This document shows, one piece after another, positions 1 through 64,000 of a stretch of DNA of 64,000 nt (position 1 is the stretch's first letter; each line of letters opens with the position of its first letter). The notes under the pieces were generated by a model, which was given only the letters and a program-made list of their open reading frames with translations, had not been told where the DNA came from and ran no database searches. The stretch covers positions 54,046,929-54,110,928 of the forward strand of contig OY735224.1 of assembly GCA_963457665.1 (NCBI GenBank), read 5' to 3'. Both the position numbers and the translations under genes were made by a program. Source of the DNA: Thysanoteuthis rhombus (lineage: Eukaryota > Mollusca > Cephalopoda > Oegopsida > Thysanoteuthidae).

Positions 1-3000
1 TCAGCCCAATTTGATGGAAATAGCCAATATTGACCGAAAATGCATTTTCACTGCATACATAAGTGAGCCGTCAAAAATGGTCTTTTGAATGTCATTTTTA
101 CCTATCGATTTTATGGCTTTTTCTGGCGAAGTTTGACGTGCTGATTGCAACGGTACCATTGGATTGGTTGGATTTGATGTATTTTTCGATTTCGCCCAAT
201 TTGATGAAAATAGCCAATATTGGTCGAGAAGGCACTTCCAGCACATACATAAGTAAGCCGTCAAAAATGGTCTTTTGAATGTCATTTTTACCTATCGATT
301 TTATGGCTTTTTCTGGCGTAGTTTGACGTGCTGATTGCAACGGTGCCATTGGATCGGGTGGATTTGATGTGTTTTTCGATCCAGCCCAATTTGATGAAAA
401 TAGCCACTATTGGTCGAGAAGGCACTTCCAGCACATACATAAGTTAGCTGTCAAAAATGGTCTTTTGAATGTCATTTTTACCTATCGAATTTATGGCTTT
501 TTCTAGCGTAGTTTGACGTGCTGATTGCAACGGTACCATTGGATCGGGTGGATTTGATGTATTTTCCGATTCAGCCCAATTTGATGGAAATAGCCAATAT
601 TGACCGAAAAATCAATTTTACTGCATAAATAAGTGAGCCATCAAAAATGGTCTTTTGAATGTCATTTTTACCCATCGATTTTATGGCTTTTTCTGGCGTA
701 GTTTGACGTGCTGATTGCAACGGTACCATTGGATCGGGTGGATTTGATGTATTTTTCGACTCATCCCAATTTGATGGAAATAGCCAATATTAACCGAAAA
801 TGCATTTTTACCGCATACATGAGTGAGCCGTCAAAAATGGTCTTTTGAATGTCATTTTTACCTATCGATTTTATGGCTTTTTCTGGCGTAGTTTGACGTG
901 CTGATTGCAACGGTACAATTGGATCGGGTGGATTTGATGTATTCTTCGATCCAGCCCAATTTGATGGAAATAGCCAATTTTGACCGAAAATGCATTTTTA
1001 CCGCATACATATGTGAACCGTCAAAAATGGTCTTTTGAATGTCATTTTTACCTATCGATTTTATGGCTTTTTCTTGCGTAGTTTGACGTGCTGATTGCAA
1101 CGGTACCATTGGATCGGGTGGATTTGATGTATTTTTCGATTCAGCTGAATTTGATGAAAATAGCCGCTAATTGTCAAGATGGCACTTCCAGCACATACAT
1201 AAGTGAGCCGTCAAAAATGGTCTTTTGAATGTCATTTTTACCTATCGATTTTATGGCTTTTTCTGGCGTAGTTTGACGTGCTGATTGCAACGGTACCATT
1301 GGATCGGGTGGATTTGATGTATTTTTCGACTAAGCCCAATTTGATGGAAAAAGCCGCTATTGGTCGGGAAGGCACTTACATAAGGGAGCCATCAAAAATG
1401 GTCTTTTGAATGTCATTTTCACCTATCGATTTTATGGCTTTTTCTGGTGTAGTTTGACGTGCTGATTGCATCGGTACCATTGGATCGGGTGGATTTGATG
1501 TATTTTTCGACTAAGCCCAATTTAATTGAAAAAGTCAATATTGACCGAAAATGCATTTCTACCGCACACATCAATAAGCCGTCAAAAATGGTCTTTTGAA
1601 TGTCATTTTTACCTATCGATTTTATGGCTTTTTCTGGCGTAGTTTGACGTGCAGATTGCAACGGTACCATTGGATCGGGTGGATTTGATGTATTTTTCGA
1701 CTCAGCCCAATTTGATGGAAAAAGCTGCTATTGGTCGAGAAGGCACTTCCATAAGGGAGCCATCAAAAATGGTCTTTTGAATGTCATTTTTACCTATCGA
1801 TTTTATGGCTTTTTCTGGCGTAGTTTGACGTGCTGATTGCAACGGTACCATTGGATAGGGTGGATTTGATGTATTTTTCGACTCAGCCCAATTTGATGGA
1901 AAAAGCCGCTATTGGTCGAGAAGGCACTTCCATTAGGGAGCCATCAAAAATGGTCTTTTGAATGTCATTTTTACCTATCGATTTTATGGCTTTTTCTGGC
2001 GTAGTTTGACGTGCTGATTGCAACGGTACCATTGGATCGGGTGGATTTGATGTATTTTTCGATTCAGCCCAATTTGATGAAAATAGCCGCTATTGGTCGA
2101 GAAGGCACTTCCAGCACATACATAAGTGAGCCGTCAAAAATGGTCTTTTGAATGTCATTTTTACCTATCGATTTTATGGCTTTTTCTGGCGTAGTTTGAC
2201 GTGCTGATTGCAACGGTACCATTGGATCGGATGGATTTGATTTATTTTTCGACTCAGCCCAATTTGATGGAAATAGCCTATATGGACCGAGAAGGCATTT
2301 TTACTGCACACATAAGTGAGCCGTCAAAAATGGTCTTTTGAATGTCATTTTTACCTATCGATTTTATGAATTTTTCTGGCGTAGTTGGACGTGCTGATTG
2401 CAACGGTACCATTGGATCGGGTGGATTTGATGTATTTTTCGATTCAGCTCAATTTGATGGAAATAGCCAATATTGACCAAGAAAGGAATTTTTACTGCAT
2501 ATATAAGTGAGCCATCAAAAATGGTCTTTTGAATGTCATTTTTACCTATCGATTTTATGGCTTTTTCTGGCATAGTTTGACCTGCTGATCGCAACGGTAC
2601 CATTGGATCGGGTGGATTTGATGTATTTTTTGATTCAGCCCAATTTGATGGAAATAGCCAATATTGACCGAAAAATCAATTTTACCGCATATATAAGTGA
2701 GCCGTCAAAAATGGTTTTTTGAATTTCATTTTTACCTATCGATTTTATGGCTTTTTCTGGCGTAGTTTGACGTGCTGATTGCAACGGTAGCATTGGATCG
2801 GGTGGATTTGATGTATTTTTCGATTCAGCCCAATTTGATGGAAATAACAAATATTGACCTAATATGCATTTTTACTGCATACATAAGTGAGCCGTCAAAA
2901 ATGGTGTTTTGACTGTCATTTTTACCTATCGATTTTATGGCTTTTTCTGGCGTAGTTTGACGTGCATATTGCGACGGTACCATTGGATCGGGTGGATTTG

Positions 3001-4263
3001 ATGTATTTTTCGATTCAGCCCAATTTGATTGAAATAGCCAATATTGGTCGAGAACGCACTTCCAGCACATACATAAGTGAGCCGTCAAAAATGGTCTTTT
3101 GAATGTCATTTTTACCTATCAATTTTATGGCTTTTTCTGGCGTAGTTTGACGTGCTGATTGCAACAGTACCATTGGATCGGGTGGATTTGATGTATTTTT
3201 CGATTCAGCCCAATTCGATGGAAATAGCCAATATTGACCAAAAATGCATTTTTACTGCATACATAAGTGAGCCGTCAAAAATGGTCTTTTGAATGTCATT
3301 TTGACCTATCGATTTTATGGCTTTTTCTGGCGTAGTTTGACGTGCTGATTGCAACGGGTCATTGGATTGAGTGGATTTGATGTATTTTTTTGATTCAGCC
3401 CAATTTGAAAGGAATAGCCAATATTGACAAAAAATGCATTTTTACTGCAAGCTGAGCTGTCAAAAATGGTCTTCTGAATGTCATTTTTACCTATCGATTC
3501 TATGGCTTTTTCTGGCATAGTTTGAAGTGCAGATTGCAACGGTACCATTAGATTGGGTGGATTTTATGTATTTTTTGATCCAGCCTAATTTGATGAAAAT
3601 AGCCGGTATTGGTCGAGAAGTCACTCCAGCACATACATAAGTGAGCCGTCACAAATGGTCTTTTGAATGTCATTTTTACCTATCGATTTTATGGCTCTTT
3701 CTGGCGTAGTTTGACGTGCTGATTGCAACGGTACCATAAGATCGGGTGGATTTGATGTACTTCTCGATTCAGCCCAATCTGATGGAAATACCCAATATTG
3801 ACCGAAAATGCATTTTTACCGCACACATCAGTAAGCCGTCAAAAATGGTCTTTTGAATGTCATTTTTACCTATCGATTTTATGGCTTTTTCTGGCGTAGT
3901 TTGACGTGCTGATTGTAACGGTACCATTGGATTGGGTGGATTTGATGTATTTTTTTGATCCAGCCCAATTTGATGAAAATTGCCACTATTGGTCGAGAAG
4001 GCACTTCCAGCACATACATAAGTGAGCCGTCAAAAATGGTCTTTTGAATGTCATTTTTACCTATCGATTTTATGGCCTTTTCTGGCGTAATTTGACTTGC
4101 TGATTGCAACGGGTCATTGGATCTAGTGGATTTTGTGTATTTTTTTGATTCAGCCCAATTTGAAAGAAATAGCCAATATTGACTGAAAATTCATTTTACC
4201 ACATACATAAGTGAGCTGTCAAAAATGGTCTTTTGAATGTCATTTTTGCCTATTGATTTCATG
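1..4263 (+). repeat. Satellite block 1, about 22 head-to-tail monomers
   Basis: Tandem monomers with a period near 190 bp, all in + orientation, starting mid-monomer at the window edge. Landmarks in each monomer, in order: TCAAAAATGGTCTTTTGA, ACCTATCGATTTTATGGC, TTTGACGTGCTGATTGCAAC, GGTACCATTGGATCGGG, then a variable cassette. Cassette A (AATATTGACCGAAAATGCAT) and cassette B (GCTATTGGTCGAGAAGGCAC) alternate irregularly, with a few short C-type monomers around 1330-1960. The last monomers (about 3330-4260) are the most diverged, as expected at an array edge. The block ends at 4263-4265, where satellite ATGGC meets the composite block. No gene is visible; short minus-strand open frames simply follow the repeat. 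Confidence 0.95.
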
Positions 4264-4735
4264 GCGGCGGCCCGAAACGCGTAGCACGTGAGGCAGAGAT
4301 AGGTTGCTCGCTCGATCGATCGATGGAGCTGGTGTTATTAGGTTTTTGTAAGGCCCACGTAGCATGGCTGGGACGGTTATTGGTGAGGGGTGTCCGTAGT
4401 GTCCGTCCCAGGGCGTGGATGTTGGCTTTGTGGGTGGCCTTAGGACAGCCTGATAAGTGTGAGTGGATCTCTGGCCCACGTGGTAGGCGTTTGGGATGGG
4501 TATGCAGTCGGGACACGGAGGGTGGTGGCACTCGTCTGTTGCATTGCTCCGCTGTGCAAGATGTTGGGGAGCACGGAGTTTCTGGATTGGAGAATTCCAA
4601 AAGGTCCATAAGAATGGTTATAGAAAAAAGTGAGTTGAAAGGCTAGGTTGATCTGAGTGATTTTCTCTATTTTTTGGTCCACACAGCGTGTGGAGTGACG
4701 CTTCTTACGGGTCGAGGAGCATGGCATGGGTTTGA
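4264..4735 (+). repeat. Module O' (diverged O module)
   Basis: Starts at the satellite/composite junction with GCGGCGGCCCG, then a short GATC microsatellite (4314-4325; one unit longer in copy 2). It is a diverged relative of O at 8083-8560: the two share GCATGGCTSGGACGGTTA, the phrase around ATCTCTGGCC and the CTCCGCTGTGCAAGATG motif. The 107-codon open frame at 4323-4646 is not preserved as an obvious protein in the related modules, so I do not call a gene. Confidence 0.7.
4630..4686 (+). other. Candidate 57-nt mini-intron in module O'/N
   Basis: Donor GTGAGTTG at 4630, possible branch region TTGATCTGAG, a pyrimidine-rich stretch and acceptor CACACAG ending at 4686. Related segments lie at 7992-8049, 8452-8508 and 11317-11374. 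In the diverged O version the tract sequence has changed but stays pyrimidine-rich, and the donor and the CAG/CGTGTG acceptor are kept. Equivalents are at 23607-23663 in copy 2 and 47986-48042 in copy 3. Length suits insect short introns. No transcript evidence is available to me. Confidence 0.4.
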
Positions 4736-5622
4736 CTGAATATTTTCAGACAAGTCTGGATGCGCCGCAAGTGAACAATACGCAATATAGAAGTGGGAGC
4801 GGCGAACAGCAATCAGTCAAGGTGAGTAGCAAGCTAGCCGGCTTAAGAGGCCCCAGACTCGGTGAAAGGGCTAACCACCCCACTGGGTGATTGGAGAACC
4901 GTACGACGGGCGAAAGTGGAAGATAAAGACGGAAAGGCAAACCAGAGGATCACGAGGACAGCGGCGGCATCCTCGGACCGGCTGCCAGCAAGTGACGGAG
5001 CAATAGTATATATCAGTGCTACGACCAACAGTTTGTGCTGGGTGGTCATCAACCTGTGCACGGGTCAACATACGACGCTGGGGACCTGTAAACATAGAAG
5101 AAAACTTTGGACACTTTTGGTTGAAGCTCCTAGACGCCAGGCGAGAAATAACACGGGACAGACGGCGAACAGAGGCGTGACGAGAAGAGGAAGACTCAGC
5201 TTACGCCCTAGTCTTAAACCTGAGAAGAGAGCAGGTGCCACAGGATCACGATGGGAAGCCCAGACACGAGGAGACGGCGGGCCGACGACGACGACGAAGA
5301 GATCGTAGGTATACATTTGTTTATAATTACGTTTGCCACCCGAAGCAGAGATTATGCTAAACAAGTCACGATATCCAGTGATCTCTCTTCCTCTCTCTCT
5401 CTCTCGTAGCCCAGCAGAGCATGAGGATGGACGCAAAGAGAGGGCAGCGGTTGGCTACCTACACGCCGGGACCACTAGCTGGCATAAGTACCAGTCGATG
5501 TTTACGTTCGAAATCAACAGAGTAACCGTTTGGGAAGGAACGATACGAAGAGACGACGAGCGGACGACGAGCCGACGAGATCGTAGTTGTCCTTTTGTTT
5601 ACAATTACGTTTGCCACCCGAA
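4736..5622 (+). repeat. Module N, first instance
   Basis: Begins near GACTGAATATTTTCAG and runs to the CCACCCGAACCG phrase where M1 starts. Contains GTACGACGGGCGAAAGTGG, TTTGTGCTGGGTGGTCATC, TTGTTTATAATTACGTTTGC, a TC tract and a purine-rich triplet-like stretch of GACGACGAGCGG type before 5585. It is repeated at 8509-9470 and in part at 6115-6670. AAGGTGAGTAGC near 4814 resembles a splice donor and the TC tract followed by CGTAG resembles an acceptor, but the donor is altered in copy 2. No recognisable protein. Confidence 0.7.
5386..5405 (+). repeat. TC microsatellite in N
   Basis: Short (TC)n run after TCTCTTCC and before CGTAGCCCAGCAGAG. The same tract is about 10 bp longer in copy 2 (24350-24385) and equal in length in copy 3. 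Confidence 0.9.
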
Positions 5623-6114
5623 CCGCGCGAAGCGGACATCCAACACGACACATTGCCGACAACAGCCGACTAACCTCCCGGGGCGGACACTCGTTCCTTC
5701 ACGATAAGCCTTTCCGTGAAGGTGCTCCCTCTAACATTGTCAAAACATCGAACTCGTGTAACAACTTTTGGAATTTTTTTGAAAATACGCTCCCAGAGCC
5801 AGTTATCGCATTCATCACGTCTACCCACCTCTGGCCGATGCTGCCATACCGGTTAGAGCGCGCTGTCGACATTCTGACCCATAGAAAATGGCTTTAGTTC
5901 GATCCTCGAAAAGCCCTACGAACATCGAAGTCTGCGTTCAGGCGAACCGAGTTGCTTTCCACGCTAACCGACTGACGAACTGGAGGTTCTGCAGGCCCGG
6001 GCAGAGACTGTTTCTGTCTACGACTACGGGACAGAGAAAAACTTTGAAAAATTAGGAAAGGGGATAGGCAAGCCAGCTGCGCCAGCTAGCGTTCCCCTCT
6101 CTACGATGCTCGAC
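5623..6114 (+). repeat. Module M1
   Basis: Module of about 490 bp starting at CCGCGCGAAGCGGACATC and ending at CTACGATGCTCGAC. Inside: a hairpin at 5696-5722 (CCTTCACG, 11-nt loop, CGTGAAGG), the phrase GTGTAACAACTTTTGGAATT, a tRNA-like segment at 5833-5915, then AACCGACTGACGAACTGG and GGAAAGGGGATAGGCAAGCC. Six M modules occur per composite block. Confidence 0.75.
5833..5915 (+). pseudogene. tRNA-like relic in M1 (SINE-head-like)
   Basis: The segment starts GGCCGATGCTGCC and continues ACCGGTTAGAGCGC, close to the D-arm of Ile-type tRNAs (GGTTAGAGCG), with GCT/AGC able to pair as a D-stem. It ends with GTTCGATCCTCG, a near-consensus B box with the T-loop TTCGATC and a T-stem pairing at 4 of 5 positions. 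A-box to B-box start spacing is about 54 nt, longer than the usual ~44 but within what Pol III tolerates. No convincing anticodon arm, so this is a decayed or SINE-type tRNA derivative rather than a working gene. Confidence 0.4.
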
Positions 6115-6670
6115 TGGCGAGAGTGGAAGATAAAGACGGAAAGGCAAACCAGAGGATCACGACGACAGCGGCAGCATCCTCGGACCGGCGAACAGATGTG
6201 TGACAAGAAGAGGAAAACTCAACTTACGCCTTAGTCTTAAACCTGAGAAGAGAGCAGGTGCCACAGGATCACGATGGGGAGCCCAGACACGAGGAGACGG
6301 TGAATCAACGACGACAACCAAGAGATCGTAGGTATACATTTGTTTATAATTACGTTTGCCACCAGAAGCAGAGATTATGTTAAACAAGTCACAATATCCA
6401 GTGATCTCTCTTCCTCTCTCTCTCTCTCTCTCTCTCGTAGCCCAGCAGAGCGTAAGGATGGACGCGAAGAGAGGGCAGCGGTTGGCTACCTACACGCCGG
6501 GACCGCTAGATCGCACAAGTACCAGTCGATGTTTACGTTCGAAATCAACAGAGTCACCGTTTGGGAAGGAACGACACGAAGAGACGACGAGCGGACGACG
6601 AGCCTACGAGGACGAAGAGGACGAAGAGATCTGGTTGTCCTTTTGTTTACAATTACGTTTGCCACCCGAA
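6115..6670 (+). repeat. Partial N module with internal deletion
   Basis: Matches N from about 4910 onward but lacks about 186 bp: CGGACCGG is joined directly to CGAACAG, which are far apart in full N (near 4980 and 5166). The shared CGG at the join suggests a microhomology deletion. It then continues through the TTGTTTATAATTACG phrase, a longer TC tract and the purine-rich GACGACGAG / GACGAAGAG stretch (about 6575-6632). Confidence 0.65.
6404..6436 (+). repeat. TC microsatellite
   Basis: A 33-bp TC-rich tract. Copy 3 (49760-49792) has the same length; copy 2 (25384-25414) is 2 bp shorter. Confidence 0.9.
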
Positions 6671-7167
6671 CCGGGCGAAGCGGACATCAAAGACGACACG
6701 GTGCCGACAACGGCCGACTAACCTCCCGGGGCGGACAAACATTCCTTCACGATAAGCCTTTCCGTGAAGGTGCTCCCTCCAATATTGTCAAAACATCGAA
6801 TTCGTGTAACAACTTTTGGAATTTTTTTGAAAATACGCTCCCAGAGCCAGTTATCGCATTCATCACGCCTGCCCACCTCTGGCCGATACTGCCATACCGG
6901 TTAGAGCACACTGTTGGCATTCTGACCCATAGAAAATGGCTTTAGTTCGATCCTCGAAAAGCCCTACGAACATCGAAGTCTGCGTTCAGGCGAACCGAGT
7001 CGCTTTCCACGCTAACCGACTGACGGACTGGGGGGGCAGCTGCGGGCCCGGGCAGCGACTGTTTCTGTCTACGACTACGGAACGAAAAAAAAAACTTTGA
7101 AAAATTAGGAAAGGGGATAGGCAAGCCAGCTGCGCCAGCCAGCGTTCCCCTCTCTACGATGCTCGAC
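6671..7167 (+). repeat. Module M2
   Basis: Full M module with the hairpin at 6744-6770 and a tRNA-like segment at 6881-6963. A run of seven Gs near 7030 followed by two further GGG runs is a possible G-quadruplex and is not in the other M modules. Confidence 0.75.
6881..6963 (+). pseudogene. tRNA-like relic in M2
   Basis: Same 83-bp segment as in M1, with GGTTAGAGCAC in the D-arm region and the B-box-like GTTCGATCC intact. Confidence 0.38.
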
Positions 7168-7688
7168 GGTCACGACGCGACAATTATAAGATGGTTACAA
7201 TGATCGACCCTTAGCCGGGCGAAGCGGACATCAAAGACGACACGGTGCCGACAACGGCCGACTAACCTTCCGGGGCAGACAAACGTTCCTTCCGGATGAG
7301 CCTCTCCGTGAAGGTGCTCCCTCTTACATTGTCAAAACATCGAATTCGTGTAACAACTTTTGAAATTTTTTCAAAAATACGCTTCAAGAGCCAGTTATCG
7401 CATTCATCACGTCTGCCCACCTCTGGCCGATGCTGCCATACCGGTTAGAGTGCGCTGTCGACATTCTGACCCATAGAAAATGTCTTTAGTTCGATCCTCG
7501 AAAAGCCCGTACGAACATCGAAGTCTGCGTTCAGGCGAACCGAGTTGCTTTCCACGCTAACCGACTGACGAACTGGAGGTTCTGCAGGCCCGGGCAGAGA
7601 CTGTTTCTGTCTACGACTACGGGACGAAGAAAAACTTTGAAAAATTAGGGAAGGGGATAGGCAAACCAGGTGCACCAGCCAACGCTGC
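7168..7688 (+). repeat. Linker plus module M3
   Basis: A 47-bp linker (GACAATTATAAGATGGTTAC region), also found before M5 and M6, leads into M3 at 7215. The hairpin at 7288-7314 has decayed (CCTTCCGG against CGTGAAGG). The tRNA-like segment is at 7425-7507. M3 ends GGTGCACCAGCCAACGCTGCC and joins module O. Confidence 0.7.
7425..7507 (+). pseudogene. tRNA-like relic in M3
   Basis: Same 83-bp segment; GGTTAGAGTGC in the D-arm region, B-box-like GTTCGATCC kept. Confidence 0.38.
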
Positions 7689-8451
7689 CAGTTCCAAACA
7701 ACAACTGGCAGGGGACCATATTCAGGAAGGAGGATAGGCTAGCCTTGGGGCTGCTACACACATCTCACTTCCTCTACGACTCTGATCGTTCGGGGCTCAG
7801 ACTGGGCAGGCAACACAAGCCACACCACAACAAACCTGTGATCGAACGCGTTCAGGGCCGGTAGGCAGTCAGGAGAGGGAGGGTCGTCGTTACTTGTACC
7901 GTCGACGGCTTCGTTCCGCAAACTTGTCGGGGAGCGGCAAGTTTGTAATTGGAGACTTCCACAAGCTGTAGAAGAAGGGTTAGAGAGAATAGTGAGTTGA
8001 AAAGCTAAGTCGATCTGAGAGACTATCCCCTGTTCTCCGGTGCGTGCAGCGTGTGCAGAGTGACGCTGCTTACGGGTCGGGAAGCATGGCTCGGACGGTT
8101 AGCCGGGAGGGAAGTCGTTTTGCCTGGATGTCGAGTAGCGAGAGGGACACGCGAGCCGTGTGCGCCAGACACCACCGCCTGCTCCTCCAAGCAGGACTGG
8201 CAGCCGACCATTTGACTATTGTGCCGTCCCAAGTCAGGGCGGGGATGTCGGCTGTGTGGGCTGCAGAAGACCCTGATGACTGTTGCTCGATCTCTGGCCG
8301 ACGTCGCACGCGTTTGGGATCGGTATGCAGTCAGGAGACGGAGGGTGGTGGCATTCGTCTGGTGCATGCCTCCGCTGTGCAAGATGTCGGGGAGCACAGA
8401 CTTCTGGATTGGAATATTCCACAAGGTCTATAAGAAGGGTTTTAGAAAAAA
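7689..8451 (+). repeat. Module O, first full instance
   Basis: Starts around GTTCCAAACAACAACTGGC and runs through GGATAGGCTAGCCTTGGGG, CACAAGCCACACCACAACAA and GGGTCGTCGTTACTTGTACC, a mini-intron-like segment (7992-8049), GCATGGCTCGGACGGTTAGC and CTCCGCTGTGCAAGATGTC. Repeated at 11015-11650. Both strands carry open frames of 60-130 codons here; they overlap one another and show no recognisable family, so no gene is called. Confidence 0.7.
7992..8049 (+). other. Candidate 58-nt mini-intron in module O
   Basis: Donor GTGAGTTG, GATCTGAGAGACTATCC in the branch region, pyrimidine-rich CCCCTGTTCTCC and acceptor GTGCAG before CGTGTG. Copies at 26970-27027 and 51348-51405. Confidence 0.35.
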
Positions 8452-8508
8452 GTGAGTTGAAAGGCTAGGTCGATCTGAGTGATTTTCTCTATTTTTTGGT
8501 CCACACAG
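8452..8508 (+). other. Candidate 57-nt mini-intron at the O/N junction
   Basis: Near-identical to 4630-4686: donor GTGAGTTG, TTTTCTCTATTTTTTGG tract, acceptor CACACAG before CGTGTGG. Removing it would join the frame ending GFRKK (from 8219) to VWSDASYGSGS, a phrase that resembles VQSDAAYGSGS at the same place in the diverged O module. Copies at 27430-27486 and 51808-51864. Confidence 0.4.
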
Positions 8509-9470
8509 CGTGTGGAGTGACGCTTCTTACGGGTCGGGGAGCGTGGCATGTGTTTGACTGAATATTTTCAGAAAAGGTTGGATGCGCCGCAAGTGAACGA
8601 TACGCAATATAGAAATGGGAGCGGCGAACAGCAGTCCACCCAGGTGAATAGCAAGCTGGCCGGCTTAAGAGACCCCAGACTCAGTGAGAGGGCTAGCCAA
8701 CCCTCTGGGATGATTGGAGAACCGTACGACGGGCGAAAGTGGAGGATAAATGCGGAAAGGCAAACCAGAGGATCACGACGACAGCAGCGGCACCCTCGGA
8801 CCGGCTGCCAGGAAGTGACGGAGCAATAGTATATACCAGTGCTACGACCAACAGTTTGTGCTGGGTGGTCATCAACCTGTGCACGGGTCAACGTACGACG
8901 CTGGGGCCCTGTAAACATAGAAAAACTTGGGACACTTCTGGTTGAAGCTCCAACACGCCAGGCGAGGACTGACATGGGACAGACGGCGAACAGAGGCGTG
9001 ACGAGAAGAGGAAAACTCAAGTTACGCCCTAGTCTTGAACCTGAGAAGAGAGCAGGTGCCACAGGATCACGATGGGGAGCCCAGACACGAGGAGACGGCG
9101 AGCAGATGACGAGCCAACGACGACAACGAAGAGATCGTAGGTATACATTTGTTTATAATTACGTTTGCCACCCGGAGCAGCGATTATGTTAAACAAGTCA
9201 CGATATCCAGTGATCTCTCTTCCTCTCTCTCGCTCCTAGCCCAGCAGAGCGTGAGGATGGACGCGAAGAGAGGGCAGCGGTTGGCTACCTACACGCCGGG
9301 ACCGCTAGCTCGCATAAGTACCAGTCGATGTTTACGTTCGAAATCAACAGAGTCACCGTTTGGGAAGGAACGACACGAAGAGACGATGAGCGGACGACGA
9401 GCCGACGAGGACGAAGAGGACGAAGAGATCGTAGTTGTCCTTTTGTTTACAATTACGTTTGCCACCCGAA
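8509..9470 (+). repeat. Module N, second instance
   Basis: Full N module, about 3.8 kb downstream of the first. Carries GTACGACGGGCGAAAGTGG, TTTGTGCTGGGTGGTCATC, TTGTTTATAATTACGTTTGC, a short interrupted TC tract (about 9220-9235) and the purine-rich GACGAGGACGAAGAGG stretch. The donor-like AAGGTGAGT of the first N reads CAGGTGAAT here. Open frames on both strands (up to 164 codons on the minus strand) look accidental. Confidence 0.7.
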
Positions 9471-9949
9471 CCGGGCGAAGCGGATATCAAAGACGACAAG
9501 GTGCCGACAACGGCCGACTGACCTCCCGGGGCGGACAAACATTCCTTCACGATAAGCCTTTCCGTGAAGGTGCTCCCTCTAACATTGTCAAGACATCGAA
9601 TTCGTGTAACAACTTTTGAAATTTTTTTGAAAATACGCTCCCAGAGCCAGTTATCGCATTCATCACGTCTGCCCACCTCTGGCCGATGCTGCCATACCGG
9701 TTAGAGCGCGCTGTCGGTATTCTGACCCATAGAAAATGGCTTTAGTTCGATCCTCGAAAAGCCCTACGAACATCGAAGTCTGCGTTCAGGCGAACCGAGT
9801 TGCTTTACACGCTAACCGACTGACGGACTGGAGGGGCTGCTGCAGGCCCGGGCAGAGACTACGGGACGGAGAAAAACTTTCAAAAATTAGGAAAGAGGAT
9901 AGGCAAGCCAGCTGCGCTGGCCAGCGTTCCCCTCTCTACGGTGCTCGAC
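9471..9949 (+). repeat. Module M4
   Basis: Full M module: hairpin 9544-9570, tRNA-like segment 9681-9763. A short deletion removes the TGTTTCTGTCTACGA phrase seen in M1-M3. Confidence 0.75.
9681..9763 (+). pseudogene. tRNA-like relic in M4
   Basis: Same 83-bp tRNA-like segment with GGTTAGAGCGC and GTTCGATCC. Confidence 0.38.
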
Positions 9950-10495
9950 GGTCACGACGCGACAATTATAAAATGGTTACAATGATCGTCCCTCAGCCGG
10001 GCGAAGCAGACATCAAAGACAAGACGGTGCCGACAACGGCCGACTGCCGACTAACCTTCCGGGGCAGACACTCGTTCCTTCACGATAAGCCTCTCCGTGA
10101 AGGTGCTCCCTCAAATATTGTCTAAACATCGAATTCGTGTAACAACTTTTGAAATTTTTTTGAAAATACGCTCCCAGAGCTAGTTATCGCATTCATCACG
10201 TTTGCCCGCCTCTGGCCGATGCTGCCAAACCGGTTAGAGCGCGCTGTCGGCATTCTGACCCATAGAAAATGGCTTTAGTTCGATCCTCGAAAAGCCCTAC
10301 GAACATCGAAGTCTGCGTTCAGGTGAACAGAGTCGATTTCCCCGCTAACCGACTGACGGACTTGAGGATCTGCAGGCCTGGGCAGAGACTGTTTCTGTCT
10401 ACGACTACGGGACGAAGAAAAACTTTGAAAAATTAGGAAAGGGGATAGGCAAACCAGCTCCGACAGCCAGCGTTCCCCTCTCTACGGTGCTCGAC
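9950..10495 (+). repeat. Linker plus module M5
   Basis: Linker with ACAATTATAAAATGGTTAC, then M5 from 9997 with hairpin 10077-10103 (stem intact, loop ATAAGCCTCTC) and tRNA-like segment 10214-10296. A small duplication, GCCGACT twice, near 10040. Confidence 0.7.
10214..10296 (+). pseudogene. tRNA-like relic in M5
   Basis: Same 83-bp segment; CCAAACCGGTTAGAGCGC in place of CCATACCGG. Confidence 0.38.
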
Positions 10496-11014
10496 GGTCA
10501 CGACGCGACAATTATAAAATGGTTACAATGATCAACCCTTAGCCGGGCGAAGCGGACATCAAAGACGACACGGTGCCGACAACGGCAGACTGCTGACTCA
10601 CCTTCCGGGGCGGACACTCGTTCCTTCACGATAAGCCTCTCCGTGAAGGTGCTCCCTCTAACGTTGTCAAAACATCGAATTCGTGTAACAACTTTTGGAA
10701 TTTTTTTAAAAATACGCTCCCAGAGCCAGTTATCGCATTTATCACTTCTGCCCGCCTCTGGCCGATGCTGCCATACCGGTTAGAGCGCGCTGTCGGCATT
10801 CTGACCCATAGAAAATGGCTTTAGTTCGATCCTCGAAAAGCCCTACGAACATCGAAGTCTGCGTTCAGGCGAACCGAGTTGCTTTACGCGCTAACCGACT
10901 GACGGACTCGAGGGTCTGCTGGCCTGGGCAGAGACTGTTCCTGACTACGACTACGGGACGAAGAAAAACTTAGGAAAGGGGATAGGCAAACCAGGTGCAC
11001 CAGCCACCGCTGCT
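10496..11014 (+). repeat. Linker plus module M6
   Basis: Same linker, then M6 from 10543 with hairpin 10623-10649 and tRNA-like segment 10760-10842. The end is shortened (GAAAAACTTAGGAAAGGGG) and joins O at GCACCAGCCACCGCTGC, as M3 does. Confidence 0.7.
10760..10842 (+). pseudogene. tRNA-like relic in M6
   Basis: Same 83-bp segment with GGTTAGAGCGC and GTTCGATCC. Confidence 0.38.
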
Positions 11015-11650
11015 TGTTCCAAACAACAACTGACAGGGGAGCATATTTAGGAAGGAGGATAGGCTAGCCTTGGGGCTGCTACACACATCTCACTTTCTCT
11101 ACGACTCTGATCGTTCGGGGCTCAGACTGGGAAGACAACACAAGCCACACCACAACAAACCTGTGATCGAACGCGTTTGGGGCCGGTAGGCCGTCAGGAG
11201 AGGGAGGGTCGTCGTTACTCGTACCGTCGACGGCTTCGTTCCGCAAACGGGTCGGGGAGCAGCAAGTTTGTAATTGGAGACTTCCACAAGCTGTAGAAGA
11301 AGGGTTAGAGAGAATAGTGAGTTGAAAAGCTAAGTCGATCTGAGAGACTATCCCCTGTTCTCTGGTGCGTGCAGCGTGTGCGGAGTGACGCTGCTTACGG
11401 GTCGGGAAGCATGGCTCGGACGGTTAGCCGGGAGGGAAGTCGTTTTGCCTGGATGTCGAGTAGCAAGAGGGACACGCGAGCCGTGTGCGCCAGACACCAC
11501 CGCCTGCTCCTCCAAGCAGGACTGGCAGCCGACCATTTGACTATTGTGCCGTCCCAAGTCAGGGCGGGGATGTCGGCTGTGTGGGCTGCAGAAGACCCTG
11601 ATAAGTGTTGCTCGATCTCTGGCCGACGTCGCACGCGTTTGGGGCCGGTA
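11015..11650 (+). repeat. Module O, truncated at the transglutaminase segment
   Basis: Repeats 7689-8330 closely. Homology stops after CGCACGCGTTTGGGGCCGGTA, where the first O reads TTTGGGATCGGTATGCAG. From here the sequence is transglutaminase intron. The break is the same in all three composite copies. Confidence 0.7.
11317..11374 (+). other. Candidate 58-nt mini-intron in truncated O
   Basis: Same arrangement as 7992-8049, differing by one base in the tract (TCTCTGG). Copies at 30295-30352 and 54673-54730. Confidence 0.35.
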
Positions 11651-11689
11651 GGATTTGGATGGTAATCGTTCCAATTCGCTTGTTTCCAG
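11651..11689 (+). other. Residual upstream intron and splice acceptor of transglutaminase exon
   Basis: About 39 bp that match no module. Ends in a pyrimidine-rich GCTTGTTTCCAG, a good 3' splice site directly before the exon. The rest of the original intron has been replaced by module O. Confidence 0.7.
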
Positions 11690-11855
11690 GGTTCTTCTGC
11701 TGTGGACCAGCTCCGTTGAAAGCTATCAAGAATGGAGAAGTCAACCAAGTATTTGACACTAACTTCATCTTCCCGGAATTAAACTCCGACCGCGTTTATT
11801 GGCTGAGAAACCCGCAGAGCGGCAGATGGGAGATTGTGCACGTTGAAAAAGATGC
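11690..11855 (+). CDS. Transglutaminase catalytic-core exon, isolated copy 1
   Basis: A single 166-bp exon. Read with one base of the preceding codon it gives about 55 residues beginning GFFCCGPAPLKAIKNGEV and continuing through FDTNFIFPELNSDRVYWL to VEKDA. This matches the segment just after the catalytic Asp of animal transglutaminases, where the family has CCGPxPVxAIKxGxV followed by DxPFVFAEVNxD. The NSD corresponds to the Asn-x-Asp that helps bind calcium in factor XIII. Transglutaminases cross-link proteins by joining glutamine to lysine; in arthropods they act in clotting and cuticle. The acceptor TTTCCAG and donor GC/GTAAGT are consensus. The left boundary splits a Gly codon and the right splits an Ala codon, both fitting the family. 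No neighbouring exon, including those with the catalytic Cys, His and Asp, is visible in the window, so this is a captured or stranded exon, not a whole gene. Family assignment is firm; function of this copy is unknown. Confidence 0.88.
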
Positions 11856-12125
11856 GTAAGTAATTTGATATCTGATAGAAAATAACTAGCGTTTAATGCT
11901 ACCAAGGTACCGAGAAAAATGTATCTTGAAAACGAGACCTACTTTTTGATGCCATATTATCAGAGTAATGACAAAAAAGTATAATTTGCTGTTAAGGATA
12001 ATGGTTATCCGTGCTGTGAAAGATGACAACATATATGAAATATATATATGAAATATACGGATACGCATTACATCTCATGTTCGTGGATGATAGAGGTTTG
12101 CTTTGCAATGACCTTGGTAAAAAAG
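11856..12125 (+). other. Downstream intron remnant of transglutaminase exon
   Basis: Starts with donor GTAAGTAATTTG and continues as AT-rich, module-free sequence with a small direct repeat of ATATATGAAAT near 12031-12052. The satellite resumes at 12126. Identical in arrangement in the other two copies, so this is the right-hand edge of the amplified unit. Confidence 0.75.
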
Positions 12126-15100
12126 TTTTTACCCGTCGATTTTATGGCTTTTTCTGGCGTAGTTTGACGTGCTGATTGCAACGGTACCATTGGATCGGGT
12201 GGATTTGATGTATTTTTCGATTCAGCCCAATTTGATGGAAATAGCCAATATTGACCGAAAATGCATTTTTACCGCATACATAAGTGAGCCGTCAAAAATG
12301 GTCTTTTGAATGTCATTTTTACCTATCGATTTTATGGCTTTTCCTGGCGTAGTTTGACGTGCTGATTGCAACAGTACCATTGGATCGGGTGGATTTGATG
12401 TATTTTTCGATTCAGCCCAATTTGATGATAATAGCTGCTATTGGTCGAGAAGGCTTTTCCAGCACATATACATAAGTGAGCCGTCAAAAATGGTCTTTTG
12501 AATGTCATTTTTACCTATCGATTTTATGGCTTTTTCTGGCGTAGTTTGACGTGCTGATTGCAACGGTACCATTGGATCGGGTGGATTTGATGTATTTTTC
12601 GATTCAGATCAATTTGATGAAAAAAGCCGCTATTGGTCGAGAAGGCACTTCCAGCACATACATAAGTGAGCCGTCAAAAATGGTCTTTTGAATGTCATTT
12701 TTACCTATCGATTTTATGGCTTTTTCTGGCGTAGTTTGACGTGCTGATTGCAACGGTACCATTGGATCGAGTGGATTTGATGTATTTTTCGATTCAGCCC
12801 AATTTGATGATAATAGCCGCTATTGGTCGAGAAGGCTTTTCCAGCACATATACATAAGTGAGCCGTAAAAAATGGTGTTTTGAATGTCATTTTTACCTAT
12901 CGATTTTATGGCTTTTTCTGGCGTAGTTTGACGTGCTGATTGCAACGGTACCATTGGATCGGGCGGATTTGATGTATTTTTCGATCCAGCCCAATTTGAT
13001 GAAAATAGCCAATATTGGTCGAGAAGGCACTTCCAGCACATACATAAGTGAGCCGTCAAAAATGGTCTTTTGAATGTCATTTTTACCTATCGATTTTATG
13101 GCTTTTTCTGGTGTAGTTTGATGTGCTGATTGCAACGGTACCATTGGATCGGGTGGATTTGATGTATTTTTCGATCCAGCCCAATTTCATGAAAATAGCC
13201 ACTACTGGTCGAGAAGGCACTTCCAGCACATACATAAGTTAGCTGTCAAAAATGGTCTTTCGAATGTCATTTTTACCTATCGATTTTATGGCTTTTTCTG
13301 GCGTAGTTTGACGTGCTGATTGCAACAGTACCATTGGATCGGGTGGATTTGATGTATTTTTCGATTCAGCACAATTTGATGAAAATAGCCGCTATTGGTC
13401 GAGAAGGCACTTCCAGCACATACATAAGTGAGCCGTCAAAAATGGTCTTTTGAATGTCATTTTTACCTATCGATTTTATGGTTTTTTCTGGCGTAGTTTG
13501 ACGTGCTGATTGCAACTGTACCATTGGATCGGGTGGATTTGATGTATTTTTCGATTCAGCCCAATTTGATGAAAATAGCCACTATTGGTCGAGAAGGCAC
13601 TTCCAGCACATACATAAGTGAGCCGTCAAAAATGGTCTTTTGAATGTCATTTTTACCTATCGATTTTTTGGCTTTTTCTGGCGTAGTTTGACGTGCTGAT
13701 TGCAACAGTACCATTGGATCGGGTGGATTTGATGTATTTTTCGATTCAGCCCAATTTGATGAAAATAGCCGCTATTGTTCGAGAAGGCACTTCCAGCACA
13801 TACATAAGTGAGCCGTCAAAAATGGTCTTTTGAATGTCATTTTTACCTATCGATTTCATGGCTTTTTCTGGCGTAGTTTGACGTGCTGATTGCAACGGTA
13901 CCATTGGATTGGGTGGATTTGATGTATTTTTCGATTCAGCCCAATTTGATGGAAATAGCCAATATTGACCGAAAATGCATTTTTACTGCATATATATGTG
14001 AGCTGTCAAAAATGGTCTTTTGAATGTCATTTTTACCTATCGATTTTATGGCTTTTTCTGGCGTAGTTTGACGTGCTGATTGCAACGGTACCATTGGTTC
14101 GGGTGGATTTGATGTATTTTTCGATTCAGCCCAATTTGATGAAAATAGCCGCTATTGGTCGAGAAGGCACTTCCAGCACATACATAAGTGAGCCGTCAAA
14201 AATGGTCTTTTGAATGTCATTTTTACCTATCGATTTTATGGCTTTTTCTGGCGTAGTTTGACGTGCTGATTGCAACGGTACCATTGGATCGGGTGGATTT
14301 GATGTATTTTTCGATTTAGCCCAATTTGATGAAAATAGCCGCTATTGGTCGAGAAGGCACTTCCAGCACATACATAAGTGAGCCGTCAAAAGTGGTCTTT
14401 TGAATGTCATTTTTACTTATATATTTTATGGCTTTTTCTGGCGTAGTTTGACGTGCAGATTGCAACGGTACCATTGGATCGGGTGTATTTAATGTATTTT
14501 TCGATTCAGCCCAATTTGATAGAAATAGCCAATATTGACAGAAAATGCATTTTTACCGCATACATAAGTGAGCCATCAAAAATGGTCTTTTGAATGTCAT
14601 TTTTACCTATCGATTTTATGGCTTTTTCTGGCGTAGTTTGACGTGCTGATTGCAACGGTACCATTGGATCGGGTGGATTTGATGTATTTTTCGATTCAGC
14701 ACAATTTGATGAAAATAGCCGCTATTGGTCGAGAAGGCACTTCCAGCACATACATAAGTGAGCCGTCAAAAATGGTCTTTTGAATGTCATTTTTACCTAT
14801 CGATTTTATGGCTTTTTCTGACGTAGTTTGATGTGCTGATTGCAACGGTACCATTGGATCGGGTGGATTTGATGTATTTTTCGACTCAGCCCAATTTGAT
14901 GGAAAAAGCCGCTATTGGTCGAGAAGGCACTTCCATAAGGGAGCCATCAAAAATGGTCTTTTGAATGTCATTTTTACCTACCGATTTTATGCCTTTTCTG
15001 GCGTAGTTTGACGTGCTGATTGCAACGGTACATTTGGATCGGGTGGATTTGATGTATTTTTCGACTCAGCCCAATTTGATGGAAAAAGCCGCTATTGGTC

Positions 15101-18100
15101 GAGAAGGCACTTCCATAAGGGAGACATCAAAAATGGTCTTTTGAATGTCATTTTTACCTATCGATTTTATGGCTTTTTCTGGCGTAGTTTGACGTGCTGA
15201 TTGCAACTGTACCATTGGATCGGGTGGATTTGATGTATTTTTCGACTCAGCCCAATTTGATGGAAAAAGCCACTATTGGTCGAGAAGGCACTTCCATAAG
15301 GGAGCCATCAAAAATGGTCTTTTGAATGTCATTTTTACCTATCGATTTTATGGCTTTTTCTGGCGTAGTTTGACGTGCTGATTGCAACGGTACCATTGGA
15401 TCGGGTGGATTTGATGTATTTTTCGACTCAGCCCAATTTGATGGAAAAAGTTGCTATTGGTCGAGAAGGCACTTCCATAAGGGAGCCATCAAAAATGGTC
15501 TTTTGAATGTCATTTTTACCTATCGATTTTATGGCTTTTTCTGGCGTAGTTTGACGTGCTGATTGCAACGGTACCATTGGATCGGGTGGATTTGATGTAT
15601 TTTTCGACTCAGCCCAATTTGATGGAAAAAGCCGCTATTGGTCGAGAAGGCACTTCCATAAGGGAGCCATCAAAAATGGTCTTTTGAATGTCATTTTTAC
15701 CTATCGATTTTATGGCTTTTTCTGGCGTAGTTTGACGTGCTGATTGCAACGGTACCATTGGATCGGGTGGATTTGATGTATTTTTCGACTCGGCCCAATT
15801 TGATGGAAAAAGCCGCTATTGGTCGAGAAGGCACTTCCATAAGGGAGCCATCAAAAATGGTCTTTTGAATGTCAGTTTTACCTATCGATTTTATGGCTTT
15901 TTCTGGCGTAGTTTGACGTGCTGATTGCAACAGTACCATTGGATCGGCTGGATTTGATGTATTTTTCGATTCAGCCCAATTTGATGGAAAAAGCCACTAT
16001 TGGTCGAGAAGGCACTTCCATAAGGGAGCCATCAAAAATGGTCTTTTGAATGTCATTTTTACCTATCGATTTTATGGCTTTTTCTGGCGTAGTTTGACGT
16101 GCTGATTGCAACGGTACCATTGGATCGGGTGGATTTGATGTATTTTTCGACTCAGCCCAATTTGATGGAAAAAGCCGCTATTGGTCGAGAAGGCACTTCC
16201 ATAAGGGAGCCATCAAAAATGGTCTTTTGAATGTCATTTTTACCTATCGATTTTATGGCTTTTTCTGGCGTAGTTTGACGTGCTGATTGCAACGGTACCA
16301 TTGGATCGGGTGGATTTGATGTATTTTTCGACTCAGCCCAATTTGATAGAAAAAGCCGCTATTGGTCGAGAAGGCACTTCCATGAGGGAGCCATCAAAAA
16401 TGGTCTTTTGAATGTTTTTTTTACCTATCGATTTTATGGCTTTTTCTGGCGTAGTTTGACGTGCTGATTGCAACGGTACCATTGGATCGGGTTGATTTGA
16501 TGTATTTTTCGACTCAGCCCAATTTGATGGAAAAAGCCGCTATTGGTGTAGAAGGCACTTCCATAAGGGAGCCATCAAAAATGGTCTTTTGAATGTCATT
16601 TTTACCTATAGATTTTATTGCTTTTTCCGGCGTAGTTTGACGTGCTGATTGCAACGGTACCATTGGATCGGGTGGATTTGATGTATTTTTTGACTCAGCC
16701 CAATTTGATGGAAAAAGCCGCTATTGGTCGAGAAGGCACTTCCATAAGGGAGCCATCAAAAATGGTCTTTTGAATGTCATTTTTACCTATCGATTTTATG
16801 GCTTTTTCTGGCGTAGTTTGACGTGCTGATTGCAACGGTACCATTGGATCGGGTGGATTTGATGTATTTTTCGACTCAGCCCAATTTGATGGAAAAAGCC
16901 GCTATTGGTCGAGAAGGCACTTCAATAAGGATGCCATCAAAAATGGTCTTTTGAATGTCATTTTTACCTATCAATTATATGGCTTTTTCTGGCGTAGTTT
17001 GACGTGCTGATTGCAACGGTACCATTGGATCGGGTGGATTTGATGTATTTTTTGACTCAGCCCAATTTGATGGAAAAAGCCGCTATTGGTCGAGAAGGCA
17101 CTTCCATAAGGGAGCCATCAAAAATGGTCTTTTGAATGTCATTTTTACCTACCGATTTTATGGCTTTTTCTGGCGTAGTTTGACGTGCTGATTGCAACGG
17201 TACCATTGGATCGGGTGGATTTATGTGTTTTTTGACTCAGCCCAATTTGATGGAAAAAGCCGCTATTGGTCGATAAGGCACTTCCATAAGGGCGCCATCA
17301 AAAATGGTCTTTTGAATGTCATTTTTACCTATCGATTTTATGGCTTTTTCTGGCGTAGTTTGACGTGCTGATTGCAACGGTACCATTGGATTGGGTTGAT
17401 TTGATGCATTTTTCGACTCAGCCCAATTTGATGGAAGAAGCCGCTATTGGTTGAGAAGGCACTTCCATAAGGGAGCCATCAAAAATGGTCTTTTGAATGT
17501 CATTTTTACATATCGATTTTATGGCTTTTTCTGGCGTAGTTTGACGTGCTGATTGCAACAGTACCATTGGATTGGATGGATTTGATGTATTTTTCGACTC
17601 AGCCCAATTTGATGGAAAAAGCCGCTATTGGTCGAGAAGGCACTTCCATAAGGGAGCCATCAAAAATGGTCTTTTGAATGTCATTTTTACCTATCGATTT
17701 TATGGCTTTTTCTGGCGCAGTTTGACGTGCTGATTGCAACGGTACCATTGGATCGGGTGGATTTGATGTAATTCTCGACTCAGCCCAATTTGATGGAAAA
17801 AGCTGCTATTTACGAGAAGGCACTTCCATAAAAGAGCCATCAAAAATGGTCCTTTGAATGTCATTTTTACCTATCGATTTTATGGCTTTTTCTGGCGTAG
17901 TTTGACGTGCTGATTGCAACGGTACCATTGGATCGGGTGGATTTGATGTATTTTTTGATTCAGCCCAATTTGTTGGAGATAGCCAATATTGACCGAAAAT
18001 GCATTTTTACTGCATACATAAGTGAGCTGTCAAAAATGGTCTTTTGAAGGTCATTTTTACCTATTGATTTTATGGCTTTTTCTGGCGTAGTTTGACGTGC

Positions 18101-21100
18101 TGATTGCAACGGTACCATTGGATCGGGTGGATTTGATGTATTTTTCGACTCAGCCCAATTTGATGGAAAAAGCCGCTATTGGTCGAGAAGGCACTTCCAT
18201 AAGGGAGCCATCAAAAATGGTCTTTTGAATGTCATTTTTACCTATCGATTTTATGGCTTTTTCTGGTGTAGTTTGACGTGCTGATTGCAACAGTACCATT
18301 GGATTGGGTTGATTTGATGCATTTTTCGACTCAGCCCAATTTAATGGAAGAAGCCGCTATTGGTTGAGAAGGCACTTCCATAAGGGAGCCATCAAAAATG
18401 GTCTTTTGAATGTCATTTTTACATATCGATTTTATGGCTTTTTCTGGCGTAGTTTGACGTGCTGATTGCAACAGTACCATTGGATTGGATGGATTTGATG
18501 TATTTTTCGACTCAGCCCAATTTGATGGAAAAAGCCGCTATTGGTCGAGAAGGCACTTCCATAAGGGAGCCATCAAAAATGGTCTTTTGAATGTCATTTT
18601 TACATATCGATTTTATGGCTTTTTCTGGCGTAGTTTGACGTGCTGATTGCAACAGTACCATTGGATTGGATGGATTTGATGTATTTTTCGACTCAGCCCA
18701 ATTTGATGGAAAAAGCCGCTATTGGTCGAGAAGGCACTTCCATAAGGGAGCCATCAAAAATGGTCTTTTGAATGTCATTTTTACCTATCGATTTTATGGC
18801 TTTTTCTGGCGCAGTTTGACTTGCTGATTGCAACGGTACCATTGGATCGGGTGGATTTGATGTAATTCTCGACTCAGCCCAATTTGATGGAAAAAGCTGC
18901 TATTTACGAGAAGGCACTTCCATAAAAGAGCCATCAAAAATGGTCCTTTGAATGTCATTTTTACCTATCGATTTTATGGCTTTTTCTGGCGTAGTTTGAC
19001 GTGCTGATTGCAACGGTACCATTGGATCGGGTGGATTTGATGTATTTTTTGATTCAGCCCAATTTGTTGGAGATAGCCAATATTGACCGAAAATGCATTT
19101 TTACTGCATACATAAGTGAGCTGTCAAAAATGGTCTTTTGAAGGTCATTTTTACCTATTGATTTTATGGCTTTTTCTGGCGTAGTTTGACGTGCTGATTG
19201 CAACGGTACCATTGGATCGGGTGGATTTGATGTATTTTTCGACTCAGCCCAATTTGATGGAAAAAGCCGCTATTGGTCGAGAAGGCACTTCCATAAGGGA
19301 GCCATCAAAAATGGTCTTTTGAATGTCATTTTTACCTATCGATTTTATGGCTTTTTCTGGTGTAGTTTGACGTGCTGATTGCAACAGTACCATTGGATTG
19401 GGTTGATTTGATGCATTTTTCGACTCAGCCCAATTTAATGGAAGAAGCCGCTATTGGTTGAGAAGGCACTTCCATAAGGGAGCCATCAAAAATGGTCTTT
19501 TGAATGTCATTTTTACATATCGATTTTATGGCTTTTTCTGGCGTAGTTTGACGTGCTGATTGCAACAGTACCATTGGATTGGATGGATTTGATGTATTTT
19601 TCGACTCAGCCCAATTTGATGGAAAAAGCCGGTATTGGTCGAGAAGGCACTTCCATAAGGGAGCCATCAAAAATGGTCTTTTGAATGTCATTTTTACCTA
19701 TCGATTTTATGGCTTTTTCTGGCGCAGTTTGACGTGCTGATTGCAACGGTACCATTGGATCGGGTGGATTTGATGTAATTCTCGACTCAGCCCAATTTGA
19801 TGGAAAAAGCTGCTATTTACGAGAAGGCACTTCCATAAAAGAGCCATCAAAAATGGTCCTTTGAATGTCATTTTTACCTATCGATTTTATGGCTTTTTCT
19901 GGCGTAGTTTGACGTGCTGATTGCAACGGTAACATTGGATCGGGTGGATTTGATGTATTTTTCGACTCAGCCTAATTTGATGGAAATTGCCAATATTGAC
20001 CGAAAATTCATTTTTACCGCATACATAAGTGAGCCATCAAAAATGGTCTTTTGAATGTCATTTTTACCTATCGATCATATGGCTTTTTCTGGCGTAGTTT
20101 GACGTGCTGATTGCAACGGTACCATTGGATCGGGTGGATTTGATGTATTTTTCGATTCAGCCCAATTCGTTGGAAATAGCCAATATTGACCGAAAATGCA
20201 TTTTTACTGCATACATAAGTGAGCCATCAAAAAAGGTCTTTTGAAGGTCATTTTTACCTCTCGATTTTATGGCTTTTTCTGGCGTAGTTTGACGTGCTGA
20301 TTACAACGCTACCATTGGATCGGGTGGATTTGATGTATTTTTCGATTCAGCCCAATTTGATCGACAAAGCCGCTATTGGTCGAGAAGGCACTTCCATAAG
20401 GGAGCCATCAAAAATGGTCTTTTGAATGTCATTTTTACCTATCGATTTTATGGCTTTTTCTGGCGTAGTTTGACGTGCTGATTTCAACAGTACCATTGGA
20501 TTGGTTGGATTTGATGTATTTTTCGACTCAGCCCAATTTGATGGAAAAAGCCGCTATTGGTCGAGAAGGCACTTCCATAAGGGAGCCATCAAAAATGGTC
20601 TTTTGAATGTCATTTTTACCTATCGATTTTATGGCTTTTTCTGGCGCAGTTTGACGTGCTGATTGCAACAGTACCATTGGATCGGGTGGATTTGATGTAA
20701 TTATCGACTCAGCCTTATTTGATGGAAAAAGCTGCTATTTACGAGAAGGCACTTCCATAAGAGAGCCATCAAAAATGGTCCTTTGAATGTCATTTTTACC
20801 TATCGATTTTATGGCTTTTTCTGGCGTAGTTTGACGTGCTGATTGCAACGGTAACATTGGATCGGGTGGATTTGATGTATTTTTCGACTCAGCCTAATTT
20901 GATGGGAATTGCCAATATTGACCGAAAATTCATTTGTACCGCATACATAAGTGAGCCATCAAAAATGGTCTTTTGAATGTCATTTTTACCTATCGATCAT
21001 ATGGCTTTTTCTGGCGTAGTTTGACGTGCTGATTGCAACGGTACCATTGGATCGGGTGGATTTGATATATTTTTCGATTCAGCCCAATTCGTTGGAAATA

Positions 21101-22075
21101 GCCAATATTGACCGAAAATGCATTTTTACTGCATACATAAGTGAGCCATCAAAAAAGGTCTTTTGAAGGTCATTTTTACCTCTCGATTTTATGGCTTTTT
21201 CTGGCGTAGTTTGACGTGCTGATTGCAACAATACCATTGGATCGGGTGGATTTGATGTATTTTTCAACTCAGCCCAATTTGATGGAAATAGCCAATATTG
21301 ACCGAAAATGCATTTTTACCGCATACATAAGTGAGCCGTCAAAAATGGTCTTTTGAATGTCATTTTTACCTATCGATTTTATGGCTCTTTCTGGCGTAGT
21401 TTGACGTGCTTATTGCAACGGTACCATTGGATCGGATGGATTTGATGTATTTATCGATTCAGCCCAATTTGATGAAATAGCTGCTATTGGTCGAGAAGGC
21501 ACTTCCAGCGCATAGATAAGTGAGCCGTCACAAATGGTCTTTTGAATGTCATTTTTACCTATCGATTTTATGGCTTTTTCTGGCGTAGTTTGACGTGCTG
21601 ATTGCAACAATACCATTGGATCGGGTGGATTGGATGTATTTTTCGATTCAGCTCAATTTGATTGAAATAGCCAATATTGAACGAAAATGCATTTTTACCG
21701 CAAACATAAGTGAGCCGTCAAAAATTGTCTTTTGAATGTCATTTTTACCTATCGATTTTATGGATTTTTCTGGCGTAGTTTGACGTGCTGATTTTAATGG
21801 TACCATTGGATCGGGTGGATTTGATGTATTTTTCGACTCAGCCCAATTTGATGGAAATAGCCAATATTGACTGAAAATGCATTTTTACTGCTACATAAGT
21901 GAGCCGTCAAAAATGGTCTTTTGAATGTCATTTTTCCCTATCGATTTTATGGCTTTTTCTGGCGTAGTTTGACGTGCTGATTGCAACGGTACCATTGGAT
22001 CGGTTGGATTTGATGTATTTTTCGATTCAGCCTAATTTGATGGAAATAGCTGCTATTGGCCGAAAATGCATTTCT
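12126..22075 (+). repeat. Satellite block 2, about 53 monomers, B/A then mainly C type
   Basis: The first part (12126 to about 14870) is 190-bp monomers, mostly type B with some A. From about 14880 most monomers are the 181-bp type C (CTTCCATAAGGGAGCCATC), with interspersed A types after 17940. The last ones, 21240-22075, are mixed and more diverged. All monomers share one orientation. The block ends at TGCATTTCTA, where a 5S-derived relic begins. No gene seen. Confidence 0.95.
17403..20503 (+). repeat. Higher-order repeat of five to six monomers in block 2
   Basis: The marker GATGCATTTTTCGACTCAGC recurs at 17403, 18316 and 19410, spacings of 913 and 1094 bp, which differ by exactly one 181-bp monomer. 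Accompanying markers such as AGCTGCTATTTACGAGAAGG repeat in register. A second pair, GGTAACATTGGATCGGG near 19929 and 20851, is spaced by about 922 bp. Confidence 0.75.
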
Positions 22076-22162
22076 AACATTTAAGTACTGATCAGGCTCG
22101 ATGCTGCCTAACATTGGTGATCGAACAAGAACTGGTACTCCCAGCGTGATTTGAATGTAAGC
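22076..22162 (-). pseudogene. 5S rRNA-derived relic, truncated at its 3' end
   Basis: Read on the minus strand, the segment runs from GCTTACATTC to CAGTACTTAAATG and aligns without gaps to nucleotides 1 to about 85 of insect 5S rRNA. By my count about 54 of the first 80 positions agree, and 38 of 50 over nucleotides 31-80. Conserved parts include GTTCTTGTTCGATCACC, TTAGGCAGCATCGAGC (the A-box region of the internal promoter) and CAGTACTTAAATG. Most changes are C-to-T or G-to-A, as in an old decayed copy. The last third of the gene is missing and the satellite begins at that point. A GATATAA lies about 20 bp upstream of its 5' end. It could also be the head of a 5S-derived SINE. Confidence 0.7.
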
Positions 22163-22459
22163 AAGTGCTGAATTCAGGGGCTTATATCGGTTTCACAACG
22201 TTTAAAGAATCTGGTTGAAAACTGGACGGGGGGTGCGAAAAAAAAAGATTTGTCTTGCTCACTGTTCCTGGTGTTCCCAAACTGGGCTATGTTAAACAAG
22301 TCATGATATCCAGTGATCTCTCTCTCTCTCTCTCTCTCGTAACGCAACGGAGCGTGAGGCCGGACGCGAAGAGATGGCTGTGGTTGGCTACCTACACGCT
22401 TGGACTGCTAGCCTACACAAGTACCAGTCGATGTTTACGTTCGAAATCAACAGTCACCG
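22163..22459 (+). repeat. Unplaced sequence and N-like fragment, left end of copy 2
   Basis: 22163-22285 matches nothing else in the window and includes GACGGGGGGTGCG followed by nine As. From 22286 (TATGTTAAACAAGTCATGAT) the sequence follows N through its TC tract (22317-22338) to CGTTCGAAATCAACAGTCAC. Confidence 0.6.
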
Positions 22460-22488
22460 TTTTTTCTCTGTCTGTCCGTCTGTCCGTT

Positions 22489-22522
<34 letters not shown>

Positions 22523-22532
22523 ACTCTCTCTC

Positions 22533-22567
<35 letters not shown>
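22460..22567 (+). repeat. TGTC and TC compound microsatellite
   Basis: TCTGTCTGTCCG-type tetranucleotide units pass into a long (TC)n tract with a few interruptions. It appears only in copy 2. The open frames over it on both strands are low-complexity artefacts. Confidence 0.95.
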
Positions 22568-22569
<2 letters not shown>

Positions 22570-22717
22570 GCTTAGCGTAAGAGACGGCTGCGGTAGATGT
22601 TGGCAACGGCAACGGCAACCTTGGACTAGCTGCCAGCAAGTGACCGAGAAATAGTATACTATATCAGTGCTACGACCAGCAGTTTGTGCTGGGTGGTCAT
22701 CAACCTGTACACGGGTC
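22568..22717 (+). repeat. Spacer with GGCAAC units and N-like segment
   Basis: GGCAACGGCAACGGCAACC near 22601-22619, then N-derived sequence from CTAGCTGCCAGCAAGTGACC, here with a short palindrome TAGTATACTA. Confidence 0.6.
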
Positions 22718-23132
22718 AACGTACGACGCTGGGGACATGTAAACATAGAAGAAAACTTGGGACACTTTTGGTTGAAGCTCCAAGACTGACACGGGGAAGA
22801 CGGCGAAAAGAGGACTAACGAGAAGAGGAAGACTTAGCTTACGCCCTAGTCTTGAACCTGAGAAGAGAGCAGGTGCCCCAGGATCACGATAAACGAAGCA
22901 AGCTGACGGAGACAGCGGTCAGCCGGGACGGACTTCGAGAGAGAGAGCGTGATCCTGCGGCACCTGCTCTCTTCTCAGGTTCAAGACTAGGGCGTAAGCT
23001 GAGTCTTCCTCTTCTCGTCACGCCTCTGTTCGCCGTCTGTCCCGTATCAGTCCTCGCCTGGCGTGTTGGAGCTTCAACCAAAAGTGTCCCAAGTTTTCTT
23101 CTATGTTTACAGGTCCCTAGCGTCGTAGGTTG
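22718..23132. repeat. Large inverted repeat (foldback) made of N sequence
   Basis: Left arm 22718-22890 and right arm 22948-23132 are reverse complements over the N segment that runs from CAACGTACGACGC to CAGGATCACG, with a 57-bp loop. The right arm keeps the ACACGCCAGGCGAGGACTGA phrase, which is partly deleted in the left arm, so the arms differ slightly in length. Present only in copy 2. Confidence 0.85.
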
Positions 23133-23236
23133 CCCCGATCAAGAGACTCGATGCTCCCAGATCCGTGCGCGGAACGAAGAAGGCATCGACGGTTGGAGTG
23201 CCACCACCATCCGTCCGTCTGTCTCCCGACAGCGTA
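23133..23236 (+). other. Unique segment between foldback and O'
   Basis: About 100 bp with no match elsewhere in the window (CCCCGATCAAGAGACTCGAT to CGACAGCGTA). It continues without a break into GCGGCGGCCCG, so this is probably the unbroken ancestral left context of O'. Confidence 0.55.
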
Positions 23237-24602
23237 GCGGCGGCCCGAAACGCGTAGCACGTGAGGCAGAGATCGGTTGCTCGCTCGATCGATCGATCGA
23301 TGGAGCTGGTGTTATTAGGTTTTTGTAAGGCCCACGTAGCATGGCTGGGACGGTTATTGGTGAGGGGTGTCCGTAGTGTCCGTCCCAGGGCGTGGATGTC
23401 GGCTTTGTGGGTGGCCTTAGGACAGCCTGATAAGTGTGAGTGGATCTCTGGCCGACGTGGTAGGCGTTTGGGATGGGTATGCAGTTGGGACACGGAGGGT
23501 GGTGGCACTCGTCTGGTGCATGCCTCCGCTGTGCAATATGTCGGGGAGCACGGAGTTTCTGGATTGGAGAATTCCAAAAGGTCCATAAGAATGGTTATAG
23601 AAGAAAGTGAGTTGGAAGGCTAGGTTGATCTGAGTGATTTTCTCTATTTTTTGGTCCACACAGCGTGTGGAGTGACGCTTCTTACGGGTCGGGGAGCATG
23701 TCATGGGTTTGACAGAATATTTTCAGACTAGTCTGGATGCGCCGCAAGTGAACGATACGCAATATAGAAAAGGGAGCGGCGAACAGCAATCAATCAAGAT
23801 GAATAGCAAGCTAGCCGGCTTAAGAGGCCCCAGGCTCGGTGAGGGGGCTAACCACCCCACTGGGTGATTGGAGAACCGTACGACGGGCGAAAGTGAAAGA
23901 TAAAGACGGAAAGGCAAACCAGAGGATCACGACGACAGCGGCGGCATCCTCGGACCGGCTGCCAGCAAGTGACAGAGCAATAGTATATATCAGTGCTACG
24001 ACCAACAGTTTGCGCTGGGTGACCATCAACCTGTCCACGGGTCAACATACGACGCTGGGGACCTGTAAACATAGAAGAAGACTTGGGACACTTTTGGTTG
24101 AAGCTCCAACACGCCAGGCGAGGACTGACACGGGACAGACGGCGAACAGAGGCGTGACGAGGAGAGGAAGACTCAAGTTACGCCCTAGTCTTAAACCTGA
24201 GAAGAGAGCAGGTGCCTGAGGATCACAATGGGGAGCCCAGACACGAGGAGACGGCGAGCCGACGAAGAGATCGTAGGTATACATTTGTTTATAATTACGT
24301 TTGCCACCCGAAACAGCGATTATGTTAAATAAGTCACGATATCCAGTGATCTCTCTTCCTCTCTCTCTCTCTCTCTCTCTCTCTCGTAGCCCAGCAGAGC
24401 GTAAGGATGGACGCGAAGAGAGGGCAGCGGTTGGCTACCTACACGCCGGGACCACTAGCTGGCATAAGTACCAGTCGATGTTTACGTTCGAAATCAACAG
24501 AGTAACCGTTTGGGAAGGAACGACACGAAGAGACGACGAGCGGACGACGAGCCGACGAGATCGTAGTTATCCTTTTGTTTACAATTACGTTTGCCACCCG
24601 AA
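23237..24602 (+). repeat. Modules O' and N, copy 2
   Basis: Equivalent to 4264-5622. The GATC run has one more unit. Mini-intron-like segment at 23607-23663. The AAGGTGAGT donor-like site of copy 1 reads AAGATGAAT here. TC tract at 24350-24385. Confidence 0.7.
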
Positions 24603-26666
24603 CCGCGCGAAGCGGACATCCAACACGACACATTGCCGACAACAGCCGACTAACCTCCCGGGGCGGACACTCGTTCCTTCACGATAAGCCTTTCCGTGAA
24701 GGTGCTCCCTCTAACATTGTCAAAACATCGAACTCGTGTAACAACTTTTGGAATTTTTTTGAAAATACGCTCCCAGAGCCAGTTATCGCATTCATCACGT
24801 CTACCCACCTCTGGCCGATGCTGCCATACCGGTTAGAGCGCGCTGTCGACATTCTGACCCATAGAAAATGGCTTTAGTTCGATCCTCGAAAAACCCTACG
24901 AACATCGAAGTCTGCGTTCAGGCGAACCGAGTTGCTTTCCACGCTAACCGACTGACGAACTGGAGGTTCTGCAGGCCCGGGCAGAGACTGTTTCTGTCTA
25001 CGACTACGGGACAGAGAAAAACTTTGAAAAATTAGGGAAGGGGATAGGCAAGCCAGCTGCGCCAGCTAGCGTTCCCCTCTCTACGATGCTCGACTGGCGA
25101 GAGTGGAAGATAAAGACGGAAAGGCAAACCAGAGGATCACGACGACAGCGGCAGCATCCTCGGACCGGCGAACAGATGTGTGACAAGAAGAGGAAAACTC
25201 AACTTACGCCTTAGTCTTAAACCTGAGAAGAGAGCAGGTGCCACAGGATCACGATGGGGAGCCCAGACACGAGGAGACGGTGAATCAACGACGACAACCA
25301 AGAGATCGTAGGTATACATTTGTTTATAATTACGTTTGCCACCAGAAGCAGAGATTATGTTAAACAAGTCACAATATCCAGTGATCTCTCTTCCTCTCTC
25401 TCTCTCTCTCTCTCGTAGCCCAGCAGAGCGTAAGGATGGACGCGAAGAGAGGGCAGCGGTTGGCTACCTACACGCCGGGACCGCTAGATCGCACAAGTAC
25501 CAGTCGATGTTTACGTTCGAAATCAACAGAGTCACCGTTTGGGAAGGAACGACACGAAGAGACGACGAGCGGACGACGAGCCTACGAGGGCGAAGAGGAC
25601 GAAGAGATCTGGTTGTCCTTTTGTTTACAATTACGTTTGCCACCCGAACCGGGCGAAGCGGACATCAAAGACGACACGGTGCCGACAACGGCCGACTAAC
25701 CTCCCGGGGCGGACAAACATTCCTTCACGATAAGCCTTTCCGTGAAGGTGCTCCCTCCAATATTGTCAAAACATCGAATTCGTGTAACAACTTTTGGAAT
25801 TTTTTTGAAAATACGCTCCCAGAGCCAGTTATCGCATTCATCACGCCTGCCCACCTCTGGCCGATACTGCCATACCGGTTAGAGCACACTGTTGGCATTC
25901 TGACCCATAGAAAATGGCTTTAGTTCGATCCTCAAAAAGCCCTACGAACATCGAAGTCTGCGTTCAGGCGAACCGAGTCGCTTTCCACGCTAACCGACTG
26001 ACGGACTGGGGGGGCAGCTGCGGGCCCGGGCAGCGACTGTTTCTGTCTACGACTACGGAACGAAAAAAAAAACTTTGAAAAATTAGGAAAGGGGATAGGC
26101 AAGCCAGCTGCGCCAGCCAGCGTTCCCCTCTCTACGATGCTCGACGGTCACGACGCGACAATTATAAGATGGTTACAATGATCGACCCTTAGCCGGGCGA
26201 AGCGGACATCAAAGACGACACGGTGCCGACAACGGCCGACTAACCTTCCGGGGCGGACACTCGTTCCTTCCGGATGAGCCTCTCCGTGAAGGTGCTCCCT
26301 CTTACATTGTCAAAACATCGAATTCGTGTAACAACTTTTGAAATTTTTTCAAAAATACGCTTCAAGAGCCAGTTATCGCATTCATCACGTCTGCCCACCT
26401 CTGGCCGATGCTGCCATACCGGTTAGAGTGCGCTGTCGACATTCTGACCCATAGAAAATGTCTTTAGTTCGATCCTCGAAAAGCCCGTACGAACATCGAA
26501 GTCTGCGTTCAGGCGAACCGAGTTGCTTTCCACGCTAACCGACTGACGAACTGGAGGTTCTGCAGGCCCGGGCAGAGACTGTTTCTGTCTACGACTACGG
26601 GACGAAGAAAAACTTTGAAAAATTAGGGAAGGGGATAGGCAAACCAGGTGCACCAGCCAACGCTGC
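24603..26666 (+). repeat. M1, partial N, M2, M3 run, copy 2
   Basis: Equivalent to 5623-7688. M1 24603-25094, partial N 25095-25648, M2 25649-26145, linker and M3 26146-26666. tRNA-like segments at 24813-24895, 25859-25941 and 26403-26485. Confidence 0.7.
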
Positions 26667-28448
26667 CCGTTCCAAACAACAACTGGCAGGGGAGCATATT
26701 CAGGAAGGAGGATAGGCTAGCCTTGGGGCTGCTACACACATCTCACTTCCTCTACGACTCTGATCGTTCGGGGCTCAGACTGGGCAGGCAACACAAGCCA
26801 CACCACAACAAACCTGTGATCGAACGCGTTCAGGGCCGGTAGGCAGTCAGGAGAGGGAGGGTCGTCGTTACTTGTACCGTCGACGGCTTCGTTCCGCAAA
26901 CTTGTCGGGGAGCGGCAAGTTTGTAATTGGAGACTTCCACAAGCTGTAGAAGAAGGGTTAGAGAGAATAGTGAGTTGAAAAGCTAAGTCGATCTGAGAGA
27001 CTATCCCCTGTTCTCCGGTGCGTGCAGCGTGTGCGGAGTGACGCTGCTTGCGGGTGGGGAAGCATGGCTCGGACGGTTAGCCGGGAGGGAAGTCGTTTTG
27101 CCTGGATGTCGAGTAGCAAGAGGGACACGCGAGCCGTGTGCGCCAGACACCACCGCCTGCTCCTCCAAGCAGGACTGGCAGCCGACCATTTGACTATTGT
27201 GCCGTCCCAAGTCAGGGCGGGGATGTCGGCTGTGTGGGCTGCAGAAGACCCTGATGACTGTTGCTCGATCTCTGGCCGACGTCGCACGCGTTTGGGATCG
27301 GTATGCAGTCAGGAGACGGAGGGTGGTGGCATTCGTCTGGTGCATGCCTCCGCTGTGCAAGATGTCGGGGAGCACAGACTTCTGCATTGGAATATTCCAC
27401 AAGGTCTATATAAAGGGTTTTAGAAAAAAGTGAGTTGAAAGGCTAGGTCGATCTGAGTGATTTTCTCTATTTTTTGGTCCACACAGCGTGTGGAGTGACG
27501 CTTCTTACGGGTCGGGGAGCGTGGCATGTGTTTGACTGAATATTTTCAGAAAAGGTTGGATGCGCCGCAAGTGAACGATACGCAATATAGAAATGGGAGC
27601 GGCGAACAGCAGTCCACCCAGGTGAATAGCAAGCTGGCCGGCTTAAGAGACCCCAGACTCAGTGAGAGGGCTAGCCAACCCTCTGGGATGATTGGAGAAC
27701 CGTACGACGGGCGAAAGTGGAGGATAAATGCGGAAAGGCAAACCAGAGGATCACGACGACAGCAGCGGCACCCTCGGACCGGCTGCCAGGAAGTGACGGA
27801 GCAATAGTATATACCAGTGCTACGACCAACAGTTTGTGCTGGGTGGTCATCAACCTGTGCACGGGTCAACGTACGACGCTGGGGCCCTGTAAACATAGAA
27901 AAACTTGGGACACTTCTGGTTGAAGCTCCAACACGCCAGGCGAGGACTGACATGGGACAGACGGCGAACAGAGGCGTGACGAGAAGAGGAAAACTCAAGT
28001 TACGCCCTAGTCTTGAACCTGAGAAGAGAGCAGGTGCCACAGGATCACGATGGGGAGCCCAGACACGAGGAGACGGCGAGCAGATGACGAGCCAACGACG
28101 ACAACGAAGAGATCGTAGGTATACATTTGTTTATAATTACGTTTGCCACCTGGAGCAGCGATTATGTTAAACAAGTCACGATATCCAGTGATCTCTCTTC
28201 CTCTCTCTCGCTCCTAGCCCAGCAGAGCGTGAGGATGGACGCGAAGAGAGGGCAGCGGTTGGCTACCTACACGCCGGGACCGCTAGCTCGCATAAGTACC
28301 AGTCGATGTTTACGTTCGAAATCAACAGAGTCACCGTTTGGGAAGGAACGACACGGAGAGACGATGAGCGGACGACGAGCCGACGAGGACGAAGAGGACG
28401 AAGAGATCGTAGTTGTCCTTTTGTTTACAATTACGTTTGCCACCCGAA
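26667..28448 (+). repeat. Modules O and N, copy 2
   Basis: Equivalent to 7689-9470. Mini-intron-like segments at 26970-27027 and 27430-27486. A few substitutions against copy 1, such as CTGCCCGTTCC for CTGCCAGTTCC near the start. Confidence 0.7.
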
Positions 28449-29992
28449 CCGGGCGAAGCGGATATCAAAGACGACAAGGTGCCGACAACGGCCGACTAAC
28501 CTCCCGGGGCGGACAAACATTCCTTCACGATAAGCCTTTCCGTGAAGGTGCTCCCTCTAACATTGTCAAGACATCGAATTCGTGTAACAACTTTTGAAAT
28601 TTTTTTGAAAATACGCTCCCAGAGCCAGTTATCGCATTCATCACGTCTGCCCACCTCTGGCCGATGCTGCCATACCGGTTAGAGCGCGCTGTCGGTATTC
28701 TGACCCATAGAAAATGGCTTTAGTTCGATCCTCGAAAAGCCCTACGAACATCGAAGTCTGCGTTCAGGCGAACCGAGTTGCTTTACACGCTAACCGACTG
28801 ACGGACTGGAGGGGCTGCTGCAGGCCCGGGCAGAGACTACGGGACGGAGAAAAACTTTCAAAAATTAGGAAAGAGGATAGGCAAGCCAGCTGCGCTGGCC
28901 AGCGTTCCCCTCTCTACGGTGCTCGACGGTCACGACGCGACAATTATAAAATGGTTACAATGATCGTCCCTCAGCCAGGCGAAGCAGACATCAAAGACAA
29001 GACGGTGCCGACAACGGCCGACTGCCGACTAACCTTCCGGGGCAGACACTCGTTCCTTCACGATAAGCCTCTCCGTGAAGGTGCTCCCTCAAATATTGTC
29101 TAAACATCGAATTCGTGTAACAACTTTTGAAATTTTTTTGAAAATACGCTCCCAGAGCTAGTTATCGCATTCATCACGTTTGCCCGCCTTTGGCCGATGC
29201 TGCCAAACCGGTTAGAGCGCGCTGTCGGCATTCTGACCCATAGAAAATGGCTTTAGTTCGATCCTCGAAAAGCCCTACGAACATCGAAGTCTGCGTTCAG
29301 GTGAACAGAGTCGATTTCCCCGCTAACCGACTGACGGACTTGAGGATCTGCAGGCCTGGGCAGAGACTGTTTCTGTCTACGACTACGGGACGAAGAAAAA
29401 CTTTGAAAAATTAGGAAAGGGGATAGGCAAACCAGCTCCGACAGCCAGCGTTCCCCTCTCTACGGTGCTCGACGGTCACGACGCGACAATTATAAAATGG
29501 TTACAATGATCAACCCTTAGCCGGGCGAAGCGGACATCAAAGACGACACGGTGCCGACAACGGCAGACTGCTGACTCACCTTCCGGGGCGGACACTCGTT
29601 CCTTCACGATAAGCCTCTCCGTGAAGGTGCTCCCTCTAACGTTGTCAAAACATCGAATTCGTGTAACAACTTTTGGAATTTTTTTTAAAATACGCTCCCA
29701 GAGCCAGTTATCGCATTTATCACTTCTGCCCGCCTCTGGCCGATGCTGCCATACCGGTTAGAGCGCGCTGTCGGCATTCTGACCCATAGAAAATGGCTTT
29801 AGTTCGATCCTCGAAAAGCCCTACGAACATCGAAGTCTGCGTTCAGGCGAACCGAGTTGCTTTACGCGCTAACCGACTGACGGACTCGAGGGTCTGCTGG
29901 CCTGGGCAGAGACTGTTCCTGACTACGACTACGGGACGAAGAAAAACTTAGGAAAGGGGATAGGCAAACCAGGTGCACCAGCCACCGCTGCT
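28449..29992 (+). repeat. M4, M5, M6 run, copy 2
   Basis: Equivalent to 9471-11014. tRNA-like segments at 28659-28741, 29192-29274 and 29738-29820. Confidence 0.7.
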
Positions 29993-30667
29993 TGTTCCAA
30001 ACAACAACTGACAGGGGAGCATATTTAGGAAGGAGGATAGGCTAGCCTTGGGGCTGCTACACACATCTCACTTTCTCTACGACTCTGATCGTTCGGGGCT
30101 CAGACTGGGAAGACAACACAAGCCACACCACAACAAACCTGTGATCGAACGCGTTTGGGGCCGGTAGGCCGTCAGGAGAGGGAGGGTCGTCGTTACTCGT
30201 ACCGTCGACGGCTTCGTTCCGCAAACGGGTCGGGGAGCAGCAAGTTTGTAATTGGAGACTTCCACAAGCTGTAGAAGAAGGGTTAGAGAGAATAGTGAGT
30301 TGAAAAGCTAAGTCGATCTGAGAGACTATCCCCTGTTCTCTGGTGCGTGCAGCGTGTGCGGAGTGACGCTGCTTACGGGTCGGGAAGCATGGCTCGGACG
30401 GTTAGCCGGGAGGGAAGTCGTTTTGCCTGGATGTCGAGTAGCAAGAGGGACACGCGAGCCGTGTGCGCCAGACACCACCGCCTGCTCCTCCAAGCAGGAC
30501 TGGCAGCCGACCATTTGACTATTGTGCCGTCCCAAGTCAGGGCGGGGATGTCGGCTGTGTGGGCTGCAGAAGACCCTGATAAGTGTTGCTCGATCTCTGG
30601 CCGACGTCGCACGCGTTTGGGGCCGGTAGGATTTGGATGGTAATCGTTCCAATTCGCTTGTTTCCAG
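29993..30667 (+). repeat. Truncated O and residual upstream intron, copy 2
   Basis: Equivalent to 11015-11689. The switch from module O to transglutaminase intron is near 30629. Mini-intron-like segment at 30295-30352. Ends in the TTTCCAG acceptor. Confidence 0.7.
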
Positions 30668-30833
30668 GGTTCTTCTGCTGTGGACCAGCTCCGTTGAAAG
30701 CTATCAAGAATGGAGAAGTCAACCAAGTATTTGACACTAACTTCATCTTCCCGGAATTAAACTCCGACCGCGTTTATTGGCTGAGAAACCCGCAGAGCGG
30801 CAGATGGGAGATTGTGCACGTTGAAAAAGATGC
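30668..30833 (+). CDS. Transglutaminase catalytic-core exon, isolated copy 2
   Basis: Reads the same as the exon at 11690-11855, with the same acceptor, donor and reading phases, and encodes the same 55-residue CCGPAPLKAIK to VEKDA segment. It lies 18,978 bp downstream of copy 1. Again no other transglutaminase exon is nearby. At 166 bp it is not a multiple of three, so joining two copies in one transcript would shift the frame. Confidence 0.87.
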
Positions 30834-31103
30834 GTAAGTAATTTGATATCTGATAGAAAATAACTAGCGTTTAATGCTACCAAGGTACCGAGAAAAATGT
30901 ATCTTGAAAACGAGACCTACTTTTTGATGCCATATTATCAGAGTAATGACAAAAAAGTATAATTTGCTGTTAAGGATAATGGTTATCCGTGCTGTGAAAG
31001 ATGACAACATATATGAAATATATATATGAAATATACGGATACGCATTACATCTCATGTTCGTGGATGATAGAGGTTTGCTTTGCAATGACCTTGGTAAAA
31101 AAG
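30834..31103 (+). other. Downstream intron remnant, copy 2
   Basis: Equivalent to 11856-12125: donor GTAAGT, AT-rich intron, then satellite from 31104. Confidence 0.75.
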
Positions 31104-34100
31104 TTTTTACCCGTCGATTTTATGGCTTTTTCTGGCGTAGTTTGACGTGCTGATTGCAACGGTACCATTGGATCGGGTGGATTTGATGTATTTTTCGATT
31201 CAGCCCAATTTGATGGAAATAGCCAATATTGACCGAAAATGCATTTTTACCGCATACATAAGTGAGCCGTCAAAAATGGTCTTTTGAATGTCATTTTTAC
31301 CTATCGATTTTATGGCTTTTCCTGGCGTAGTTTGACGTGCTGATTGCAACAGTACCATTGGATCGGGTGGATTTGATGTATTTTTCGATTCAGCCCAATT
31401 TGATGATAATAGCTGCTATTGGTCGAGAAGGCTTTTCCAGCACATATACATAAGTGAGCCGTCAAAAATGGTCTTTTGAATGTCATTTTTACCTATCGAT
31501 TTTATGGCTTTTTCTGGCGTAGTTTGACGTGCTGATTGCAACGGTACCATTGGATCGGGTGGATTTGATGTATTTTTCGATTCAGATCAATTTGATGAAA
31601 ATAGCCGCTATTGGTCGAGAAGGCACTTCCAGCACATACATAAGTGAGCCGTCAAAAATGGTCTTTTGAATGTCATTTTTACCTATCGATTTTATGGCTT
31701 TTTCTGGCGTAGTTTGACGTGCTGATTGCAACGGTACCATTGGATCGAGTGGATTTGATGTATTTTTCGATTCAGCCCAATTTGATGATAATAGCCGCTA
31801 TTGGTCGAGAAGGCTTTTCCAGCACATATACATAAGTGAGCCGTAAAAAATGGTGTTTTGAATGTCATTTTTACCTATCGATTTTATGGCTTTTTCTGGC
31901 GTAGTTTGACGTGCTGATTGCAACGGTACCATTGGATCGGGCGGATTTGATGTATTTTTCGATCCAGCCCAATTTGATGAAAATAGCCAATATTGGTCGA
32001 GAAGGCACTTCCAGCACATACATAAGTGAGCCGTCAAAAATGGTCTTTTGAATGTCATTTTTACCTATCGATTTTATGGCTTTTTCTGGTGTAGTTTGAT
32101 GTGCTGATTGCAACAGTACCATTGGATCGGGTGGATTTGATGTATTTTTCGATCCAGCCCAATTTCATGAAAATAGCCACTACTGGTCGAGAAGGCACTT
32201 CCAGCACATACATAAGTTAGCTGTCAAAAATGGTCTTTCGAATGTCATTTTTACCTATCGATTTTATGGCTTTTTCTGGCGTAGTTTGACGTGCTGATTG
32301 CAACAGTACCATTGGATCGGGTGGATTTGATGTATTTTTCGATTCAGCACAATTTGATGAAAATAGCCGCTATTGGTCGAGAAGGCACTTCCAGCACATA
32401 CATAAGTGAGCCGTCAAAAATGGTCTTTTGAATGTCATTTTTACCTATCGATTTTATGGTTTTTTCTGGCGTAGTTTGACGTGCTGATTGCAACTGTACC
32501 ATTGGATCGGGTGGATTTGATGTATTTTTCGATTCAGCCCAATTTGATGAAAATAGCCACTATTGGTCGAGAAGGCACTTCCAGCACATACATAAGTTAA
32601 CCGTCAAAAATGGTCTTTTGAATGTCATTTTTACCTATCGATTTTTTGGCTTTTTCTGGCGTAGTTTGACGTGCTGATTGCAACAGTACCATTGGATCGG
32701 GTGGATTTGATGTATTTTTCGATTCAGCCCAATTTGATGAAAATAGCCGCTATTGTTCGAGAAGGCACTTCCAGCACATACATAAGTGAGCCGTCAAAAA
32801 TGGTCTTTTGAATGTCATTTTTACCTATCGATTTCATGGCTTTTTCTGGCGTAGTTTGACGTGCTGATTGCAACGGTACCATTGGATTGGGTGGATTTGA
32901 TGTATTTTTCGATTCAGCCCAATTTGATGGAAATAGCCAATATTGACCGAAAATGCATTTTTACTGCATATATATGTGAGCTGTCGAAAATGGTCTTTTG
33001 AATGTCATTTTTACCTATCGATTTTATGGCTTTTTCTGGCGTAGTTTGACGTGCTGATTGCAACGGTACCATTGGTTCGGGTGGATTTGATGTATTTTTC
33101 GATTCAGCACAATTTGATGAAAATAGCCGCTATTGGTCGAGAAGGCACTTCCAGCACATACATAAGTGAGCCGTCAAAAATGGTCTTTTGAATGTCATTT
33201 TTACCTATCGATTTTATGGCTTTTTCTGGCGTAGTTTGACGTGCTGATTGCAACGGTACCATTGGATCGGGTGGATTTGATGTATTTTTCGATTTAGCCC
33301 AATTTGATGAAAATAGCCGCTATTGGTCGAGAAGGCACTTCCAGCACATACATAAGTGAGCCGTCAAAAGTGGTCTTTTGAATGTCATTTTTACTTATAT
33401 ATTTTATGGCTTTTTCTGGCGTAGTTTGACGTGCAGATTGCAACGGTACCATTGGATCGGGTGTATTTAATGTATTTTTCGATTCAGCCCAATTTGATAG
33501 AAATAGCCAATATTGACAGAAAATGCATTTTTACCGCATACATAAGTGAGCCATCAAAAATGGTCTTTTGAATGTCATTTTTACCTATCGATTTTATGGC
33601 TTTTTCTGGCGTAGTTTGACGTGCTGATTGCAACGGTACCATTGGATCGGGTGGATTTGATGTATTTTTCGATTCAGCACAATTTGATGAAAATAGCCGC
33701 TATTGGTCGAGAAGGCACTTCCAGCACATACATAAGTGAGCCGTCAAAAATGGTCTTTTGAATGTCATTTTTACCTATCGATTTTATGGCTTTTTCTGGC
33801 GTAGTTTGACGTGCTGATTGAAACGGTACCATTGGATCGGGTGGATTTGATGTATTTTTCTATTCAGCCAAATTTGATGGAAATAGCCAATATTGGTCGA
33901 GAAGGCACTTCCAGCATATACATAAGTGAGCCGTCAAAAATGGTCTTTTGAATGTCATTTTTACCTATCGATTTTTTGGCTTTTTCTGGCGTAGTTTGAC
34001 GTGCTGATTGCAACAGTACCATTGGATCGGGTGGATTTGATGTATTTTTCGATTCAGCACAATTTGATGAAAATAGCCGCTATTGGTCGAGAAGGCACTT

Positions 34101-37100
34101 CCAGCACATACATAAGTGAGCCGTCAAAAATGGTCTTTTGAATGTCATTTTTACCTATCGATTTTATGGCTTTTTCTGGCGTAGTTTGACGTGCTGATTG
34201 CAACAGTACCATTGGATCGGGTGGATTTGATGTATTTTTCGATTCAGCCCAATTTGATGAAAATAGCCGCTATTGGTCGAGAAGGCACTTCCAGCACATA
34301 CATAAGTGAGCCGTCAAAAATGGTCTTTTGAATGTCATTTTTACCTATCGATTTTTTGGCTTTTTCTGGCGTAGTTTGACGTGCTGATTGCAACAGTACC
34401 ATTGGATCGGGTGGATTTGATGTATTTTTCGATTCAGCCAAATTTGATGGAAATAGCCAATATTGGTCGAGAAGGCACTTCCAGCATATACATAAGTGAG
34501 CCGTCAAAAAAGGTCTTTTGAATGTCATTTTTACCTATTGATTTTATGGCTTTTTCTGACGTAGTTTGACGTGTTGATTGCAACAGTACCATTGGATCGG
34601 ATGGATTTGATGTATTTTTCGATTCAGCCCAATTTGATGAAAATAGCCGCTATTGGTCGAGAAGGCACTTCCAGCACATACATAAGTGAGCCGTCAAAAA
34701 TGGTCTTTTGAACGTCATTTTTACCTATCGATTTTTTGGCTTTTTCTGGCGTAGTTTGACGTGCTGATTGCAACAGTACCATTGGATCGGGTGGATTTGA
34801 TGTATTTTTCGATTCAGCCAAATTTGATGGAAATAGCCAATATTCGTCGAGAAGGCACTTCCAGCACATACATAAGTGAGCCGTCAAAAATGGTCTTTTG
34901 AATGTCATTTTTACCTGTTGATCTTATGGCTTTTTCTGTCGTAGTTTGACGTGCTGATTGCAACTGTACCATTACATCGGGTGGATTTGATGTATTTTTC
35001 AATTCAGCCCAATTTATGAAAATAGCCGCTATTGGTCGAGAAGGCACTTCCAGCACATACATAAGTGAGCCGTCAAAAATGGTCTTTTGAATGTCATTTT
35101 TACCTATCGATTTTATGGCTTTTTCTGGCGTAGTTTGACGTGCTGATTGCAACGGTACCATTGGATCGGGTGGATTTGATGTATTTTTCGATTCAGCCCA
35201 ATTTGATGTAAATAGCCGCTATTGGTCCAGAAGGCACTTCCAGCACATACATAAGTGAACTGTCACAAATGGTCTTTTGAATGTCATTTTTACCTATCGA
35301 TTTTATGGCTTTTTCTGGCGTAGTTTGACGTGCTGATTGCAACGGTACCATTGGATCGGGTGGATTTGATGTATTTTTCGATTCAGCCCAATTTGATGAA
35401 AATAGCCGCTATTGGTCGAGAAGGCACTTCCAGCACATACATAAGTGAGCCGTCAAAAATGGTCTTTTGAATGTCATTTTTACCTATCGATTTTATGGCT
35501 TTTTCTGGCGTAGTTTGACGTGCTGATTGCAACGGTACCATTGGATCGGGTGGATTTGACATATTTTTCGATTCAGCCCAATTTGATGAAAATAGCCGCT
35601 ATTGGTCGAGAAGGCACTTCCAGCACATACATAAGTGAGCCGTCAAAAATGGTCTTTTGAATGTCATTTTTACCTATCGATTTTATGGCTTTTCCTGGCG
35701 TAGTTTGACGTGCTGATTGCAACGGTACCATTGAATCGGGTGGATTCGATGTATTTTTCGATTCAGCCCAATTTGATGAAAATAGCCGCTATTGGTCGAG
35801 AAGGCACTTCCAGCACATACATAAGTGAGCCGTCAAAAATGGTCTTTTGAATGTCATTTGTACCTATCGATTTTATGGCTTTTCCTGGCGTAGTTTGACG
35901 TGCTGATTGCAACGGTACCATTGGATCGGGTGGATTTGATGTATTTTTCGATTGAGCCCAATTTAATGGAAAAAGCCAATATTTACCGGAAATGCATTTT
36001 TACTGCATACATAAGTGAGCCGTCAAAAATGGTCTTTTGAATGTCATTTTTACCTATCGATTTTATGGCTTTTTCTGGCGTAGTTTGACGTGCTGATTGC
36101 AACGGTACCATTGGATCGGGTGGATTTGATGTATTTTTCGATTCAGCCCAATTTGATGTAAATAGCCGCTATTGGTCGAGAAAGCACTTCCAGCACATTC
36201 ATAAGTGAGCCGTCAAAAATGGTCTTTTGAATGTCATTTTTACCTATCGATTTTATGGCTTTTTCTGGCGTAGTTTGACGTACTGATTGCAACGGTAGCA
36301 TTGGATCGGGTGGATTTGATGTATTTTTCGATTCAGCCCAATTTGATGAAAATAGCCAATATTGGTCGAGAAGGCACTTCCAGCATATACATAAGTGAGC
36401 CGTCAAAAATGGTCTTTTGAATGTCATTTTTACCTATCGATTTTATGGCTTTTTCTGGCGTAGTTTGACGTGCTGATTGCAACGGTACCATTGGATCGGG
36501 TGGATTTGATGTATTTTTCGATTTAGCCCAATTTGATGAAAATAGCCGCTATTGGTCGAGAAGGCACTTCCAGCACATACATAAGTGAGCCGTCAAAAGT
36601 GGTCTTTTGAATGTCATTTTTACTTATATATTTTATGGCTTTTTCTGGCGTAGTTTGACGTGCAGATTGCAACGGTACCATTGGATCGGGTGTATTTAAT
36701 GTATTTTTCGATTCAGCCCAATTTGATAGAAATAGCCAATATTGACAGAAAATGCATTTTTACCGCATACATAAGTGAGCCATCAAAAATGGTCTTTTGA
36801 ATGTCATTTTTACCTATCGATTTTATGGCTTTTTCTGGCGTAGTTTGACGTGCTGATTGCAACGGTACCATTGGATCGGGTGGATTTGATGTATTTTTCG
36901 ATTCAGCACAATTTGATGAAAATAGCCGCTATTGGTCGAGAAGGCACTTCCAGCACATACATAAGTGAGCCGTCAAAAATGGTCTTTTGAATGTCATTTT
37001 TACCTATCGATTTTATGGCTTTTTCTGGCGTAGTTTGACGTGCTGATTGAAACGGTACCATTGGATCGGGTGGATTTGATGTATTTTTCTATTCAGCCAA

Positions 37101-40100
37101 ATTTGATGGAAATAGCCAATATTGGTCGAGAAGGCACTTCCAGCATATACATAAGTGAGCCGTCAAAAATGGTCTTTTGAATGTCATTTTTACCTATCGA
37201 TTTTTTGGCTTTTTCTGGCGTAGTTTGACGTGCTGATTGCAACAGTACCATTGGATCGGGTGGATTTGATGTATTTTTCGATTCAGCACAATTTGATGAA
37301 AATAGCCGCTATTGGTCGAGAAGGCACTTCCAGCACATACATAAGTGAGCCGTCAAAAATGGTCTTTTGAATGTCATTTTTACCTATCGATTTTATGGCT
37401 TTTTCTGGCGTAGTTTGACGTGCTGATTGCAACAGTACCATTGGATCGGGTGGATTTGATGTATTTTTCGATTCAGCCCAATTTGATGAAAATAGCCGCT
37501 ATTGGTCGAGAAGGCACTTCCAGCACATACATAAGTGAGCCGTCAAAAATGGTCTTTTGAATGTCATTTTTACCTATCGATTTTTTGGCTTTTTCTGGCG
37601 TAGTTTGACGTGCTGATTGCAACAGTACCATTGGATCGGGTGGATTTGATGTATTTTTCGATTCAGCCAAATTTGATGGAAATAGCCAATATTGGTCGAG
37701 AAGGCACTTCCAGCATATACATAAGTGAGCCGTCAAAAAAGGTCTTTTGAATGTCATTTTTACCTATTGATTTTATGGCTTTTTCTGGCGTAGTTTGACG
37801 TGTTGATTGCAACAGTACCATTGGATCGGATGGATTTGATGTATTTTTCGATTCAGCCCAATTTGATGAAAATAGCCGCTATTGGTCGAGAAGGCACTTC
37901 CAGCACATACATAAGTGAGCCGTCAAAAATGGTCTTTTGAACGTCATTTTTACCTATCGATTTTTTGGCTTTTTCTGGCGTAGTTTGACGTGCTGATTGC
38001 AACAGTACCATTGGATCGGGTGGATTTGATGTATTTTTCGATTCAGCCAAATTTGATGGAAATAGCCAATATTCGTCGAGAAGGCACTTCCAGCACATAC
38101 ATAAGTGAGCCGTCAAAAATGGTCTTTTGAATGTCATTTTTACCTGTTGATCTTATGGCTTTTTCTGTCGTAGTTTGACGTGCTGATTGCAACTGTACCA
38201 TTACATCGGGTGGATTTGATGTATTTTTCAATTCAGCCCAATTTATGAAAATAGCCGCTATTGGTCGAGAAGGCACTTCCAGCACATACATAAGTGAGCC
38301 GTCAAAAATGGTCTTTTGAATGTCATTTTTACCTATCGATTTTATGGCTTTTTCTGGCGTAGTTTGACGTGCTGATTGCAACGGTACCATTGGATCGGGT
38401 GGATTTGATGTATTTTTCGATTCAGCCCAATTTGATGTAAATAGCCGCTATTGGTCCAGAAGGCACTTCCAGCACATACATAAGTGAACTGTCACAAATG
38501 GTCTTTTGAATGTCATTTTTACCTATCGATTTTATGGCTTTTTCTGGCGTAGTTTGACGTGCTGATTGCAACGGTACCATTGGATCGGGTGGATTTGATG
38601 TATTTTTCGATTCAGCCCAATTTGATGAAAATAGCCGCTATTGGTCGAGAAGGCACTTCCAGCACATACATAAGTGAGCCGTCAAAAATGGTCTTTTGAA
38701 TGTCATTTTTACCTATCGATTTTATGGCTTTTCCTGGCGTAGTTTGACGTGCTGATTGCAACGGTACCATTGGATCGGGTGGATTTGACATATTTTTCGA
38801 TTCAGCCCAATTTGATGAAAATAGCCGCTATTGGTCGAGAAGGCACTTCCAGCACATACATAAGTGAGCCGTCAAAAATGGTCTCTTGAATGTCATTTTT
38901 ACCTATCGATTTTATGGCTTTTCCTGGCGTAGTTTGACGTGCTGATTGCAACGGTACCATTGAATCGGGTGGATTCGATGTATTTTTCGATTCAGCCCAA
39001 TTTGATGAAAATAGCCGCTATTGGTCGAGAAGGCACTTCCAGCACATACATAAGTGAGCCGTCAAAAATGGTCTTTTGAATGTCATTTGTACCTATCGAT
39101 TTTATGGCTTTTCCTGGCGTAGTTTGACGTGCTGATTGCAACGGTACCATTGGATCGGGTGGATTTGATGTATTTTTCGATTGAGCCCAATTTAATGGAA
39201 AAAGCCAATATTTACCGGAAATGCATTTTTACTGCATACATAAGTGAGCCGTCAAAAATGGTCTTTTGAATGTCATTTTTACCTATCGATTTTATGGCTT
39301 TTTCTGGCGTAGTTTGACGTGCTGATTGCAACGGTACCATTGGATCGGGTGGATTTGATGTATTTTTCGATTCAGCCCAATTTGATGTAAATAGCCGCTA
39401 TTGGTCGAGAAAGCACTTCCAGCACATACATAAGTGAGCCGTCAAAAATGGTCTTTTGAATGTCATTTTTACCTATCGATTTTATGGCTTTTTCTGGCGT
39501 AGTTTGACGTACTGATTGCAACGGTAGCATTGGATCGGGTGGATTTGATGTATTTTTCGATTCAGCCCAATTTGATGAAAATAGCCGCTATTGGTCGAGA
39601 AGGCACTTCCAGCACATACATAAGTGAGCCGTCAAAAATGGTCTTTTGAATGTCATTTTTACCTATCGATTTTATGGCTTTTTCTGGCGTAGTTTGACGC
39701 GCTGAATGCAACGGTACCATTGGATCGGGTGGTTTTGATGTATTTTTCGATTCAGCCCAATTTGATGGAAATAGCCAATATTGACCGAAAAGGCATTTTT
39801 ACTGCGAACATAAGTGAGCCGTCAAAAATGGTCTTTAGAATGTCATTTTTACCATTCGATTTTATGGCTTTTTCTTGCGTAGTTTGACGTGCTGATTGCA
39901 ACGGTACCATTGGATCGGGTGGATTTGATGTATTTTTCGATTCAGCCCAATTTGATGTAAATAGCCGCTATTGGTCCAGAAGGCACTTCCAGCACATACA
40001 TAAGTGAACTGTCACAAATGGTCTTTTGAATGTCATTTTTACCTATCTATTTTATGGCTTTTTCTGGCGTAGTTTGACGTGCTGATTGCAACGGTACCAT

Positions 40101-43100
40101 TGGATCGGGTGGATTTGATGTATTTTTCGATTCAGCCCAATTTGATGGAAATAGCCAATATTGACCGAAAATGAATTTTTACCCCATACATAAGTGAGCT
40201 GTCAAAAATGGTCTTTTGAATGTCAATTTTACCTATCGATTTAATGGCTTTTTCTGGCGTAGTTTGACGTGCTGATTTCAACGGTACCATTGGATCGGGT
40301 GGATTTGATGTATTTTTCGATTCAGCCCAATTTGATGGAAATAGCCAATATTGACCGAAAATGCATTTTGACCGCATACATAAGTGAGCCGTCAAAAATG
40401 GTCTTTTGAATGTCATTTTTACCTATCGATTTTATGGCTTTTTCTGGCGTAGTTTGACGTGCTGATTGCAACGGTACCATTGGATTGCGTGGATTTGATA
40501 TATTTTTCGATTCAGCCCAATTTGATGGAAATAGCCGCTATTGGTCGAGAAGGCACTTCCAGCACATACATAAGTTAGCCATAAAAAATGGTCTTTTGAA
40601 TGTCATTTTTACCTATCGATTTTATGGCTTTTTCTGGCGTAGTTTGACGTGATGATTGCAACGGTACCATTGGATCGGGTGGATTTGATGTATTTTTCGA
40701 TTCAGCCCAATTCGATGGAAATAGCCTATATGGACCAAGAAAGCATTTTTACCGCATACATAAGTGAGCCGTCAAAAATGGTCTTTTGAATGTCATTTTG
40801 ACCTATCGATTTTATGGCTTTTTCTGGCGTAGTTTGACGTGCTGATTGCAACAGTACCATTGGATCGGGTGGATTTGATGTATTTCTCGATTCAGCACAA
40901 TTTGATGGAAATAGCCAATATTGACCGAAAATGCATTTTTACTGCATACATAAGTGAGCCTTCAAAAATGGTCTTTTGAATGTCATTTTTACCTATCGAT
41001 TTTATGGCTTTTTCTGGCGTAGTTTGACGTGCTGATTGCAACGGTACCATTGGATCGGGTGGATTTGATGTATTTTTCGATTCAGCCCAATTTGATGAAA
41101 ATAGCCAATATTGACCGAAAATGCATTTTTACCGCATACATAAGTGAGCTGTCAAAAATGGTCTTTTGAATGTCATTTTTACCTATCGATTTTATGGCTT
41201 TTTCTGGCGTAGTTTGACGTGCTGATTGCAACGGTACCATTGGATCGGGTTGATTTGATGTATTTTTGATTCAGCCAAATTTGATGAAAATAGCCGCTAT
41301 TGGTAGAGAGGGCACTTCTAGCACATACATAAGTGAGCCGTCAAAAATGGTCTTTTGAATGTCATTTTTACCTATCGATTTTATGGTTTTTTTGGCTTGT
41401 TTGACGTGCTGATTGCAACGGTACCATTGCATCGGGTGGATTTGATGTATTTTTCGATTCAGCCCAATTTGATGAAAATAGCCAATATTGACCGAAAATG
41501 CATTTTTACCGCATACATAAGTGAGCTGTCAAAAATGGTCTTTTGAATGTAATTTTTACCTATCGATTTTATGGCTTTTTCTGGCGTAGTTTGACGTGCT
41601 GATTGCAACGGTAACATTGGATCGGGTGGATTTGATGTATTTTTGATTCAGCCAAATTTGATAAAAATAGCCGCTATTGGTAGAGAGGGCACTTCTAGCA
41701 CATACATAAGTGAGCCGTCAAAAATGGTCTTTTGAATGTCATTTTTACCTATCGATTTTATGGCTTTTTCTAGCGTAGTTTGACGTGCTGATTGCGACAG
41801 TACCATTGGATCGGGTGGATTTGATGTATTTTTTGATTAAGCCCAATTTGATGAAAATAGCTGCTATTGGTCGAGAAGGCACTTCCAGCACACACATCAG
41901 TGAGCCGTCAAAAATGGTCTTTTGAATGTCATTTTTACCTATCGATTTTATGGCTTTTTCTGGCGTAGTTTGACGTGCTGATTGCAACGGTACCATTGGA
42001 TCGGGTGGATTTGATGTATTTTTCGATTCAGCCCAATTTGATGGAAATAGCAAATATTGACCGAAAATGCATTTTTACCGCATAAATAAGTGAGCCGTCA
42101 AAAATGGTCTTTTGAATGTCATTTTTACCTATCGATTTTATGGCTTTTTCTGGCGTACTTTGACGTGCTGCTTGCAACGTTACCATTGGATCGGGTGGAT
42201 TTGATGTATTTTTCGATTCAGCTCAATTTGAGGAAAATAGCTGCTATAGGTCGAGAAGGCACTTCCAGCACATACATAAGTGAGCCGTCAAAAATGCTCT
42301 TTTGAATGTCATTTTTACCTATAGATTTTATGGCTTTTTCTGGCGTAGTTTGACGTGCTGATTGCAACGGTACCATTGGATTGGGTGGATTTGATGTATT
42401 TTTCGATTCAGCCCAATTTGATGGAAATAGCCAATATTGACCGAAAATGCATTTTCACCGCATACATAAGTGAGCCGTCAAAAATGGTCTCTTGAATGTC
42501 ATTTTTACCTATCGATTTTATGGCTTTTTCTGGCGAAGTTTGACGTGCTGATTGCAACGGTACCATTGGATCGGGTGGATTTGATGTATTTTTCGATTCA
42601 GCCCAATTTGATGAAAATAGCTGCTATTGGTCGAGAAGGCACTTCCAGCACATACATAAGTGAGCCGTCAAAAATGGTCTTTTGAATGTCATTTATACCT
42701 ATCGATTTTATGGTTTTTTCTGGCGTAGTTTGACGTGCTGATTGCAACGGTTCCATTGGATCGGGTGGATTCGATGTATTTTTCGATTCAGCCCAATTTG
42801 ATGAAAATAGCCAATATTGACTGAAAATGCATTTTTACTGCATATATATGTGAGCTGTCAAAAATAGTCTTTTGAATGTCATTTTTACCTATCGATTTTA
42901 TGGCTTTTTCTGGCGTAGTTTGACGTGCTGATTGCAACGGTACCATTGGATTGGGTGGATTTGATGTATTTTTGATTCAGCCAAATTTGATGAAAATAGC
43001 CACTATTGGTGGAGAAGGCACTTCCAGCACATACATACGTGAACCGTCAAAAATAGTCTTTTGAATGTCATTTTTACCTATCGATTTTATGGCTTTTTCT

Positions 43101-46100
43101 GGTGTAGTTTGACGTGCTGATTGCAACGGTACCATTGGATCGGATGGATTTGATGTATTTTTCGATTCAGCCCAATTTGATGGAAATAGCCAATATTGAC
43201 CGAAAATGCATTTTTACTGCATACATAAGTGAGCCATCAGAAATGGTCTTTTGAATGTCATTTTTACCTATCGATTTTATGGCTTTTTCTGGCGTATTTT
43301 GACGTGCTGATTGCAACGGTACCATTGGATCGGGTGGATTTGATGTATTTTTTGATTCAGCCCAATTTGATGGAAATAGCCAATATTGACCGAAAATGCA
43401 TTTTCACTGCATACATAAGTGAGCCGTCAAAAATGGTCTTTTGAATGTCATTTTTACCTATCGATTTTATGGCTTTTTCTGGCGAAGTTTGACGTGCTGA
43501 TTGCAACGGTACCATTGGATTGGTTGGATTTGATGTATTTTTCGATTTCGCCCAATTTGATGAAAATAGCCAATATTGGTCGAGAAGGCACTTCCAGCAC
43601 ATACATAAGTAAGCCGTCAAAAATGGTCTTTTGAATGTCATTTTTACCTATCGATTTTATGGCTTTTTCTGGCGTAGTTTGACGTGCTGATTGCAACGGT
43701 GCCATTGGATCGGGTGGATTTGATGTGTTTTTCGATCCAGCCCAATTTGATGAAAATAGCCACTATTGGTCGAGAAGGCACTTCCAGCACATACATAAGT
43801 TAGCTGTCAAAAATGGTCTTTTGAATGTCATTTTTACCTATCGAATTTATGGCTTTTTCTAGCGTAGTTTGACGTGCTGATTGCAACGGTACCATTGGAT
43901 CGGGTGGATTTGATGTATTTTCCGATTCAGCCCAATTTGATGGAAATAGCCAATATTGACCGAAAAATCAATTTTACTGCATAAATAAGTGAGCCATCAA
44001 AAATGGTCTTTTGAATGTCATTTTTACCCATCGATTTTATGGCTTTTTCTGGCGTAGTTTGACGTGCTGATTGCAACGGTACCATTGGATCGGGTGGATT
44101 TGATGTATTTTTCGACTCATCCCAATTTGATGGAAATAGCCAATATTAACCGAAAATGCATTTTTACCGCATACATGAGTGAGCCGTCAAAAATGGTCTT
44201 TTGAATGTCATTTTTACCTATCGATTTTATGGCTTTTTCTGGCGTAGTTTGACGTGCTGATTGCAACGGTACAATTGGATCGGGTGGATTTGATGTATTC
44301 TTCGATCCAGCCCAATTTGATGGAAATAGCCAATTTTGACCGAAAATGCATTTTTACCGCATACATATGTGAACCGTCAAAAATGGTCTTTTGAATGTCA
44401 TTTTTACCTATCGATTTTATGGCTTTTTCTTGCGTAGTTTGACGTGCTGATTGCAACGGTACCATTGGATCGGGTGGATTTGATGTATTTTTCGATTCAG
44501 CTGAATTTGATGAAAATAGCCGCTAATTGTCAAGATGGCACTTCCAGCACATACATAAGTGAGCCGTCAAAAATGGTCTTTTGAATGTCATTTTTACCTA
44601 TTGATTTTATGGCTTTTTCTGGCGTAGTTTGACGTGCTGATTGCAACGGTACCATTGGATCGGGTGGATTTGATGTATTTTTCGACTAAGCCCAATTTGA
44701 TGGAAAAAGCCGCTATTGGTCGGGAAGGCACTTACATAAGGGAGCCATCAAAAATGGTCTTTTGAATGTCATTTTCACCTATCGATTTTATGGCTTTTTC
44801 TGGTGTAGTTTGACGTGCTGATTGCATCGGTACCATTGGATCGGGTGGATTTGATGTATTTTTCGACTAAGCCCAATTTAATTGAAAAAGTCAATATTGA
44901 CCGAAAATGCATTTCTACCGCACACATCAATAAGCCGTCAAAAATGGTCTTTTGAATGTCATTTTTACCTATCGATTTTATGGCTTTTTCTGGCGTAGTT
45001 TGACGTGCAGATTGCAACGGTACCATTGGATCGGGTGGATTTGATGTATTTTTCGACTCAGCCCAATTTGATGGAAAAAGCTGCTATTGGTCGAGAAGGC
45101 ACTTCCATAAGGGAGCCATCAAAAATGGTCTTTTGAATGTCATTTTTACCTATCGATTTTATGGCTTTTTCTGGCGTAGTTTGACGTGCTGATTGCAACG
45201 GTACCATTGGATAGGGTGGATTTGATGTATTTTTCGACTCAGCCCAATTTGATGGAAAAAGCCGCTATTGGTCGAGAAGGCACTTCCATTAGGGAGCCAT
45301 CAAAAATGGTCTTTTGAATGTCATTTTTACCTATCGATTTTATGGCTTTTTCTGGCGTAGTTTGACGTGCTGATTGCAACGGTACCATTGGATCGGGTGG
45401 ATTTGATGTATTTTTCGATTCAGCCCAATTTGATGAAAATAGCCGCTATTGGTCGAGAAGGCACTTCCAGCACATACATAAGTGAGCCGTCAAAAATGGT
45501 CTTTTGAATGTCATTTTTACCTATCGATTTTATGGCTTTTTCTGGCGTAGTTTGACGTGCTGATTGCAACGGTACCATTGGATCGGATGGATTTGATTTA
45601 TTTTTCGACTCAGCCCAATTTGATGGAAATAGCCTATATGGACCGAGAAGGCATTTTTACTGCACACATAAGTGAGCCGTCAAAAATGGTCTTTTGAATG
45701 TCATTTTTACCTATCGATTTTATGAATTTTTCTGGCGTAGTTGGACGTGCTGATTGCAACGGTACCATTGGATCGGGTGGATTTGATGTATTTTTCGATT
45801 CAGCTCAATTTGATGGAAATAGCCAATATTGACCAAGAAAGGAATTTTTACTGCATATATAAGTGAGCCATCAAAAATGGTCTTTTGAATGTCATTTTTA
45901 CCTATCGATTTTATGGCTTTTTCTGGCATAGTTTGACCTGCTGATCGCAACGGTACCATTGGATCGGGTGGATTTGATGTATTTTTTGATTCAGCCCAAT
46001 TTGATGGAAATAGCCAATATTGACCGAAAAATCAATTTTACCGCATATATAAGTGAGCCGTCAAAAATGGTTTTTTGAATTTCATTTTTACCTATCGATT

Positions 46101-47619
46101 TTATGGCTTTTTCTGGCGTAGTTTGACGTGCTGATTGCAACGGTAGCATTGGATCGGGTGGATTTGATGTATTTTTCGATTCAGCCCAATTTGATGGAAA
46201 TAACAAATATTGACCTAATATGCATTTTTACTGCATACATAAGTGAGCCGTCAAAAATGGTGTTTTGACTGTCATTTTTACCTATCGATTTTATGGCTTT
46301 TTCTGGCGTAGTTTGACGTGCATATTGCGACGGTACCATTGGATCGGGTGGATTTGATGTATTTTTCGATTCAGCCCAATTTGATTGAAATAGCCAATAT
46401 TGGTCGAGAACGCACTTCCAGCACATACATAAGTGAGCCGTCAAAAATGGTCTTTTGAATGTCATTTTTACCTATCAATTTTATGGCTTTTTCTGGCGTA
46501 GTTTGACGTGCTGATTGCAACAGTACCATTGGATCGGGTGGATTTGATGTATTTTTCGATTCAGCCCAATTCGATGGAAATAGCCAATATTGACCAAAAA
46601 TGCATTTTTACTGCATACATAAGTGAGCCGTCAAAAATGGTCTTTTGAATGTCATTTTGACCTATCGATTTTATGGCTTTTTCTGGCGTAGTTTGACGTG
46701 CTGATTGCAACGGGTCATTGGATTGAGTGGATTTGATGTATTTTTTTGATTCAGCCCAATTTGAAAGGAATAGCCAATATTGACAAAAAATGCATTTTTA
46801 CTGCAAGCTGAGCTGTCAAAAATGGTCTTCTGAATGTCATTTTTACCTATCGATTCTATGGCTTTTTCTGGCATAGTTTGAAGTGCAGATTGCAACGGTA
46901 CCATTAGATTGGGTGGATTTTATGTATTTTTTGATCCAGCCTAATTTGATGAAAATAGCCGGTATTGGTCGAGAAGTCACTCCAGCACATACATAAGTGA
47001 GCCGTCACAAATGGTCTTTTGAATGTCATTTTTACCTATCGATTTTATGGCTCTTTCTGGCGTAGTTTGACGTGCTGATTGCAACGGTACCATAAGATCG
47101 GGTGGATTTGATGTACTTCTCGATTCAGCCCAATCTGATGGAAATACCCAATATTGACCGAAAATGCATTTTTACCGCACACATCAGTAAGCCGTCAAAA
47201 ATGGTCTTTTGAATGTCATTTTTACCTATCGATTTTATGGCTTTTTCTGGCGTAGTTTGACGTGCTGATTGTAACGGTACCATTGGATTGGGTGGATTTG
47301 ATGTATTTTTTTGATCCAGCCCAATTTGATGAAAATTGCCACTATTGGTCGAGAAGGCACTTCCAGCACATACATAAGTGAGCCGTCAAAAATGGTCTTT
47401 TGAATGTCATTTTTACCTATCGATTTTATGGCCTTTTCTGGCGTAATTTGACTTGCTGATTGCAACGGGTCATTGGATCTAGTGGATTTTGTGTATTTTT
47501 TTGATTCAGCCCAATTTGAAAGAAATAGCCAATATTGACTGAAAATTCATTTTACCACATACATAAGTGAGCTGTCAAAAATGGTCTTTTGAATGTCATT
47601 TTTGCCTATTGATTTCATG
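31104..47619 (+). repeat. Satellite block 3, about 87 monomers, types A and B
   Basis: 31104 to about 33798 follows satellite block 2 monomer by monomer (offset 18,978), including shared private changes. After that the two blocks differ: block 3 stays with 190-bp B and A monomers and does not enter the long C-type stretch. A 3.2-kb tandem duplication lies inside. From 43357 to the end it repeats window positions 1-4263. No gene seen. Confidence 0.95.
33240..39697 (+). repeat. Tandem duplication of 17 monomers (3,229-bp unit)
   Basis: Two adjacent copies, about 33240-36468 and 36469-39697, share the same order of private variants: CGATTTAGCCC (33290/36519), TTTTACTTATATATTTT, TCTATTCAGCCAAATTTG, a one-base-short AATTTATGAAAAT monomer and AACTGTACCATTACATCGG. 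Only a few substitutions separate them, for example TTCTGAC at 34555 against TTCTGGC in the second copy. Confidence 0.88.
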
Positions 47620-48978
47620 GCGGCGGCCCGAAACGCGTAGCACGTGAGGCAGAGATAGGTTGCTCGCTCGATCGATCGATGGAGCTGGTGTTATTAGGTT
47701 TTTGTAAGGCCCACGTAGCATGGCTGGGACGGTTATTGGTGAGGGGTGTCCGTAGTGTCCGTCCCAGGGCGTGGATGTTGGCTTTGTGGGTGGCCTTAGG
47801 ACAGCCTGATAAGTGTGAGTGGATCTCTGGCCCACGTGGTAGGCGTTTGGGATGGGTATGCAGTCGGGACACGGAGGGTGGTGGCACTCGTCTGTTGCAT
47901 TGCTCCGCTGTGCAAGATGTTGGGGAGCACGGAGTTTCTGGATTGGAGAATTCCAAAAGGTCCATAAGAATGGTTATAGAAAAAAGTGAGTTGAAAGGCT
48001 AGGTTGATCTGAGTGATTTTCTCTATTTTTTGGTCCACACAGCGTGTGGAGTGACGCTTCTTACGGGTCGAGGAGCATGGCATGGGTTTGACTGAATATT
48101 TTCAGACAAGTCTGGATGCGCCGCAAGTGAACAATACGCAATATAGAAGTGGGAGCGGCGAACAGCAATCAGTCAAGGTGAGTAGCAAGCTAGCCGGCTT
48201 AAGAGGCCCCAGACTCGGTGAAAGGGCTAACCACCCCACTGGGTGATTGGAGAACCGTACGACGGGCGAAAGTGGAAGATAAAGACGGAAAGGCAAACCA
48301 GAGGATCACGAGGACAGCGGCGGCATCCTCGGACCGGCTGCCAGCAAGTGACGGAGCAATAGTATATATCAGTGCTACGACCAACAGTTTGTGCTGGGTG
48401 GTCATCAACCTGTGCACGGGTCAACATACGACGCTGGGGACCTGTAAACATAGAAGAAAACTTTGGACACTTTTGGTTGAAGCTCCTAGACGCCAGGCGA
48501 GAAATAACACGGGACAGACGGCGAACAGAGGCGTGACGAGAAGAGGAAGACTCAGCTTACGCCCTAGTCTTAAACCTGAGAAGAGAGCAGGTGCCACAGG
48601 ATCACGATGGGAAGCCCAGACACGAGGAGACGGCGGGCCGACGACGACGACGAAGAGATCGTAGGTATACATTTGTTTATAATTACGTTTGCCACCCGAA
48701 GCAGAGATTATGCTAAACAAGTCACGATATCCAGTGATCTCTCTTCCTCTCTCTCTCTCTCGTAGCCCAGCAGAGCATGAGGATGGACGCAAAGAGAGGG
48801 CAGCGGTTGGCTACCTACACGCCGGGACCACTAGCTGGCATAAGTACCAGTCGATGTTTACGTTCGAAATCAACAGAGTAACCGTTTGGGAAGGAACGAT
48901 ACGAAGAGACGACGAGCGGACGACGAGCCGACGAGATCGTAGTTGTCCTTTTGTTTACAATTACGTTTGCCACCCGAA
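47620..48978 (+). repeat. Modules O' and N, copy 3
   Basis: Equivalent to 4264-5622, with the same truncated left junction to satellite. Mini-intron-like segment at 47986-48042; TC tract at 48738-48761. Confidence 0.7.
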
Positions 48979-51044
48979 CCGCGCGAAGCGGACATCCAAC
49001 ACGACACATTGCCGACAACAGCCGACTAACCTCCCGGGGCGGACACTCGTTCCTTCACGATAAGCCTTTCCGTGAAGGTGCTCCCTCTAACATTGTCAAA
49101 ACATCGAACTCGTGTAACAACTTTTGGAATTTTTTTGAAAATACGCTCCCAGAGCCAGTTATCGCATTCATCACGTCTACCCACCTCTGGCCGATGCTGC
49201 CATACCGGTTAGAGCGCGCTGTCGACATTCTGACCCATAGAAAATGGCTTTAGTTCGATCCTCGAAAAGCCCTACGAACATCGAAGTCTGCGTTCAGGCG
49301 AACCGAGTTGCTTTCCACGCTAACCGACTGACGAACTGGAGGTTCTGCAGGCCCGGGCAGAGACTGTTTCTGTCTACGACTACGGGACAGAGAAAAACTT
49401 TGAAAAATTAGGAAAGGGGATAGGCAAGCCAGCTGCGCCAGCTAGCGTTCCCCTCTCTACGATGCTCGACTGGCGAGAGTGGAAGATAAAGACGGAAAGG
49501 CAAACCAGAGGATCACGACGACAGCGGCAGCATCCTCGGACCGGCGAACAGATGTGTGACAAGAAGAGGAAAACTCAACTTACGCCTTAGTCTTAAACCT
49601 GAGAAGAGAGCAGGTGCCACAGGATCACGATGGGGAGCCCAGACACGAGGAGACGGTGAATCAACGACGACAACCAAGAGATCGTAGGTATACATTTGTT
49701 TATAATTACGTTTGCCACCAGAAGCAGAGATTATGTTAAACAAGTCACAATATCCAGTGATCTCTCTTCCTCTCTCTCTCTCTCTCTCTCTCGTAGCCCA
49801 GCAGAGCGTAAGGATGGACGCGAAGAGAGGGCAGCGGTTGGCTACCTACACGCCGGGACCGCTAGATCGCACAAGTACCAGTCGATGTTTACGTTCGAAA
49901 TCAACAGAGTCACCGTTTGGGAAGGAACGACACGAAGAGACGACGAGCGGACGACGAGCCTACGAGGACGAAGAGGACGAAGAGATCTGGTTGTCCTTTT
50001 GTTTACAATTACGTTTGCCACCCGAACCGGGCGAAGCGGACATCAAAGACGACACGGTGCCGACAACGGCCGACTAACCTCCCGGGGCGGACAAACATTC
50101 CTTCACGATAAGCCTTTCCGTGAAGGTGCTCCCTCCAATATTGTCAAAACATCGAATTCGTGTAACAACTTTTGGAATTTTTTTGAAAATACGCTCCCAG
50201 AGCCAGTTATCGCATTCATCACGCCTGCCCACCTCTGGCCGATACTGCCATACCGGTTAGAGCACACTGTTGGCATTCTGACCCATAGAAAATGGCTTTA
50301 GTTCGATCCTCGAAAAGCCCTACGAACATCGAAGTCTGCGTTCAGGCGAACCGAGTCGCTTTCCACGCTAACCGACTGACGGACTGGGGGGGCAGCTGCG
50401 GGCCCGGGCAGCGACTGTTTCTGTCTACGACTACGGAACGAAAAAAAAAACTTTGAAAAATTAGGAAAGGGGATAGGCAAGCCAGCTGCGCCAGCCAGCG
50501 TTCCCCTCTCTACGATGCTCGACGGTCACGACGCGACAATTATAAGATGGTTACAATGATCGACCCTTAGCCGGGCGAAGCGGACATCAAAGACGACACG
50601 GTGCCGACAACGGCCGACTAACCTTCCGGGGCAGACAAACGTTCCTTCCGGATGAGCCTCTCCGTGAAGGTGCTCCCTCTTACATTGTCAAAACATCGAA
50701 TTCGTGTAACAACTTTTGAAATTTTTTCAAAAATACGCTTCAAGAGCCAGTTATCGCATTCATCACGTCTGCCCACCTCTGGCCGATGCTGCCATACCGG
50801 TTAGAGTGCGCTGTCGACATTCTGACCCATAGAAAATGTCTTTAGTTCGATCCTCGAAAAGCCCGTACGAACATCGAAGTCTGCGTTCAGGCGAACCGAG
50901 TTGCTTTCCACGCTAACCGACTGACGAACTGGAGGTTCTGCAGGCCCGGGCAGAGACTGTTTCTGTCTACGACTACGGGACGAAGAAAAACTTTGAAAAA
51001 TTAGGGAAGGGGATAGGCAAACCAGGTGCACCAGCCAACGCTGC
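48979..51044 (+). repeat. M1, partial N, M2, M3 run, copy 3
   Basis: Equivalent to 5623-7688. M1 48979-49470, partial N 49471-50026, M2 50027-50523, linker and M3 50524-51044. tRNA-like segments at 49189-49271, 50237-50319 and 50781-50863; TC tract at 49760-49792. Confidence 0.7.
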
Positions 51045-52826
51045 CAGTTCCAAACAACAACTGGCAGGGGACCATATTCAGGAAGGAGGATAGGCTAGCC
51101 TTGGGGCTGCTACACACATCTCACTTCCTCTACGACTCTGATCGTTCGGGGCTCAGACTGGGCAGGCAACACAAGCCACACCACAACAAACCTGTGATCG
51201 AACGCGTTCAGGGCCGGTAGGCAGTCAGGAGAGGGAGGGTCGTCGTTACTTGTACCGTCGACGGCTTCGTTCCGCAAACTTGTCGGGGAGCGGCAAGTTT
51301 GTAATTGGAGACTTCCACAAGCTGTAGAAGAAGGGTTAGAGAGAATAGTGAGTTGAAAAGCTAAGTCGATCTGAGAGACTATCCCCTGTTCTCCGGTGCG
51401 TGCAGCGTGTGCAGAGTGACGCTGCTTACGGGTCGGGAAGCATGGCTCGGACGGTTAGCCGGGAGGGAAGTCGTTTTGCCTGGATGTCGAGTAGCGAGAG
51501 GGACACGCGAGCCGTGTGCGCCAGACACCACCGCCTGCTCCTCCAAGCAGGACTGGCAGCCGACCATTTGACTATTGTGCCGTCCCAAGTCAGGGCGGGG
51601 ATGTCGGCTGTGTGGGCTGCAGAAGACCCTGATGACTGTTGCTCGATCTCTGGCCGACGTCGCACGCGTTTGGGATCGGTATGCAGTCAGGAGACGGAGG
51701 GTGGTGGCATTCGTCTGGTGCATGCCTCCGCTGTGCAAGATGTCGGGGAGCACAGACTTCTGGATTGGAATATTCCACAAGGTCTATAAGAAGGGTTTTA
51801 GAAAAAAGTGAGTTGAAAGGCTAGGTCGATCTGAGTGATTTTCTCTATTTTTTGGTCCACACAGCGTGTGGAGTGACGCTTCTTACGGGTCGGGGAGCGT
51901 GGCATGTGTTTGACTGAATATTTTCAGAAAAGGTTGGATGCGCCGCAAGTGAACGATACGCAATATAGAAATGGGAGCGGCGAACAGCAGTCCACCCAGG
52001 TGAATAGCAAGCTGGCCGGCTTAAGAGACCCCAGACTCAGTGAGAGGGCTAGCCAACCCTCTGGGATGATTGGAGAACCGTACGACGGGCGAAAGTGGAG
52101 GATAAATGCGGAAAGGCAAACCAGAGGATCACGACGACAGCAGCGGCACCCTCGGACCGGCTGCCAGGAAGTGACGGAGCAATAGTATATACCAGTGCTA
52201 CGACCAACAGTTTGTGCTGGGTGGTCATCAACCTGTGCACGGGTCAACGTACGACGCTGGGGCCCTGTAAACATAGAAAAACTTGGGACACTTCTGGTTG
52301 AAGCTCCAACACGCCAGGCGAGGACTGACATGGGACAGACGGCGAACAGAGGCGTGACGAGAAGAGGAAAACTCAAGTTACGCCCTAGTCTTGAACCTGA
52401 GAAGAGAGCAGGTGCCACAGGATCACGATGGGGAGCCCAGACACGAGGAGACGGCGAGCAGATGACGAGCCAACGACGACAACGAAGAGATCGTAGGTAT
52501 ACATTTGTTTATAATTACGTTTGCCACCCGGAGCAGCGATTATGTTAAACAAGTCACGATATCCAGTGATCTCTCTTCCTCTCTCTCGCTCCTAGCCCAG
52601 CAGAGCGTGAGGATGGACGCGAAGAGAGGGCAGCGGTTGGCTACCTACACGCCGGGACCGCTAGCTCGCATAAGTACCAGTCGATGTTTACGTTCGAAAT
52701 CAACAGAGTCACCGTTTGGGAAGGAACGACACGAAGAGACGATGAGCGGACGACGAGCCGACGAGGACGAAGAGGACGAAGAGATCGTAGTTGTCCTTTT
52801 GTTTACAATTACGTTTGCCACCCGAA
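51045..52826 (+). repeat. Modules O and N, copy 3
   Basis: Equivalent to 7689-9470. Mini-intron-like segments at 51348-51405 and 51808-51864. Confidence 0.7.
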
Positions 52827-54370
52827 CCGGGCGAAGCGGATATCAAAGACGACAAGGTGCCGACAACGGCCGACTGACCTCCCGGGGCGGACAAACATTC
52901 CTTCACGATAAGCCTTTCCGTGAAGGTGCTCCCTCTAACATTGTCAAGACATCGAATTCGTGTAACAACTTTTGAAATTTTTTTGAAAATACGCTCCCAG
53001 AGCCAGTTATCGCATTCATCACGTCTGCCCACCTCTGGCCGATGCTGCCATACCGGTTAGAGCGCGCTGTCGGTATTCTGACCCATAGAAAATGGCTTTA
53101 GTTCGATCCTCGAAAAGCCCTACAAACATCGAAGTCTGCGTTCAGGCGAACCGAGTTGCTTTACACGCTAACCGACTGACGGACTGGAGGGGCTGCTGCA
53201 GGCCCGGGCAGAGACTACGGGACGGAGAAAAACTTTCAAAAATTAGGAAAGAGGATAGGCAAGCCAGCTGCGCTGGCCAGCGTTCCCCTCTCTACGGTGC
53301 TCGACGGTCACGACGCGACAATTATAAAATGGTTACAATGATCGTCCCTCAGCCGGGCGAAGCAGACATCAAAGACAAGACGGTGCCGACAACGGCCGAC
53401 TGCCGACTAACCTTCCGGGGCAGACACTCGTTCCTTCACGATAAGCCTCTCCGTGAAGGTGCTCCCTCAAATATTGTCTAAACATCGAATTCGTGTAACA
53501 ACTTTTGAAATTTTTTTGAAAATACGCTCCCAGAGCTAGTTATCGCATTCATCACGTTTGCCCGCCTCTGGCCGATGCTGCCAAACCGGTTAGAGCGCGC
53601 TGTCGGCATTCTGACCCATAGAAAATGGCTTTAGTTCGATCCTCGAAAAGCCCTACGAACATCGAAGTCTGCGTTCAGGTGAACAGAGTCGATTTCCCCG
53701 CTAACCGACTGACGGACTTGAGGATCTGCAGGCCTGGGCAGAGACTGTTTCTGTCTACGACTACGGGACGAAGAAAAACTTTGAAAAATTAGGAAAGGGG
53801 ATAGGCAAACCAGCTCCGACAGCCAGCGTTCCCCTCTCTACGGTGCTCGACGGTCACGACGCGACAATTATAAAATGGTTACAATGATCAACCCTTAGCC
53901 GGGCGAAGCGGACATCAAAGACGACACGGTGCCGACAACGGCAGACTGCTGACTCACCTTCCGGGGCGGACACTCGTTCCTTCACGATAAGCCTCTCCGT
54001 GAAGGTGCTCCCTCTAACGTTGTCAAAACATCGAATTCGTGTAACAACTTTTGGAATTTTTTTAAAAATACGCTCCCAGAGCCAGTTATCGCATTTATCA
54101 CTTCTGCCCGCCTCTGGCCGATGCTGCCATACCGGTTAGAGCGCGCTGTCGGCATTCTGACCCATAGAAAATGGCTTTAGTTCGATCCTCGAAAAGCCCT
54201 ACGAACATCGAAGTCTGCGTTCAGGCGAACCGAGTTGCTTTACGCGCTAACCGACTGACGGACTCGAGGGTCTGCTGGCCTGGGCAGAGACTGTTCCTGA
54301 CTACGACTACGGGACGAAGAAAAACTTAGGAAAGGGGATAGGCAAACCAGGTGCACCAGCCACCGCTGCT
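52827..54370 (+). repeat. M4, M5, M6 run, copy 3
   Basis: Equivalent to 9471-11014. tRNA-like segments at 53037-53119, 53570-53652 and 54116-54198. Confidence 0.7.
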
Positions 54371-55045
54371 TGTTCCAAACAACAACTGACAGGGGAGCAT
54401 ATTTAGGAAGGAGGATAGGCTAGCCTTGGGGCTGCTACACACATCTCACTTTCTCTACGACTCTGATCGTTCGGGGCTCAGACTGGGAAGACAACACAAG
54501 CCACACCACAACAAACCTGTGATCGAACGCGTTTGGGGCCGGTAGGCCGTCAGGAGAGGGAGGGTCGTCGTTACTCGTACCGTCGACGGCTTCGTTCCGC
54601 AAACGGGTCGGGGAGCAGCAAGTTTGTAATTGGAGACTTCCACAAGCTGTAGAAGAAGGGTTAGAGAGAATAGTGAGTTGAAAAGCTAAGTCGATCTGAG
54701 AGACTATCCCCTGTTCTCTGGTGCGTGCAGCGTGTGCGGAGTGACGCTGCTTACGGGTCGGGAAGCATGGCTCGGACGGTTAGCCGGGAGGGAAGTCGTT
54801 TTGCCTGGATGTCGAGTAGCAAGAGGGACACGCGAGCCGTGTGCGCCAGACACCACCGCCTGCTCCTCCAAGCAGGACTGGCAGCCGACCATTTGACTAT
54901 TGTGCCGTCCCAAGTCAGGGCGGGGATGTCGGCTGTGTGGGCTGCAGAAGACCCTGATAAGTGTTGCTCGATCTCTGGCCGACGTCGCACGCGTTTGGGG
55001 CCGGTAGGATTTGGATGGTAATCGTTCCAATTCGCTTGTTTCCAG
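54371..55045 (+). repeat. Truncated O and residual upstream intron, copy 3
   Basis: Equivalent to 11015-11689; the module-to-intron switch is near 55007. Mini-intron-like segment at 54673-54730. Confidence 0.7.
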
Positions 55046-55211
55046 GGTTCTTCTGCTGTGGACCAGCTCCGTTGAAAGCTATCAAGAATGGAGAAGTCAA
55101 CCAAGTATTTGACACTAACTTCATCTTCCCGGAATTAAACTCCGACCGCGTTTATTGGCTGAGAAACCCGCAGAGCGGCAGATGGGAGATTGTGCACGTT
55201 GAAAAAGATGC
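55046..55211 (+). CDS. Transglutaminase catalytic-core exon, isolated copy 3
   Basis: Third copy of the 166-bp exon, reading the same as copies 1 and 2, with TTTCCAG acceptor and GC/GTAAGT donor. It encodes CCGPAPLKAIKNGEV through FIFPELNSDRVYWL to VEKDA. It lies 43,356 bp downstream of copy 1. Lack of any difference between the three copies means either very recent amplification, ongoing homogenisation, or duplication during assembly. Confidence 0.87.
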
Positions 55212-55481
55212 GTAAGTAATTTGATATCTGATAGAAAATAACTAGCGTTTAATGCTACCAAGGTACCGAGAAAAATGTATCTTGAAAACGAGACCTACTT
55301 TTTGATGCCATATTATCAGAGTAATGACAAAAAAGTATAATTTGCTGTTAAGGATAATGGTTATCCGTGCTGTGAAAGATGACAACATATATGAAATATA
55401 TATATGAAATATACGGATACGCATTACATCTCATGTTCGTGGATGATAGAGGTTTGCTTTGCAATGACCTTGGTAAAAAAG
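55212..55481 (+). other. Downstream intron remnant, copy 3
   Basis: Equivalent to 11856-12125; satellite resumes at 55482. Confidence 0.75.
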
Positions 55482-56161
55482 TTTTTACCCGTCGATTTTA
55501 TGGCTTTTTCTGGCGTAGTTTGACGTGCTGATTGCAACGGTACCATTGGATCGGGTGGATTTGATGTATTTTTCGATTCAGCCCAATTTGATGGAAATAG
55601 CCAATATTGACCGAAAATGCATTTTTACCGCATACATAAGTGAGCCGTCAAAAATGGTCTTTTGAATGTCATTTTTACCTATCGATTTTATGGCTTTTCC
55701 TGGCGTAGTTTGACGTGCTGATTGCAACAGTACCATTGGATCGGGTGGATTTGATGTATTTTTCGATTCAGCCCAATTTGATGATAATAGCTGCTATTGG
55801 TCGAGAAGGCTTTTCCAGCACATATACATAAGTGAGCCGTCAAAAATGGTCTTTTGAATGTCATTTTTACCTATCGATTTTATGGCTTTTTCTGGCGTAG
55901 TTTGACGTGCTGATTGCAACGGTACCATTGGATCGGGTGGATTTGATGTATTTTTCGATTCAGATCAATTTGATGAAAATAGCCGCTATTGGTCGAGAAG
56001 GCACTTCCAGCACATACATAAGTGAGCCGTCAAAAATGGTCTTTTGAATGTCATTTTTACCTATCGATTTTATGGCTTTTTCTGGCGTAGTTTGACGTGC
56101 TGATTGCAACGGTACCATTGGATCGAGTGGATTTGATGTATTTTTCGATTCAGCCCAATTT

Positions 56162-58065
56162 GATGATAATAGCCGCTATTGGTCGAGAAGGCTTTTCCAG
56201 CACATATACATAAGTGAGCCGTAAAAAATGGTGTTTTGAATGTCATTTTTACCTATCGATTTTATGGCTTTTTCTGGCGTAGTTTGACGTGCTGATTGCA
56301 ACGGTACCATTGGATCGGGCGGATTTGATGTATTTTTCGATCCAGCCCAATTTGATGAAAATAGCCAATATTGGTCGAGAAGGCACTTCCAGCACATACA
56401 TAAGTGAGCCGTCAAAAATGGTCTTTTGAATGTCATTTTTACCTATCGATTTTATGGCTTTTTCTGGTGTAGTTTGATGTGCTGATTGCAACGGTACCAT
56501 TGGATCGGGTGGATTTGATGTATTTTTCGATCCAGCCCAATTTCATGAAAATAGCCACTACTGGTCGAGAAGGCACTTCCAGCACATACATAAGTTAGCT
56601 GTCAAAAATGGTCTTTCGAATGTCATTTTTACCTATCGATTTTATGGCTTTTTCTGGCGTAGTTTGACGTGCTGATTGCAACAGTACCATTGGATCGGGT
56701 GGATTTGATGTATTTTTCGATTCAGCACAATTTGATGAAAATAGCCGCTATTGGTCGAGAAGGCACTTCCAGCACATACATAAGTGAGCCGTCAAAAATG
56801 GTCTTTTGAATGTCATTTTTACCTATCGATTTTATGGTTTTTTCTGGCGTAGTTTGACGTGCTGATTGCAACTGTACCATTGGATCGGGTGGATTTGATG
56901 TATTTTTCGATTCAGCCCAATTTGATGAAAATAGCCACTATTGGTCGAGAAGGCACTTCCAGCACATACATAAGTGAGCCGTCAAAAATGGTCTTTTGAA
57001 TGTCATTTTTACCTATCGATTTTTTGGCTTTTTCTGGCGTAGTTTGACGTGCTGATTGCAACAGTACCATTGGATCGGGTGGATTTGATGTATTTTTCGA
57101 TTCAGCCCAATTTGATGATAATAGCCGCTATTGGTCGAGAAGGCTTTTCCAGCACATATACATAAGTGAGCCGTAAAAAATGGTGTTTTGAATGTCATTT
57201 TTACCTATCGATTTTATGGCTTTTTCTGGCGTAGTTTGACGTGCTGATTGCAACGGTACCATTGGATCGGGCGGATTTGATGTATTTTTCGATCCAGCCC
57301 AATTTGATGAAAATAGCCAATATTGGTCGAGAAGGCACTTCCAGCACATACATAAGTGAGCCGTCAAAAATGGTCTTTTGAATGTCATTTTTACCTATCG
57401 ATTTTATGGCTTTTTCTGGTGTAGTTTGATGTGCTGATTGCAACGGTACCATTGGATCGGGTGGATTTGATGTATTTTTCGATCCAGCCCAATTTCATGA
57501 AAATAGCCACTACTGGTCGAGAAGGCACTTCCAGCACATACATAAGTTAGCTGTCAAAAATGGTCTTTCGAATGTCATTTTTACCTATCGATTTTATGGC
57601 TTTTTCTGGCGTAGTTTGACGTGCTGATTGCAACAGTACCATTGGATCGGGTGGATTTGATGTATTTTTCGATTCAGCACAATTTGATGAAAATAGCCGC
57701 TATTGGTCGAGAAGGCACTTCCAGCACATACATAAGTGAGCCGTCAAAAATGGTCTTTTGAATGTCATTTTTACCTATCGATTTTATGGTTTTTTCTGGC
57801 GTAGTTTGACGTGCTGATTGCAACTGTACCATTGGATCGGGTGGATTTGATGTATTTTTCGATTCAGCCCAATTTGATGAAAATAGCCACTATTGGTCGA
57901 GAAGGCACTTCCAGCACATACATAAGTGAGCCGTCAAAAATGGTCTTTTGAATGTCATTTTTACCTATCGATTTTTTGGCTTTTTCTGGCGTAGTTTGAC
58001 GTGCTGATTGCAACAGTACCATTGGATCGGGTGGATTTGATGTATTTTTCGATTCAGCCCAATTT
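56162..58065 (+). repeat. Tandem duplication of five monomers (952-bp unit)
   Basis: Two adjacent copies, near 56162-57113 and 57114-58065. Both carry the private variants GGCTTTTCCAGCACATATAC, AGCCGTAAAAAATGGTG and CGGGCGGATTTGATG, which occur once at the equivalent place in block 2. Confidence 0.85.
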
Positions 58066-60004
58066 GATGAAAATAGCCGCTATTGTTCGAGAAGGCACTT
58101 CCAGCACATACATAAGTGAGCCGTCAAAAATGGTCTTTTGAATGTCATTTTTACCTATCGATTTCATGGCTTTTTCTGGCGTAGTTTGACGTGCTGATTG
58201 CAACGGTACCATTGGATTGGGTGGATTTGATGTATTTTTCGATTCAGCCCAATTTGATGGAAATAGCCAATATTGACCGAAAATGCATTTTTACTGCATA
58301 TATATGTGAGCTGTCAAAAATGGTCTTTTGAATGTCATTTTTACCTATCGATTTTATGGCTTTTTCTGGCGTAGTTTGACGTGCTGATTGCAACGGTACC
58401 ATTGGTTCGGGTGGATTTGATGTATTTTTCGATTCAGCCCAATTTGATGAAAATAGCCGCTATTGGTCGAGAAGGCACTTCCAGCACATACATAAGTGAG
58501 CCGTCAAAAATGGTCTTTTGAATGTCATTTTTACCTATCGATTTTATGGCTTTTTCTGGCGTAGTTTGACGTGCTGATTGCAACGGTACCATTGGATCGG
58601 GTGGATTTGATGTATTTTTCGATTTAGCCCAATTTGATGAAAATAGCCGCTATTGGTCGAGAAGGCACTTCCAGCACATACATAAGTGAGCCGTCAAAAG
58701 TGGTCTTTTGAATGTCATTTTTACTTATATATTTTATGGCTTTTTCTGGCGTAGTTTGACGTGCAGATTGCAACGGTACCATTGGATCGGGTGTATTTAA
58801 TGTATTTTTCGATTCAGCCCAATTTGATAGAAATAGCCAATATTGACAGAAAATGCATTTTTACCGCATACATAAGTGAGCCATCAAAAATGGTCTTTTG
58901 AATGTCATTTTTACCTATCGATTTTATGGCTTTTTCTGGCGTAGTTTGACGTGCTGATTGCAACGGTACCATTGGATCGGGTGGATTTGATGTATTTTTC
59001 GATTCAGCACAATTTGATGAAAATAGCCGCTATTGGTCGAGAAGGCACTTCCAGCACATACATAAGTGAGCCGTCAAAAATGGTCTTTTGAATGTCATTT
59101 TTACCTATCGATTTTATGGCTTTTTCTGACGTAGTTTGATGTGCTGATTGCAACGGTACCATTGGATCGGGTGGATTTGATGTATTTTTCGACTCAGCCC
59201 AATTTGATGGAAAAAGCCGCTATTGGTCGAGAAGGCACTTCCATAAGGGAGCCATCAAAAATGGTCTTTTGAATGTCATTTTTACCTACCGATTTTATGC
59301 CTTTTCTGGCGTAGTTTGACGTGCTGATTGCAACGGTACATTTGGATCGGGTGGATTTGATGTATTTTTCGACTCAGCCCAATTTGATGGAAAAAGCCGC
59401 TATTGGTCGAGAAGGCACTTCCATAAGGGAGACATCAAAAATGGTCTTTTGAATGTCATTTTTACCTATCGATTTTATGGCTTTTTCTGGCGTAGTTTGA
59501 CGTGCTGATTGCAACTGTACCATTGGATCGGGTGGATTTGATGTATTTTTCGACTCAGCCCAATTTGATGGAAAAAGCCACTATTGGTCGAGAAGGCACT
59601 TCCATAAGGGAGCCATCAAAAATGGTCTTTTGAATGTCATTTTTACCTATCGATTTTATGGCTTTTTCTGGCGTAGTTTGACGTGCTGATTGCAACGGTA
59701 CCATTGGATCGGGTGGATTTGATGTATTTTTCGACTCAGCCCAATTTGATGGAAAAAGTTGCTATTGGTCGAGAAGGCACTTCCATAAGGGAGCCATCAA
59801 AAATGGTCTTTTGAATGTCATTTTTACCTATCGATTTTATGGCTTTTTCTGGCGTAGTTTGACGTGCTGATTGCAACGGTACCATTGGATCGGGTGGATT
59901 TGATGTATTTTTCGACTCAGCCCAATTTGATGGAAAAAGCCGCTATTGGTCGAGAAGGCACTTCCATAAGGGAGCCATCAAAAATGGTCTTTTGAATGTC
60001 ATTT

Positions 60005-61090
60005 TTACCTATCGATTTTATGGCTTTTTCTGGCGTAGTTTGACGTGCTGATTGCAACGGTACCATTGGATCGGGTGGATTTGATGTATTTTTCGACTCG
60101 GCCCAATTTGATGGAAAAAGCCGCTATTGGTCGAGAAGGCACTTCCATAAGGGAGCCATCAAAAATGGTCTTTTGAATGTCAGTTTTACCTATCGATTTT
60201 ATGGCTTTTTCTGGCGTAGTTTGACGTGCTGATTGCAACAGTACCATTGGATCGGCTGGATTTGATGTATTTTTCGATTCAGCCCAATTTGATGGAAAAA
60301 GCCACTATTGGTCGAGAAGGCACTTCCATAAGGGAGCCATCAAAAATGGTCTTTTGAATGTCATTTTTACCTATCGATTTTATGGCTTTTTCTGGCGTAG
60401 TTTGACGTGCTGATTGCAACGGTACCATTGGATCGGGTGGATTTGATGTATTTTTCGACTCAGCCCAATTTGATGGAAAAAGCCGCTATTGGTCGAGAAG
60501 GCACTTCCATAAGGGAGCCATCAAAAATGGTCTTTTGAATGTCATTTTTACCTATCGATTTTATGGCTTTTTCTGGCGTAGTTTGACGTGCTGATTGCAA
60601 CGGTACCATTGGATCGGGTGGATTTGATGTATTTTTCGACTCGGCCCAATTTGATGGAAAAAGCCGCTATTGGTCGAGAAGGCACTTCCATAAGGGAGCC
60701 ATCAAAAATGGTCTTTTGAATGTCAGTTTTACCTATCGATTTTATGGCTTTTTCTGGCGTAGTTTGACGTGCTGATTGCAACAGTACCATTGGATCGGCT
60801 GGATTTGATGTATTTTTCGATTCAGCCCAATTTGATGGAAAAAGCCACTATTGGTCGAGAAGGCACTTCCATAAGGGAGCCATCAAAAATGGTCTTTTGA
60901 ATGTCATTTTTACCTATCGATTTTATGGCTTTTTCTTGCGTAGTTTGACGTGCTGATTGCAACGGTACCATTGGATCGGGTGGATTTGATGTATTTTTCG
61001 ACTCAGCCCAATTTGATGGAAAAAGCCGCTATTGGTCGAGAAGGCACTTCCATAAGGGAGCCATCAAAAATGGTCTTTTGAATGTCATTT
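60005..61090 (+). repeat. Tandem duplication of three C monomers (543-bp unit)
   Basis: The group with CGACTCGGCCCAATTTG, GTCAGTTTTACC and GGATCGGCTGGATTTG appears at 60005-60547 and again at 60548-61090. Spacing is exactly three times 181 bp. Block 2 has it once (15697). Confidence 0.85.
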
Positions 61091-64000
61091 TTACCTATCG
61101 ATTTTATGGCTTTTTCTGGCGTAGTTTGACGTGCTGATTGCAACGGTACCATTGGATCGGGTAGATTTGATGTATTTTTCAACTCAGCCCAATTTGATGG
61201 AAAAAGCCACTATTGGTCGAGAAGGCACTTCCATAAGGGAGCCATCAAAAATGGTCTTTTGAATGTCAGTTTTATCTATCGATTTTATGGCTTTTTCTGG
61301 CGTAGTTTGACGTGCTGATTGCAACGGTACCATTGGATCGGGTGGATTTGATGTATTTTTCGACTCAGCCCAATTTGATGGAAAAAGCCGCTATTGACCA
61401 AAAATGCATTTTTACCGCACACATCAGTAAGCTGTCAAAAATGGTGTTTTGAATGTCATTTTTACCTATCGATTTTATGGCTTTTTCTGGCGTAGTTTGA
61501 CGTGCTGATTGCAACGGTACCATTGGATCGGGTGGATTTGATGTATTTTTCGACTCAGCCCAATTTGATGGAAAAAGCCGCTATTGGTCGAGAAGGCACT
61601 TCCATAAGGGAGCCATCAAAAATGGTCTTTTCAATGTCATTTTTACCTATCGATTTTATGGCTTTTTCTGGCGTAGTTTGACGTGCTGATTGCAACGGTA
61701 CCATTGGATCGGGTGGATTTGATGTATTTTTCGACTCAGCCCAATTTGATGGAAAAAGCCGCTTTTGGTCGAGAAGGCACTTCCATAAGGGAGCCATCAA
61801 AATGATCTTTTGAATGTCATTTTTACCTATCGATTTTATGGCTTTTTCTGGCGTAGTTTGACGTGCTGATTGCAACGGTACCATTGGATCGGGTGGATTT
61901 GATGTATTTTTCGACTCAGCCCAATTTGATGGAAAAAGCCGCTATTGGTCGAGAAGGCACTTCCATAAGGGAGCCATCAAAAATGGTCTTTTGAATGTCA
62001 TTTTTACCTATCGATTTTATGGCTTTTTCTGGCGTAGTTTGACGTGCTGATTGCAACGGTACCATTGGATCGGGTGGATTTGATGTATTTTTCGACTCAG
62101 CCCAATTTGATGTAAAAAGCCGCTATTGGTCGAGAAGGCACTTCCATAAGGGAGCCATCAAAAATGGTCTTTTGAATGTCATTTTTACCTATCGATTTTA
62201 TGGCTTTTTCTGGCGTAGTTTGACGTGCTGATTGCAACGGTACCATTGGATCGGGTGGATTTGATGTATTTTTCGACTCAGCCCAATTTGATGGAAAAAG
62301 CCGCTATTGGTCGAGAAGGCACTTCCATAAGGGAGCCATCAAAAATGGTCTTTTGAATGTCATTTTTACCTATCGATTTTATGGCTTTTTCTGGCGTAGT
62401 TTGACGTGCTGATTGCAACGGTACCATTGGATCGGGTGGATTTGATGTATTTTTCGACTCAGCCCAATTTGATAGAAAAAGCCGCTATTGGTCGAGAAGG
62501 CACTTCCATGAGGGAGCCATCAAAAATGGTCTTTTGAATGTTTTTTTTACCTATCGATTTTATGGCTTTTTCTGGCGTAGTTTGACGTGCTGATTGCAAC
62601 GGTACCATTGGATCGGGTTGATTTGATGTATTTTTCGACTCAGCCCAATTTGATGGAAAAAGCCGCTATTGGTGTAGAAGGCACTTCCATAAGGGAGCCA
62701 TCAAAAATGGTCTTTTGAATGTCATTTTTACCTATAGATTTTATTGCTTTTTCCGGCGTAGTTTGACGTGCTGATTGCAACGGTACCATTGGATCGGGTG
62801 GATTTGATGTATTTTTTGACTCAGCCCAATTTGATGGAAAAAGCCGCTATTGGTCGAGAAGGCACTTCCATAAGGGAGCCATCAAAAATGGTCTTTTGAA
62901 TGTCATTTTTACCTATCGATTTTATGGCTTTTTCTGGCGTAGTTTGACGTGCTGATTGCAACGGTACCATTGGATCGGGTGGATTTGATGTATTTTTCGA
63001 CTCAGCCCAATTTGATGGAAAAAGCCGCTATTGGTCGAGAAGGCACTTCAATAAGGATGCCATCAAAAATGGTCTTTTGAATGTCATTTTTACCTATCAA
63101 TTATATGGCTTTTTCTGGCGTAGTTTGACGTGCTGATTGCAACGGTACCATTGGATCGGGTGGATTTGATGTATTTTTTGACTCAGCCCAATTTGATGGA
63201 AAAAGCCGCTATTGGTCGAGAAGGCACTTCCATAAGGGAGCCATCAAAAATGGTCTTTTGAATGTCATTTTTACCTACCGATTTTATGGCTTTTTCTGGC
63301 GTAGTTTGACGTGCTGATTGCAACGGTACCATTGGATCGGGTGGATTTATGTGTTTTTTGACTCAGCCCAATTTGATGGAAAAAGCCGCTATTGGTCGAT
63401 AAGGCACTTCCATAAGGGCGCCATCAAAAATGGTCTTTTGAATGTCATTTTTACCTATCGATTTTATGGCTTTTTCTGGCGTAGTTTGACGTGCTGATTG
63501 CAACAGTACCATTGGATCGGGTGGATTTGATATATTTTTCGACTCAGCCCAATTTGATGGAAAAAGCTGCTATTGGTCGAGAAGGCACTTCCATGAAAGA
63601 GCCATCAAAAATGGTCTTTTGAAGGTCATTTTTACCTATCGATTTTATGGCTTTTTCTGGCGTAGTTTGACGTACTGATTGCAACGGTACCATTGGATCG
63701 GGTTGATTTGATGTATTTTTCAACTCAGCCTAATTTGATGGAAATAGCCAATATTGACCGAAAATGCATTTTTACCGCATACATAAGTGAGCCATCAAAA
63801 ATGGTCTTTTGAATGTCATTTTTACCTATCGATTATATGGCTTTTTCTGGCGTAGTTTGACGTGCTGATTGCAACGGTACCATTGGATCGGGTGGATTTG
63901 ATGTATATTTTGATTCAGCCCAATTTGTTGGAGATAGCCAATATTGACCAAAAATGCATTTTTACTGCATACATAAGTGGGCTGTCAAAAATGGTCTTTT

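Follow-up and report, generated by a model that had tools for sequence, protein, structure and literature searches.

The window, by which we mean the whole 64-kb stretch of DNA that was analyzed, is made of satellite arrays that alternate with composite units, three in number and each about 7.86 kb long, all on the forward strand (unit 1, 4264–12126; unit 2, 23237–31104; unit 3, 47620–55482). Repeat analysis identified an array of about 181/190-bp monomers at 1–4265, and further arrays follow unit 1 (12126–22074), unit 2 (31104–47621), and unit 3 (55482–63946), the last reaching about the end of the window. In each unit, a GC-rich module (53% GC in unit 1) is present in about two tandem copies, at offsets of about 3.3 to 3.8 kb; these copies are about 90–93% alike over long matches, contain shorter repeats and, in unit 1, are followed by the exon block described below. 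Several types of sequence are thus repeated as a block, which makes this a composite satellite, or higher-order repeat, with three units in the window. The type of monomer also varies between arrays: those that follow units 1 and 3 often show runs of 181-bp spacing, and the one that follows unit 2 is dominated by 190-bp spacing. Units 1 and 3 directly adjoin satellite on their left side, while a 1.16-kb insert (22074–23237) separates unit 2 from the satellite. This insert comprises a TCTG/TC microsatellite and an imperfect inverted repeat (22712–23137; 80% identity in a self-match of 446 columns) related to the module sequence. On either side of unit 1 (4243–4264 and 12126–12148), the satellite breaks off at almost the same point of the monomer, with about 22 bp of similar, nonidentical satellite sequence at each edge, which may represent a target-site duplication or be due to chance. 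A search of Rfam at gathering thresholds and a tRNA scan gave no hits.

The exon block (473 bp, 11653–12125 in unit 1) occurs three times in identical form and nowhere else in the window. It contains an exon-like stretch of 166 nt at 11690–11855 on the forward strand, with its first full codon at 11692 and a single open frame, which reads FFCCGPAPLKAIKNGEVNQVFDTNFIFPELNSDRVYWLRNPQSGRWEIVHVEKD. The two other copies (30668–30833 and 55046–55211) are identical to the first one and have the same orientation; there is no inverted copy within the window. Upstream of the exon is a putative intron remnant of 37 bp (11653–11689), which has a pyrimidine-rich tract and CAG at its end and starts where the match between the two module copies of unit 1 (6671–8325 with 9997–11650) stops, i.e. 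at 11650. Downstream, the exon is followed by GTAAGT and by a second putative intron remnant (11856–12125), whose GC content (32% over 11856–12105, compared with 53% in the module) is unlike that of the module; similarity to the satellite begins, among the matches listed, only at 12126. These flanks would derive from the introns of the parental gene. The position of the three copies, their open frame and their splice-like edges, all proposed in the initial annotation, were verified on the sequence of the window, as were the location of the exon, with the GC-rich module on one side and the satellite on the other, and its multiplication together with the unit.

We determined the identity of the exon by comparing its translation with proteins of known structure. 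The best match in a phmmer search of PDB chains was 1g0d_A (E 2.6e-9), and all 17 distinct PDB sequences retrieved at E values up to 1 were transglutaminases/glutamyltransferases or coagulation factor XIII. Conversely, when human TGM2 was used as a tblastn query, it matched exactly the three copies of the exon, with an E value of 5.6e-9 and 18 of 40 residues identical. A search of Pfam with the 54 residues of the exon gave no match at E values up to 1, and the assignment to the transglutaminases is therefore based on the matches obtained with PDB and tblastn. From these sequence comparisons, the homology is beyond chance, in agreement with the transglutaminase origin initially proposed, and the exon belongs to the core domain of the metazoan-type transglutaminases. 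The aligned part corresponds to TGM2 residues 367–406. The catalytic Cys, His, and Asp of TGM2 all lie before residue 367, and none of the three is present in the exon, while the N-x-D motif that it holds is the calcium-site motif. Thus, the description of the exon as part of the catalytic core was correct as to the domain and the motif but not as to the catalytic residues. The parts of TGM2 that carry the catalytic residues had no significant tblastn match elsewhere in the 64-kb window. The exon is therefore a part of a transglutaminase rather than the gene of an enzyme.

The initial annotation had credited the exon with a consensus acceptor and a consensus donor. When all candidate sites of unit 1 were ranked with rough matrices, the acceptor came 4th of 580 AG sites, while the donor, in spite of its GTAAGT, came 25th of 409 GT sites and was preceded by a nonconsensus C at position −1. 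Both sites thus look usable as judged from their sequence, the donor not being outstanding. All three copies retain an intact frame and both splice-like sites, which is also what a working exon would show and counts against the idea of a passive fragment. Yet the intact open frame is weak support for a use of the exon, because half of such exons remain stop-free at about 10% random substitution: in simulations ignoring indels (4,000 trials per level), 69% were stop-free at 4.9% and 50% at 9.9% substitution. As the three copies are identical, they leave no variation on which selection could be tested. Because of its length of 166 nt, the exon has ends that differ in phase, and when a second copy was joined to the first one, it was read out of frame and ran into a stop codon. 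The three copies can therefore not be serial exons of one protein, and we rejected the possibility that they are tandem exons of a single gene.

To compare the copies, we aligned the units and the sequence around them. Units 1 and 3, which are offset by about 43.4 kb, differ at a single position of 7,863, and the identity extends well into the satellite, with 3 differences over 12,770 positions (1–12770 compared with 43357–56126). After 12770 there is an indel of 952 bp (about five monomers), followed by 3,229 bp without any mismatch, up to 15,999. Past about 16,000, the arrays that follow units 1 and 3 differ by about 2–5% and by indels. Most of the indels between arrays have lengths close to a multiple of the monomer, which is what unequal exchange would produce. 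In view of the near-identity of units 1 and 3, one of them is possibly a false duplicate of the assembly. Between units 1 and 2 there are 77 mismatches, of which 53 are in the left 1.2 kb (4264–5499 compared with about 23237–24455), 24 in 5500–10708, and none beyond. This concentration of mismatches at the left indicates that units 1 and 2 are mosaics, as would be found after gene conversion or exchange. The first four spacings between monomer anchors after the exon are the same in all three units.

One consequence of this uneven distribution is that 1,915 bp around the exon, which is near the middle of this stretch, are free of differences between units 1 and 2, an observation that also counts against a passive fragment. 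If the differences were evenly spread, a gap of that length would be found with a probability of 0.022 (20,000 simulations), a value that applies to a stretch picked after it had been seen. Since it was chosen in this way and extends well past the exon, the stretch is likely due to gene conversion or chance, although constraint could also play a role. The exon makes up only about 2% of a 7.9-kb block that was duplicated whole. The earlier statement that the exon itself had been amplified three times was therefore not upheld. With only 3 differences over 12,770 positions, the three copies go back to a single capture, propagated through duplication of the composite block together with satellite, and three separate captures were rejected because the block and its flanks are identical.

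We also looked for further parts of the gene, whose neighboring exons, had they flanked the locus in the right order, would have made these copies ordinary exons within satellite-filled introns. The tblastn search with TGM2, used whole or as 60-residue pieces, detected no second transglutaminase stretch in the window. The next-best matches, among those listed (to E 94), had E values of 3.7 with whole TGM2 and of 0.078 with the pieces, the latter being on the minus strand with 34% identity. Likewise, Pfam at E values up to 0.01 detected nothing in 146 of the 218 stop-free frames of unit 1 and of the insert at 22074–23237 (116 of 188 in unit 1, those of at least 42 residues, and 30 of 30 in the insert). 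This is a weak test, since Pfam missed the exon itself, and tblastn is the better one. The claim that the window contains no other exon of the gene thus agrees with both searches, and no neighboring exons in correct order were found within the 64 kb. Relatives were not found elsewhere either: there were none in phage records, a degenerate pattern of the exon had no relative in viral contigs, and its protein gave 50 pattern matches in viral contigs and 133 in prokaryote genome contigs, none of which was confirmed. The satellite string was absent from the viral contigs. Strings of the exon and satellite sequences had no match in the text of the papers searched, and in searches for a transglutaminase exon or captured exons in satellite, none of the listed titles and beginnings of abstracts corresponded to the present case.

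These data are probably best explained by a captured fragment of a transglutaminase gene that rides passively in a composite satellite repeat. A fragment of about 0.47 kb, comprising one exon and parts of both adjacent introns, would have been captured, apparently at the DNA rather than at the RNA level, and joined to the edge of the GC-rich repeated module, next to the 181/190-bp satellite. The composite block of module, exon fragment, and satellite would then have multiplied through segmental duplication together with unequal exchange, leading to three identical exons. A processed pseudogene would have lost its introns at the exon ends. Here, splice-like sites and intron-like flanks are found on both sides, with no neighboring exons, which argues against retroposition, and this possibility was rejected.

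That the exon instead belongs to a working transglutaminase gene, with introns filled with satellite and composite repeats and its other exons outside the window, appears unlikely. The repeats would then have multiplied one exon, and any one mRNA could include only a single copy of it, as with mutually exclusive exons. Such a gene would account for the intact frame and splice-like sites, and giant introns filled with satellite do exist, as in Drosophila kl-3 (PMC6508621), but tblastn detected no further transglutaminase stretch within the 64 kb (nor did Pfam, with the weakness mentioned above), and copies spliced in series lose the frame. It is quite improbable that the exon was captured by a Helitron or a Pack-type DNA transposon, of which the module would be the body. 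These elements do capture gene fragments, but no transposase or helicase domain was found in the 146 frames scanned, and an inverted-repeat scan of 4200–12200 disclosed two imperfect pairs of 31 nt, both internal, with no pair at the ends of the unit. This counterevidence is weak, since the domain would be missing from nonautonomous elements, and terminal inverted repeats are absent from Helitrons. In favor of such an element, Helentrons carrying satellite-like arrays have been reported in the Pacific oyster (PMC7492417).

Two further possibilities would ascribe a function to the exon. It would be a working passenger if the satellite were transcribed and provided the exon to chimeric mRNAs, or small RNAs that tune the host transglutaminase, which we consider very improbable. 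The more specific proposal that the unit is a source of piRNAs or siRNAs matching the transglutaminase mRNA and lowering its expression, by analogy with the action of Su(Ste) on Stellate, seems likewise very improbable. Repeats with sequence resembling host genes are known sources of piRNAs, those of Su(Ste) repressing Stellate in Drosophila, but for the AT-chX piRNAs an identity of 76% was insufficient to repress vasa within D. melanogaster (PMC7874207), and the three copies of the exon share one orientation, with no inverted copy in the window.

The presence of gene sequence within repeat units is already known in kind, and composite repeats can carry coding sequence. Tandem composite repeats are an annotated class of repeats on ape sex chromosomes (PMC11168930), and D4Z4 is a macrosatellite that carries DUX4 and is tied to its expression (PMC12963445). 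Our units resemble these in being tandem composite units with gene sequence, but they contain just one internal exon from a gene with several exons, and no complete coding unit was found. Amplified repeats with sequence resembling host genes are also found in Stellate/Su(Ste) and in AT-chX, a pericentromeric cluster with internal tandem repeats, whose piRNAs silence the D. mauritiana vasa, more than 90% complementary, in hybrid testes (PMC7874207). The production of piRNAs is demonstrated in those systems, while our unit is at most a candidate source; furthermore, Stellate retains the exon–intron structure of its parent gene (PMC7874207), whereas one exon is present here. As in the Y-loop genes kl-3 and kl-5, the exon is surrounded by satellite, kl-3 spanning at least 4.3 Mb for a coding sequence of about 14 kb (PMC6508621). 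However, their exons are those of one transcribed gene, whereas we found three identical copies and no other exon in 64 kb. An exon dispersed together with duplication units has also been described (PMC13015009), namely the 3′ terminal exon of SEPTIN14, spread by segmental duplication with CICP, a processed pseudogene; in the present case, the exon is internal, with intron-like flanks on both sides. The initial view that host exons within satellite units are unusual thus holds only in part, since macrosatellites and other repeats with gene sequence are known from D4Z4/DUX4 (PMC12963445) and from Stellate/Su(Ste) and AT-chX (PMC7874207).

The locus is a clear and sharply bounded case of a gene fragment within a composite satellite repeat, and it should help in studies of the formation and spread of these units. 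Transglutaminases act in clotting and elsewhere by crosslinking proteins, and a role of the exon through small RNAs or chimeric transcripts would for this reason matter if it were true.
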